A stretch of DNA of 64,000 bases from Prostheceraeus crozeri (Eukaryota; Platyhelminthes; Polycladida; Euryleptidae), in the NCBI GenBank assembly GCA_907163375.1, contig CAJQUW010003469.1, positions 124,001 to 188,000 on the forward strand, read 5' to 3'. This document shows positions 1 through 64,000 of this stretch, in pieces. Every line of letters begins with the position of its first letter. The stretch's first letter is position 1. The notes under the pieces were generated by a model. That model had not been told where the DNA came from and made no database searches. It worked only from the letters and a program-made list of their open reading frames with translations. Position numbers and translations under genes: made by a program.

Positions 1-476
1 CCGGAACGAGTTCTCTGATTCTTAGATGTATCTTCGATATATTTAGCATCGCATTTTCCTGCACAGGAGACAGCTAGTTATGAGATCTGTTCAGCCTGTT
101 TTTCATGCTGTAGACATTTCTTGATTTGACTGCCTGTCAAAGGTACTAATGCTTCTAAGTCAGAGGGAATAACAACAAAATTCTTCCTGAAAAAGTACAA
201 AGCCGAAATTCAGACATGCTCATGTGTGAATAAGAAACAATGAATATATTTATTCTTTATGACGAAGTACAGATACAAGTTTCTATGTTAATTGGCCGGA
301 TAATCACAATGACAGAAATCAGAATATTTTTCGACCAAGATATCTATTAAAAGCGAATGAATTTGCCTTGGCTTGAACACGGAATACAAGACTGAAGACC
401 GTAAAATTGGACATTTATATCAGGGCATTTTGCTTTAATCTCAACCAGTTGAACATTTCGCCTGTCCGTCCAGTTA

Positions 477-1064
477 TAGTCCGGGAGCTAGCGTGAAGTT
501 GTGCAGGGAACGAGGTAGTACATAAAACTTTCACATAGCATAGTACACCTCTAACCTACTGCAAAACTTCGCGTCTGCCGGATCAGATCATTTGCTTTTC
601 AGAAATAGAGAGGATAACACAATCCTATGTATTTCCAGTGGTAAAATTGTGACATTTAAGGTGTTGACTCCATTTTTTCGAATTTTTGCTCATAAAAGTT
701 ACACAAATTGGTATTTTGTTGAACTGGTTATTATAGAAAAATCATCTACAGATCATGATCTTTCAAATGAGCTATCATTCAGTGACAGAGGATGAAGTAA
801 AGTGTACAAACAGACACTTTTCGTTGGTTTAACTGCAAATTTTAACATAGAAATTTCAGGAAAATTGTTGATATACTCTAACGAAAAGTGTCTGTTTGTA
901 AACTGGAAATACATAGGATTGTGTTATCCTCTCTATTTCTGAAAAGCAAATGATCTGATCCGGCAGACGCGAAGTTTTGCAGTAGGTTAGAGGTGTACTA
1001 TGCTATGTGAAAGTTTTATGTACTACCTCGTTCCCTGCACAACTTCACGCTAGCTCCCGGACTA
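477..1064. mobile_element. Foldback MITE, possibly Harbinger-type
   Basis: The two ends are long inverted copies of each other: about 477-639 is matched in reverse complement by about 902-1064. The outer ends read TAGTCCGGGAGC and GCTCCCGGACTA. A second inverted pair lies inside (about 805-827 against 881-900), so the left arm looks split by an insertion of about 160 bp near 640-800. Both sides are flanked by TTA (474-476 and 1065-1067), which fits the TWA target duplication of PIF/Harbinger elements. No transposase is present. The class assignment is inference; the inverted structure is directly visible. Confidence 0.75.
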
Positions 1065-1067
1065 TTA

Positions 1068-3061
1068 TTTAGATTTCTATGCAAACTGGTTCAATTAATG
1101 CAACGGAAAGATGGATCGATAGAATGTCTATCCCGAACATGTTGGTAAACTAATGACGAATTGTTCTTTATGTGCTCTCTTATCCTAATCCTCATTGTGC
1201 GTTTTGATTCGCCAATTTAAAAGGAGTTACAGTACATATATCTAAGATTCAGTCTTACATATTCATAAAATTCATTGAGTTACACGATAAACTCGTTATA
1301 CAAGAATAAAATCCATCAGAAGAAGTTCTGACGTGAGACCGAAAAATGAAGACGAAATGATCTTAACTTAAGTAAACGCGCACTGATGAGATGATGCACT
1401 TTCCGCCATGGACAGAAGAAACTACATATTCTTTGTACATACATTTGTAATAAACCAAGTAGCATGCACTCTTGAGCACTCTGAGATTATGGACTAAGTG
1501 TCACTCGTTGAAGTAGCGATGAAATAACGACAGGGCCTACCTACTCCATGGTTTTACTTACTCCTGGGTCAACGATTTACGGGAAAATTCTTCTTGCCAG
1601 ATTCTCCGGGTGATCGTACCGGTAGCAAAATTGATCTGTAGGTGTTTTTATCTAAAAGAAACAATACAAAATGAAAGTCATGGCCCTTGCGCTTCCTACT
1701 CCCTTACGCGGTGTGTGAGACACCGCAGGGTTGCGATCTGGACTTAACCTAAAATGATTTGCAATCCAATGTGTTGCGCTCTCATATCATTAAGGCAGTT
1801 TATACATTTCTTGAAGACATTCATAGAAGACCGACATGAATTGATTAACAGGGCCACAGTTTCTGCAAACGTAGGATTAAATTCTAATGCTGCAAATACA
1901 TTAAGCTGGTAATTGTAAAGACCGGGAATTATGGATTCTTAATCAAAACGAAACACATAACCAGATGAAGCGCAAGCGTTGACTGTCCGTAGGGTTGCTT
2001 GTTTATATTGGCCACATGTTTATCGCGATCGGCTGTAGCACTCTAGAAATTTTGCATATGCCATGTTCACCAACGGTCAGAATCAATTCAATGCACCTTC
2101 TGAATCATGACATTTGAGACGACAACCATGAATAGGGCCATATCGAGCCTGTGATACACAACAAAGAAGATGCTGCTGATTGACGCATAGAAACTAGTAG
2201 GATAGCTAAACTTAGTCGGAATTGACTGTGCACCTCCACTGTTACCACCAAAGGAGCAACTGTTTCTTTCAACAAAAAATGCTCTCCTGAATCTGGGCGG
2301 GATTTGGTTTGGACATGGTGCGGATTTGATTAAAATCTCGAACAGGTATGCTCGCTCTTGCTCCGATACTGCATTCAATAGTCATGGCGCAGAAACATTC
2401 AAGCTGGTTGGAACCCTTCCTCTAGCGTTGAATTTCATGTGGCATCCATTGAAAGTAGTTGGCCTTAACGAGACAATGTTTATTTTATCATTGACCCGAC
2501 ACTTCACCATCGCCATCAAGGCATGGTAGGAACTACCCATCACTTTGGAACTAGTGAGAACCCAGAGAGCAGATAAATTTCTCCGGAAAATCGTCTTATC
2601 ACCTCCAATCTTCTCCTGTCATCTCATCCTGCATACTGCTTTTCAGACAAGTCTCGTTATTTCTGGATCTGAGAAAAAGGACCGTAGTTGTGAGGATGAT
2701 AGAGACAACAATTTCGAAGCGGCAGAACTTGCCCTCCGATATGAAGTTGTGCAGATATTGAAAGAAGGCCCTAAGGAAAAGTGACTAGCCTATGCCGGAT
2801 ATGCGCCTAACTAATTCGAACTAATGTTTATTATAGTACAGCTCTCTATGTACGCGACTGGCTGGAACAGTAGCAAGGGATATTGATAACAGTGCATAAT
2901 GGGCACAATCTTAGCTCCCATAGATACTAAAGAAAGGAGACAAGGCAAAATTGCAGCAACTATCAAACTATCGTATTGGCTTCTCATGTAAGTAAGGTGC
3001 TATAAAGTATTGTCCTCCAGAGAGTTCGAGAAGGATACGTTCTCTCTGTCACCATGTTCAG
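1068..3061. other. Spacer without a supported gene
   Basis: Only short unrelated open frames occur here. None shows a domain, splice pattern or repeat structure that I can support. Confidence 0.5.
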
Positions 3062-3703
3062 CAGTGTTTGGAATTCCCGGGACAATTCCAGATCCCGGGA
3101 ATTCGGGACAAAGCTTCTTCGAATCTCGGGATCCCGGGAGAAACCGAAATTCCCAATAAGTCCCATGTTGTTGGCAATTTTGATAGCTCGACTATTTTCT
3201 AGGTGCATTGGAAGCGTTTGTATTTACCAATTTATTTTACTGGTGACTATTTTCGAGTTGTATTGGAAGGTAATAGCATTTAGAGACACTTTAATTACGG
3301 TACCGTACATTTGAGATGCAATTAATCAAGCAAGCTTTTTTAATCACGATTAATGCCTGGGAAAGCTGTATTGTCAAAATTGCTAACTGCTACAGTTGCT
3401 TACTGATAGAATTATTTCTAATTTTGGTACAAATTCTGCGGTAATTCTTGTACGGTACCGGTACAAAGTTACGAAAGTAGTTAGTAGGCCTATTGACTTA
3501 TGAACCAGTTGTGTTTGATATACATGTAATTAATTATATTAGACCTAGGCCTACATGTACCTCATACTACATGTATCCGGTGGACAATTTCTCCTAAATA
3601 TATTTAAGGCTCTCATTTCTAATCCTTTCAGAGTTCTTACCAAAATGAAATGATAAATCTCTTATTCCCCATTAAGACACCAGCGTCTGTTTTTGGTCTG
3701 CAC

Positions 3704-3776
3704 TGTCAATGTCATGATGGTAGAGCATTCGCCTAGATAGCGACTGTCTGGGGTTCGAGTCCCTCTCCTGACATCA
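3704..3776 (+). other. tRNA-like sequence (pseudo-tRNA or SINE head)
   Basis: The segment has a tRNA-like order of parts: a D-arm-like GATGGTAGAGCA, an anticodon-like stem-loop (TCGC, loop CTAGATA, GCGA, which would read AGA), and a T-arm with GGGGTTCGAGTCCC. The acceptor pairing is poor, about 5 of 7 (TGTCA against TGACA), and no long variable arm for serine is seen. It lies inside the hAT element, so it is more likely a tRNA pseudogene or a tRNA-derived SINE fragment than a working tRNA gene. Confidence 0.45.
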
Positions 3777-4070
3777 GTTTTTCGAGGTTAACTGTCTCAT
3801 ACATGAACTGTACAAATGAATTTCGGAGCAATGAAAACAACAAATCACTGGGTAGATCATGAGAATTGTGCTTATAAGAGAATCAGAACAAAAAAAATCG
3901 AAAAGAAAAAACACACAAAACAGTCCAGTTTAAAGCTTCATTGGTTGGAGATTACAAACAATGTACGAACTTACTAATTCAATTACACAATATCTCTCCT
4001 ACTCTCCTGTCTAATGTTGCAAAGTAGACCTTGCGTTTAGTAAAATAGTCTTTCAAAAAACACAATGCGT

Positions 4071-5271
4071 TTATGGAGTTGTCTGACAGTCCATACGAAC
4101 ACGCGTGACGAAGTTGCTTGCAATTGAAAACGCTCTTTCACTGTCAATCGAAGTTGTTCTAATCGTCATCAGATAGCTATAGAGACTTTCCAAGTTTGGC
4201 GTTCGTTTCCCCGTCGCTTCGTAGACTGTGAACTCTTGATTGAGGGATTTGAAGCCTTGAAATTGGTTGGAATCTTGGGGAGCTGCCTTCATGGAAATTG
4301 AAATAGCTGCCTCTAACGCACTGGATAACGAGCCTTCAGCTACCACACAGTCTTCTCGGACAGTGGTGCCATGGTCTTCTTCTTGTTCATCATCAACATC
4401 CTCACTTATTGAGAGCCGTGTTAACAACGACTTTCCCAATCTCACCATGGCCTTTTTAGACGACATTTCAAAGAATGTGTCATTCTCCTGTTCATCAGAT
4501 CTGTGTAGAAATTTGATCAGAGACGTGATGTCCTGCTGTCTTCTTTCACTCAAGCGATGTCGCAGTGCCGTGTAAGCTCCTGACTTATAGGAGATGTTTG
4601 TTTTCCCAATACGTCGAATAAGAATCGAAGAATTCCATCACTTTTGAGTAGATTAGTATCACGTCTACTCAAGCCATCCACGCACATACGGATTGGTGCG
4701 AGAGCATCAAGCAACTCCTGCAACTTGACATGGTCTTCCTCCATATGAAACTTGCTCGACATTTTCAGATCAATCAATGCTTTTGTGACACAGTCCCGAA
4801 GAAGTAAATATCTGGCCAGCATCTTCTCAAGGGAATTCCATCTGGTTGGACAGTCATGAAGTAATTCCAATTCCTTCCCTTCCTGAACAAGGACGTACTT
4901 TTGCAGAGTGTTAATTTGCACCGGTGACTTTCTGAATATCTTGACCGTTTCTCGAAGCTTCTTAAGGAGAGCTTTCAAATCATCTCTCTCAACTGGAAGT
5001 GAAGACTGAGAGTCATCATCGTCGGTATCCATCTCATCGTCGTCATCACAATCGCTCATCTCCTCAATGCCATTTTCTGTCGCACTAGATTTGTATAATC
5101 AACAACAGCAAGGTGAATAGCGTGATTGAAGCACAACTGGTGTTCAGCCGGTGATATTCTGCCGAACACTGTTGTCGTTGTCTGTCTGTTGTCGAAGAAA
5201 CAATATGTCATGAGAAGGACAATCCAAAGTCTTCCAGTCTCCCTTCGATGAAGAAGTTCACAGAAGTGCAC
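4071..5271 (-). pseudogene. hAT transposase remnant
   Basis: Three minus-strand open frames in N to C order resemble one hAT transposase. The first (5056-5271) holds HQLCFNHAIHLAVVD, typical of the region before the insertion domain. The second (4550-5059) holds an acidic stretch and DCPTRWNSLEKML, a common hAT core motif. The third (4071-4553) ends with a dimerisation-like segment, TSIDSERAFSIASNFV. The frames do not join without shifts, and the N-terminal BED finger and first catalytic part are not recognisable, so this is a pseudogene. It sits within the element whose ends are at 3062 and 5651. Confidence 0.8.
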
Positions 5272-5651
5272 AGAATACTGTAGTCACACCCAAGACGTCA
5301 CACACGATCACTCAGTTCTCTGCCGAATGACGCGGCGAAATATGACCTCAGACAAGGACTGCTAATATATTTAGACGTCCTTGCCTCAGATGAGACGACA
5401 AATGTACTATGCATAATCAGAATAGCTAGCTTTTGTGCTATGTACTACGCAGCTTACGGTGCTACTTACTAGCCTTCTACGACTCTATACAGACTATGTA
5501 GCCAATCATTAACTAAAATATGATAAACGCAGATTCGCACAACTACTATGTAAGCTAATAACTTCTTTTTCAAGAAAATTGAATCACGGGATTTCCCGTC
5601 TCTGTTTCCCGGGATTCGGGACAAGAAAAATACGCCGGGATCCAAACACTA

Positions 5652-8040
5652 ATGTACAGATCATGGCTTCAAAGATGTAAACGGGCTATTTTTTAGGCAC
5701 TGAATCCTGGTCCACTTTTGGCTCCGTACAATTAGATCTAAACCGGTCCCGCATAATATAAGAACCTCGGACTGGGTGATTGTTTTATACACTTGAGCAT
5801 CCTTATGGAGGATGTCATAAGGTTAGCTAGATGTAATCGCTTTATTAATCAATGAAAATGATAAAACATTAAATGATGTGCATGAAATCATTAAGTTATT
5901 TCAACTGCTTTGTGTTTCATGTCAATGTTCAGGGAAGCTAGAATATTGAAAATCGGATAACATCTGTAACCCAGCTGAAGAAATAGAATCGCCCACGAAA
6001 CTAGCGTGAAAATTCACATACGACTGTCGATAACCCTGGTTGTGGTTAGCGAATGCTGGGAAATTTCTTTTTCAAGATGGAGGAGAGACGAAGTCAGTGG
6101 ATTAGACGCTAGAAGACGGGACATCAATTCACACGGCACATATAGTTTCTTAATGTGTAAATCCCATTTACTGTCCGACTTCTTATGTCAATTTTTGTGC
6201 CATAGCTCAATAACAATGCTGATTAGCATATTATGCAAGCATTGATGCAGAGGATTCCAGCGATCACCTGATTCATTTGAGTAAGAAAAGAATTCCATGC
6301 ATGACACGTGACATCAGTCACTGCCCAGGTACTGAATAATTCTGGGATGGTCGGCTGTTTGCCGAAAATTTCAGGACCGGACTCGTCTACAATTCTGACT
6401 GTGGTGCGTGAGATTGCATTGCCGGAAGCTTTGAACCAATCAGACGGCTTGCGAAGTGTGAAAATTGACAGCTTCTCAGCGACGAACTTCCGCTACGTCG
6501 TTTTGCTGTCCCATTAAGCTGCGCAGAAGTACTGAAGGAGGGCTGAAAGTGTTGCAGACGCCAAACTGCTCGGGGCCTTCAGTGCTTTGAGTCCTTCCTG
6601 AACAGCTATCAGATAACATATGGCAGTGAAATTTGATGCATGACACCTAAGTTTGATAATCTCATGCAGTTAATACACCTGCTATAAAGCAAAAATCATA
6701 AATTGACTGATATCATCTCTTTAGATGACTGGAACCATATGCGATGATCTCTATGTTGATCACTTAAACGGCCCTCGTCGAAATGATCCTCAAGCTGGAT
6801 GTAATCTTAGCAAAGTCTATATAATCAACTCATTCAGATAAACGAATTTTCTCGAATGCATCCTGCTGACTAAATGATTTTTTTACATTTTAAGTGCAGG
6901 TTCTATTTGAGGTTGGTTTGTCTGAATAAGGTTTTGAGTTTGTGACTTACCTCCCGATATTTTATAAGTCATTAATGTTTGTTCAGAGCTAAAATAGACA
7001 AGGCCACTATTGATTACGCATAGCACAAAATATGCATACGCAAAGTTTAACATCATATACAAAATGCATGTGACATGCATATTTACAAATTAACTGAGTG
7101 ATTACGACATTATCAGAATTTTACTGATTAAATACACGGATTTTGTACATTGTTGATAAGTCGGAATACGAAAGAGAAGAAATCGAAGAGAAAAATATAA
7201 ACTAATGTTAATGTTTGACCTAGGAGCCCTTTCCTCCGAAATAAGATAAAGTAAAACCAATAGAAGAAAGGGCTCCTAGACCAAGCGTTAAAATTTGAAC
7301 TGTAGCTCCGCAATTGCCAGCAAATATTTACAAAATGAGGTTAAAAATAGAAACAGTGACGGGGAACTCAAGATGATTATGAATATTGGGAGATATGAGG
7401 AAATAAAAGTACCAGGGGGATTAGTTGTGCTGGCATGATGAGTTGATATTTTAAAATACTTTTAAGTCGTTTCTTGAGTAAATTTAAGCGGTTGAAGCTC
7501 CTTTTTCGGGAAGACTAGAGCGCCCGCACTAGTGCGTTGTACGTTTGCTTTTTTGCAACAATAGCACAAATTTGTATAATGGAAAGTCTTCAAAGTACAA
7601 TTCACTTACGCGGATTGAGGCATTGTAGAGTTGATAGAAAAGCACTATCTTCCGTCGACGAATTTTTCTTGCGTTCATGATGCATGACTAATTATGTGAG
7701 GAGTGAACAAGGTGCGTTATTGACACTTATGAGAAAAACTTCCCTTGATAAATACTTTTCGAAGTGGGCGTTCAATGCGACTCGAGTTCTTCAGCCGAGT
7801 TGATTTCTGATCTCAACATGTATTTTTCCAATAGTCCCATGTGCACATTCACTAAAAACCAGTTTGGTCTTTTCGAGGCGAACTGACGTGCCCTTGTTGG
7901 ACGAACTAACTTGTCAACGACTGATAACTAATTTCGTGCTTAAATTTTCAAATTTAATTATACTCATCAGTTAAGAAAGATTTAAAAATTGATTACCTCT
8001 TTCATGCAACCACTAAAAAATTTATATATGCACGAGTATG
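5652..8040. other. Spacer without a supported gene
   Basis: No convincing coding or RNA feature is visible. One hairpin, at about 7207-7290, is listed separately. Open frames here are short and unrelated to known domains. Confidence 0.5.
7207..7290. repeat. Inverted repeat (hairpin)
   Basis: About 27 nt at the left, containing CCTAGGAGCCCTTTC, pair with the right arm containing GAAAGGGCTCCTAG. The loop is about 30 nt and there are a few mismatches near the base. It could be a MITE remnant or a structured RNA; nothing else supports either choice. Confidence 0.55.
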
Positions 8041-8589
8041 CAGGGCCGTCCATATTTTGGGAGCGGCCCATATCAAACACAAAAGGCGCCCCCCAACATA
8101 ATAAGCGAAAATGCATTGCCTCCTAGTACGCATAATGTTTGTTGTCCGTAAATAATCAGGTATAAGGTGACTCATACAAAATCGAACCACTCATTATTGA
8201 CATCTCGCATTGACAGGTGCTCGCATTCCAAAATGTAATTGCTTCAACTAAACATATTTGAATATTGAAGCCTGAGTACAACTAAATAGAAATACGGCTA
8301 AAGACAACTTAATAGAATTTTATGAATCAGATGATGACAAGGCAGTGTTTTGTGATCGTCGGAAAGTTCAGGAAGTGAATTTTCCTGTCGATATGAAATC
8401 ATTTAGATTCCGCAAGTAGTTCACTGGCTGCAGGCCATTGAGGAAAGTAGATGGTTTTCATCTTAAGAACCAACGCTCACAGAAATAAAAAAAATGAAAA
8501 ACTGAGGTCGATTGAGTTAAATATTGTTCACGTCAAAATTTGATGTCAAAACTCAAATAGGATTGTCTCAAATTTTACGATGAAAGCAG

Positions 8590-8721
8590 TTTAAAGAAGT
8601 GTCCCGATAATTATCGAGCGGTGTAGTTGGAATAATATATCTGGTCAATATTAAAGAATTGCCGTGGAAATTCGATGAAATAGCCCGGGAATTTGAAGCT
8701 TGAAATCTGGCCGCCACCCTG
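8590..8721. mobile_element. DNA-transposon end fragment
   Basis: The right edge GGCCGCCACCCTG is the reverse complement of CAGGGTGGCGGCC, a sequence found again at 13675-13687. Both neighbourhoods also hold CCCGGGAATT or its complement. This suggests ends of the same family of non-autonomous elements. The same end occurs at the equivalent position in the second duplicate (to 35736), so it predates the duplication. Class not determined. Confidence 0.4.
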
Positions 8722-9142
8722 TATTCAGAATCCGAAAATCTTAACTTTCTGAATCATATACTCAATTCGGTAGGATTGCTGAGAATTTTGGTGATTTTGA
8801 TAAGTCGGCGGGATGAATTTGTTTGGCTCGAATAGAAACACTGGTAGTTACACTCAATGTCAATGGTTTCATAATAAAACTCGTTAAAGCATCGTGATTG
8901 ATATATTTAAGTAATCTGCTTCAATTCGTGTGTGGGTTGTATTTGAGGGTGCATTATATGATGATCTGTTTCAATTCATGTGCGGGTTGTATTCGAGGAC
9001 GGATTCTATTCGAGAAAATACGGCATGATATATATTTGATTATTAACAATGTTTGATTGCCAATAACTATTATTCATCATTTGGCTTTTATTGCGTTCTC
9101 TTTATCTATCTTGCAGATATTCCGTGAAATTGTTTTGTCGCT

Positions 9143-11629
9143 ATGGATGTATCGTGGTGTTCAGTAGTTGGTGCCACTATACTTTTCTTAATTATTCGAT
9201 TTTTTTACCCCCTTTTGCAAATACTCTATCGCTTCTTGATAGCTTCCCGGCAACTTGTAGAGATCAAGCGGTTTCAGAGGAGTTCGGATGATTGGGCTGT
9301 CATAACTGGTGGGACTGATGGCATTGGAAAAGCATATGCTGAAGAATTTGCAAAACTCGGCTTTAAGATTTGCATAATAAGTCGGTCATTAGAAAAACTC
9401 GAAGCAGTTTCCAAAGAATTAAGTAGTTCACATGGTGTTCAGACGAAGATCATACAAGCCGATTTCACAAAGGTGAGCTCTTCATTTTATATACCTTAAT
9501 TTTGACTCAGTGTAATTGCTCCGATAAAATCTGTCCTATTCACAAGTCTGATTGCAGGCTCATACTCTTAACACTGAATGGGTATGGTTTAAAGCTGCTT
9601 ATGAATGGGATGTTTTGTGTATTTGAACAGTTATCGCGTATTTCTTCAGGCAAAAATAATGCTTTCTCGGCGCTTTAGATGTATCACTTGACATTTTCTT
9701 TAAATATCATTGTTTGATGCTAAGTGGGCGATGTTAATCTCCTTCAACTAAAAAATCCAGAGAAATACCAATTTCAAATAGGTCATCAGAAAAATGAGAT
9801 GCGCTATTTTGAATTGAGTTGGATTGCTAATGTTATTTGAGCCACAATATTAAAGCTAGCATTAGAGCATTGAAATTATGGAATTTTACCAAGGACTCGA
9901 AATTTTCCTACTCTTCTTGCGTTTTTGGGGTCAAAATCATTGGGTCATGATGATAGAAATAATGTGAAATAAAATAATAGTGGATAGGGGTATGCATTAT
10001 CAGTTGTTACTTGTGGAAAAACTTGAGAAGTGTCTGTCGGATAGTGTCGCTAAAGGACACCTGCGCACAATAAATTGAAAGCATGTTTTCATCTGAAAAT
10101 TGATTCATTAAAGATGAATTTTTGTTTCATCGTTGATGCATTTTCACATAATGTCTCGCTCACAATTTTTTAAGACCAGAGCTTGTGATTTCATTGTGAT
10201 ATTACTCATCGTTTTATACGAACATTTAAATGCACCCACAATCCTTTATTTGCATTGCATGTGGCATGTTGTGATGCGTTATATCTATGAATCTAACTGT
10301 ATTTTTGTGGTCAGTGAAAAGAAATGAGCAAGAAGAATTATTGAAAGCCACTCGAAATCTTCCTACTTTTTGACAGCCTATTGATCAGCTTCGAACCCTG
10401 ATGTTACTTTCCTTTTCTTCTAATGCTAGCTTTGATATGATATGATGTCAACATTCATTTAATTTTTTCAAAAAAAACCGTTGTGACAAGCTTTTAAGTA
10501 TGAATTAAGCCTTTGAGGTATTGGCTTCCTAGCACTCTGGATTATCAGCTCTTACAGAGTTCCTTAAAGCCAGAGTGAGTGGATGCTCCTCATGTCATCA
10601 GACTTGTCACTTAGCGTTTGATCACAAGGACGTGTCCTTCCATTCTAATACTTGCGATGATGCCAACACTGAAATGTTTTGGTATTGTGAACATCCTCCA
10701 CTGGTAATCAATCTTAGGTTGCTACTAAAGCGAGAGACTATGATATAGGTCAAAGATTTTGCAACGGTCAGCGCTATCCAACAGCGATGGAACGGCTCTA
10801 CATTCAGAGGTATCATGTTGAAATCTGGTTTGAATGAATGATTGAGAGTTGTCTCCTATGGTAAGAAATGAGGGAATTGGTGTATCGATTTTGTGCAGTA
10901 CAATGGGTGGGCATCTGCAAACTACAGACTACACCGCATTTTTTGTTGAGATACTACAATGTTCTTGATTATAACTTGGTGATATTGACTCATCATATCT
11001 GTATTATTTCTTTGCAGACGGACATTTACGACAGACTGAGTGCAGAATTTGAGTTGATGAAGATTGCTATTCTTGTAAACAACGTAGGCATGACTCAATC
11101 ATATCCTTGTGCACTTTGGGAATATCCTGCAGATGGTAACTTCTACATCGATTTTGCTCACTGCAATATGACATCTGCAGTCATGACCACTCGCTGTGCA
11201 CTTAAAGAGGGAGGTATGTTGAACAGCGATCATGGACTCATCATCAATATAGCATCTGCATCTGGAGTTTATCCGTTGCCTCTAGGTAGCATGTATGCAT
11301 CTACAAAAGCATTCCTTGATTTCTTTTCTCGTGGTCTGTCGATGGAACTCAAAAAAACACATGTCAAAGTTCATACTGTTTTACCATTTTATGTACTTAC
11401 TAAGTTTATAGGAAAGTTTCGTCCTCTCGGGATCTTTGCGCCATCTGCCACTAACTATGTTAGATCTGCATTGAGAATGGTTGGTGTAGAGGATCGCACG
11501 CATGGCACATTGTCACATGCTATTCAGGGTCTTCTAATGAGTCAACCTCCAGAGACTGTGCGCAAACGAATCGCTTACTTACTAAATTCCTTTCGCGCCA
11601 AAATCGCGCGTGGTGCAAGTATAAGATAA
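9143..11629 (+). CDS. HSD17B12-like: HSD17B12-like steroid dehydrogenase / 3-oxoacyl-CoA reductase, copy 1
   Basis: Two coding exons, 9143-9472 and 11018-11629, join in phase 0 (AAG|GTGAGC donor, TTTGCAG acceptor) into about 313 residues, the normal length for this family. The N-terminus has a hydrophobic segment (about residues 8-32), as expected for an ER membrane anchor. The Rossmann fold shows TGGTDGIGKAYA for NAD(P)H binding, then NNVG, a conserved serine in INIASASG, and the catalytic YASTK. Family members reduce 3-ketoacyl-CoA in very-long-chain fatty acid elongation, and some act on steroids; the exact substrate here is unknown. A TTGCAG acceptor just upstream (about 9117) suggests a 5' untranslated exon. 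AATAAA follows at 11747. It is a host gene, duplicated at 36158-39039. Confidence 0.9.
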
Positions 11630-11746
11630 AATCAGTGAAAATGCAATTTATAAGATGAATGTTTCATAATTCTCCCGATTTTTCTGAAATCCTTTTTGTC
11701 TTCAGTCTAAATGAATATTTAATTTTTCACTCCGCGACATTTTGTA

Positions 11747-11752
11747 AATAAA
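11747..11752 (+). terminator. Polyadenylation signal of dehydrogenase copy 1
   Basis: AATAAA lies 118 bp after the stop codon, in an AT-rich 3' flank. Copy 2 has its own AATAAA at 39087-39092. Confidence 0.55.
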
Positions 11753-12720
11753 CTTATTGAAATATTCTGTTTGATTGCAAAAATAATAGAAATGAATTTT
11801 TTTGAGAAACGCATGTTGTTTTGATTATTCATTTGTGGCATGTAAAATACGAATGAAAACTTAGGAATCAACCATAGACTAACTTGGTAAGCACGTATTT
11901 ACCAAGAATAATGAATCATTACAATCACTACCAGTCAACTGGGACCTTGGTAGGTGCTGACATCCTCAGACTTCAATGGATCGTTGTGACATTGATAGTT
12001 ATTTTATTTACTTTTTTAATAGTTATAGTTTGTCACTCATCATGATTGCAGTAGTATCCTTGACGAAACTTATACGAATCATTGAAGGCTCGGCCAAAGG
12101 TTGCCTGCCCACGCCTCGTGCCAATGTGCCACATACCTTGCAAGTGGTCTTCACAAGGCTCTCGTGACAACTACTGTTATGTTGTGATAAAACTTCAGTG
12201 CCAATACATGATGACTGGCTATTACACTAGATTAGAAGTCTGCAGTCGTCTGAATTCACCCACTGCACGACACGAAACTTTCATCCGACATCGCACAGGA
12301 AAGAAACACGATAGTCGTTTATAATATGAGCTTGTTTATCTTCATAGTTATTCATCAAAACCAGCTAGTTCAATGCAAAACAAAGTTATGACTAAATAAT
12401 TCGATTTGAATTTCGAGATGAGTGATAACTGGCAAAAGGGTGATCTGTGATCGATCAAATTAAAAGTTTTAATTTAAAACTTTATTTCGAGGTGCTCTGC
12501 ACTCAGAACATCGTTTCTTTTTTATGACCGCGGGGTGGCAAAATATGGCGCCCAATTCATGGCTCGGCCATGTATTGGTTGACTGTCTTGCATCTCCACC
12601 TGATCTTACTTGGCAATGTTGCATATTCATTCTTCATCATCGAGAGATAAAATGGATCAAGAAGTGACAGTTGAGCAGATACAACTGAACACGTCATTGA
12701 AAAAAGTCCGGAAATTCATC

Positions 12721-14781
12721 AAATTAGGGACATCTAAGGAACGCTCAGTTCTCACAGCATGTAGTGCACTGGAGGCCGGTGACTTCGGCAGTCTTGTTGG
12801 TTGACGATGGTTTGTGCGCATCTGAATAAAACTGAAACAAGTTGTGAACAAGTCACTTTATGATTTTTAAATGCATCAATATTCTGATACGCACATGAAG
12901 AGTGACTGCGCTCATGGGTGAAACTCTGATTGATTATGTCCGCAGTTCCCAGCAGGTCCCAAATGCTCGATAAGATGAATGAAGATAAAAGGGATAGGAA
13001 TATTGAACAAAATGAATAGGCTGCCACTTGTTTTAATCCATTTTTGTATAGGGCGATGTCCTACACACTGTCCTTTGTTCATTTTGATCGTCTATTTTAA
13101 TTGTGTTGGATCTTGGTGGGCGGCCCATTTCACGTGAAATGGATGAAATGCCCTTAAGACGGCCCTGTATGCATTTTTATATGCCACGCATGCTGCATGG
13201 CTGATGTTGAGTCACCGGAACTTAAACGCCGTGTGTGTCAAGGATGTATGAAATATTCCGATAGTTCGATATCAGTGAAAATTATTAGAGATGTACATTG
13301 CGGCAAGAATTTCACATAATAAATATTCATAGAGATTGAATCATTAGCATCCGTCGAGTAAAGGAAGAGAAGACCAATGTAAAGAAGTTACTGACGATTG
13401 AAGTGTTGCGTTCGTAGAGAACGATGAGGAACTGACGGAGACTGACTTAAGCGATCATCTTGTTTATGCCTACGGGTGAAAGTTGACGCAAAAGGTCGTC
13501 TAATTTCAATATTTTTGGCTGCTCACAAAAGGTAGGAAATATCAGGATGAAACTGAAAAAGAAAGTAACTGTTGAGATATTGTGAGACATAATTGGAACC
13601 GAAGAGTATAGTTACTACAAGCATGTAAAACCTAGCTGAATGTGTCTTCAGATATTTCATTCTGTTACTATTCACAGGGTGGCGGCCGAGCCCGGGAATT
13701 GCCCTTAAATTTTTGCGAAATAGCCAATTAGCCCTTGAGTATCCCGAGAATGCCATTTAATGATTTTTTGCCAGTATGTTGAACGAGTATAATTTTTTAA
13801 TTTGCTACTATTATGACTTTTATTGAGCCCACCATTTCTATTAAATTTCTTCGAATATTATTTGAAGTAACTAATATGATTGCACATCTGGATGAAACAC
13901 TTTGAGTACATGAATTTGTTTCGTTTTTATGTGACTGTTAATGATATTTGTGAGGCGATGGTTGTGTCGCATGCGCGTCGCTTATAATGAAATCGCTAAT
14001 GATGAAGCTTAGGAAATAAGTAATGTTGCATCTTACAAAAGCAATGTTCACGTCGAAGTCGATGGGTTGACCATAAACTAATTCGTATATGCAAGTATAA
14101 ACTCGCAAAAAATCGTTTTTGTTTTTTTTTGTTTCTTAACGAGCTTACATGCAATTTCGTAACAGACTCGTGATATGGCAAATTGGCACATTATGCAGCC
14201 TCTAATGATGCAATTAAAGTTGCGAGCTTTAGACACTAAAAAAGTCATCTAAATCGTCGTCTATCTTCATGTTACAAATTTCAGAAGTTGTAAGATACTT
14301 TGCAAGTGTAAAACCTTTGAGCAATAATAGCTTTATTCAACACTGCAGGTTACTTAAACGCTTTCACCCACACCAAGTTGTAGAAGGATATCATTCCAAA
14401 ATCATGCCAAAAAATTCTACCAACGCTGCCACTGACAAAAAGTGCATCAAAATTTTCTTTGGTATTTTGAACATAAGTCTGGCTAAGTGATGAGTTCGAA
14501 ACCTCACATCAAGTCGCGACAAGAAGTCCACCTAAACCAATGGAACACATGTATAGACCACCGCTTCCAAATATCGGGGTCGCGACCAAAAATATGGTCG
14601 CTAGTATATGGACCCAACCATTTGGAGCTTCTTCTATTGGTAGAAATTTTGTTCTCTGCTCCGGTCACGACTATACCAGAAACGCGAAAAATAAATCAAC
14701 AAATACCGTTGCAGGCATCAAAGCAAGCAAATTTTGATAGCCTATGCCATATGCCTAGAAAAATAAGGCCTAGCTAGTTAA
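12721..14781. other. Spacer with one transposon-end fragment
   Basis: CAGGGTGGCGGCC at 13675-13687 followed by GAGCCCGGGAATTGCCC is a DNA-transposon terminus like the one ending at 8721. Otherwise I see no gene. The stretch ends at the target duplication of the large element. Confidence 0.45.
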
Positions 14782-14787
14782 TACTTG
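14782..14787. other. Left target-site duplication TACTTG
   Basis: TACTTG here is repeated exactly at 34208-34213, immediately outside the two termini of the 19.4-kb element. A 6-bp duplication is the length known for Maverick/Polinton insertion. Confidence 0.9.
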
Positions 14788-15996
14788 AGTAGTAAGCTCA
14801 CCCCAGGCGCAAGTCCAAAATGCGCAACCCCCCCCTCTGTCCGGCAGGTGAGGGAGTTTGCCAAGGATGTGTTGGGAGGAATGGGTCCGAGAGGAGGAAA
14901 CGGTTCCCCCCCTCTGGAAGGAAGGAGGAGTGATGAGGCAAGGGGTGGAATCTCGGAAGGATAGAGTGAGAAACGGCGGGTTTTGGGATGAGAAAGGCTG
15001 GAAATCGTCATGAAGGAGGTCTCGGATTGGAAAATGGAGTGCAGATTCGGACTCTACGTGAAATGTTGGGTTAGGAAAATTGTTGAGGACGTAACCCCCC
15101 CTCCCCTTCCTGCCAAACTTCTAACTTTGGTGTGAGAGATGGTAGAAAGTCGTGCAATAGCTCATTTGAAAGCTAAAAGTGAGAAAAATGCAGTGGAAAG
15201 CTCAGTTTGGTCTAATTTTCCTGGGTTGAGGGAGGAAAATGCCAGGAAAACGTCAGAGTTGAAAAAGTCAGGTTTTGGAGGTTTTGGGATGAGAAAGTCC
15301 ATGTTTCGGTATGAAGGAGTGCTCGGATGGGAAAATGGAGTGCAAATTCGGACGTTTTGGCCACTTTTGGGTCTAGGAACGTCTTCCCAACTCAATTGGA
15401 GAGAAAAAGTTCTGACCCCCCCCTCGCCAACGATCTTCCAACTTTGGTTGTAGACATCGTAGAAAGTCGTGCAATAGCTCATTTGAAAGCTAAAAGTGAG
15501 AAAAATGCAGTGGAAAGCTCAGTTTGGTCTAATTTTCCTGGGTTGAGGGAGGAAAATGCCAGGAAAACGTCAGAGTTGAAAAAGTCAGGTTTTGGAGTTT
15601 TTCGGATGAGAAAGTCCATGTTTCGGTATGAAGGAGTGCTCGGATGGGAAAATGGAGTGCAAATTCGGACGTTTTGGCCACTTTTGGGTCTAGGAACGTT
15701 TTCCCAACTCAATCGGAGAGAAAAAGTTCTGACCCCCCCCCCCTTCGTTAACGATCTTCCAACTTTGGTTGTAGAAATCGTACAAAGTCGTGCAATAGCT
15801 CGTTTGAAAGCTGGGAGTGAGACAAATTCAGTGGAAAACATGGCTTGTTCGTATCTGCCTTCGTTTAGAGGTGAGACTTTATTGAAATTTTGGACATTGA
15901 CGAAAAAACGACAGAGTTAGAATTTTTATGAAAATCGCTCTAGCGGGTGAAGCAAGCCTCGGACGGGAAAACAGAGACCAGATTTGGAATCAGCGT
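14788..15996 (+). repeat. Left terminal inverted repeat
   Basis: This segment matches the reverse complement of 32018-34207. The outer part holds a C-run flanked by GTCCGGCAGGTGAGG, mirrored at about 34140-34165. The inner limit is at TTGGAATCAGCGT; beyond it the two arms differ completely. The arm has about 2.4 copies of the 318-bp unit, against about 5.6 on the right, which explains most of the length difference. Confidence 0.9.
15139..15920 (+). repeat. 318-bp tandem repeats in the left TIR
   Basis: Units start near 15139, 15460 and 15780 (the last is partial). Each contains GTCGTGCAATAGCTC and a run of 7 to 10 C residues. Because the unit length is a multiple of three, long frames stay open on both strands; I do not treat these as genes. 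Confidence 0.85.
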
Positions 15997-16012
15997 ACCA
16001 TTCTGCATCTCA

Positions 16013-16474
16013 ATGTCATTCATGCTATGTCTCCGAAGTGAAAGGAAGAAAGATACAGAAGCAGTAAAGTTTACGGATGAATTTTGTTCACTACGTTTTC
16101 ATCGGCAAAGTCTTCGTGGTGTGATTAGGGACTACATCATCTCCTTTCATCATGAAAAGGCAGACTTAGAATTTGCTATCGCTAAAGGTTACTTCGTTTT
16201 CCAACAGCTCATGGACAGTTTGATGAATAAAGATGTGAAAGGACGATTAGTTGCAGAGATTGAATTTGAGAAAGTGACTGATGAACATTCAAGTGAACGT
16301 GTAGTGTTTCATTTTGCATCCTATTCTGCAGAGACGATACATGATCCCAAAGATTTCTATCAGCGACAGATGGCGAAAATTGCATCTCGACTAGATTCAT
16401 TTCATGAGCATGGATCCAACTTGCTCTTATGTCGCATAAAACACATTCATATTCAACTCAATGTGCTAAACTAG
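16013..16474 (+). CDS. Polymerase-N-domain paralogue 1 (family 1)
   Basis: Predicted 153 residues; I chose the ATG at 16013 because an upstream in-frame ATG (15947) lies inside the inverted repeat. The protein has no named domain that I recognise. It aligns by eye with 19411-19830, with 28243-28695 and with the N-terminal region of the element's DNA polymerase. Shared points are a leading SLRGVIRDY-type helix, DVKGRLVA followed by alternating charged and hydrophobic strands, FYQRQMAKI, and a final IKHIHIQLNVL strand. It opens the first plus-strand gene block, followed by a family 2 gene. The function is unknown; sharing with the polymerase suggests a role in replication, which is inference. 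Confidence 0.65.
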   Translation: MSFMLCLRSERKKDTEAVKFTDEFCSLRFHRQSLRGVIRDYIISFHHEKADLEFAIAKGYFVFQQLMDSLMNKDVKGRLVAEIEFEKVTDEHSSERVVFHFASYSAETIHDPKDFYQRQMAKIASRLDSFHEHGSNLLLCRIKHIHIQLNVLN

Positions 16475-16571
16475 ATTTGACTGCAAGATTTGGGAAAAGC
16501 ATTAATGAGTCGGTCGTCCACGTGCCTCCTTTTCCCTGCCGCAACGAAGTCAGGGGAGAAACGAGGTCTCT

Positions 16572-16736
16572 GATTGGCTCACATAGTGTCAAATGTGGAT
16601 TCGCAGGAGACTATAAAAGCAGACGTCTCCCCATTTTCTCTTCATTTCATTCTCTTGACTTCGAAAGCGTGTGTGACTTGCTGAAGCCATTCTCCGTCTC
16701 AATTTTGTCTGATCAATCCTGTTTGCAAATTTACAA
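16572..16736 (+). promoter_or_regulatory. Promoter and untranslated leader of the first plus-strand unit
   Basis: An inverted CCAAT box (GATTGG, 16572-16577) precedes a TATA box (CTATAAAAGC, 16611-16620). A start region containing TTCATTTCATTC follows at the expected distance. The leader runs to 16736 and ends at a splice donor, CAA|GTGAGTG. The intron 16737-17093 contains GCTATCAA (17033-17040) and ends TTACAG, just before the ATG at 17100. The same plan is seen in two minus-strand units of the element. Confidence 0.6.
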
Positions 16737-16745
16737 GTGAGTGTC

Positions 16746-16934
16746 ATGACTGTCCGACCTAAACCTTACCAGCATTTTAGAAGAGAGACGCAGGAGAGTG
16801 TGTGGCCGATGATTGTACAAGCTTATTTTGTTGAACCATCGCCACCACCGCCTCCACCACCTAGACGCTTTACGTTTAAGTCTTTTAGGGAATTGAAACG
16901 CAATTCCGGTCCTAAGCCCAAGACATTTAATTGA
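16746..16934 (+). CDS. Small proline-rich ORF inside the leader intron
   Basis: A 62-residue frame with a run of seven prolines followed by basic residues lies entirely within the predicted leader intron 16737-17093. It starts 10 bp after the donor. If the leader were left unspliced, it would be the first frame read. There is no recognisable domain, so it may be a chance frame. Confidence 0.25.
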   Translation: MTVRPKPYQHFRRETQESVWPMIVQAYFVEPSPPPPPPPRRFTFKSFRELKRNSGPKPKTFN

Positions 16935-17099
16935 CTGGACGATGACGAAGACTTAGACTTTGGTGATAAGCTTTAAATCATGTGAACGCTCCAAAAGGTC
17001 CTCTTAAGGGCCACCTCATATGTCACTGCTAAGCTATCAATTTTCTTTTCTCTGATGATCATGAATGTGGTTAGTGGTATTCTTTCGTTACAGACTGCC

Positions 17100-17783
17100 A
17101 TGGCCATGAATCATACTCCTACTGCTGCATCACTCAATCCTCAACATCCCGAGCTGTGTAATCCGAAAATTGAAAAGGTAATTCACGGCTATCCTACCTA
17201 CAAACAACAAGTGCGCTACAACGGTGTTCGACTCTATCTTCAAACGCCGGTTGTATACTTACCAAAAGTGGATACGCAAGTAAATCGTTGCGGTCAAAAC
17301 CTGAGTATTCCTATTGATAATTGGTTGCGTCAGCAGCTTGACATTTTAGAAGACGTTGTGCGGCAAAAGGCTCTTATTCCTACTGAACTATTACAGTTGT
17401 GACCAGAAAAGAAAACTTCTTATTATAAACCTTTGTATCGCGGCACTCGCTGCTATATTTTACAAAGCAAGTATTGTAAAGTCACTTCAGGAGTGACAGT
17501 TGAACAGTCAGTTGAAACAGAATTGTCATCGTTAGGCGCAGGCTTTTATTCCTTTCATATTGAGGTACCTGCTGTTTATGTGGGACCCCATCAATCTGAC
17601 GGTAATTTGATTTCTCTCAATTTGCGCGTTGCTCAAATTCATCATCAACCTGAGTTAACAGGTCTTGATCACATTGAGAAAGTCATTGATTCTTGTGTCA
17701 AAGAGTGTCAAGAACCTGTCACTAAACCTAAACGTCGTCGCACATCAAAGAAAGATGGTGCTACCACCAAAGAGAAATCTTAA
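17100..17783 (+). pseudogene. Family 2 protein, copy 1, one internal stop
   Basis: One frame of 228 codons runs from ATG 17100, right after the leader-intron acceptor, to the stop at 17781-17783. It is interrupted by a single TGA at 17400-17402. Both halves align with 20346-20912: an SIPIDNWLRQQLDILED helix before the stop, and GFYSFHIEVPAVYVGP plus a LRVAQI strand after it. The tail is basic (KPKRRRTSKK), suggesting nucleic-acid binding or nuclear import. The fold appears beta-rich. I do not recognise the family; a single-stranded-DNA-binding role would suit a replication element but is speculation. The start overlaps no other gene; the end overlaps the RING-like frame. Confidence 0.6.
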
Positions 17784-17934
17784 GTATTGTAATCAGTTAG
17801 TATGTAGTGAATGTGGAAAACGCGGCCTTGCGCGTTATGTTCAAATAAAACATTGTAATCATGTTGTATGTATCTTTTGTTATGTAAAGGACAGACATCC
17901 TTGTAAAGTTCCTGCTCAATGTATTATTTTGTAA
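17755..17934 (+). CDS. RING-like zinc protein
   Basis: Predicted 59 residues starting at ATG 17755, within the last codons of the family 2 frame but in a different frame. The cysteine/histidine order is C-x2-C-x13-C-x-H-x2-C-x2-C-x7-C-x5-C (VCSECGKR, then CNHVVCIFC, then CKVPAQC). This fits a RING-HC finger except that the last pair is spaced by five rather than two. RING proteins usually act as E3 ubiquitin ligases; whether this one does is unknown. It may be spliced onto an upstream exon rather than start at its own ATG. Confidence 0.5.
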   Translation: MVLPPKRNLKYCNQLVCSECGKRGLARYVQIKHCNHVVCIFCYVKDRHPCKVPAQCIIL

Positions 17935-17956
17935 TTAAGTCTTTTTGATATTGTAG

Positions 17957-19237
17957 GTTGTCATCTTCATAGACAGTGAGGGAACACCCATGCAGGAATT
18001 GAGTGCTATTGCTATGAGAGAAAGTGATCAAACTGTTGTTAGTGTATATCATAGATTTGCCTACTGTCCTCCACACAAAGACGAATGGTTGGCTGGCTGG
18101 CTGGATTACCCGACCCCGTCCCACGGATAGGGGCGTGGCGGAACGCCACGGAGACCGAGGAGGCGGGCAACCCCCCATGGGCGATGCCAAAGATCAAAAA
18201 CAGAGCCCGAGGACCCGAAGATAGCCGCTCGGGTGGAAGAGAGGCAGGGACAAGAGCACAGTAAGTGGGGTACATCGTGGTTTACACCACAAACAGGGCA
18301 GTCAGGAGAAGTGGACCTGCCAATCCTGTGAAGATAGGAGTTGAGAAGAAGGCTGTGGCCGTTGCAACGAAGACGTGAGAGCTCACAACGGACAGCGCGA
18401 GGGAGGGACATGCTACGCTAGTGACTTGTGAAGAAATCAAAGACGAACTAACGGAAGTCCTCCAGGAGTTGAACAGGGAATGACGAATGAAGGACTTCAG
18501 AGAAGACAGACACTGAGGAGCTGCAGAGGGGAGAGAAGTGCCACTTTTGGCAAGCGCATCTGCAGAATCATTGCCACTGATGTTCGAGTGACCAGGAAGC
18601 CACTGCAATGACACTGAGATCGAGGAAGAGCAGAGGGACGACAGAGTGGACGGACCTGGACAAGAGGGGCGACGGGGGTGAAGAGAGCACGGTCAGAGCC
18701 GAGAGAGAGTCGGACAAGAGAAGAAGAGAGGAAAAGAGACATGAGGAGTGATGGGAAACGGACCAAGAGAGAGCATGCTGGATTGCAACCATTTCAGACG
18801 AATGGTCACGACGTCATGTGCATGGACTTGATCCTTCTATTTTGATTCATATTGGATTTGTAAATGAAACGTATTTGATAAGTGATTTCAAACGGTGGCT
18901 GTCAGGTTTTCATATTGTTAAAATATTAGGAAATGATTCTGAACGAGAAGCAACAACACTTCAGTTGCACATTGATAATTTATATTTACCATGTTGGGTA
19001 GATCGTGTAAGACAAGACTATCATATGCATTGTGATCAAAAGAAGTTTAGAGATGAAATGATTTTTGACATGGCAATATGTTTCGGTGATAGAGATCACC
19101 TGTACAGACCACCATCCCATTGTAATACTAGAAATAAAGCTACCTACATTGCAAAACTCTCTTCACGCTGGCATTGTAGTCTCTATGACGTTTATGAACT
19201 GCATCTATATTATTGTCAACAGCATGGGTCTATGTAA
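17957..19237 (+). pseudogene. DEDDh exonuclease-like gene split by a retrotransposon
   Basis: The coding parts are 17957-18089 and 18807-19237; the 706 bp between them plus one 11-bp duplicate are a retrotransposon. Without the insertion the reading frame is continuous. The N-terminal part has VVIFIDSEG, with the D-x-E of motif I in the DEDD exonuclease family. The C-terminal part has HCSLYD, the H-x4-D of DEDDh motif III, and RRHVHGL just after the insertion point. About 188 residues in total. No in-frame ATG precedes motif I. TTGTAG immediately upstream looks like a splice acceptor, so an earlier exon probably supplies the start. A 3'-5' exonuclease would fit DNA replication beside the polymerase. 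Confidence 0.65.
18090..18795 (-). mobile_element. 5'-truncated non-LTR retrotransposon with RNase H
   Basis: The insert is flanked by an exact 11-bp duplication, AGACGAATGGT, at 18079-18089 and 18796-18806. Read on the minus strand it opens inside an RNase H domain (EMVAIQHAL, then DSLSAL, then PGHSNISGNDSADALAK). It continues into a CCHC-type finger (CPVCGVNHDVPHLLCSC) and ends in repeated GCCA rather than poly(A). RNase H plus a C-terminal finger fits elements of the I/Jockey group. One frameshift lies within the RNase H. The insertion destroyed the exonuclease-like gene. Confidence 0.85.
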
Positions 19238-19410
19238 ACCATGTTTTTACTCCTTGTGAATGAATGATGATCATTTTATGAAGTGTATTCTGTACTTGTG
19301 AATTTTGTCTGGTGTTGAATAAACTTACAGTGGAACATGATTGTTATTTCTGTTTTATTCATAGTGGAAGTCATTGAAGCAATGTGAAATCTATAGTTAC
19401 AACGTTTATG

Positions 19411-19830
19411 ATGTCGCATCGTACCTTAAGTAACCACATGTGTCATTTGACACTTGATCAACAAGGATTCGATGGATTTTTACAAGATTGGAAACTTATA
19501 TTTAAAATGAAGATGAATGATATGAAAGTAGCGCTCACTGAAAGCCTTCCTCTCTTCAAAAGATTGATGGAGAGTTTACAACCTCAAGATGTAAAGGGTA
19601 GACTAGTTGCTTATATAGAGTTGAAAGATTTACAAAAACCACTTCGTTTTGGATCTTATTGCACCGAATGGATTACTCTTAGTGATCAATTTTATGGTCG
19701 TCATATGGAGAAAATTATGGAGAGAATAGAAGAGACGATGGAAGGAAATGCATACGTTATTAAACATATCATGATTCAACTGAGTGTGTTTACATCCACG
19801 ACTTTGTTTGATGCGCGACACATTGTGTAG
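19411..19830 (+). CDS. Polymerase-N-domain paralogue 2 (family 1)
   Basis: About 139 residues; either ATG at 19408 or 19411 is possible. It aligns with 16013-16474: DVKGRLVAYIELK matches DVKGRLVAEIEFE, and FYGRHMEKI matches FYQRQMAKI. The end, IKHIMIQLSVF, matches the same terminal strand. It follows the exonuclease-like gene and precedes the second family 2 gene, repeating the order family 1 then family 2 of the left block. AATAAAG follows the stop at about 19836. Function unknown. Confidence 0.65.
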   Translation: MSHRTLSNHMCHLTLDQQGFDGFLQDWKLIFKMKMNDMKVALTESLPLFKRLMESLQPQDVKGRLVAYIELKDLQKPLRFGSYCTEWITLSDQFYGRHMEKIMERIEETMEGNAYVIKHIMIQLSVFTSTTLFDARHIV

Positions 19831-19880
19831 ATGCAATAAAGTTTTCTTTTCACTGAGTATTTTGTAATGGTGTATAGAGC

Positions 19881-20144
19881 AACATGAGTCATTGCGCTTT
19901 GTGCATTACTATCAGGGTCTTTGTTAGATAAATGAATGCGTCTTTGTTCGAGAAAAGGGGCGTGTCATAACATGAGTCATTGCGCTTTGTGCATTACTAT
20001 CAGGCTCTTTGTTAGATAAATGAATGCGTCTTTGTTCGAGAAAAGGGGCGTGTCATAACATGAGTCATTGCGCTTTGTGCATTACTATCAGGCTCTTTGT
20101 TAGATAAATGAATGCGTCTTTGTTCGCTAGAAGGGTCGTGTCAC
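19881..20144 (+). repeat. Three 88-bp tandem repeats with TGAGTCAT
   Basis: Units start at 19881, 19969 and 20057, each beginning AACATGAGTCATTGCGC. The first two are almost identical; the third differs near its end. Each unit holds the AP-1-like site TGAGTCAT. The array lies between a gene and the next promoter, so it may work as an enhancer or replication-related repeat; this is inference. Confidence 0.85.
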
Positions 20145-20274
20145 TCAAGTCTTTGTGAGGACTAGAACGACTTTGTAAGAGGGAAGGTTTCCACCCACGC
20201 AGTCAAAAGTTCACGTGCGATATCTCTTTGTCACATAACAAAGACACGGAAAACATGAAAAGGGAAACGTATGT

Positions 20275-20330
20275 GATTGGAGCTAGGTCTGCTTATAAAA
20301 CGAACGACTGAGCTCATGGCAATCATTTCC
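20275..20330 (+). promoter_or_regulatory. Promoter of the second family 2 gene
   Basis: GATTGG (20275-20280) is followed by TTATAAAA (20293-20300). The expected start site falls near 20321 in ATCATTTCCG, resembling the start region of the first unit. This places the ATG at 20316 at or before the start site and makes the ATG at 20346 the more likely initiator. Confidence 0.5.
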
Positions 20331-20345
20331 GTCCTTGCGCTAACC

Positions 20346-20912
20346 ATGCAGTTGCTCGAAGCCATCAACTCCTCTGCTCTCGCACTGGGTACACTGAACT
20401 CCCTTACTTTAGCATCGGGTAAAAATACTTTCAATCAAAAGGTAACTCATCATGGAGAATCCGTGACCATAAAAACTCAAAGTCATCGGATAGATTATCT
20501 AAAGGTTATGTCAACAAAGTATGGACTGGCCGTGTGTGTGCCGTTAGACTATTGGACACGGTTACAATTCAATACTCTTGAAACATTCCTGAAAGAAAAT
20601 CTCTCCATTCCCAAAGAAATTGTTCGACACAATGGGAAGCGGCCACAAGTTTCCATCATGGAAAGACGATACATGTATGTGCATATGGTGAGACACTGTC
20701 TCATCATCCATGAAAAGGAGGGCAGCGAATTCGACTTACTCAATTGCAAACCACTCCCCATTTTGGGAAAAGGATTCTACTCCTTCGAAATTAAAATTCA
20801 AACCGTCTACATGGGTCCGCGCAGCGACGGAAGGTTGTTTACGTTGAATCCCTATCTTGTCTCCATCACCTTTAAAACTGATGTCCATGTTGATGATGAT
20901 CAACTACAGTAA
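20346..20912 (+). CDS. Family 2 protein, copy 2
   Basis: About 188 residues with an uninterrupted frame. The start was chosen from the TATA position. It aligns with 17100-17783 along its length: VPLDYWTRLQFNTLE against IPIDNWLRQQLDILE, and GFYSFEIKIQTVYMGP against GFYSFHIEVPAVYVGP. It lacks the basic tail of copy 1 and ends in an acidic stretch instead. No known domain is recognised. It follows family 1 copy 2 and precedes the TBP homologue, and its intact frame suggests it decayed less than copy 1. Confidence 0.65.
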   Translation: MQLLEAINSSALALGTLNSLTLASGKNTFNQKVTHHGESVTIKTQSHRIDYLKVMSTKYGLAVCVPLDYWTRLQFNTLETFLKENLSIPKEIVRHNGKRPQVSIMERRYMYVHMVRHCLIIHEKEGSEFDLLNCKPLPILGKGFYSFEIKIQTVYMGPRSDGRLFTLNPYLVSITFKTDVHVDDDQLQ

Positions 20913-21068
20913 CACTCCACACACTGAGAACGCACCATCGGTCTTTATGAGACCACGGCCTAACGGCCACCATATCAAGAAAGAAAATGTACACTCACCA
21001 TGCCACACATGAGCATGACTCTCTCTCCTTCTTTCTTAGGCATACCCTTCTTCACTCAGGTTTGAATC

Positions 21069-21698
21069 ATGTGGAAATTATCAGCATGGCTCCATGTATC
21101 ATGGAAAAGTCAGTGTGTTACATTTCATGATATGAAACGTCAACTTCAGATCACTCTAGAACGCTTTCATCTACGAAAGTTGCATCGCGCAATCCTATCC
21201 AACTCTTGCCGTGTCATTAACGTAGGAGACGGCATTGTATTTATTCGCATTCAAGAGATGATTCTACATAATGATCACTGCTACATTGTGATTCCGAAAC
21301 CCTCATTGGAAAAGTATAAAAGGGAAGTTCACTCAACCCTCATGTCATTTGTGAGTCATGCTCCCCATCCGCATCATCAACGCCATGCGCGAAATGAATC
21401 TCAGAAGAGACATCGATTTAGAACAGTTGCATACCCATCTTCCCGATTCAGTATATCATCGAGGTCGTCCGCAAATGTTGGTCATTCGCATGAGCAACGG
21501 TCGAAATCTTCAAATCTTTCGCTGCGGCAAAATCCAAGTCCTAGGAAACCCTTCTCATTTCGTGATGCAGTCCATGTGTTACGAAGTCGTCAAGAAAATG
21601 CGAACACTCATGCCTCATCTACGCCTCAGTCCCCTGACATTGAAGAATATAGTAGTGTCTGTTCAATTGAAGATGTTAGTGAATCTAGCCAACATTAA
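21069..21698 (+). CDS. Unknown protein overlapping the TBP homologue
   Basis: An open frame of 209 residues starts just after a good splice acceptor (TTCTTCACTCAG at about 21048-21059). The first 96 residues do not overlap another gene and read like a compact mixed fold with basic residues. The rest, rich in serine, lies in another frame under the TBP homologue and may be chance coding. I do not recognise any domain. The N-terminal part could be a separate gene or a leader exon for TBP. Confidence 0.35.
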   Translation: MWKLSAWLHVSWKSQCVTFHDMKRQLQITLERFHLRKLHRAILSNSCRVINVGDGIVFIRIQEMILHNDHCYIVIPKPSLEKYKREVHSTLMSFVSHAPHPHHQRHARNESQKRHRFRTVAYPSSRFSISSRSSANVGHSHEQRSKSSNLSLRQNPSPRKPFSFRDAVHVLRSRQENANTHASSTPQSPDIEEYSSVCSIEDVSESSQH

Positions 21699-21897
21699 AA
21701 CCAGTAATCATTGTATATTTTACGAAACTGAACTCTTTCCTGCTGCTCTGATTCGGAAGTGGCATCCTGTACATATTGCAGTGTTTCACAACGGACATTG
21801 TATCATGACTGGTTTACGTGATATCAGTAAAGTAGCTGACATTGCTAAATCTTTAATGCGTTATCTGTATGAGTCACAGTTAATGGAATCGTGTTAA
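21358..21897 (+). CDS. TBP-like: TATA-box-binding-protein homologue
   Basis: A frame of 179 residues contains two TBP-type repeats. The first (about residues 5-82) holds LQIFRCGKIQVLG, corresponding to the IF..GK...TG strand of TBP. The second (about 95-175) holds LKNIVVSVQL, then YETELFPAALIR and IAVFHNGHCIMTG, matching the YEPELFPGL and IF.SGK..LTG region of eukaryotic TBP. The phenylalanines in both strands are at positions where TBP inserts into the minor groove. The frame has no stop and is about the size of the TBP core. TBP recruits RNA polymerase to TATA promoters. Here it may direct transcription of the element's own TATA-box promoters (inference). TBP-like proteins are known from some large DNA viruses; I know of none in Polintons. 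Confidence 0.8.
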   Translation: MLPIRIINAMREMNLRRDIDLEQLHTHLPDSVYHRGRPQMLVIRMSNGRNLQIFRCGKIQVLGNPSHFVMQSMCYEVVKKMRTLMPHLRLSPLTLKNIVVSVQLKMLVNLANIKTSNHCIFYETELFPAALIRKWHPVHIAVFHNGHCIMTGLRDISKVADIAKSLMRYLYESQLMESC

Positions 21898-21916
21898 TCA
21901 CATGATGTGTTTTGAA

Positions 21917-22190
21917 TGAGTCATCGCAATGAACTATCGCCCACACTCTTGTCAGTGAAAAGGTCATCAACAAGGTTCTTCGCTTTATGATGAGTCAGCG
22001 CTATTTATAGACATGAAATGATATCCATACACTTGTCGGTGAAAAGGTCACGCTGTCTGACGTGAGGCGCCATCGATGTTGAATGACACGCCCACACACG
22101 TGTCGGTGAAAAGGTTGAACAAGACTGATTAGATTCTTATGACTGGAACTTTACCCCTTCATGAGTCAGAGCTATTTATAGACATGAGTC
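21917..22190 (+). promoter_or_regulatory. Cluster of TGAGTCA, TTTATAG and GTCGGTGAAAAGGT modules
   Basis: GTC(A/G)GTGAAAAGGT occurs at 21951-21964, 22034-22047 and 22102-22115. TGAGTCAGCGCTATTTATAG (21991-22010) and TGAGTCAGAGCTATTTATAG (22163-22182) are near-identical modules with an AP-1-like site 9 bp from a TATA-like box. Further TGAGTCA sites occur at about 21917 and 22185. The repetition suggests regulatory or replication elements; no gene start is seen directly downstream. Confidence 0.4.
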
Positions 22191-22293
22191 AGCAAAGTGG
22201 TTGATGTTTCGTAAGCCGAAGAAATTGTCATGATGTTACATGCGTTGGTGAGGATGTTAACTTACAAACTCGAACATGGTTGACTTCAAATCA

Positions 22294-22374
22294 TCAACTT
22301 TATTTCTAACTTTACAAGCGTCAACTTTATTTCTAACTTTACAAGCGTCAACTTTACTTCTAACTTTACAAACT
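22294..22374 (+). repeat. 27-bp tandem repeat, three units
   Basis: The unit TCAACTTTATTTCTAACTTT plus ACAAGCG repeats at 22294, 22321 and 22348, the last with two changes. Looser copies follow to about 22480. Confidence 0.8.
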
Positions 22375-22884
22375 CTAACATGGTTATGACTTCATTTATA
22401 TTTCACCTATCTTACAATCAGCGACATGGTGATAACTTTATTTCTAACTTACAATCAACAACTTTATTTCTAACCCTACCCATCTTACAAAATGATTAAA
22501 ACTTTTACTTCTGTCTAATGAGTAAGAATCCCATCTTTATGTCAAAAGGAAAACATCACAGTATGTACATGATATGTTAATTCATCAACACAACCGATTT
22601 TCATCACAGCCACATGCAGTTAATACTGATGGTAGCAGAAAACTAAGTTTTTATGGCTCACATCACCGGAGAAAACAAAGTCACTGATAGGCAGGGAGAA
22701 AACAAAGTCACTCATGTGCAGGGAGAAAACAACGTCAGAAAAAACCAGTTGATATGCAAGTCATGATATGAAGTGATCAGGAGTTGGACGCATGTTACAA
22801 GGCACTCACTCACAACACCCCATAGAAAACGCCATGGAGCGAAAAAGCAAAACATCAACCACAACAGAGAGGAAGCATTCATCA

Positions 22885-25800
22885 TCAGACATCGCCGGAC
22901 GGAGGAGGAGAAAGTTTCTGTCTCTTGGGTGGAGGTAGATGAGTGTCTGGATGGCCGTACGGTAATGAGTGGTTAGGACTCATCCAGCATCGCTTGTCTT
23001 CCCAAGCTGAGAGACCTCGTTTCCTAAACGTCGTTCTGACTTGATGCGACTGTGATTTTAAAATGGTCATTTCTACTTTTTTAATTTTAAGAGAATCTAA
23101 AGCATCTTGATAGTCCCTATGTGTCATTTTTCTAACGATTGACTTCGAGATGCCTTTCGCCCGTTATATAGAAAGCTCTGAGGATTTGGCTTCATGGAGT
23201 ACATCTTGGGGCGAAGAAAGATCATCTCTATCTGTTTGCCGGCACACTCATCCTTGAAGCAGCCAAGCTTCGCTTTATTTGAGGTAGAGTAAAGCGGATG
23301 GTCAGTGGGATAGTTGGAACTATCAAACTTGGGTGCTTAATGTTTTAAAATGTCTTCCTGCTTGACTTGGCTCGTGGTTGTCAAAGCTAGGAAGAAGCTG
23401 TCTGTATCACCTACTAATTCCACACGTTGGAGAAGTGGACATGTCTTAAAGTGTGGTAAAATAACTTGTACATTTCTAACTTGGAGTGATCCAAGACAAT
23501 TTTACCGACATAAATGGGCTTACAAAGTTCTACTTTAGATTTTAACATTTTTAAACCAGTGATGTCTTCGGAAATGACATCATGGTGGCAAAACAACGGC
23601 GAGCGACATAGCTTGATACTCGTTTCCGGATCAGTTACGATACGATAGTCCATGCGCTTTCTTACATCCTCAATGGTTTTACCAAAGAGGGCATTATTCT
23701 TCAATTTAAAGAAGTCCTTTTCGAAAGGATTCTTGGATTCAGCCCGTTTCTTACTATTAAATTCTATATACGGTTTTAGAAAGGGCTTCTGCCTAAACTG
23801 GATAGCGCGATGGACTTTGTCAAGTCGTATCCCCATACCCAGATAGAATTTGAGGATGGAATAGTGCACGATGTAATGCTGTTTGTTCAATTGGGTGAGC
23901 AACAACTTCCAGAACATATCTGGACTGACTATGCCAGATTCGCGTGCGAGAGGAAAATCAACGTTCCTATTCTTAATACAGTCTGGATAGATGAGGTCGA
24001 CTTCAGATAAATAACCTATGTCGGCCTCATCTCCCAGTGCCATGATGTGTGCTGGATTTGAGAAGTGGTCAATGTCATGGGGCTCTACCCATTGGAAGTC
24101 AGACTGTGGCAAAGGTTTGGAGAGTGCACTCCCATACAAGTTATTTTGGTCTATGTACATTAAATGCGTGGTCGATCCTATGTCTTGGGTGCTGTTGACA
24201 ACATGTTTGTTAACAAATGTCAAGCCACCCCTAATACCACGTTCAAATAACGTGTACATTTCTGCATCTTGCATTGAATGAATGCTCTCTTTCGTCATCT
24301 TGAAGGCTGAGAAATAGGACAGACCCGGCAGACTAACAACATGAACGGGGTCTAAGGCGTCCTGTTCTAATGTGACTTTCCTAAAAGTCTGAAACACGTC
24401 AGCCAACAGATAGACGTCTAATTTTAAGTAGGCAAGCATGTAGTCACCAAGCGTGCGGCACCTAAATTCTAACCATTCTTGCTCTGCATGCCTATAATCA
24501 TCCAGCGAACAGTCCTCACCCGTCAAATCATTTTTAAATTTATCGATGGACGGAAGGGATGTTTCTTTCAATGTATACATTGAACTAAAATAACTATAAG
24601 GAAACACCCCTTTCCGTAGTATCAGACTGTCACTTATGTTGGGATAGTCTTTCCTTAAATGTTGAGTGAGGGGAAGTGTTTCTAAATTATTAGCCAACGC
24701 GGCTAAGGAAGAAGACATAAACTGCAAACTGTCTAGAAACTTTATCTCATAGAAGACAGGCTTCCCCTCCTTTGTCTTATCGACTTGGACTTTAGCAGTG
24801 ATGCACATAAATTTTTCCTTACTTTGTGCAATCACTTTGGATGACCAGGATTTCATTTTACCGAATCCATGGCGAATGATGATGTGAGCATCATAACATT
24901 TAAAGTTATGGAAGATGACGGGGAGCGTTCGCCGTTAGAGCCTAAGTTTCATATTGCATTTACTGCATAAGGCAGACCTAAATTTACCACTGAGATGGCA
25001 ATGGTCCCTCACTTTCTTATGTTGCTGATCATCAAAGGATGAACAGCAGCGGGGACATTCCGTGTTCCTATCAAATTTGATTTTATCGGCTTCTGTGAAG
25101 CACATGGGTTTCCTAGTCAGCTCCGTTTCATACCGTTGATGAAAACGGGCTTTCCTATCTAAAAAGTTGAGGAAGTTTTTAACGCACTCCTCGCCTTGCC
25201 ACACGCATTTTATTTTGGTTCCTATAATATGGATGCCAAACTTCATAACAGGCAATGGCTGCTGGCTCATGACTTAGATCTTGTTCAATATAACATTCAA
25301 TGTCTGCATAGATGGTACATATGGGACTGAGCTCATTGCCGTTTTCCTCATACCTATAAAATTTATCTTTGGGCATGACTTCCATTTGAAGTTTACCCCG
25401 AGAGCACCACTCGTAATGTTGTTCAAAATATGGTTTAGATGTGAAACGCCGTGTGCAGCGATCACAGTAGTAGAAATTATCCCTATAGGTTGCTTGATGA
25501 TGGTATAACTTTGAAATTTTAGGAATGCCACAATAATGCCATTCTGGGTGGTTGTCGCTATAGACTAGGAGGAGATTGACAACCCGGTCGAAGTTACTTT
25601 GGCGATTATTATACCTAACGCCCTTCAGACCTTTTTCCCAGAGATGGACGACAATCCTAATGTTATTCAATTTTTCAAATTGGGCGATGCCTTTAAAATC
25701 TATTGTGTTGACATCTAACCCATCAAACTTAAGCTCATCCTCCCATTCACAATACTTGGTGACTCTTTGACGATGCATGCCTATATCATTATAGTGAAGA

Positions 25801-26368
25801 ATGGAGAGGACGGCGTACTTGAAACACTGGGACTGACACTCTACATTGATGACAGCCTTTTTGTCAGCCAGTGCTTTGGGGAGGGTGAAACAACCACTCC
25901 CTTGTAAATTTTCTAAAAGATTGATTTTGATGTCTACCTTCTCTATCCCATCAAAGACCAGACCGCTGTCTCTTTCATTAAATTTATTTAAGTTGCTGAC
26001 GAGATAGGTCGCATGTCTCTCTATCCACTCGTTCACATCACCTATGAGATCAGCAGCACAGGAGGCTATCCTAATGGTCACAGTGGACTCTACTTCTCCC
26101 GTGCTACTGTCTACCTTATTGAAACGAGCAGTGAGATAGAACATGCCCTTAAGTAAAAACCTATCTAATCTCGCCAACATTTGATGAATTAAGCCTATAT
26201 TATTCATCAAGAAAGGATGAATGTCTTGTACAGCTTCAGAGCTTTCTAAATCATAGTCGCGAACGAGCCTCTCAAGGGAAAACTTGCTCAGCCTTAGAGT
26301 GACGTTGTTGTCTGTGTAAAGCTCAGTGGAATGTGTGTGACAGAGTGTGTGCGAAGAAAGAACAAACT
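22885..26368 (-). pseudogene. pPolB: Type-B DNA polymerase, protein-primed family, main exon with breaks
   Basis: The minus-strand frames in order cover a full family-B polymerase. An N-terminal domain shared with family 1 is followed by a CFTLPKALADKKAVINV linker region. Exonuclease motifs follow: YADIECYIE, HNFKCYDAH and YLKLDVYLLADVF. The polymerase motifs are YIDQNNLYG (A), KLKNNALFGKT (B) and GDTDS (C), then LRPKMYS near the C-terminus. Breaks are a frameshift near 25190-25260, TAA at 24935-24937, a frameshift near 23415, TAA at 23337-23339 and a frameshift near 23160. The protein-primed subgroup is the one found in Polintons, adenoviruses and bidnaviruses. This copy cannot give a full-length enzyme as it stands. 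Upstream coding exons are listed separately. Confidence 0.85.
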
Positions 26369-26458
26369 CTGTAGGAAAGGTCTTCTGTCACGAAGAACAG
26401 GAAAAGCCGACGTGCGATGAAGGATGCTTCCTACCTGATGACGTTGGTTGCCTCACAC

Positions 26459-27646
26459 TGCCACAGGAACCGCCTTCGATGTGGACTCGCAAGTTGGTGC
26501 TGTTGTAGAACGTGCGTCCACAACCTTCACACTTGGGCCGTTGAGGGATGGGTCGACGCTTTCCTCCCCTGCAGGCATGACCAGCGGTGTGACGTCTCAC
26601 ATTGTAGGCTGAGGCGAAGACCCTGTCACACCGCTGGCATCGAAAGTCCTCCACTTCGACTTCAATCTCCCTCTCCTCTCCGACTATCTCTAACTCCTGT
26701 TCCTCCAACAGTCCACCGACTTGACGGAGAGGAGAGGGAGGTCGACCGCTGCAGGTGGTGGTGGTGGCGATGCAGGGATGATGAGGCAGGAGGGAACGTT
26801 GCCGTCCTAGAGGTAGGCCGCCAGATCTGTTGAGAAAAAGAGATTAGTAACATGATCAACATTTCAAGTTTGAAATCTTATCCCCCTATTTCCCAATCAT
26901 GGATACTTACCATCTAAGGACTGCAACTCCGGCAGCAGCGATGGACGCGGAGGAGGTAGGAGTGGGACGCGGGTCGAAGGTGGAAGGGTCCTTGGCTTCG
27001 GTGTCGGAAGGATGTGGTGACGGGGAGCAGTGACTGGCACAGGTACCGGTGCTGGCGACGGTGGAGGTTGGACAATGGCCGAGGTCGGTGGATGGTAGGG
27101 AGTTGTTTGGTTGGTAGTGGTGGTGGAGCGGGAAGGTAGGGCCGGAATTTCGTCATTAAATCTCCGCCTCGCGGCTTCCTCCCACTTCTTCATATTCGCC
27201 AAGTCTGTAGATAGGGAAAAGAGATGAGATTAGAGGTTGCGGAGACAACAATGATGGAGAGCAAGCTATACGAACACAGATGTGCTAAAACATGACATTC
27301 CAACTCTCATAGGTGAGGGTACTTACACTTTCCAAGCCGCTCGTAAGCTTGCCCGATTGCTCCTTGGGGAACGGGTCATGCACTGAAAAAGAATGACAGC
27401 AAAGATAAGCAGAGCTAAAATTTGGATTCGGTTTAAACATGAGCAAAATAAGGGAGTGGCTCTTGATTTCAATGAGAATGTGTACCCTAATGATGTTAGT
27501 AATAGAATCAACCTTAATACAAATACTTACATTGCTCGATGGTAGCCTTCTCCATCTCAGCAGATATGCGGTAATTTTCAATTTTTGCGAATTCCATGAT
27601 GGACAGTCGATTGTAGATGATTAATGGTAGGCATAAACTTCAATCA
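26459..27646 (-). CDS. 5' exons of the polymerase gene with C2H2 zinc fingers
   Basis: Likely exons are 27531-27646 (ATG at 27597), 27327-27382, 26911-27204 and 26459 to about 26826. Each is bounded by clear GTAAGT donors and pyrimidine-rich CAG acceptors. They encode a short N-terminus, a proline-rich stretch and two fingers: CQRCDRVF (C-x2-C-x12-H-x3-H) and CEGCGRTF (C-x2-C-x12-H-x5-C). A TGA at 26388-26390 follows the fingers, but a 90-bp intron (26369-26458) would remove it and keep the frame into the polymerase. Two junctions need secondary splice sites to stay in phase. Zinc fingers ahead of such polymerases are known in invertebrate genomes. Confidence 0.6.
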
Positions 27647-28053
27647 CTGAAAAGGAAAATGAGAATCGTTTCATTTGCCTAGTCAACGTTTATCATGGGA
27701 ACAATCATTGAAGTGACATCTAATGAATTACATTTCACTCTACTCCATGTCATAAAGACTAACCTTTGTCGAATGGCTGAAGTACTCTGACCTGGCGAGA
27801 GAAAGCATCACGTTGAGTATGAAGTCGAACGCCCAACATGAGCAACGGCTCAGAGGTTTCGGTCTAACAAACGACGAACATCCCGTGCAACACAATCCCT
27901 CTACGGCAGTACCCGCCGTCCCGAAGGAACGCTCGAGCAAAGGAGGTATTACAGCGATGATATGTTTTATGAGCAGAAGATGTGATAGCAAGAGACTATT
28001 CAACTTGATAGCAAGTCAAAACAACCTGCTAGCAGGAGCTCACCGACACTCAC
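27647..28053 (-). promoter_or_regulatory. Leader intron of the polymerase unit with GATAGCAA motifs
   Basis: The donor CAAG|GTGAGTG (intron from 28053) and the acceptor CTTTTCAG (to 27647) delimit an intron ahead of the first coding exon. It holds GATAGCAA at 27984-27991 and 28007-28014, which read GCTATC on the transcribed strand. The same motif lies in the other leader introns of the element. Confidence 0.55.
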
Positions 28054-28144
28054 CTTGTGAAAGATAAATGTGAAGAGCAGAGCTGATACACTGCCTTTTA
28101 TAAGATTTTCCTAAGCGGTGAATGGATCAGACCTCTCGTCCAAT
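28054..28144 (-). promoter_or_regulatory. Promoter of the polymerase unit
   Basis: On the minus strand an inverted CCAAT (28140-28144) is followed by TATAAAAG (28095-28104). A leader of about 20 bp ends at the donor at 28054. CCAAT-TATA spacing (about 40 bp) matches the first plus-strand unit. The plus-strand gene at 28243 starts divergently 100 bp away. Confidence 0.6.
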
Positions 28145-28242
28145 CACAGACGAGCTAGAGTTCCCGATGTGCGCACGCACATTTGTAACGCGTTCTTGAA
28201 ATCGTGTTGTTTACAACATGATGTTTAGCAATAGACTCAACT

Positions 28243-28695
28243 ATGGCACCTGAAGTCAATACATTGAAACATGATGATTGTACGATTCGTTGTCATCAAG
28301 AGAGCTTCGGAGGCTTAATACAAGATTACATCCTTGAGTTTCAAAGGGAGGAGACAGAATTGGAAGCATGTTTAGACTACACACGAAAAATATTTACGGA
28401 GTTGATATCTTATTTCAAAGACAGTCTGATCAAGGCTCATTTAATTGCACATGTCAATTACATTCATTTTCCACCAGGTGAAGTAGCGGGAAGTGTTGAT
28501 TTTCAATTTCCTTCCTATGGACAAGAATATATTACTGATGCTTCTGAGTTTTATACACGACACCTGTGGAAGATTATTTCTCGGATGGACAACTTCCATG
28601 GTTACGGCGATCATTTGCTTCTGAATAAAATATACCATATTGTCATTGCTATTAGTAAAGTGGGTTTCAATGATGTTAAATCAAAGACCAAATAA
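28243..28695 (+). CDS. Polymerase-N-domain paralogue 3 (family 1)
   Basis: A frame of 150 residues starts at ATG 28243 and ends just before AATAAAG (about 28692), with no breaks. It aligns with the other family 1 copies: IRCHQESFGGLIQDYI against LRFHRQSLRGVIRDYI, FYTRHLWKI against FYQRQMAKI, and a final KIYHIVIAISKV strand. It lies head-to-head with the polymerase promoter, so the two may be controlled together. Its function is unknown. It may bind the same partner as the N-terminal domain of the polymerase (inference). Confidence 0.7.
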   Translation: MAPEVNTLKHDDCTIRCHQESFGGLIQDYILEFQREETELEACLDYTRKIFTELISYFKDSLIKAHLIAHVNYIHFPPGEVAGSVDFQFPSYGQEYITDASEFYTRHLWKIISRMDNFHGYGDHLLLNKIYHIVIAISKVGFNDVKSKTK

Positions 28696-28899
28696 AGTAT
28701 TTTTCATGACACTTGTGTTGTGCTTAACTTTCTAGGGCTGTGGTGAACACTGTTTTCATATAATATTCTAAACTCTGTCTTACTGCAGTAGAAAACTCCT
28801 TTTAGTAAACCTGATGAAGCTTATCTAACAGTTATGGAGTTTGAATATTCTAATTGGGAAAAATTTGACGACTGTCTCCAATAAAACTTTCTAACACTG

Positions 28900-29540
28900 A
28901 AAGTAAGTTACAAGACAATCTACACTGTGCAGTAAAACCTTCTAAAACTTTCCAGTGCTGTGATGAGTTCGGTCAGTCATACAACTTCGATGATTAAACT
29001 TGATTTTCACAAACGTGCGTCGCGGTAAAAACTATTTGACTACACTAACGCTTGCATTTCATGACATGTGTGTTTCATTAAACGTCATGATCAAACTTTT
29101 CTAACTATACATCAACCTGTGTTGCAGTAAAACTTATACAAACCATGATACGCTTTCTGACGACACTCACGAATAAACGTCATGATCAAACTTTACTTTC
29201 TCAAACGGGTGTCGCGGTAATATTATTTGACTACACTAACGCTTACATTTCATAACACTTGTGTTTCATAAAACATCATGATCAAACTTTTCTAGCTATA
29301 CATCAACCTGTGCTGCAGTAAAACCTTTGTACAACATGATAAAGTTTCTGACTAGACTTATGAATAAACGTCATGATCAAACTTTCTAACTATACATCAA
29401 CCTGTGTTGCAATGAAACTTTTGTACAACATGATAAAGTTTCTGACTAGACTTACGAATGAACGTCATGATCAAACTTTCTAACTATACATCAACCTGTG
29501 TTGCAATGAAACTTTTGTACAACATGATAAAGTTTCTGAC
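28900..29540 (+). repeat. Degenerate 94-bp tandem array
   Basis: AAACGTCATGATCAAACTTT recurs at about 29078, 29172, 29270, 29363 and 29457, spaced 94-96 bp. Accompanying pieces are CAACCTGTGTTGCA and ACAACATGATAAAGTTTCTG. No gene lies within. The array separates family 1 copy 3 from the right-hand minus-strand gene. Confidence 0.8.
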
Positions 29541-29769
29541 GACACTGACAAGAGCTTCTTCACTAGCGAAGAGAGAAATCTGTGATGTGTTGCGTGTGGC
29601 GCAAGGGTGGCCTCCCATTTCATTCCATTCATCATTTTTCTTTCCCTCTGCATTCCATATCCGAAGATATTTGGCGGGCTGGGGATCGCTTTAGCTGCAT
29701 TAGAAGATTGGCCCTTAAAAGAGCCCATTGGTCGTTCTCCGTCCACCGACACTCACTTCTGCAAAATCT

Positions 29770-30039
29770 CTGAAAGAAAAAGAATAGGAGATTCGAGGCG
29801 GCAAGGAAATGATCATGTTGAGGAAACTTACTGGGCAACTTCTTCCGAACTTTTCGGACGACGAAGTCCTCCAGCTCTCCAGTGATGTTCAAATTCATAT
29901 GTAGACACCGGACTCCGTCGCCCTCATAGCATTGCTGAGTCACATTGGGGTCGTCGGTGATTGTGGGGACGTCAGATATATTACTTTGGAAGAGGGGAAG
30001 ATGGACTTCATACACTCTTCTTTTTCTACTCTTCAGACA
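29770..30039 (-). other. Possible in-frame continuation and small intron of the 30040 gene
   Basis: After the TAG at 30040-30042 the same frame stays open to a good donor, CCCA|GTAAGT (intron from 29831). A pyrimidine-rich acceptor, TTCTTTTTCTTTCAG, lies at about 29770. This suggests the TAG may be a mutation in a longer gene. The continuation includes NLNITGELEDFVVRKVRKKLP. The next exon cannot be fixed. GTGAGTGTCGGTG just beyond (29745-29757) repeats the donor context of the polymerase leader. Confidence 0.35.
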
Positions 30040-30864
30040 CTAATGCAGTCGCTCAACTTCACCCGCCAACCTCTTATTTATGTCCTTCACCTCCTCCGTC
30101 TCCTTCACCACGCTTCGCATCCGCTCTGTCTCTTTATCCTTCCTCGACAAACTCGCCTGCAAACTCTCCACCAAACCTGCCTTCCTCATCAACTCGCTCC
30201 TTTCCGCAATCCATTCCTTCTCCTTCTTTCTCATGCTCTCCAACTCTTCCCTCGTTGCCCTATGCCCCTCAACCTTCACCGTCAGCTCTTCATTCTCCTT
30301 CAAAACTTTTCTATTAACACTTTCCAACCCCATAATGCGATCCTTCATCCTTACAAATGCCTCCGTATCATACTCCTCTTCCCGCCGTGGCGATGACGCT
30401 GCCATCGGCTTACCCACTTCCTTCCCCTCCCCCTCCAGATCACCGATATCCCCAAACAAATCCTCAATCACCTTATCCAAATCAACATCAACCTTCTTGT
30501 TCATTTTCGCTCTCAACTCAACTTCATCACTAGCCTTCGTCACCACTTTCTCCCCAACCACGTCCTCAATAGTTGCCACCGCCTTCCTCACCTCTTCCCT
30601 TTCCAACAACTCTCCCTCAAACCACTCCTTGAACCCTGCCATAGCTATATTGCCACTTGGACACTCGTTGTGATCCTTAATAAACGTCACCTCATTCCCT
30701 TCCCCACATACCACCCGATGATGCACGCACACTCTCAACAACACCTCTCTCATATGCGCGCCCACCGTCCCCTCTTTCATGTGCTTCTTCAGCTCACTGC
30801 CTCTGGCAATCTTGCCGCAACTGCATTTGCCAACAAGCATTCTAGCATTGCCTGATTTCTTCAT
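30040..30864 (-). CDS. Cysteine-rich and coiled-coil protein
   Basis: Predicted 274 residues from ATG 30864, directly after the acceptor TCTATCTTTACAG. The N-terminal third has cysteines and histidines (GKCSCGK, then HM...HM, CVHHRVVC) that could bind zinc. The middle is acidic. The C-terminal half, from about residue 175, is a strongly charged heptad-like helix rich in E, K and R, as in a coiled coil. I do not recognise a family. The gene has its own TATA promoter and leader intron and may once have extended beyond its TAG stop. A structural or DNA-organising role is possible but only inferred. Confidence 0.6.
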   Translation of the reverse strand: MKKSGNARMLVGKCSCGKIARGSELKKHMKEGTVGAHMREVLLRVCVHHRVVCGEGNEVTFIKDHNECPSGNIAMAGFKEWFEGELLEREEVRKAVATIEDVVGEKVVTKASDEVELRAKMNKKVDVDLDKVIEDLFGDIGDLEGEGKEVGKPMAASSPRREEEYDTEAFVRMKDRIMGLESVNRKVLKENEELTVKVEGHRATREELESMRKKEKEWIAERSELMRKAGLVESLQASLSRKDKETERMRSVVKETEEVKDINKRLAGEVERLH

Positions 30865-30871
30865 GATAATT

Positions 30872-31109
30872 CTGTAAAGATAGAGTAAAATTTGATAGCA
30901 AGTGTTTATAGGATACTACTTGCTGATATGCATTGAAAGACATTTGATAGCAAACGTTGGAATAAAATCATCAACCAAATTTAAAGAGTATGATTACTAG
31001 CTTTATCCTAAATCCCAAAGTTTGATAGCAAACCTTGTCAGAGCACTCACCGTTCGTCTTGCAACTTGAAACAGGAGTGAATACTAGAGAAAAGTCGCGG
31101 TTTATATAA
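30872..31109 (-). promoter_or_regulatory. Promoter and leader intron of the coiled-coil gene
   Basis: A TATA box (TTATATAAAC on the minus strand, 31102-31109) is followed by a leader that ends at the donor AACG|GTGAGTG. The intron 30872-31050 (179 bp) contains GATAGCAA three times (30894-30901, 30946-30953, 31024-31031), read as TTGCTATC on the transcript. A fourth copy lies upstream of the TATA box (31368-31375). Confidence 0.65.
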
Positions 31110-32017
31110 CCAGGGAGCACAAAGCCATGATTCAGACCTTCCTTATTTGGTCATGCTTTTGACTTGACAACAGCAGTTTTACCATGTATGGGCATCGGCA
31201 GTCACCGTGCTTTCCGTTACCAACTCCCAACACAAAGACGGATTCTCCTATGACGCGAAAAGGTTTGACGTCAATGCTTACAGTAACCGTCCCATTTTTA
31301 CCAAGTTACAATGACAAACGATAGACGTTGCCAAGCCTGAGTTACTGAGGCTAGACGAAGAAGGCCTGATAGCAAGCCAGCAACCGTTTGGGTGTTAAGC
31401 TCTTGAATCCGTTACAGGCATTACTCAGAGGGGATCTTATCCCAGCTCCAAGGCCTCGACCCGCAAATCCAACCTCGAGCGGACAGAGCGTGCGTCATAT
31501 CACTGTGTTGGTATCCGGGCCCATGTTTTGACATGAAAACCGGTGGAGTTATTTACAAGAGGAAACGACCCAAGTCACACAGACTCATAAACGACTACTT
31601 TTTATTCAAAAACTTTAATTATTATCATTAAATATGAATTTAAATTTTTCAGTAATTTAGTACTACTCATAAAACGTTTATAAGTAGTCTGTCACCTACA
31701 GCACAGCAAGAGCTGTCGAATGTTTTTTGAATCAAGTCTAAAGGACTTGTAGAAGCAATGTTATAGCCGTTTGAAGATTTCGGCCTACTATCATCAAATG
31801 GTCAGTCATGCTATACTGACTAACCTATAAGTCTGACACCTTAGCTGATATCAGCAATGGAAAGTCAGAAGTCCGATATCGGAACTCAAGAGAAACGACT
31901 TACCTGTAGTCAGTTTCTCAACTTAGTGAAATTCCTCTCCCGATCCCGTTCTTATATACTCTGTGAATATGCAATCGGCAATCCATGCAGGGGGGTCAGA
32001 ACATTGTCACAAATTTG
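31110..32017. other. Spacer between the coiled-coil promoter and the right TIR
   Basis: No gene is visible in about 900 bp. Apart from the GATAGCAA motif near 31368 there is no obvious repeat. The stretch ends where the right inverted repeat begins. Confidence 0.55.
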
Positions 32018-34207
32018 ACGCTGATTCCAAATCTGGTCTCTGTTTTCCCGTCTGAGGCTTGCTTCACCCGCTAGAGCAATTTTCATAAAAATTCTAACTC
32101 TGTCGTTTTTTCGTCAATGTCCAAAATTTCAATAAAGTCTCACCTCTAAACGAAGGCAGATACGAACAAGCCATGTTCTCCACTGAATTTGTCCCACTCC
32201 CAGTTTTCAAACGAGCTATTGCACGACTTTCTACGATGTCTACAACCAAAGTTGGAAGATCGTTGCCGAGGGGGGGGTCAGAACTTTTTCTCTCCAATTG
32301 AGTTGGGAAGACGTTCCTAGACCCAAAAGTGGCCAAAACGTCCGAATTTGCACTCCATTTTCCCATCCGAGCACTCCTTCATACCGAAACATGGACTTTC
32401 TCATCCCAAAACCTCCAAAACCTGATTTTTTCAACTCTGACGTTTTCCTGGCATTTTCCTCCCTCAACCCAGGAAAATTAGACCAAACTGAGCTTTCCAC
32501 TGCATTTTTCTCACTTTTAGCTTTCAAATGAGCTATTGCACGACTTTCTACGATGTCTACAACCAAAGTTGGAAGATCGTTGCCGAAGGGGGGGGTCAGA
32601 ACTTTTTCTCTCCGATTGAGTTGGGAAGACGTTTCTAGACCCAAAAGTGGCCAAAACGTCCGAATTTGCACTCCATTTTCCCATCCGAGCACTCCTTCAT
32701 ACCGAAACATGGACTTTCTCATCCCAAAACCACCAAAACCTGACCTTTTCTCACTCTGACGTTTTCCTGGCATTTTCCTCCCTCAACCCAGGAAAATTAG
32801 ACCAAACTGAGCTTTCCACTGCATTTTTCTCACTTTTAGCTTTCAAATGAGCTATTGCACGGCTTTCTACGATGTCTACAACCAAAGTTGGAAGATCGTT
32901 GCCGAAGGGGGGGGGGGTCAGAACTTTTTCTCTCCGATTGAGTTGGGAAGACGTTCCTAGACCCAAAAGTGGCCAAAACGTCCGAATTTGCACTCCATTT
33001 TCCCATCCGAGCACTCCTTCATACCGAAACATGGACTTCCTCATCCGAAAAACTCCAAAACCTGACTTTTTCAACTCTGACGTTTTCCTGGCATTTTCCT
33101 CCCTCAACCCAGGAAAATTAGACCAAACTGAGCTTTCCACTGCATTTTTCTCACTTTTAGCTTTCAAATGAGCTATTGCACGACTTTCTACGATGTCTAC
33201 AACCAAAGTTAGAAGATCGTTGCCGAAGGGGGGGGTCAGAACTTTTTCTCTCCGATTGAGTTGGGAAGACGTTCCTAGACCCAAAAGTGGCCAAAACGTC
33301 CGAATTTGCACTCCATTTTCCCATCCGAGCACTCCTTCATACCGAAACATGGACTTCCTCATCCGAAAAACTCCAAAACCTGACTTTTTCAACTCTGACG
33401 TTTTCCTGGCATTTTCCTCCCTCAACCCAGGAAAATTAGACCAAACTGAGCTTTCCACTGCATTTTTCTCACTTTTAGCTTTCAAATGAGCTATTGCACG
33501 ACTTTCTACGATGTCTACAACCAAAGTTGGAAGATCGTTGCCGAAGGGGGGGGTCAGAACTTTTTCTCTCCGATTGAGTTGGGAAGACGTTCCTAGACCC
33601 AAAAGTGGCCAAAACGTCCGAATTTGCACTCCATTTTCCCATCCGAGCACTCCTTCATACCGAAACATGGACTTTCTCATCCCAAAACCTCCAAAACCTG
33701 ATTTTTTCAACTCTGACGTTTTCCTGGCATTTTCCTCCCTCAACCCAGGAAAATTAGACCAAACTGAGCTTTCCACTGCATTTTTCTCACTTTTAGCTTT
33801 CAAATGAGCTATTGCACGACTTTCTACGATGTCTACAACCAAAGTTGGAAGATCGTTGCCGAAGGGGGGGGTCAGAACTTTTTCTCTCCGATTGAGTTGG
33901 GAAGACGTTTCTAGACCCAAAAGTGGCCAAAACGTCCGAATTTGCACTCCATTTTCCCATCCGAGCACTCCTTCATACAGAAACATGGACTTTCTCATCC
34001 CAAAACCACCAAAACCTGACCTTTTCTCACTCTATCCTTCCGAGATTCCACCCCTTGCCTCATCACTCCTCTTTCCTTCCAGAGGGGGGAGACCCGCTTC
34101 CTCCTCTCGGACCCATTCCTCCCAACACATCCTTGGTGAACTCCCTCACCTGCCGGACAGAGGGGGGTTGCGCATTTTGGACTTGCCCCTGGGATGAGCT
34201 TACTACT
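32018..34207 (-). repeat. Right terminal inverted repeat
   Basis: This is the inverted counterpart of 14788-15996, with TGAGCTTACTACT at the outer edge and ACGCTGATTCCAA at the inner edge. It is longer than the left arm by about three 318-bp units. The outermost 200 bp is closely similar to the left arm. Confidence 0.9.
32213..34010 (-). repeat. 318-bp tandem repeats in the right TIR
   Basis: Units start at about 32213, 32530, 32849, 33170, 33488 and 33806, spaced 317-321 bp, each with GAGCTATTGCACG. G-runs of 7 to 10 vary between units. Open frames of 98-415 residues on both strands arise because most units are multiples of three and lack stops; I do not count them as genes. Confidence 0.9.
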
Positions 34208-34213
34208 TACTTG

Positions 34214-35242
34214 GATGCATGTGCTTGACCGCTTAACCGCGATATGCACGTATGCATTTCTTAAAACACACCGCATTACTAATTATTGACGGTCAAATAA
34301 AATATTTCGAGAATGCGTGCATGACTGGTAGTCCATCAAACATTTGATGACATCTACCTTGGTAAGCCTATGTATTGTCTTTGAAAGTAATCATAACCAT
34401 GAATGTTTCTTGAAAACATTTACTTGGTCCGACACGTTTAGCCGAATAGCTGTTTTTTAAACAAACACAGACGATCACGCCTTTATTCTGGGTTTGTAGC
34501 CTGTGAGCTATTCATAAAATCTGAATGATTTTACAACGATAGGTTTTTTTCGTAGTTTTTGATAATCACAGAATATTTCATTTTCATCAACCGATTCATA
34601 AAATTTTTGCTTTGCAATTTTTTAGGACTTCAACTTTGAGACATATAAGGCTGAAGTTACAAATTGCCTCTTGAGACGTGATGTTTTCAAAAGATATGTA
34701 TTGTCAATTCATTGTATTGACATTTTAATTTTTTCGGCACACTGAATATTATTTCAATAAACAACTAGAGGCTCACGGAATTAATTATACAATGTGAAGA
34801 AGAAGAAAGTTGAATAATTTGATTAGGAGGAATACTAAGTCACATACGAGTTGAATTAAACCAGATAGAGAAGCTTCTGCCATGGTTTAATTCGATGGTA
34901 TTGTCTTCAATACTAAGGCAACATGGCTACGTTGCACCGTATTCACTGAATCAAGAAAGATCGAGACCTTCATTCTTGGGCATTATATTTGACTCTGTTC
35001 GAAACATCAGACACAAATTTCACGACTGGCGGTTACCATGCGCCTATTGTTTCTACACATGCTGATAGAAGGAGGACGATAATTAGGAATTCTTTTGGCG
35101 CTTTCGGTCTTCTTCCATTGTGGCAGTTATCTTGGTTGCTCTTGTCGATACTTCTTGATACGTTGGTGTCATCGTGCCTGTGTATTAACGTGTGCTTTTT
35201 CACATCATGGCATGAATGCGCCGTAGTTCAAAATAACGTGTT
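34214..35242. other. Spacer between the large element and duplicate copy 2
   Basis: No gene supported. The sequence is AT-rich and not shared with the region left of copy 1. The second TACTTG of the target duplication ends at 34213. Confidence 0.5.
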
Positions 35243-36157
35243 CCAAAATGTAATTGCTTCAACTAAACATATTTGAATATTGAAGCCTGGGTACAACTAA
35301 ATAGAAATACGGCTAACGACAACTTAAATGAATTTTATGAATCAGATGATGACAAGGCAGTGTTTTGTGATCGTCATAAAGTTCAGGAAGTGAATTTTCC
35401 TGTCGATATGAAATCATTTAGATTCCGCAAGTAGTTCACTGGCTGCAGGCCATTGAGGAAAGTAGATGGTTTTCATCTTAAGAACCAACGCTCACAGAAA
35501 TAAAAAAAATGAAAAACTGAGGTCGATTGAGTTAAATATTGTTCACGTCAAAATTTGATGTCAAAACTCAAATAGGATTGTCTCAAATTTTACGATGAAA
35601 GCAGTTTAAAGAAGTGTCCCGATAATTATCGAGCGGTGTAGTTGGAATAATATATCTGGTCAATATTAAAGAATTGCCGTGGAAATTCGATGAAATAGCC
35701 CGGGAATTTGAAGCTTGAAATCTGGCCGCCACCCTGTATTCAGAATCCGAAAATCTTAACTTTCTGAATCATATACTCAATTCGGTAGGATTGCTGAGAA
35801 TTTTGGTGATTTTGATAAGTCGGCGGGATGAATTTGTTTGGCTCGAATAGAAACACTGGTAGTTACACTCAATGTCAATGGTTTCATAATAAAACTCGTT
35901 AAAGCATCGTGATTGATATATTTAAGTAATCTGCTTCAATTCGTGTGTGGGTTGTATTTGAGGGTGCATTATATGATGATCCGTTTCATTTCATGTGCGG
36001 GTTGTATTCGAGGACGGATTCTATTCGAGAAAATACGGCATGATATATATTTGATTATTAACAATGTTTGATTGCCAATAACTATTATTCATCATTTGGC
36101 TTTTATTGCGTTCTCTTTATCTATCTTGCAGATATTCCGTGAAATTGTTTTGTCGCT

Positions 36158-39039
36158 ATGGATGTATCGTGGTGTTCAGTAGTTGGTGCCACTATACTTT
36201 TCTTAATTATTCGATTTTTTTACCCCCTTTTGCAAATACTCTATCGCTTCTTGATAGCTTCCCGGCAACTTGTAGAGATCAAGCGGTTTCAGAGGAGTTC
36301 GGATGATTGGGCTGTCATAACTGGTGGGACTGATGGCATTGGAAAAGCATATGCTGAAGAATTTGCAAAACTCGGCTTTAAGATTTGCATAATAAGTCGG
36401 TCATTAGAAAAACTCGAAGCAGTTTCCAAAGAATTAAGTAGTTCACATGGTGTTCAGACGAAGATCATACAAGCCGATTTCACAAAGGTGAGCTCTTCAT
36501 TTTATATACCTTAATTTTGACTCAGTGTAATTGCTCCGATAAAATCTGTCCTATTCACAAGTATCTGAGCCACAATATTAAAGCTAGCATTAGAGCATTG
36601 AAATTATGGAATTTTACCAAGGACTCGAAATTTTCCTACTCTTCTTGCTTTTTGGGGTCAAAATCATTGGGTCATGATGATAGAAATAATGTGAAATAAA
36701 ATAATAGTGGATAGGGGTATGCATTATCAGTTGTTACTTGTGGAAAAACTTGAGAAGTGTCTGTCGGATAGTGTCGCTAAAGGACACCTGCGCACAATAA
36801 ATTGAAAGCGTGTTTTCATCTGAAAATTGATTCATTAAAGATGAATTTTTGTTTCATCGTTGATGCATTTTCACATAATGTCTCGCTCACAATTTTTTAA
36901 GACCAGAGCTTGTGATTTCATTGTGATATTACTCATCGTTTTATACGAACATTTAAATGCACCCACAATCCTTTATTTGCATTGCATGTGGCATGTTGTG
37001 ATGCGTTATATCTATGAATCTAACTGTATTTTTGTGGTCAGTGAAAAGAAATGAGCAAGAAGAATTATTGAAAGCCACTCGAAATCTTCCTACTTTTTGA
37101 CAGCCTATTGATCAGCTTCGAACCCTGATGTTACTTTCCTTTTCTTCTAATGCTAGCTTTGATATGATATGATGTCAACATTCATTTAATTTTTTCAAAA
37201 AAACCGTTGTGACAAGCTTTTGAGTATGAATTAAGCCTTTGTAGTGTTGGTTTCCTAATCATCACCGGGTTTCCTAATCAACGAACAATTGCTCCTTAAA
37301 GCTGGAGTGAGTGGATGCTCCTCATGCTATCAGGCTTATCAGAAGGACATGTCCGATTTTATCACTTATGATGACCTTCCATTCTAATACTTGCGATGAT
37401 GCCAACACTGAAATGTTTTGGTATTGTGAACATCCTCCACTGGTAATCAATCTTAGGTTGCTACTAAAGCGAGAGACTATGATATAGGTCAAAGATTTTG
37501 CAACGGTCAGCGCTATCCAACAGCGATGGAACGGCTCTACATTCAGAGGTATCATGTTGAAATCTGGTTTGAATGAATGATTGAGAGGTGTTTCCTATGG
37601 TAAGAAATGAGGGAATTGGTGTGTCGATTTTGTGCAGTACAATGGGTGGGCATCTGCAAACTACAGACTACACCGCATTTAAAAATGTATAAAAGGATCA
37701 AAATCTGACTTATCAAATTTGATATTTGCTTGTATCATTACTTTTCGATCAAATACTCATCCCACCCTATTATTCGCCATGATATCAAGAAAGGTCTGCA
37801 GAATAATTAACATAGAAATTCTTGAACTTTTGCTCGAGAACACTTACTCACACTTCATCCTTTATTATTATCTATTGCGATTCAATTTTCAGTTTGAGTC
37901 TCCTAGAAGCCACAAGTCTTAGTGTTGTATCTTCAGCTACATACAAAGCGACATAGCCAATACACATAATCTATATTTTATGTACATGTACATTATATAT
38001 GATTATGTGCTGTATTTAGGCGTGCATGCCATTAAAGGCCATATTGGATTGAATATAAGTGTAATGCAATAATGTTTTTTTGATTATTTAAGATATTTCT
38101 CGGAAATGAATAAGCCAATCAAAGAGCTTGCTTACCACATACTGCGTTCTGACAACCCAACACTAACAAGGATAACGATATTATCGGTATTCCATTCTCG
38201 TCGATCGGCAGTATCGTGCTGTCAAACAAAATGTTGTGTCAAGCGTGAAAGTCACTTCTTTGAAACTGAAATTGATATTCGTTATTTTTCATCGACGAGA
38301 GCTTACTTTCCCTGTTTGTATCTTATTAGTTGTTGTAATTCGTCTGTTGCGATATTATAATGTTCTTGATTATAACTTGGTGATATTGACTCATCATATC
38401 TGTATTATTTCTTTGCAGACGGACATTTACGACAGACTGAGTGCAGAATTTGAGTTGATGAAGATTGCTATTCTTGTAAACAACGTAGGCATGACTCAAT
38501 CATATCCTTGTGCACTTTGGGAATATCCTGCAGATGGTAACTTCTACATCGATTTTGCTCACTGCAATATGACATCTGCAGTCATGACCACTCGCTGTGC
38601 ACTTAAAGAGGGAGGTATGTTGAACAGCGATCATGGACTCATCATCAATATAGCATCTGCATCTGGAGTTTATCCGTTGCCTCTAGCTAGTATGTATGCA
38701 TCTACAAAAGCATTCCTTGATTTCTTTTCTCGTGGTCTGTCGATGGAACTCAAAAAAACACATGTCAAAGTTCATACTGTTTTACCATTTTATGTACTTA
38801 CTAAGTTTATAGGAAAGTTTCGTCCTCCCCGGATCTTTGCGCCATCTGCCACTAACTATGTTAGATCTGCATTGAGAATGGTTGGTGTAGAGGATCGCAC
38901 GCATGGCACATTGTCACATGCTATTCAAGGTCTTCTAATGAGTCAACCTCCAGAGACTGTGCGCAAACGAATTGCTTACTTTCTACATTCCCTTCGCGCC
39001 AAAATCGTGCGTGGTGCAATTACCAGATCAAATCAGTGA
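36158..39039 (+). CDS. HSD17B12-like: HSD17B12-like steroid dehydrogenase / 3-oxoacyl-CoA reductase, copy 2
   Basis: Coding exons are 36158-36487 and 38419-39039, with the same phase-0 junction as copy 1, giving about 316 residues. All functional motifs are kept: TGGTDGIG, NNVG, INIASASG and YASTK. The first exon is identical in protein to copy 1. The second differs in a few residues (PLPLASMY against PLPLGSMY, RPPRIF against RPLGIF) and in the last ten residues, ending three residues longer. Both frames are open, so both copies may be functional. AATAAA lies at 39087. An upstream untranslated exon is likely, as for copy 1. Confidence 0.88.
37680..38345. other. Extra intron segment in copy 2
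   Basis: Copy 1 runs directly from ACACCGCATTTT to TTGAGATACTACAATG. Copy 2 carries about 650 bp between the equivalent points. No clear terminal repeats or target duplication are visible, so it is either an insertion in copy 2 or a deletion in copy 1. Confidence 0.55.
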
Positions 39040-39708
39040 AAATGCAACATCCCGATCTTTCGGAAATACTTCTTGTGTTCAATCTAAATAAATATTAAAC
39101 TATTCAGTGTTCCGACCTTTCTAAATTAGCTTATTGAAATATTCTGCTTGATTAAAAAACAATAGAAACGAACGCATGTTGTTTTGATTATTCATTTGTG
39201 GCATGTAAATTACCACAGGAATCAACCACAGACTGACTTGGCAAGCACGTATTTACCAAGAATAATGAATCATTATAATCACTACCAGTCAACTGGGACC
39301 TTGGTAGGTGCTGACATCCTCAGACTTCAATGGATCGTTGTGACATTAATAGTTCTAGTTTGTCACTCATTATCCATTAACATCTTAGTTAAACTTATCG
39401 AATTATTGAAGGCTCGGCCAAAGGTTGCAAGCCCGTTCCTCATGCCAATCGAGTTGCTATCACAAGATTCTCGTGACAACTGTTATGTTGATCAAAGTTC
39501 AGTGCCAATACATGATGACTGGCTACTGTATTAGATTAGAAGTCTGCAGTCGTCAGAATTCACCCACTGCACGACACTAAGTTTTCATCCGAGCCGAAAC
39601 ACGACACACGAACACCAAGTTCTGACCGCCTACATCTAGCAGGAAAGTAACACGATAGTGTTTTATAATGCGAGCGTGTGCATCTTCCTTCATCAAAAAT
39701 AATATGTA

Positions 39709-39883
39709 CAGTAGAACCTCCATATTACGGACCGTCGGGACTGCGCCTTAGTCTCCGCATTTTAGAGGTGTCCGCAATATGGAGTTACCGGTGATGATAC
39801 GGACATTATTCGGGACTGAGCTTACCTGTCCGTAATACGGAGGTGTCCGCTGTATAGAATGTCCGCAATAGGAGGTTCCACTG
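39709..39883. mobile_element. Pogo/Tigger-type MITE
   Basis: The ends CAGTAGAACCTC and GAGGTTCCACTG are inverted copies with a mismatch, flanked by TA on both sides (39707-39708 and 39884-39885). The interior is made of inverted GTCCGCAATA-like pieces. The 175-bp element has no coding capacity. The equivalent place in copy 1 (about 12345-12370) lacks it, so it inserted after the duplication. Confidence 0.8.
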
Positions 39884-40290
39884 TAATTCAATACAGAACA
39901 AAGTTGCAACAAAATAATTCGATTTGGATTGAAAGATCAGTGATAGTTGTCAAAAGGCAGGTATGTGGTCGATCAAGTAAAACTAAATTCCAGGTGCTCT
40001 GGACTTAGAGAACAATATTTCTTGTTTATAACAAGCTCCGCTGCTGAAGCGGAGGTGACTGCGGGAAGTGTCAAATGTGGCACCCAGGTTCGATGCTCAC
40101 CTCAGGAAGCGGTTGATGTTCATGTCTCGGCCATGTATTGGTTAACTGTTTTGCACCCCCACCTGACCTTACCTGGCAAGTGCTAGAAACGAATGTTGCT
40201 TTTAATACAATCTTTATCATTGAGTAATAAAATGGATCAAATTGAGTGACCCTGGAGCAGATACAACAGAACGCGTCATTGAAATTAAGT

Positions 40291-41054
40291 CAGCAGCATA
40301 AAATGTGATCACACCAGAATATTACATTTGGGTGATAGAGACAGGACAGATTCTGAACTAGTTGATTACGTGGATGATAAAGAGATGAAGGAAATGAAAG
40401 TGAGTGCAAGAATGGGTAGCATGCTGCACTTCTGCACTGTCTGTCAGGCAGGATTCTCTTGTACTAGCCCTAATAGATCATTCGTGGTCAATGTCAGATT
40501 CACATCTAGTTTGCCTGGCCTAAGCCAACGGAAGAAGGAATGAATTGAAGTTATTTTTTGTCTTGACTGCCAACAGGTACATAACTCTGCATAATAAACG
40601 CGGTTTGAATCACACATTAAGAAATTGTTGTCATAAATATGAGATTTTTGGAGTGGGAAGATCGCACAGAATTTGATTGAGCTGCATCTCTGCTTCTCTG
40701 GCGCATGTAAAGAAAAATAAACAGGGAAGTCGGGAGGGTAGCCTGTATGTGAAATTATCATCAACTTTAGCACGACTCTTGTCAATGGCAACAGAAGAGG
40801 AGTGTTTTAAATGCACTGCAGCACATCGTGAGAAGTTCCTTTCCATAGAGAGCGACCAGGGATATAGGGAAGATGGTGAGGGGCTTGGATTTTGCAGGGA
40901 TGAACATTTAAATTCATCTTCCTCCAGCAATTACATCGGCTGTAGAAAGTGCAAAATGCATGCGACAGATTAGTCCGACCGTTTCCAAGGAATGCCTGCA
41001 TTTCCCAGATAATTTACAACTTTCACTAACCGCTTGTGTTCACTACCGCATTGT
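40291..41054. other. Spacer without a supported gene
   Basis: Overlapping open frames on both strands around 40444-41001 have no recognisable domain. One plus-strand frame (40677-40973) has two cysteine pairs (CFKC, CRKC), but nothing else supports it as a gene. Confidence 0.4.
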
Positions 41055-41636
41055 CAGTGTTGCCACAACGGCGGATTTTTTCGGCGCGGCTGAATTCTTG
41101 AGGGGGCGGCGAAATGTTGACAATTTAAAAACTCCGCCGATTTACGTTTTCTGTTATTTGCCGTTTTGTGTTGTAACTAGGAAGCATCGCCTATAACGAA
41201 AAAGATACGATCATCATTTAGGAAATAATATATGATCGTGAACGACTGGCTACTAGCATAATCTTAACTTTCCATTTACAAGTCAGCGACTGAAATGAAA
41301 GGAATGACCGGGGACTGACTACTATCATCCTGATCAACTTTTTCATAACCTATCTATTTGAGTATTTTGCAATTATCTCCGCTTATTTCAAGCTCAACCT
41401 TTTCTACAATTTTCGTTTCGATTGCAACATTTCGATCCCTTTCATTTTAGAATATTGATTCCTAGTTAATCAAGTTGAAATCTATCAGAAATCAGCATTA
41501 GAGAAAGAGTGCATGATTGTGTGTTCAGCTCACTAGCAGAAAAGCACGAAAGGGCCTATGTGTATAGGCCTACAGATATCGCCGGAATTTGGTCGTCGCG
41601 GTGGAATTTTCTTCAGTTGTCGCTGTGGCAACACTG
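41055..41636. mobile_element. Non-autonomous hAT element
   Basis: CAGTGTTGCCACA at 41055-41067 is matched perfectly by TGTGGCAACACTG at 41624-41636. The flanks are CGCATTGT (41047-41054) and CGCACTGT (41637-41644), an 8-bp duplication with one mismatch. CAGTGTTGCCA is a common hAT terminus. The 582-bp interior has no transposase. Confidence 0.8.
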
Positions 41637-42534
41637 CGCACTGTGTACTGCAGAAGTGGTCAATGCATGGCTGCGAGCCATTGTGGCTCACCACCGTTTC
41701 TCATCTGAAGTGGAGTGGCCCGCGGACACTATTTGAATCGATGTGAAAATGGCCCATTCAAAAATTTGACCTATAAGATGCGCATCTAAAGTTGATGCAT
41801 CTTCTTTAGAATTTGCAAAATCATTCATTAATTCAAGTAAATGAGCAATATGATGGCACAACAATTCACATTAAAATTGTTATGGTCAACCACGGTTACT
41901 GTCGTAACAATCAACAAAATTGAATGCCTTCTCGTTCTCAGCATGATCGTAAGTGCCACTTACTGGGTGAGTTTGCCGTAGACTAAGTCACTTGATATTC
42001 GATGCTTTGTTGAGCAGGTTTCACTACACAAACTACGCTGCAATTGGCCTAAAAAAAGACAAAATATTTGTACGTATGAAGAAAACCGACCGGTGAGACA
42101 CCTGATTTTTACAAGCCAACATTTCTTTTAATTATCCTTCCTGGACTGCATTTTTATGCCGCGACACCAATATATTTTCTACTACAATGACATTATCGCA
42201 CGAGTATCGTCAGTGAAGCCTTGGGCGGGTATGTTTGAATGACATGTAGCACCTACATGTAGGTTTATTATAATGCTTAAAAACAGCTCAGCGGACGGAT
42301 CAGTGATCTGATTCAGGGAAATCTTGTAAAAATTGTTGAAGCAACTACTGTAGTAGAATCAAGGCGCTATGAATATGATAGTATGCTCAACCGGCACAGT
42401 GAGCACAGTCCCTTAGGAGATCCAACATAGAAGGAAATTTAATGTGGTACAATCATGCCAAAAGCTTGTGAAATTAGAAATAATGCATAGAAGATGAAAA
42501 AATATTCTTCATGAACTGATTCTTTAGGCCGTAT
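41637..42534. other. Spacer without a supported gene
   Basis: No coding, RNA or clear repeat feature could be supported. Confidence 0.45.
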
Positions 42535-44432
42535 CAGGAACCCTAGTTATCGGCGCTTTTGACCGCTTAATACCTGGAAGTGACATCCCTAAAATCTCTG
42601 TGTATCAATCGTACAAGTTGAGTCTTAGAAAATTCAGTATCACTGTTGGATGCATCGCATTTTATTTTCAAAAGCTCAACTAATTGTGTCTTTTTTTTAA
42701 GATGGTGATAATAAAACACCATAATCGCACCAGGAAATAGGCCTATTGAGTCAATATCTGCTGATGATACATAAGTCAATGCTCTGTTGATCAACTTCAA
42801 GAATCCAAGCAATCCTTCTATTAAATCGTAATGCTGCGCCGCAGTAATGGTAGTCTCATGCAGTGAGACTTCAGGGGAAACACTCGCTTCTTCACAACAC
42901 ACGATTTCGTGGTTCTAATGCTCGGTGATTCAGTTTATAAGAAATTCTGGCACGGAGTGCGGATTCCTTAACAAACCGGAATATTTTTGAAATATCAGCT
43001 GTAATAATTAGTCACCGATGGATTTTAAGAGTCAAGAAATTTAAACACAGTTCTGGATGCCCAAATATTGTAAAGGTTTCTTAAGTTGTGGACTGGATCA
43101 AATATATCAGAAGCAGTGAAGTTCTTGAAAAGGAATTGGCGATCTTGAAATCATCAATATTTGGGGTGGGATCCAAAATGAATGTCATGTTGGAAACAAT
43201 TTCTCAACGATTTCACAAAGAATCCGCAGACAACTCGTCCTGGATAGACCTGGCGTCGATCCGGCATGTTCATCGCCATGCACCTTTCCACCTCCAAATA
43301 CTTTCCTTTTTAAATGAATCTCTCAATGCACAAGATAACTCCTCTTTCTTCGGGTGACATTTCAGCAGCATGCAAACATTTTATCATTGCACAATTTGGT
43401 AAATCAGAAAAGATCGCAGACACAGTCTCTGTAAATGTTGTTTTACTTGACAGATTCAAGAAGCTTGAGAGTGATCATTTTATGACGTGAGCAAATCATC
43501 AATTTGCGAAAGAAAACAGGGAAATCGGGTTGAACAATATGCAAGCATTTCTCGTTCGAGTGAATGTACTTTTATTTGGTCGATCGTTACACTAAAGCGA
43601 ATATAATCAGCAGTGATGAAGGATTTCATAAATGCCGGAATATCGCATTCAGTGCGAATCATGAAAAGTGACAAAGAACTTTCATTCCACACTTCTCCAA
43701 CTTTCCTTCTTCCAGCTTTCCAAACTTTCATTCCATACAATTTAAATGGTCGGACGTTTCATATGCTTTCAAGTCAGAAAAAATCGACTTACAAAGTCTA
43801 TTGTGGCAAAATTTCCGTGTTCATCAGTTCCATTTTCTCGATTGTTCCTTAGCGACAATTTTCCATGCAGACAATCTTATTTGTGGGATATTGTGAGACA
43901 CGCCAGTTGAAGCACTTTTGACGCTGGAAGGCAATGCGGTTTTGCATCATCTGTTACACAAAGATTGAGATCTAAGTTTCCCATTTGCTTGCATCACAAG
44001 AAAAATTGACAAATTTTTCGAAATTTTCAGACCATAATCTAAAGTTATTGCTTTCAATGTTTTACAAAATGAATATTTCCCACTTTCGAGGTATATAATC
44101 TGATCGACTTCTCTAATAGTTCTGTAGTCGATTTTGGAAACATGTGAAGCGTTATCTTTGGCGATGTTTCTGGCTCACATGAGATGTTCACATGATAGAG
44201 CAACATATCATGGAACACAGCATTTATTACGCATCCTTATGTTTCTATCAAAAAGTCCAGCAAGCCATTTTTTGTGACAGCCTTGTTAAAAATTGGACGA
44301 CTTGCATGTTTTACAGCATGGAAACACAATAAGAACACAGACAGCTGTAATTTCGTCAAGACTCAACTTGTAGGCTTCAAATTTCAATGTCACTTCCTGG
44401 TCAAGCGTAGCGCAGATAACTAGGGCTCCCTG
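42535..44432. mobile_element. TIR DNA element of unknown type
   Basis: The left end CAGGAACCCTAGTTATCGGC and the right end, read in reverse (CAGGGAGCCCTAGTTATC), are inverted. Similarity resumes further in at GGAAGTGACAT on both sides. The span is 1,898 bp. No convincing target duplication is visible. Internal open frames are short: minus 42567-42902, plus 43088-43357, minus 43480-43740. They match no family that I recognise; they may be remnants of a transposase. Confidence 0.6.
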
Positions 44433-45010
44433 AGTTATTTAGACATTAACATTTAGATGTATTCGTCCGATAATTTGAGAAACAGCTCATCATTAAGAAA
44501 GCAGATAACTTTAATCATGTCGGTGAATCAATCCCTTGATGCCATCGCGCTTTTCGGATGAATCGAACTCGTCTGCAGTGGATACTGCTACTTCTATTGA
44601 ACATTTTTCGTTCATTGATTTCACATGATTTGTTGTGCATTAGTGCATTATTACAACTGAATACACTTGGTGGATCTTTTAGTCTTAAAAATCGTGCCTT
44701 TCTTGTCATGAAAATTCCCCTCGACGGCCAACGTTTCCGGCAGATTCGAATACTTTTTATTATTGTGACAGTATTAGGAACACGATCAATGCAACGTTTT
44801 CCATGAAGCGTTTTTCCTGGGAAGTAAAATACTGAGATATAGGGAATGCCATTCAATTTATAATTGCTCCTGTGAACACTGCATTTATTCATTATCAGGA
44901 ATGAATGAAGTAACTTTGACCCTGCTTTGACAATGCAAGATTAATTATTTACACGAAATTGGTAAAGCTTCATTTTACAATACGAGTATTGTAAAAAGCT
45001 TTGCCAATGA
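44433..45010. other. Spacer ending in a palindrome
   Basis: Open frames around 44515-44892 show no domain. At 44959-45007 there is a strong palindrome centred on TTTTACAATACGAGTATTGT with arms GGTAAAGCTT and AAGCTTTGCC. It lies just before the inverted repeat that precedes the recombinase remnant. Confidence 0.5.
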
Positions 45011-45123
45011 GTGTATGTAATTTTATTCTATGCATAGATATAAGAAATTATGGCCATTGGAAACTTCTATGGTCATGTAGAAATCTCTTGCTCACTGGAT
45101 TTGTCAATCCGAACTTGTGATAT

Positions 45124-46138
45124 TTGAAATTTGATTCAAGAATCATAATAAAGGCTGCTACTCAAACAGACAGGCAGAGAGCGCTAAAACAGGTTATCAT
45201 GAAGCGATCAGCCAGCGAAATTATTGAAAACTTAACTCCACGTGCAAGTGCTAAGCTCTACAATAATGCGTGGGATTCTTTCATCAGATTTTCCGAGAAA
45301 GAAGATAAACCAACAGAAAGTGACTTCATCGAATACTTCGACTACATACAGCGTGAGAAAAATATGCTCCAACCAGTTTGTGGACATTTTATTCAATGAT
45401 TAACAACAAATTTCAAGGTTTATATGGAGAAAAGCTTCAGAAGTTTCCACGTTTAACATTATTACTGAAATCGTTTGAAGCAGGTCATCAAAGAAAAACA
45501 TCAAAATTCTTTACAAAAGAAGAAATTGATACTTATTTAACTGACGCATTAGATGAAAAAGAAAATATACATAGGAAAGCTGCCCTCGTTGTTGGATTTT
45601 ACGGTGGATTACGATGCGCAGACCTTGTTAATATAAATTGTGATGACTGCGAGTTTAGTGAGACCACTGGAATGTGGATCACATATAAAGTCAGCAAACA
45701 AAGGGGAGAGGAAATACGCAACAAATTCAATATTCCTCTCGAGTATTGCAATTATCTGGAGGCATATGATAATGAACTGAGTAGATTTAATGTGGGAAGT
45801 GAAAGGATGTTTAAAACATATCGTGAGAGAAAAGATGGTACATGGTACTATACGAAGCAGTCGATGGGGATACATGCACTGCGAAAAATCAGCTGCCATG
45901 TAGCGGGATTTCTTCAACTACCGGAACCCGAAAGGTATACCGGACATTGCTGCAGCGAATAAGCTCGCAGAGGCTAACGTTTCCTCAGTTGCTATGAAGC
46001 AGCATTTCAATTGGACATCGGAGAACACGGCAAGAAAGTATCTTGAAAACACTGACGCTTCCAAGTTAGAAATGTCCAAAAGAATGGCAGGTGGATCCGG
46101 TAGTGGCACCGAGAATCTCTCCCAAGAACATTTATTTT
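45124..46138 (+). pseudogene. Crypton-like tyrosine recombinase remnant
   Basis: Three frame segments (about 45184-45370, 45378-45955, 45935-46138) follow one another as one protein. A helical core-binding part (LTPRASAKLYNNAWDSFIRF) is followed by GGLRCADLV with the first catalytic arginine. Next come ISCHVAGFLQL and RYTGH, and then SSVAMKQHFNW and ARKYLENT, holding the last histidine/tryptophan and the tyrosine. The arginine of the H-x-x-R motif after RYTGH seems lost at the second frameshift. One more frameshift lies near 45370. Perfect 16-bp inverted repeats flank it (45021-45036 and 46465-46480). The enzyme would not be active. Confidence 0.65.
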
Positions 46139-49100
46139 GAAAACTGTAACCATGTTATCGTTAACCTTTGAACTGTTTTCTTGTCAAAGTAACAAGAATA
46201 AGTGATGAATATATATGTTTGCATTATTTAAAGTATTTTTCTTTGACTAAAAGGGTGTTTAACAAGACTACACTATTTTTGTAAATGGGTACAACGGGAT
46301 TAAATTAAGACTACTAAGATAATAAAAACAACGACACAAATCGTATAACTTGTTTTTTCTCCATGAACTGTAAAGTGGTCTCCATGAACTGTAAAGTTGT
46401 CCATGACCTGTAAAGTGCTACTTTACATCAACACTCTATGAATAGTAAAATGGGGATGTCTATGTATGCATAGAATAAAAAATCCAAAACTTTCCTGCTT
46501 TAGCATGCATAAGCATGTAGAATTTGAACTATCCTATCTCTGCAACAGGCCTTCGAAGCTCTCCCGCGGAAAGCGTAATTCTGCCTCCTGTACAATTATA
46601 GATATCTAGACCTCCTTGCTACAGGCACTCATAGATCATTTGTTTTTTTCTATTTCTGTGCTTTACTTTTAATTTCGAAAGCTTTTTGTATGTGCCACAT
46701 TAGAACTTCTATGTTGCATTTCCTGGGGAAGATTGTTTTTATTTTGCAACCCTGTATGTAAACCGATTGAAACCGCCTCAGCATACTATCTTGTAACCCC
46801 TATAGTAGTATTTAGGAAATTAGGACAAATTCCTGTCAGCTAGAAATAGTGAAATTAAATTAAATAAAACTTTTAGAGATATTAGCTATCATTCCATTAG
46901 GATCAGGTTACACAACAGTCCAGCAGTCCAAAGTCGATCAACAAGTAAATTCACGTGAACATACAACGTGAGCAAACAAACGTGTAGTTACAAAACTATT
47001 GGGATTGACGTGGGCAGAAGAAAAGACAAATGAACAGATGGCGGAACAGCCCGCGCGTGGAGACCAAAAACAATCTCATGGCCAATGCAAGCGAGCAGGA
47101 TCATTACGAAACCATCATTCAAACAAGCAAGAAGAGGATATATAAACGGCGGTGCCGACGACCAAACAACAACGACATTGAGTGACGACTGCGTTGAAGT
47201 AACAACATTTGACTAACTTTGTAACTCTGCTCCCTATCTCTTGAAGGTGAGACACAGAGTTGCTAACCATCTTTTTAATTAAGTTTCCGCTCCCGGTTAC
47301 GGTGAGACTCGGAAACCCTTTTATGCCATTGTCCAAAATTGTGTTCATCTTGATTAATTGGATCTTACTTTCACCAGTTGTTGTTTTATTCAACACTATC
47401 AGTTTGGGATTGCAGTCATAGGTTAGTAAATATTGGGACCGTAATATTGAGGTACAGTTAAACCTTAATATTACAATCTTATAACGCCGTGGTTCTACTA
47501 AACATTTCAACAAATGTATACAGTAAGTACATGTAGGTACACGTGCAAGTTTAGCCAATTTATGACATATTGTACGACGCATGGATACATCGTACTTAGA
47601 AATCGTTATTTTTTCCTATGAATGAAAGTCATTATACTGCCAATAGGGTCATATTGCCATGATTCAAATATAAAAGAAGAGCTTCTGTAATTAGTTAGAC
47701 GTATTAACTTTTCACTATCCACATAGATTTCATAATATAAAATATAATTTCTTAGTAGTAAACAAATCAGTTGTGTACAATGTATGCACTTATGTCATGG
47801 AAAGACATGACCACTATACATAAAACATCAGTCCTTATACACGCTTAAAAGTACAGAAAACTGTTTAAAAGCATGTCGCTGCCTTTTAAATTTGGTAACC
47901 CTCGACATCTCTTGCAAACCACTACTTGCAACCCAATTTGGTTGCCCACCACTGGTGTACTGGATGCATGGTTCACGACTGCAGGAAAGCAGAATGTAGC
48001 CTGTCGGAGAGCTCCCACTTGTTGACTGCATCTTAAGGTCATCTTCTTGGTGTGGTTATCCCAAATGAGTCTATCGTTGATTTCTTGAATTCTTCAAGCT
48101 GTTGTTATCCGAGGTAAATGGGAAGATGCTTGTCGGTTTTTGTCCCGCGCTCAGCTGTTGTACATGAGTATCTAACCGGAGACTGAAGATGTAAAAAAAC
48201 TGAACAGCTTGATTCCTGAATATCTCAATCACGGGATAATATATTTCTCCAATTTTCATACTTGCAAATAGCAACTGTAGCAAATGGCAAGCTCGAGTTT
48301 ATTATTAATTTAATTCTCGAAATTTAATCGCAAAACCGCATCATTCGGTTACTGAAAAGTGAAAATAGCGTTGACGATTATATTGGCCCAGGTATCTGTT
48401 GTGTGTGAACTTAGGGCAGCTTTGTCTTCTTCAGTTTTTCCTACTTCAGGCGGAATTCGGCTATATAATTCCAATCCCGGGAGTTTGACATTCTTATCCC
48501 ATGATTGGAATCCCTAAACACGAGCTATAGAAGATGTCCTGAAGTACGTGTATCCGAAGTTTTGTGATTTATTTGGATTTGCGAATTTTAGACAAGCTTG
48601 AAAGCGTGAGGGACAACTGACATAAGAGTCTGCCCATCATTTAGATGATGGTTGCTTTTCCCCAAGCAGATCTAAACTGTTAAGACAGAAACTCGTGCTT
48701 CCACTTTCATATTTTGTTTCCATGAGCCACCTAGACGAAACCACACTTCCACCAATTGATGCATTCATTAATGATTGGAAAGGCTCATGATGTTCAGAGG
48801 GGAGAACGAGCTCACACAAAGAACATATGATATTATTGGTCGTATGTAGAGTTAGATGCAACTTATTAGATACCGTTTCCGAGGCACTTCGAGTCATAGA
48901 GAAAGTATATTTAGGTAGAGTGGCAACTCAGCATTTATTAAATCCCCAAATTGGGTACCTAGTCGCTTCGGAGTCGTCCAGAATGGCGTCGGATTTGTTC
49001 AGCCTCTCATGTGCAGCTGCATTCAAACGGACCAGTGTAGCATGTGAGGTACAACGAACGACCTCACATTCCACGTCACCATCTTTCACTTCTTATTTCT

Positions 49101-49502
49101 ACCATTATGATTTCGCTTGATGACGACCCGGACAGTCTCATTACTGTTACTGCCGGACGCAAATCTACCTTTTTGATCAGACGCAGAATCGGTGATCCTT
49201 CCACGGAAAGAGCCTGTCTATCAACTCGTTGGTTTCTAAAGTGTGTGGTCGTGTCTCCGCTGATCTCTCTCGCTGGTTTGTGATTCTTCGCGATAACTTC
49301 GGTCTCCGTGCTCCGTTTTTCTTCGTTCTTTCTGGATCGGGTGTGTTATTGGACTCTTGTATTGTGGTCGTCGTTTCTGCTCGGTTTCTCCGTTGCTCAA
49401 ATTCATAAATAGGAATTTACGTCGCTTCCTCGTCTGATTCGTGTTCATCGGCACTTCTCTCACAGTTGTTAGCGTGTTGTTCCCGTGCTGTGTGCCAGTC
49501 AA
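46139..49502. other. Spacer with possible promoter, no supported gene
   Basis: Short tandem copies of CCATGAACTGTAAAGT lie at about 46363-46420, just after the recombinase remnant. A TATA-like GATATATAAACGG at about 47138-47149 sits in a context resembling a promoter or solo LTR, but no ends or partner repeat can be fixed. The 155-residue minus frame at 47115-47582 covers it and has no domain. Frames at 48637-49502 are likewise unsupported. Confidence 0.4.
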
Positions 49503-50068
49503 TTTTTACTCCCGCCAAAATTTACTCCCCAGTAAATTTTTCCTAGGATATTTTTATTCCCCAGTAAATTTTGCATAGGAAATTTTTACTCCCCCAGTAA
49601 ATTTTTCCTAGGATATTTTTACTCCCCCAGTAATTTACAGCGGAACCAATCTGACGACTTTGGAGTTGGAGATATGAGATAGAATTTCACAATTCTGATT
49701 GCAGATTCGTTCTTAGGAACCTCAAATTGATGGGACTAGCATGAATTGAAGAAAACAGTAGTCAGTAACAAAAAATGGTTCCGCTAACTTCACAAACTGA
49801 CTTCCAAAAAAGTAAAATCGCAGTAAAATCGCATTTACTGAGCAAAAACTGGTTTTTTGTGGGATAACAATGACAGATTTGAAATCAGCGAGTCAAACTG
49901 CATCGGATAGGCTAAATTTACTAGGGAGTAGAATATTCTAGGCCAAATTTACTGGGGGAGTAAATTTTGTCAGGGGGGAGTAAATATTTCCTAGGCAAAT
50001 TTTACTGGGGGAGTAAAAATTTCCTAGGAAAAATTTACTGGGGAGTAAATTTTGTCAGGGAGTAAAAA
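49503..50068. mobile_element. Palindromic foldback element with modular repeats
   Basis: The left arm (49503-49637) repeats modules such as TTTTACTCCCCCAGTAAATT and TTCCTAGGA. The right arm (49908-50068) carries the same modules in reverse complement. About 270 bp of unrelated sequence lies between. Each module is itself nearly palindromic. The right edge abuts a reverse-transcriptase fragment, so the element may have inserted into a retrotransposon. Confidence 0.75.
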
Positions 50069-50073
50069 TAAAC

Positions 50074-50543
50074 TGTTACACCGGGCGACTTGGTGCGATC
50101 ACATTGATAATATCGTCAGAACAGCATCCCGCAGACTGTATCCCATTCGTATACTCAAACCCTGCATATCATCTGATCAGTTAAAGACTGTATACTATGC
50201 AACAGTTCGCTCACTATTCGAGTATTGTGCCCCACTATTTCAAGGTTTATCTAACACAGACGCCAATCGCCTTGAGCGTGCTCAAAAACGATTTCATAAA
50301 GTGATATGTACCGATTGTGAATGTGCTGGAAATTGTATGGCCTCTCTGAACCAGAGACGAGACACTTTATCTCAACGATTTCTTAGAGCCGTCATGAAGC
50401 CAAATCATATATTGAACAAGTTGTTGCCGGAGAGATCGGTATCAGGCCGGTTCATACTGCCAGTTCGGAGAACTTGTCGACGCGGAAATTCATTCTTTTT
50501 GAAAGCTTGCAGCTGTTATAATCATGAGCATCAACGCAGTTAA
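50074..50543 (+). pseudogene. Reverse-transcriptase C-terminal fragment (non-LTR)
   Basis: The frame begins WCDHIDNIVRTASRRLYPIR and continues with QLKTVYYATVRSLFEYC and NRLERAQKRF. This is the thumb and C-terminal region common in CR1/Jockey-type retrotransposons. The catalytic part is absent. The same family recurs at 57123-57953 (RRLYILRILKRF). No intact element remains. Confidence 0.75.
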
Positions 50544-50943
50544 AGTTAATTACTTCTCTACATATTCTTTTGTGTATTTTCGATACTTTCCCCAGTACTT
50601 TTTCATGTTCAAAGACATCACTTGATCTTTTGTATGACTTCCATGTAAAAACCGATTTCCATTCATTGAGAAATATACGCATTTTATTATTACTATTATT
50701 ATTTAATGTTTGTAGGACATTCCGATCCTAGGTAATATCCATCTCATTTGGATGAAACTGTCAGCCATCACCTTTAACTCAGAAAGTCTTCTGCCTTCCA
50801 TAAGGAAAGATCACACCGTTTATTTCAAGAAATTCATCGCAGTACGATACTGCGTCCTTGCTGACCAACATCAGGGGTAAGGACGGCTTTGAGTCGCCGT
50901 GTACTCGCGTACCGTCCAGGGGTAATTCGAGGAGGATGCAAGG

Positions 50944-51641
50944 CAGGGATGGGGAGTCCCATCATTTTGATAGGACTCCGACTCCGGTTGGCAAGTATAT
51001 ATAGCCTAGTTTTTTGAAAAAAAAGTGGTAACCTACATCATAGATCATTATTGGCTTACCTAAACATGTCTTTAGTGATCATTGCTGCATCAATTATCAA
51101 TCATTTTCGATGAAAGTTTATCAAATGTCGCTTTAAGTTAGATGCATGCGACTCGGCTCCTCCCATCTTCTTGATGTGTGCTTCACACGGTTTTTCTCCA
51201 GTCTCCACCAGGCAGGAAAATCCCCCATGCTTCTCCAAAAAAAAAAATATGAGTACATTTTCGATTTTAATATGCGCTTTGAAGGAGAGATCACACACGA
51301 TTAACGTGAGGATAAGAGGCAATGTTTTCAAACAGACTAGTATTTCATTTTTGTCTCTGACGTGACCTTTGGTCAGAGACAAAAATCGAAGCTAGGAAGG
51401 CTTATCTTCTCTACTAAATCACAGTGAAAAGACAATCCTTTTTTCATTATCACGGTTCATTCCGTCAACTATTACAAGCTTTGCATGCAGCAGTGTCTCT
51501 GTACTTTTGTTTGACGGAGAAAGTTGACATCAAGACAGTGACAGCTATGCATGATGATAAATAACTTGTTTGTATTATATTTCGCATCTAGTTATAAGCC
51601 GGAGTCCTACCATTTGATAGGACTTCGACTCCGCATCCCTG
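50944..51641. mobile_element. hAT element, internally deleted, with BED-finger remnant
   Basis: The ends CAGGGATGGGGAGTC (left) and, in reverse, CAGGGATGCGGAGTC (right) are inverted repeats. ATGCAAGG flanks both sides exactly (50936-50943 and 51642-51649), a perfect 8-bp duplication. A minus-strand frame (51101-51382) ends HASNLKRHLINFH with upstream cysteine, matching a BED zinc finger, the usual N-terminus of hAT transposases. The rest of the transposase is missing. The perfect duplication suggests a fairly recent insertion. Confidence 0.85.
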
Positions 51642-53928
51642 ATGCAAGGCGAACGGGGCGAAACAGAGAAACATGTATCTACACACACCAAATCGCATAC
51701 ACGCAGTCCTAACGTTCTTAGCTAGAAATGACCTAGGCAGTGACGCTTATTACCTATATCTACATCACTCAAAATATGAATGCTAGAAAAATGAGGACTT
51801 CGAAGATAATTAATGAGAAAGAAGCATTTCTATCTCATGTTGATAGCTCTTTCAATCTGTCAAATAACTGGGTGCACACGGAGGCATCATAGAAATTGCT
51901 GCTGATGTTGTTTTATCTTATCTGTCTTGGGGGATGGAAGGCTTCACATCGAAACTATAGGAAGCGGCTCACTTAGTGACTGAATAGATGAAGTCAGATC
52001 AAGCTGCTGACATCGCTACACTTAAAGGTTGTCGTCTCAAACTCAAAAAGTATATGTACGATTTCCATTTCTTTTACATGCGGGTATGAAATATTCCCAA
52101 CTGCTTGTATCTGAAGTTTTGTAGTTTTGTGACGATTGGTTCTTTTTTGTGGATGCGGTACAAAAAGAAACGAAAGTAGAGTGTGAGTGTGACGCGGTTG
52201 CAGGTCAGTAATCTTGAGAAGGACGTTCCCGACATAAACATGCACAAGTAAATGACGTGACTGAGAATCTGATTGTGAACTGGATACAATTTTCGGTTGT
52301 GTCACTGTGTGTGCGTGTTTGATGGGGTTCAAGAGAGTCTTCTACAGCTTCACTGATAAAAGCATCCTACCTCTTCATGGGCTCAGAAATGACCAGGCAT
52401 GTCTTCATTCGCATGTGAACCTGCTTGCTTCATTGTGCTATGCCACTATTCAGAGGGTGTAATACATTCATCGTTAGTAGCTCATCAGAGAATAGTTTGC
52501 AGCATGCAACAAAATCAACATGTCATATCTTCATTAGAGGTGCATCGGAAACAATATTGCGGGATACCTGAGTCATGGAATTTTCATGACTGATTGAAGT
52601 TGAAAAGACATACAATCACGGAAAACTCCCAAAATTTTCCCAATGGCATCCGCTGATATTATAAAAGTCTTGTAATTTGCAATTCCGCTAGCGCTATGAC
52701 ACTGCTATGCTCAATTATTTAGATTCGGTACTGCAATTTCAATGTTGATGCTAGTATGATTGTTGCCTGTCCTACATACTCAGTGCAGTTCGTTGACCAA
52801 TTTATGATCGACAAGCTTGCGGCTCAAAATTTCTGTCGGCCCACCTCCGCTAGTAAAATAGTCTTATTTACCTAACCAATGATCAATTCCCATTCTTATT
52901 TCAATGTGCACACTCATGTACATTCTTGATTGTCATCTTGACAATGTTGTCTTAGCACTGATACTGCACTTTCAGCGAAAAGCAATTGTTTCTGGTTGAC
53001 TAACAATATCACGAGCTGATCGAAAATCCGCATATCTCGATAATAATCACCATCAAACTGAACAAGATGTTACAGTCACAGAATTAGACCAGAATTAGAA
53101 ACAGAAGAAGAGATGACCTGTCTAATTCTGTGTTTACAGCAGATCAAATAACATTTTCCAGCAATTTTTCAGTGTAAATTTTATTCAACCAGTAACGAGG
53201 ATCGGTAGAGTAGAGGGATTAGTAGAGGGAGTAGCTGGATTATGGCAAGCACAATAGAGAAGGATCGACGCTGAAAGTGATGATGGTTGTTTGCGTACAC
53301 ACGATTTCTGTCTGACTGCTATTGTCGCCTATCACCTATAAGCAGCTACGCTACACAAGTGCTTTGTTGTGTCACTTGCAGTTATCTTGTATGATAAATT
53401 CGTCACTGACGATGTTATGAATTCATCTGACGAAAGAATGTCATATGTTTTGCACCGTGTGGAACCATATCCTGAAACAGTTCCATATTCTACTGATCTT
53501 AGATGTCGAATATTCTTTTTTACGTCTAGGAACAGCCCCTTTCTCATACACAGTCGTGAAAATGCTGATCAATAGAATGAGCACAGGAGCAATTGGTTTA
53601 TCAACAGGAAATGTGAAAATTGGATTTAGTCTAAAGGTATATCAAAAGCCGAATATTATTTTTGAACTCTTTTGAATATCTGCATCTAATCGACTTTCTG
53701 TGGGTTCTGGATAATGTTTTGATGATAGGTTTGGATCAAGCTTAAGTTGCCCTCCATGGATAAAAGTGGAACCGTGGATAGAAAGGATTTACCAATGAAA
53801 ATCTCGCCGTCCCTATCTACCCTGTCTCTAGGGCTAAACATGGTTTCTTAAACGATCCTTTACAGATCCATTGTCAAGTAGTATTACTGATTCATCTTCC
53901 GAATTTTGACGTTGTTAGTTCTGCATGA
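51642..53928. other. Spacer without a supported gene
   Basis: Only short open frames occur (for example minus 51994-52332). None has a domain or splice structure I can support. Confidence 0.45.
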
Positions 53929-54262
53929 GCTGAATGAAAGTGCAACTGCGCTCTTCGCTTACGCGGATACATATATTCTTGTTTTGTGCTTATCAAGATT
54001 CTGAGAATTTCGCGATTATCTTCCATTCTCGTGCATGAGCTTCCAAGATAGGTTTAGTATTTTTTACATATTACATTTGTAACATAACATTTCATTCTAC
54101 AGTTGCTGAATGAAAGCACAACTGCGCTCTTCGCTTACGCGGATACATATATTCTTGTTTTGTGCTTGTCATGATTATAAGAATTTCGCGATTTTCTTCC
54201 ATGCTCTTGCATGATCTTCCAGAATAGGTTTAGTATTTGTTTACATATTACATTTGTAATAC
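53929..54262 (+). repeat. 176-bp tandem duplication
   Basis: GCTGAATGAAAG at 53929 and 54105 starts two copies that share CAACTGCGCTCTTCGCTTAC and TTTAGTATT. The copies are about 90 percent alike. No gene lies within. Confidence 0.8.
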
Positions 54263-55502
54263 CCTCGGCTTGAAATGCTTGAGTTTCCGTTTCTTCTTTT
54301 AAGTGCTAATGGATCATAGTCATAATTGATAACATCTGTGAAATGCGCATATGTGAAAGGTGCTGATTGGAGACCTCTGCATTAGTCAAATGATGACGTA
54401 AACCTGCAGAACAAGAGAAGCCGGTTGTCCATGGGATGGCACAATGATTGCATGGGCTAAAACTTGTTTGTTGTCAATTGTCTTTTTTGGCGTAGTTGTT
54501 GGCAATAAATGTTTACAATCATTATCTGGTGATTTTGTAGTTCGATTCTTTGTGTGACTTATTCTACAGTGGTTGCTAATGAGAAATGAGCTTAACGTAA
54601 ATGGACAAAGCCTTTCAAACATCCTATGCAAGATATGAATTAGTCAGAACATGAATTTCCAGGAAGGATGTGACAAGAAAACATCAAGGTCAGATACATC
54701 AGATAGAAGTTCAGCAGTGATGGGCTGCATTTAATTCGTTACTATCTTTTTGAATTAACATGAACATGGAAGAAGTCATTTCGTCAAATATTTATGTTTG
54801 TGACTTGTCTAGGCCAAATTGACCTTTACCCATTCCGATTGATTCCTCGAAGAACCAACACCTCTGCTTATAAATCACTCTAATTGGACGGATAATTCTT
54901 AAAATTCTTCGTCATTGCTGATACTAGTATGCGCACTTTTGACTGAAGAATCGATACGTTATTCATCGACAGTGCGCATTCCTTGCTGCTGTCACACATC
55001 CAATAACAACCATAGAAATGCATCGATTTAATCCACGCGCAGCAGAGCTATCAACTGGCTGAACTCTCATACATTCATACAACTGAACAACACGGCTGCA
55101 AGCTACAGCGTCGGTGAGAGAGAGACAACCCACCAAGCATTGACACAAGGCATAGATCTAAATATAGAGCGCTTTACACTGCGTTGAGTTTGCGCATTCT
55201 CTTCACTGCCACACGCCTGCAGTCGCCAATTGTCACGCAGTTTATTAGAAATGAAGTCGTAGTGCAAGCCTTATGTCTTTGCTTATGCAATGGTAAATGT
55301 AATGCTTGGAATGAGGGAGAGCTCATCGATCGATGAACAGAAAACAACTTTGTAAATGTGAAATAATTGACCAATAGCCATTCCATTTTGAAGTGCTTCA
55401 GCTTTTCTACGCAACAAAAATTTAATGATTAAAAGTTACATAATAATCATAAATAACATAATTTCAATTGAAAATTGATTGGATGTGCATCGGTGAAAAA
55501 TC
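54263..55502. other. Spacer without a supported gene
   Basis: Nothing beyond short, unrelated open frames is visible. Confidence 0.45.
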
Positions 55503-55575
55503 GGAAAACAGTTGTTTCCTCGATGCTGTTCATTTCAAATACCAATAAACAGCATCGAAGAAGAAACTGTTTTCC
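55503..55575. ncRNA. Pre-miRNA-like hairpin (candidate)
   Basis: Two 28-nt arms (55503-55530 and 55548-55575) pair with only three mismatched positions and enclose a 17-nt loop. The left arm starts GGAAAACAGTT and ends CGATGCTGTT. Length, loop size and small internal bulges are in the range of animal microRNA precursors. A short MITE or chance palindrome would look the same, and no expression evidence exists here. Confidence 0.35.
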
Positions 55576-56930
55576 CCATAATCTCAATAATTATTTAAAA
55601 CGTCTCATTAGTGTTACAGGTTTAATGTTAAGATGTTCAAAAATTTCTGTCTCGCACATCTTATGTCATTTATCCTGTGATGCCACACAGTATTTCAAAG
55701 CAGCATAATCATGCATACGCATTAAACAAGCGCGCACAAGCAGCCGATCTACTTCACGTTTTACTGTACATGAACATGCATTGATGAATTCGTGATACTG
55801 AGAGCTTATCTACATTCAACGAACGATATATTGACGGTATTACAGTTTGACCGTACAACAAGTGAGAATACAAACATAGAAATCAACAGGATCATAATAT
55901 GAACTAGAATGGACTGTAGTTAAAAGAAAGAAAATCTAGAATGGACGATGAGAGAATGACCATGCAACATTAAAAGAAAGGGATCTTATCCGTTAAACCT
56001 CCACTAGTGTAATTCCTCGAAATCAAAATAGTAGGCCCCACCACTCATGAAAACTCCAATAATCAAATCTAAGGCACATTTTCGTTACTAACCTATGAAG
56101 GAGGACGAAATGAAGTGCATGTATGACCCTTTGTCTCCAAGAAAATTAACCGTTTCAGACAGCGTTTGAATAGAAGTCAGGCGAAGCAATTAGACTGGTA
56201 CAATCCATGTGCAATCCTATAATTATGTGAGACATCATCGTGCGAGCAGAAGTTTATAGGGACATTCGGTAGAGAGGAATCGATTGTTTGACACTTAATT
56301 AATTTTTGCAGTGACATAAAGCTGGTCAGAAATCAGGCAATGAAAAGTGGCAAGTGCCAAATATTTAACGGAACAGACCCAATGAAAAAATCACGTGATA
56401 AACAATGAATGAAACAAACGTGAACGTGAACATGATAGACAATGAATGACATTCGCCATTTTTCGCTAGAGAACAACAGTGACACAATCGACGGTAGTCA
56501 AGTTGATTTAAATGGTATTTTGGAAATTCTATATGATTGTGTGAAACATTTCTTTCGTAAAGAGCGAATTGTATTCTGCTGATTATGCTGATGCCACTAG
56601 GCCTAATTTCTGTCAGTCAGACTTATATGAGTTATTCAAATCAATTTTACATAATTCGTCTATCTTTCTTATGCCAGCATGATTGATGAAGAACAGTATG
56701 CGGTGCACGACAAAGAGAAAGTTCTAAGAATATTATGTTAAGATGACCAAGCCACTTGGTTATACTGCTTTGCGCAGGCCTACTTTGACTGATGTGTGGT
56801 ACTTCTGCTTTATCCCTCACCAACCCTTCTCCCAAATGCCTCTATTGTTCTTGGAACGATTAATCTTATTCAATGATCATCAAACTTGCTGAAAGAATTT
56901 TCCAGGTTATAAGCAATACGGGCATATAAT
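55576..56930. other. Spacer without a supported gene
   Basis: No coding or RNA feature could be supported. Confidence 0.45.
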
Positions 56931-57119
56931 TTGAAGTCAATTCAATATGATGATGCTGATGATGACGATGATGATAACTTCATTCAACCTCACGGACTAC
57001 AAGTGACAATCGGCAAGAGCACGACAAAGAAAATACAAGTGACATACATGCATATCAATGCAGCAACGTTAGAAAAGCACGAATCACGAATTTGGGCAGA
57101 ATTCAACAAAGGAGGATGA
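56931..57119 (+). CDS. Small acidic ORF of doubtful status
   Basis: A 62-residue frame carries a run of aspartates (DDADDDDDD) encoded by GATGATGAC repeats, followed by a mixed region. A TTTTCCAG acceptor-like sequence lies about 35 bp upstream. It directly precedes the reverse-transcriptase fragment at 57123. No domain is recognised and it could be chance. Confidence 0.2.
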   Translation: MKSIQYDDADDDDDDNFIQPHGLQVTIGKSTTKKIQVTYMHINAATLEKHESRIWAEFNKGG

Positions 57120-57122
57120 GAA

Positions 57123-57953
57123 GCGCTTTGTTCGGGCGAAGGGACGTTTCAGGGTACCTGTATGGCGTGCTCGGGTCAAAGACCCTGTTACATCAAGCTC
57201 GCAAAGCGGATGATGGATTTCCGAGTCGATTTTTGTGATAGAGATTCTGGCAGATCTTGTCAGAAACAGTCGGATGACACATGAAAGTTGGTATTGCTAA
57301 TGATCCCGAAACAGCTCCATTCGAATAGGTCAAGAATGCTGACTACTCTAGCAGAGATGTTGGAGAAAACAGGATGAGCGCAAAACCGGACTGATCGACG
57401 AAGAGCAGTCTGACCGGGGTCAGTATTAGGCCCTTTTCTTTTTAACATGTTCATTTCTTCATTCAATGTCAAGCATCGAAATGCTCATCTCATAAAGATC
57501 GCAGATGACGCATCTTTGGAATCTTGTGAGCGTGGCTGTGTTCCTCCATCTTTTTTGTCTGATGTAATTGAATGGACAAAGGAAAAACGCATGTATCTGA
57601 ACTTTTCTAAGTGCTGTCAATTATTAATTAAAAAGCCAAGAGTGTCTTGCGAGGTCCTGTTACCATATGCTGAAGTTACTGTGTCTCAATCAAGTATTAT
57701 TCTAGGAGTCACGTTGACAGATAATGTATCTTGGAAAGAACATTTCAATCGAATTACCAGAACAGGAGGGAGAAGACTCTATATTTTGAGAATACTGAAG
57801 CGCTTTATCAGCAAGCCTATACTCTTGTATGCAATCCCGGTATTTGGTGAAATTGCTCCATCTTCATTAACAAAGATCAACAGAGTCATGAAACGGGCTC
57901 CTCATATCATCTGTAACCTTGAATGCTCATGTGACATAATGCCAGACAGATAA
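57123..57953 (+). pseudogene. Reverse-transcriptase fragment (non-LTR, CR1-like)
   Basis: The region before 57447 reads in broken frames up to PGSVLGPFLFNMFI, the usual motif ahead of the catalytic box. KIADDAS then stands where YADD is expected. The frame goes on with LNFSKC, ILGVTLTDNVSWKEH and RRLYILRILKRF. Stops and shifts upstream and the altered box show that it is dead. AATAAA appears at about 58222. Confidence 0.75.
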
Positions 57954-58379
57954 ATTCTCTTGTCCTCCGACTTTTTCACAAGTGCATGAACACTCACCAT
58001 CCGCTGAATCCACTTATGCCCCTACGCCTCCCGAACTCACTGCTTTTCACTGTTACACATTCACGCTCGTTCATATCTTATGCATGTCGACTTTCTAATT
58101 TGAAATTGTAGCTGCTTGAATTTATCTGATTTTACGTGATGCAAATCATTGCAATGCACACTTTCTTATTGTGCCAGCTATATTTTTTAATAATTTGTAA
58201 CTTGTGATTTTCATTATCCGAAATAAACACATGTTAATATTATCATATTAACTCCGAACATCTGGACAGTTCAAGCGACGAATAATTCCTAGAATTATTA
58301 GCCTTTTCCTCGTTTCGCGATAACTTCCTGGACGTGAGCGTCCCAATCAAAATCAGATGAAATAATCAAACCTAGCAGA

Positions 58380-58960
58380 TTTATGTTGTGTTGTTGGATT
58401 ATGACAGGCATGATCCATCGGCAATCTTGCTCCCGGATAGAGATCAGCTGTTTTTTGTTACAATGTCCGTAATCTGCTTTTTTTCGAAATTAATAGGAAG
58501 CTTGTCGGAATGTGACCAGCTGATCAGCATTCCCACTCTTCCTGTAGACGACCGTCTGTCTCGCTGTCCAGGAAGTAAAGAATAATAACGTCATCTGCGT
58601 ATTTAACTATCGATGAGTTACCAAATTGTGTTTCAATGGAGTCCGTTGCCAGGCAGATTGTAGCCCTCAACACACTGACCTGTGGGAAGCGTTGGTCACT
58701 TGAGTGCAAACAGAAGTCTGGCCGCTGAGACGCACTCTTTGTTGAAACTGTTAACCCATTGAACGGTTGATTATGGTGCATTGATAGTGGCATGTGTTAG
58801 TATATCGAAGGCCTTGATGAAGTCGATGGGCAGTACACGGACCGCTCCCCTCTCACAGTCCAAGAAGTTCATAATACGATGGCAAGTGAGACTGAGAGCC
58901 GATGTTTTCACCGTATCTGATCGTAGGAGACAGGCGCACTGAGACCCGTCCAGTTGAGTA
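58380..58960 (-). pseudogene. Reverse-transcriptase fragment (non-LTR), minus strand
   Basis: In broken minus-strand frames there is DFIKAFD (palm motif A), then PQVSVLRATI and SSIVKYADDVIIL with an intact YADD box. Stops and shifts separate the parts. The family differs from the plus-strand fragments nearby. No ends could be fixed. Confidence 0.7.
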
Positions 58961-60015
58961 CGATGAGCTGATGCGACATAGCAAAGAAATTTGACACTTT
59001 AGAGGTAAGATGCAGTAAAGGCGTAGCAGTCTGAAGAGCAAATGTTGGTGGAAACCGATCTGTTATATATACAAGTTAGATTCCTATGGCTAGTAGTGAT
59101 TCCAGAGTTCTGTCATGTTTTGAGGGAGCATATGGTGTGGAAAAGAATTGTGCTTCATAGAAAGCAATCGTGATGATAACAGTCGGCAACTGTTTTCAGT
59201 TACAGGCCTCTCACAACACACGTCCTGAATTTCCTGTATATAATTACTGTGAAATGTGTAAAATTTTCCTGAGAAATAATGCTCTGCCCTGAAAGTCCTA
59301 AATACTTCGAATAAATGGAAAAACGCCGCACTATATACAGCTATTGCCATAAATATGACACACATTCTCATACGTCTCTGTCTCTGTTCTACATGTAAGT
59401 AGTGAAGGGTACTCATGTTGGTTGCTGCTGTCCGATAATGTCAAACTAGCATCTCCTGGCGATAATTATCACCCTGAATTATCGATAAAAGAGTAGTCGC
59501 ACCTAATTATGCTTTTCTGAATATGCAACCACCAATTATATTGCGGAATTATCAGAAGATCTTTTCCCCGTTGCCTAAGAAAATACGGCGCAAGCTCTGG
59601 TGCTCATAGATCCACTTCGCGTGACATTACACCACGTGCGGACGAAAGGCAGAGCATCTGCGATTTCACTTTTTCTTGATTCATCTGAGAGTCAACACTC
59701 CTGTGACCTGCAAATTTCAGTCATCCTCCAAGCGAGGTTACACCATCCGATTAGTTTAACTTACGGTAGACCTCAATAATCACACGAGAATATAATCAGA
59801 ATTCAACGCTCAGATAGAGTCGTGGGATCGAATACTGCCAGCGCTGCGTTTTTTTGTGAGTATTGGATTTTTCTTACTTTTTTTAGAGTATATTGTCTAC
59901 CTATTCTGTATAATATGCGAGTAGAATCTCTCATTGAATGTTAACCTTCTTCATCGCTGGAAAATGATATTCTCGGTGTAGCGAGAAGGCTGAAGACTTT
60001 CGTGATGGAAAACGA
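58961..60015. other. Spacer without a supported gene
   Basis: Short GATAATTATC-type palindromic pieces occur near 59460-59490. The minus frame at 59090-59416 has a hydrophobic stretch but no recognisable family. Confidence 0.4.
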
Positions 60016-60710
60016 AATCGACCAACTTAGAGATGAAGTGAGAAAGTATGCCTCTTTGTAAATGTCTGATTTGTCAGGAGATACAACCGTAGTACAGTAT
60101 TGGAAAGAAACTGCTGAAACTCATGAACTTCCAGTGTTGAAGCGCATCGTTCATGCATGTCTGTGTGTGTCTATGCTTGCCTCATGGTAACGCAGATATA
60201 GAAAGAAGTTTCAGCCAAATAGCTGTGGTCATGACTAAAACCATGGGGTTCCACTAAAACCATAGGAATTCCATCTCCAGCGAAAACCTCAACAAGGTTC
60301 TGTTCACAAAAAGTCATTTGATCGCCAGAAATCTCGAGCCTTGGGAAGTTGAGTTCAAGGAAACTTTAACAACAAGACTTCAAAATGCCCATGCCTATAT
60401 GAAGAAGGTAAAACAAATGGAGAAAGAGTTAGAAGAATCAAGAAAAAGACAAGCCGAAATTGACGATCTTCGGGCAGCTCTAGAAGTTGAAAAGAACTTG
60501 CAAGAAGAAGAAAAGACACTGTTGAAAGAGGAGGGTCTTCAGGAAAAAAAGGAAGGAAGCTGAAGACCTTCGAAAAGCCCAAGAAATGTTGACAGATCAT
60601 TCAATTGCCTCCACTACGAATGACAAGAAATTGGTGGAAATTAAACGAAAGCAGAAAAGGCAAATGAAAAGGTCCTTGACGCGGCATTGAAATCATGAAG
60701 ATCGATCAAT
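60016..60710 (+). pseudogene. Transposase C-terminal remnant with coiled coil
   Basis: Broken plus-strand frames give ELPVLKRIVHACLCV, then HGNADIERSFSQIAVVMTK and ISSENLNKVLFTK. This resembles the C-terminal dimerisation region of hAT-like transposases, where a serine of the ERSFS type is common. A strongly charged helix follows (60318-60563). Frameshifts near 60190 and 60555 and a stop near 60258 break it. Confidence 0.5.
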
Positions 60711-61792
60711 GACCTAGGGAAAATTCCGAAAAATTAACATTTTTTATCAAAAAAGTGATTCACATTTATGCGGCAGTACCGCCTTCCAGTATCTTTTAGT
60801 TTGCGTTTTTCAAATTTAGGCTATTGTTTATAAAACTACTCAGTTAAAGGACTTTCTCTATTTACTGTTTTTAATTTGTGCAATGAATGACTTCGACAAG
60901 TAATTATTTCCTTCGTCTGAGCAAACAGCTCCTATCATTTCTATTATTTTATGCTAGTGATGCGTATACATGTACTTAATATATCTTTAAAACTCATCTC
61001 ATCTTTATATTTCAAATTCATGTACTAGATCAATAAGTTTGAAACTTCTGGACTCCATGCATGTATTATATTTGCCATGATCTCTTAATAAAGAAGCACG
61101 ATATAGCAGTGTCAACGATATTTTTGGTGATTCAGTTCTCTTAATACAATGAATCGCACAAAGACATTTACATGTCAAGATTAGAAATCGATCATAGAAG
61201 CCATTACTTTAGCAGAATAATAGTATATTCTGTTTACCATACGTGAAATTACAAACGAGCACATCTGCGCTTTTTGTTGAACTGCGTTATTTTTTAAAAA
61301 AATCCGCGCTGGCAGCACTGGTGGGATCTCTCAGGTTCATGCATTCGACTTCTTGGAAGAAATTGATGAGGCTATCGTCTTGTGACCCTTTGTGTTCCAC
61401 CAGTTAAGTCGATTCCTAACTAAAACGTCTGAAGAGGAAGAGCTGCGGACTATATTTTCTTCATTACTGGAATTTTTTGAAACTTCTGTTCGATCTTCAG
61501 CGAGGTAGATACAACCATTTTTAACGCGAGCCATGCTAGATGACTAATTAATCACCTCAAATCGGCTGATTATCTCCCCTAAAGCGAACCAATTTCTATG
61601 AATTGCCATAATATCGACATATTTCCCTACTTTCGCTTCTAAGGTTCTCAAAAAGATAGACAAAATTCATATTGACACTTATTGAGTATAAATTGTATCC
61701 TTCACAATTTGCATTTGCTGCGGTATTCAATGGCTTCAATTTCATTGCCATTCCATAATTTCTAGGGAGATTATGCCATAACTATTTTCATT
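60711..61792. other. Spacer without a supported gene
   Basis: AT-rich sequence without a domain-bearing frame or clear repeat. Confidence 0.45.
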
Positions 61793-64000
61793 TCAAGAAA
61801 AAAGTGTTTTATTTAAAGGATGTACACTACAAGTAATATAAAGTTCATAAAAAGTCCTATTTCTGTCCTCTAGGAAACAAGCCGCATTCCCTCGCTGGAT
61901 GTCGAGACTAATTCTCTGCATTAGCCACGCAGCCTCCCTCCTGTCTCCTGTTGTCATTGTGAGACGCCTCCCAACTGATTCCAAGAAGGTCTTGGTCAAA
62001 TCCCTATAGCACCACACGTCTCAACAGCCACTGGTTGGACTACAAAGCGGTCAGCGAGAGTGATGCACTTGGCTAACTTCCTCGCTTCAGCCGCACTCAC
62101 AGCACCTCCAGCTCCAGTGGCAGATACCGACAAATTCGTGAGAGAGAACGTGTCGGAGCATGTGGCATCCCAAACCATGCATCTACCTCTCAGGAAAGGA
62201 AGGAGAGTCAGGCCATCTGGACGCCTGCCATCTCCGCGGTCCAATCCTAGAGACTCAATAATGGGTGAAAGGCCACATTTTGATAAGGCTCGACGCACTG
62301 TCTAATTCAGAGCTGCATGGCGTAAAGTTCTGTACCTGCGCTGTACCGGCAAGACAGGGTGTGAATTCTAAGCTTATCGATCGTGCCTTTGCACTCTACT
62401 GCCGACACGCATTGCAACAGCAAACCGAAAGGATTGATTATCCAGCATTGTTCTGGCGATGGCGATTGGGACAGCATGTAGGCAAGATCCGCTGTAAGCC
62501 GATTGTGCTCCAAGAAGCCTTGCTCGTTACAGGCTGTTAGTGTTGGCAAGCCATTCCTGAATTTGATTATCATATTGAGCTTTGTCCCAAGCACGCTGCT
62601 GACTCCTGATATTTTCATGTGGAATATTATTCTCGCCATACTTATCCGTCCACCGATCAAGAACATTGTTGAGTCGACTGATATGACAGGATCCAGGAAT
62701 GTTTGTGAGGATTTTTATGACAAGTTGACTTGATGAAAATGACGAGGACAAATAGGCTGGGAGAGCAATATCAGATGATTGTCGAATTCCAAGGCCGCCA
62801 GAACTTATTGGTTGCTTCGCATGTACCCACGAGCGCTGGTCGAAATTTATGTTCATATTTTTTTTCTAATCCGTATTTGATCACTGCATCCAGGCGCTTA
62901 AGTGCTTCTTTTTCATCAAAGCAAGGAGCTGATCGCAGAAGGTAAGTCAGTCTCGGAATTAATAAACTGCGACTGAGGAGAAGAAATGCGATATGACTGT
63001 TGACTTCTTCCAGTCGATGAGAGGCCAATTGGCTTTTTGATAATAGCCTCCTTCTCAGTCAAGTCTCTACTGGCAGCATGAACTGCCAATGGAGATCCAG
63101 GGAAAGAAAGGTTCTCTCTGGGGCATGTAATAGACGGTAGTAGATTCCGTATACGAATTTCTGCATCTTGGAAAGCACTCTCACAAAATCCAATGTTAAT
63201 CATTTCACACTTCGATGAATTAATATCGAGACCGATCTCCTGAAAGTCGCCAATAAGCTTTTGTATATCGGCGCAAACTCTGTCCAATCGTCCGGCAATT
63301 GTGGCATCATCCAGGTGGCATAGATTGAATGGAGATTTCATGGCTCTGGCGATGGGATCAATGGTGAGGGAGAAGAGAAGTGGTCTGGCCACATCACCTT
63401 GATGAACACCTCTCTCAGATTTGATCATCTTTTCTTGGAAAAATAATGAAGAAGGGGATCGATGGCATTTATTTACCATTGGAAGGAGCTCAGGGGCACG
63501 GTTTGCTACAGATTCAATCAGACGATGGTGCTTATTGTGAAAAGAGCAGCAAGCAATCGATTTGCGGCATCACCAACACTGTCTGCTGTTAAGTCTTTGA
63601 GCTGGAGAGGCAAAAGACCATCTAATCCGCTTCCTGAAGCACCCACAAAGGACTTGATGGATTTTCGAGTATCATGGATCGTGAATTTCACACGCAAATC
63701 TCCGGTTGTATCATCAAGTTTCAGAAAGGACTCATTATCAAAACCTAGCGGATGTTTTTTTCTCAATTACACTTCTGTTTCATCTGAGAAGTCTGGTATA
63801 TCAGTAGAACATAGAGCGCGAATAGCGGCACGCATGTCATGGGCGGCCAGCTTCGATTGCAGAATCCTATCCAGATCTTTCGAACTCATTTGTTTGACAA
63901 CTTTTCTGCAACCGTCCTCCGTTGAAGTAAGGTCGGGCAGTGGGGACAATCCTGACAAAAAGTCTGCTGCTTGCTGCTTGCTGCAAGAGATGTCTGACGT
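61793..64000 (-). pseudogene. Non-LTR retrotransposon polyprotein remnant
   Basis: Minus-strand frames in order carry a pre-RT region (AAIRALCSTD, then RKKHPLG and GASGSGLDGLLPLQL) and an RT core (GVHQGDVARPLLFSLTID, then LDDATI where the catalytic DD lies, and LDINSSKCEMI). A C-terminal part has RPDGLTLLPF and VWDATCSDTF. RPD followed by D-x-T resembles the core of restriction-like endonucleases. The last frame has RISLDIQRGNAACFLE. Several frameshifts and a missing part between 63480 and 63520 show that it is dead. It continues beyond the window edge. Confidence 0.75.

Follow-up and report, generated by a model that had tools for sequence, protein, structure and literature searches.

Small virus-like transposons are thought to rely on the host for promoter recognition. 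Mirusviruses and giant viruses have large genomes and mostly protist hosts. The herpesvirus mimics of the TATA-binding protein (TBP) are larger proteins. Vertebrate Mavericks (Polintons) produce 6-bp duplications and have ends that most often carry AGT twice and ACT twice (PMC8097293, available text). The element described here shares with them the AGTAGT...ACTACT ends, the 6-bp target duplication and a family-B polymerase, but carries a TBP gene; the available text on the vertebrate gene set describes none (0 occurrences of TATA; PMC8097293). Maverick and adintovirus papers, in the text open to searching, likewise gave 0 occurrences of TATA. In a literature survey of the titles and abstract openings of openly available papers, none of the listed matches described an animal Maverick with a TBP.

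TBP genes are listed for several viral groups. The nimavirus gene list, in the part available, includes wsv303 of white spot virus and its endogenous relatives (PMC10871703); nimaviruses are large viruses, and the likeness to the element lies in this listed gene. The accessible part of one survey gives TBP in 59% of mirusvirus genomes versus 0% of Nucleocytoviricota (PMC10132985). In mirusvirus-like elements of an alga, TBP is sporadic according to an excerpted account. BcRF1, ORF24 and UL87 of beta- and gammaherpesviruses are characterized, in excerpted accounts, as late-gene TBP mimics that steer host RNA polymerase II (Pol II) to viral late promoters and read TATT. ORF24 directs Pol II to promoters of the virus and depends on phenylalanines like those of TBP; an additional C-terminal domain of it binds DNA, and its predicted structure is described as incompatible with direct binding of TFIIB (PMC12529657, available text). 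The TBP described here is a 179-aa core.

Description of the element

The element spans 14788-34207 (19,420 bp) of the window, the whole stretch of 64,000 nucleotides that was analysed (Table 1). Over their outer 200 bases, its two terminal repeats agree at 188 of the 198 bases aligned. The tandem units inside these repeats differ in number between the two ends. The (AGT)2/(ACT)2 ends and the 6-bp target duplication of Mavericks/Polintons are present in this copy. A family-B polymerase of the presumed protein-primed type is present (DNA_pol_B_2, 8e-21), with its frame broken in this copy. Ends and polymerase support assignment to the Maverick/Polinton type, on the genes recognised in this copy.

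Table 1. Features of the element and its borders, in window coordinates.
Feature	Position	Strand	Remarks
Left target-site duplication	14782..14787	.	TACTTG
Left terminal inverted repeat	14788..15996	.	Starts AGTAGT; ~317-bp tandem units inside (15094-15868)
A1	16013..16474	+	Stand-alone homologue of polymerase N-terminal domain
B1	16986..17783	+	Relative of B2; two consecutive frames
Retroelement fragment (RNase H)	18090..18795	-	Insertion in this copy
A2	19408..19830	+	Homologue of A1 and A3
Tandem units, three of 88 bp	19881..20144	+	TGAGTCA in every unit; copies differ in unit number
B2	20316..20912	+	198 aa, no named family; directly upstream of ORF C and TBP; pair region from 20277
ORF C	21066..21698	+	210 aa; overlaps TBP gene in another frame
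TATAAAAG box	21315..21322	+	43 nt before TBP start codon, inside ORF C
TBP homologue	21358..21897	+	179 aa, two TBP repeats; ORF, Pfam, PDB search, model
Family-B DNA polymerase, C-terminal piece	23414..24934	-	DNA_pol_B_2, 1.4e-17; 8e-21 for longer frame
Polymerase gene piece	24935..25273	-	Endonuclease VII-like region, E 2.3e-6
Polymerase, N-terminal piece	25179..26387	-	Weak C2H2-like finger; first domain homologous to stand-alone A proteins
C2H2 zinc-finger ORF	26388..26843	-	Two good fingers, E 3.5e-11; directly before polymerase start
A3	28243..28695	+	As A1, homologous to polymerase N-terminal domain
274-aa ORF	30040..30864	-	Cys/His-rich N-terminus; coiled coil probable by eye; no family reached its cut-off
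Right terminal inverted repeat	32018..34207	.	Ends ACTACT; six ~318-bp tandem units inside (32018-34162)
Right target-site duplication	34208..34213	.	TACTTG

No integrase (rve), capsid, ATPase or protease family scored above cut-off in the singly scanned ORFs of this damaged copy. Frames read through stops as X (plus strand 15996-22500 and 26000-31500; minus strand 15996-19500 and 22500-31500) also gave none of these four, a weak negative because the minus-strand scan missed the known polymerase as well; ORFs were therefore scanned singly, still without integrase or capsid. The sequence-only reading had named the element Polinton-type. Its ends, 6-bp duplication and polymerase support this; integrase, ATPase, protease and capsid are the part not recognised in this copy. 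One weak hit, to the peptidase family PF05533 of plant viruses (19.6 bits; cut-off 25), was taken as chance.

A1, A2 and A3 are mutually homologous (E down to 3e-27). A1 and A3 are clearly homologous to the polymerase N-terminal domain (2e-10). The first domain of related polymerases is read as terminal protein (PMC11071308, available text), so by analogy several relatives of the terminal protein may be encoded separately in the element. B1 and B2 form a second duplicated gene pair; the A-B block thus occurs twice in the element. The retroelement fragment is missing from copies L106 and L109, both of which span the site. A further tandem array is found in the window at 21917-22191, and one of about ten units in copy L110 (5241-6263); unit number varies widely among copies. 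The TGAGTCA motif of the window arrays is taken here to be AP-1-like.

Description of the TBP gene

The frame is uninterrupted from the ATG at 21358 to the stop at 21897. It matches Pfam PF00352 (TBP) in two stretches (E 1.9e-22, 79.3 bits, cut-off 22.9). The sequence-only reading had recognised both TBP repeats, YETELFP and two IF/VF..G strands in an intact frame beside a broken polymerase; repeats, motif and strands are all present in the frame, and the polymerase pieces sit in different minus-strand frames. A PDB sequence search gave 35 sequences (best E 7.3e-11), 34 of them named TBP or TFIID, fusions among them; the remaining one is the ECU04_1440 protein. An Rfam scan gave 0 matches. In a model built from an alignment, the two direct repeats form a predicted saddle, a fold partly imposed because the alignment contained true TBPs. 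A single-sequence model reached pLDDT 37 and had no usable fold.

Two diverged TBP families were found, that of the window and a second one described below. By alignment, the putative DNA face of both retains both asparagines, three of the four phenylalanines and T309. F193, T218 and V216 are replaced in both (F193 by P in each; T218 by L and V216 by Q in the window protein), the first change removing one of the four kinking phenylalanines. The YE[PT]ELFP stirrup is kept in both at 44% overall identity. The roles of these residues (DNA contact for Asn and Phe, stirrup) are presumed to be those of known TBP structures. Archaeal and eukaryotic TBPs share with the window protein the two-repeat saddle, PF00352, both minor-groove asparagines, three of four phenylalanines and the stirrup motif. 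The window protein differs from them in its altered N-terminal half, its location in a mobile element, its overlapping frame and its placement in a clade of its own with the second family.

Identity is ~22% to yeast TBP, 24 to 26% to 15 archaeal TBPs and 18% to two TBPs of viral contigs. In a 19-row tree the two element families form one clade (100/100) on a stem of 4.93 changes per column; with this long branch and unlike letter make-up, the tree places the origin with neither host nor virus. The window TBP model matches named giant-virus TBPs in BFVD (42 rows with E up to 0.001); mirusvirus and giant-virus TBPs are likewise virus-encoded, but sequence identity in the BFVD matches is low (8 to 18%). 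No relatives were found in IMG/VR with the window TBP, the alignment of both TBP families, the polymerase piece or the ORF of the second family. Searched with a general TBP alignment, IMG/VR gave four contigs with TBPs 50-52% identical to yeast TBP.

Occurrence in the genome

Copy searches covered the 2.05-Gb assembly that contains the window. The window TBP protein gave 11,346 first-look candidates, of which the best 150, window included, were scored. All 150 are 96-100% identical and 148 have no stop; the family thus occupies at least 150 places. B2 lies directly upstream of TBP in 19 of 20 picked loci (~10 kb each), and at least part of the polymerase gene lies downstream in 17 of the 20. 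TBP is therefore a regular part of the element. Neither of the outcomes that the sequence-only reading had named as refuting was observed: the profile score is strong, the predicted fold is a two-fold saddle, and the frame recurs in at least 149 other places and in the second, diverged family.

The second-family TBP has 181 aa, is 44% identical to the window TBP and matches PF00352 (5.8e-21, 74.6 bits). It occupies at least 150 places; the best 150 are all 99-100% identical, without a stop. When 80 of these places were compared with the best 150 places of a 428-aa ORF, the ORF was found 1314-1316 bp beyond TBP on the opposite strand in 52. This ORF, which may resemble a Polinton virion protein, gave no Pfam or PDB match with a 151-aa part. 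The ORF and its neighbour were not found in the window, 28 window-family loci and 39 short places (E up to 1). In locus L155 (459-899, minus strand), a basic, Gly/Arg-rich ORF without a Pfam family above cut-off adjoins the 428-aa ORF. In second-family locus L154, a partial duplicate of the N-terminal part of ORF C lies just upstream of ORF C (680-950).

The host TBP gene was found with yeast TBP on contig C9306. Its exon pieces match yeast TBP at 79% and 86% identity. Among the best 150 rows of this search there are also a place of 39% identity that contains a stop and another 147 rows of 23-26% identity; one place among the latter encodes the second-family TBP. Capture or retrocopying of the host gene was rejected because the element protein stands much farther from yeast TBP than the host exons do.

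Selection on the TBP frame

Because choosing copies by TBP score introduces a bias, 39 places were chosen by their DNA match to B2, the gene next to TBP. Of these, 38 have a TBP match: 19 are open over the full length without gaps, 10 have gaps, 5 have a stop as their only defect and 4 are partial. Variants were compared in 34 of the places plus the window (L125, L133, L146 and L151 excluded as too short or without match; L119 as an inverted partner). Private variants comprise 39 silent, 135 missense and 8 nonsense changes, a ratio of 3.67 against a neutral expectation of 3.66. Shared variants comprise 15 silent, 16 missense and 1 nonsense (ratio 1.13; Fisher p 0.0038, or 0.0026 without four further gapped rows, other gapped rows being retained). 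The contrast agrees with purifying selection while the element spread and with neutral decay of the inserted copies. Pooled pairwise ratios on the B2-chosen set do not discriminate (TBP frame 0.58; shifted frames 0.56 and 0.94); only the contrast between shared and private variants was therefore used. An initial dN/dS of 0.15 is not used as evidence, since it came from copies selected for their protein score against TBP, which biases it. Third positions account for 23 of the 31 shared variants in the polymerase piece (13 rows).

Overlapping frame and promoter boxes

ORF C covers the first 338 nt of the TBP gene. The second family is arranged alike, with a similar frame that shares the motif R[KR]PFSFxxAVxxLR and an acidic tail. 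The overlapped parts align between families at a score of 100, versus a mean of 44 (sd 13, maximum 87) in 1000 synonymous recodings of the second-family TBP, a null that assumes saturated silent sites. The observed open length was reached by 0 of 1000 recodings in the second family and 2 of 1000 in the window. Parts outside the overlap align weakly (score reached by 1 of 500 shuffles). Within the window family no separate constraint on ORF C was found: it is changed by 15 of 20 shared and 79 of 106 private variants. Variants changing both proteins are depleted among the shared (4/20 versus 59/106 private, p 0.006), a depletion that can come from TBP alone and is not separate evidence for ORF C. 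The frame is open in 20 of 36 rows of the window family, by a count that ignores insertions. From these alignments, dual coding of TBP and ORF C is likely; the acidic C-terminal tail at most hints at an activator.

The TATAAAAG box stands at the same 43-nt distance from the TBP ATG in both families. It is exact in 30 of 37 copies; it also codes the EKYKR stretch of ORF C, and its conservation may thus be owed in part to protein constraint. The sequence-only reading had credited the element with TATA promoters of its own. A TATA-like box does lie within 130 nt of three of ten start codons: TBP (-43), B2 (TATAAAA at -22, exact in 20 of 22 rows) and the minus-strand ORF starting at 30864 (-46). 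The claim does not extend to the other seven, which have none within 130 nt, and TATAAAAG is not clearly enriched in the window (6 versus 3.3 expected; 6 reached by 9 of 100 shuffles).

Proposed role and alternatives

The preferred reading, with a probability of roughly 60% as a whole, is that of a TBP gene belonging to a Maverick/Polinton-type element, kept by selection through its spread and serving element promoters. The near-canonical C-terminal half would bind a TATA-like box in these promoters. The YE[PT]ELFP stirrup would recruit host TFIIB and hence Pol II. The changed N-terminal half (substitutions given above) would prefer element promoters or escape regulators of host TBP. The retained C-terminal half and stirrup, with the changed N-terminal residues, fit usual TATA and TFIIB binding combined with altered N-terminal reading or avoidance of regulators. 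The protein would drive element genes, probably those of the replication stage or late ones, and its own gene from the TATAAAAG box. ORF C, coded across the same DNA, is a possible partner or activator.

The N-terminal half of TBP is the binding side of regulators such as TFIIA. Its change beside a kept TFIIB-facing stirrup would also suit a decoy that binds host TATA boxes or parts of TFIIB/TFIID and blocks or redirects host transcription (host shut-off), not serving element promoters. Such a decoy is unlikely: the TATA box before the TBP gene itself, at equal distance in both families, fits self-directed use, and three phenylalanines and both DNA-binding asparagines are kept. It is similarly improbable that the protein has left transcription and bends DNA at origins or terminal repeats in replication or packaging. 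The neighbouring polymerase gene (17 of 20 picked loci) and the element repeats near TBP, as candidate binding arrays, would agree with this, but bending alone would need no protein-protein stirrup, and the stirrup is kept in both families.

TFIIB use cannot be assumed, because the predicted structure of herpesvirus ORF24 is described as incompatible with direct TFIIB binding. A mimic of this kind, in which a partner such as ORF C helps to recruit polymerase and TFIIB is not needed, would suit the position of ORF C over the TBP gene and its likeness between the two families, and ORF24 pre-assembles with polymerase and ORF34 (PMC12529657, available text). Such a mimic is also unlikely, given the bare core and canonical-looking stirrup of the window TBP; the C-terminal domain of ORF24 adds DNA contacts (PMC12529657, available text). 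Accidental capture of host TBP as a functionless passenger or pseudogene is very improbable. Elements do pick up host genes, and half of the unselected copies are damaged (19 of 38 intact). Against capture stand the distance from yeast TBP (~22%, versus 79 and 86% for host exon pieces), the presence of TBP in two diverged families, hard to hold unless captured independently, and shared variants that avoid amino-acid changes.

With open copies in hundreds or more, TBP genes of the element would greatly outnumber that of the host. A tentative extension of the preferred reading, held at well under even odds, is that Maverick-type elements of the host animal carry a compact dual-coded module (TBP and ORF C) through which they initiate transcription with a promoter-recognition factor of their own, and that their TBP genes may constrain or rewire host transcription. 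The element protein might, as the sequence-only reading proposed, capture or bias host transcription. If the preferred reading is true, a selection-kept TBP in two diverged families would mean partial independence from the host. A minimal natural TBP of altered specificity would be open to study, and hundreds of foreign TBP genes would lie inside an animal nucleus. A small animal element would join the TBP-encoding virus-like elements, with bearing on the origin of TBP in nimaviruses, mirusviruses and giant viruses.

Rearranged copies and flanking genes

Some copies occur in inverted pairs 4-6 kb apart. L098, L099 and L100 are shortened head-to-head inverted dimers with the junction inside the polymerase region; they might have arisen by aberrant strand-displacement replication. 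A separate small TBP transposon nested in a Polinton was set aside because these three pairs are dimers of the same element. In L091 and L110, a rearranged form, the TBP block adjoins an inverted segment matching 28.7-29.6 kb of the window and not B2. The window element is flanked by two short-chain dehydrogenase gene regions (8226-12702 and 35241-40284), which have the same orientation and are up to 99% identical.
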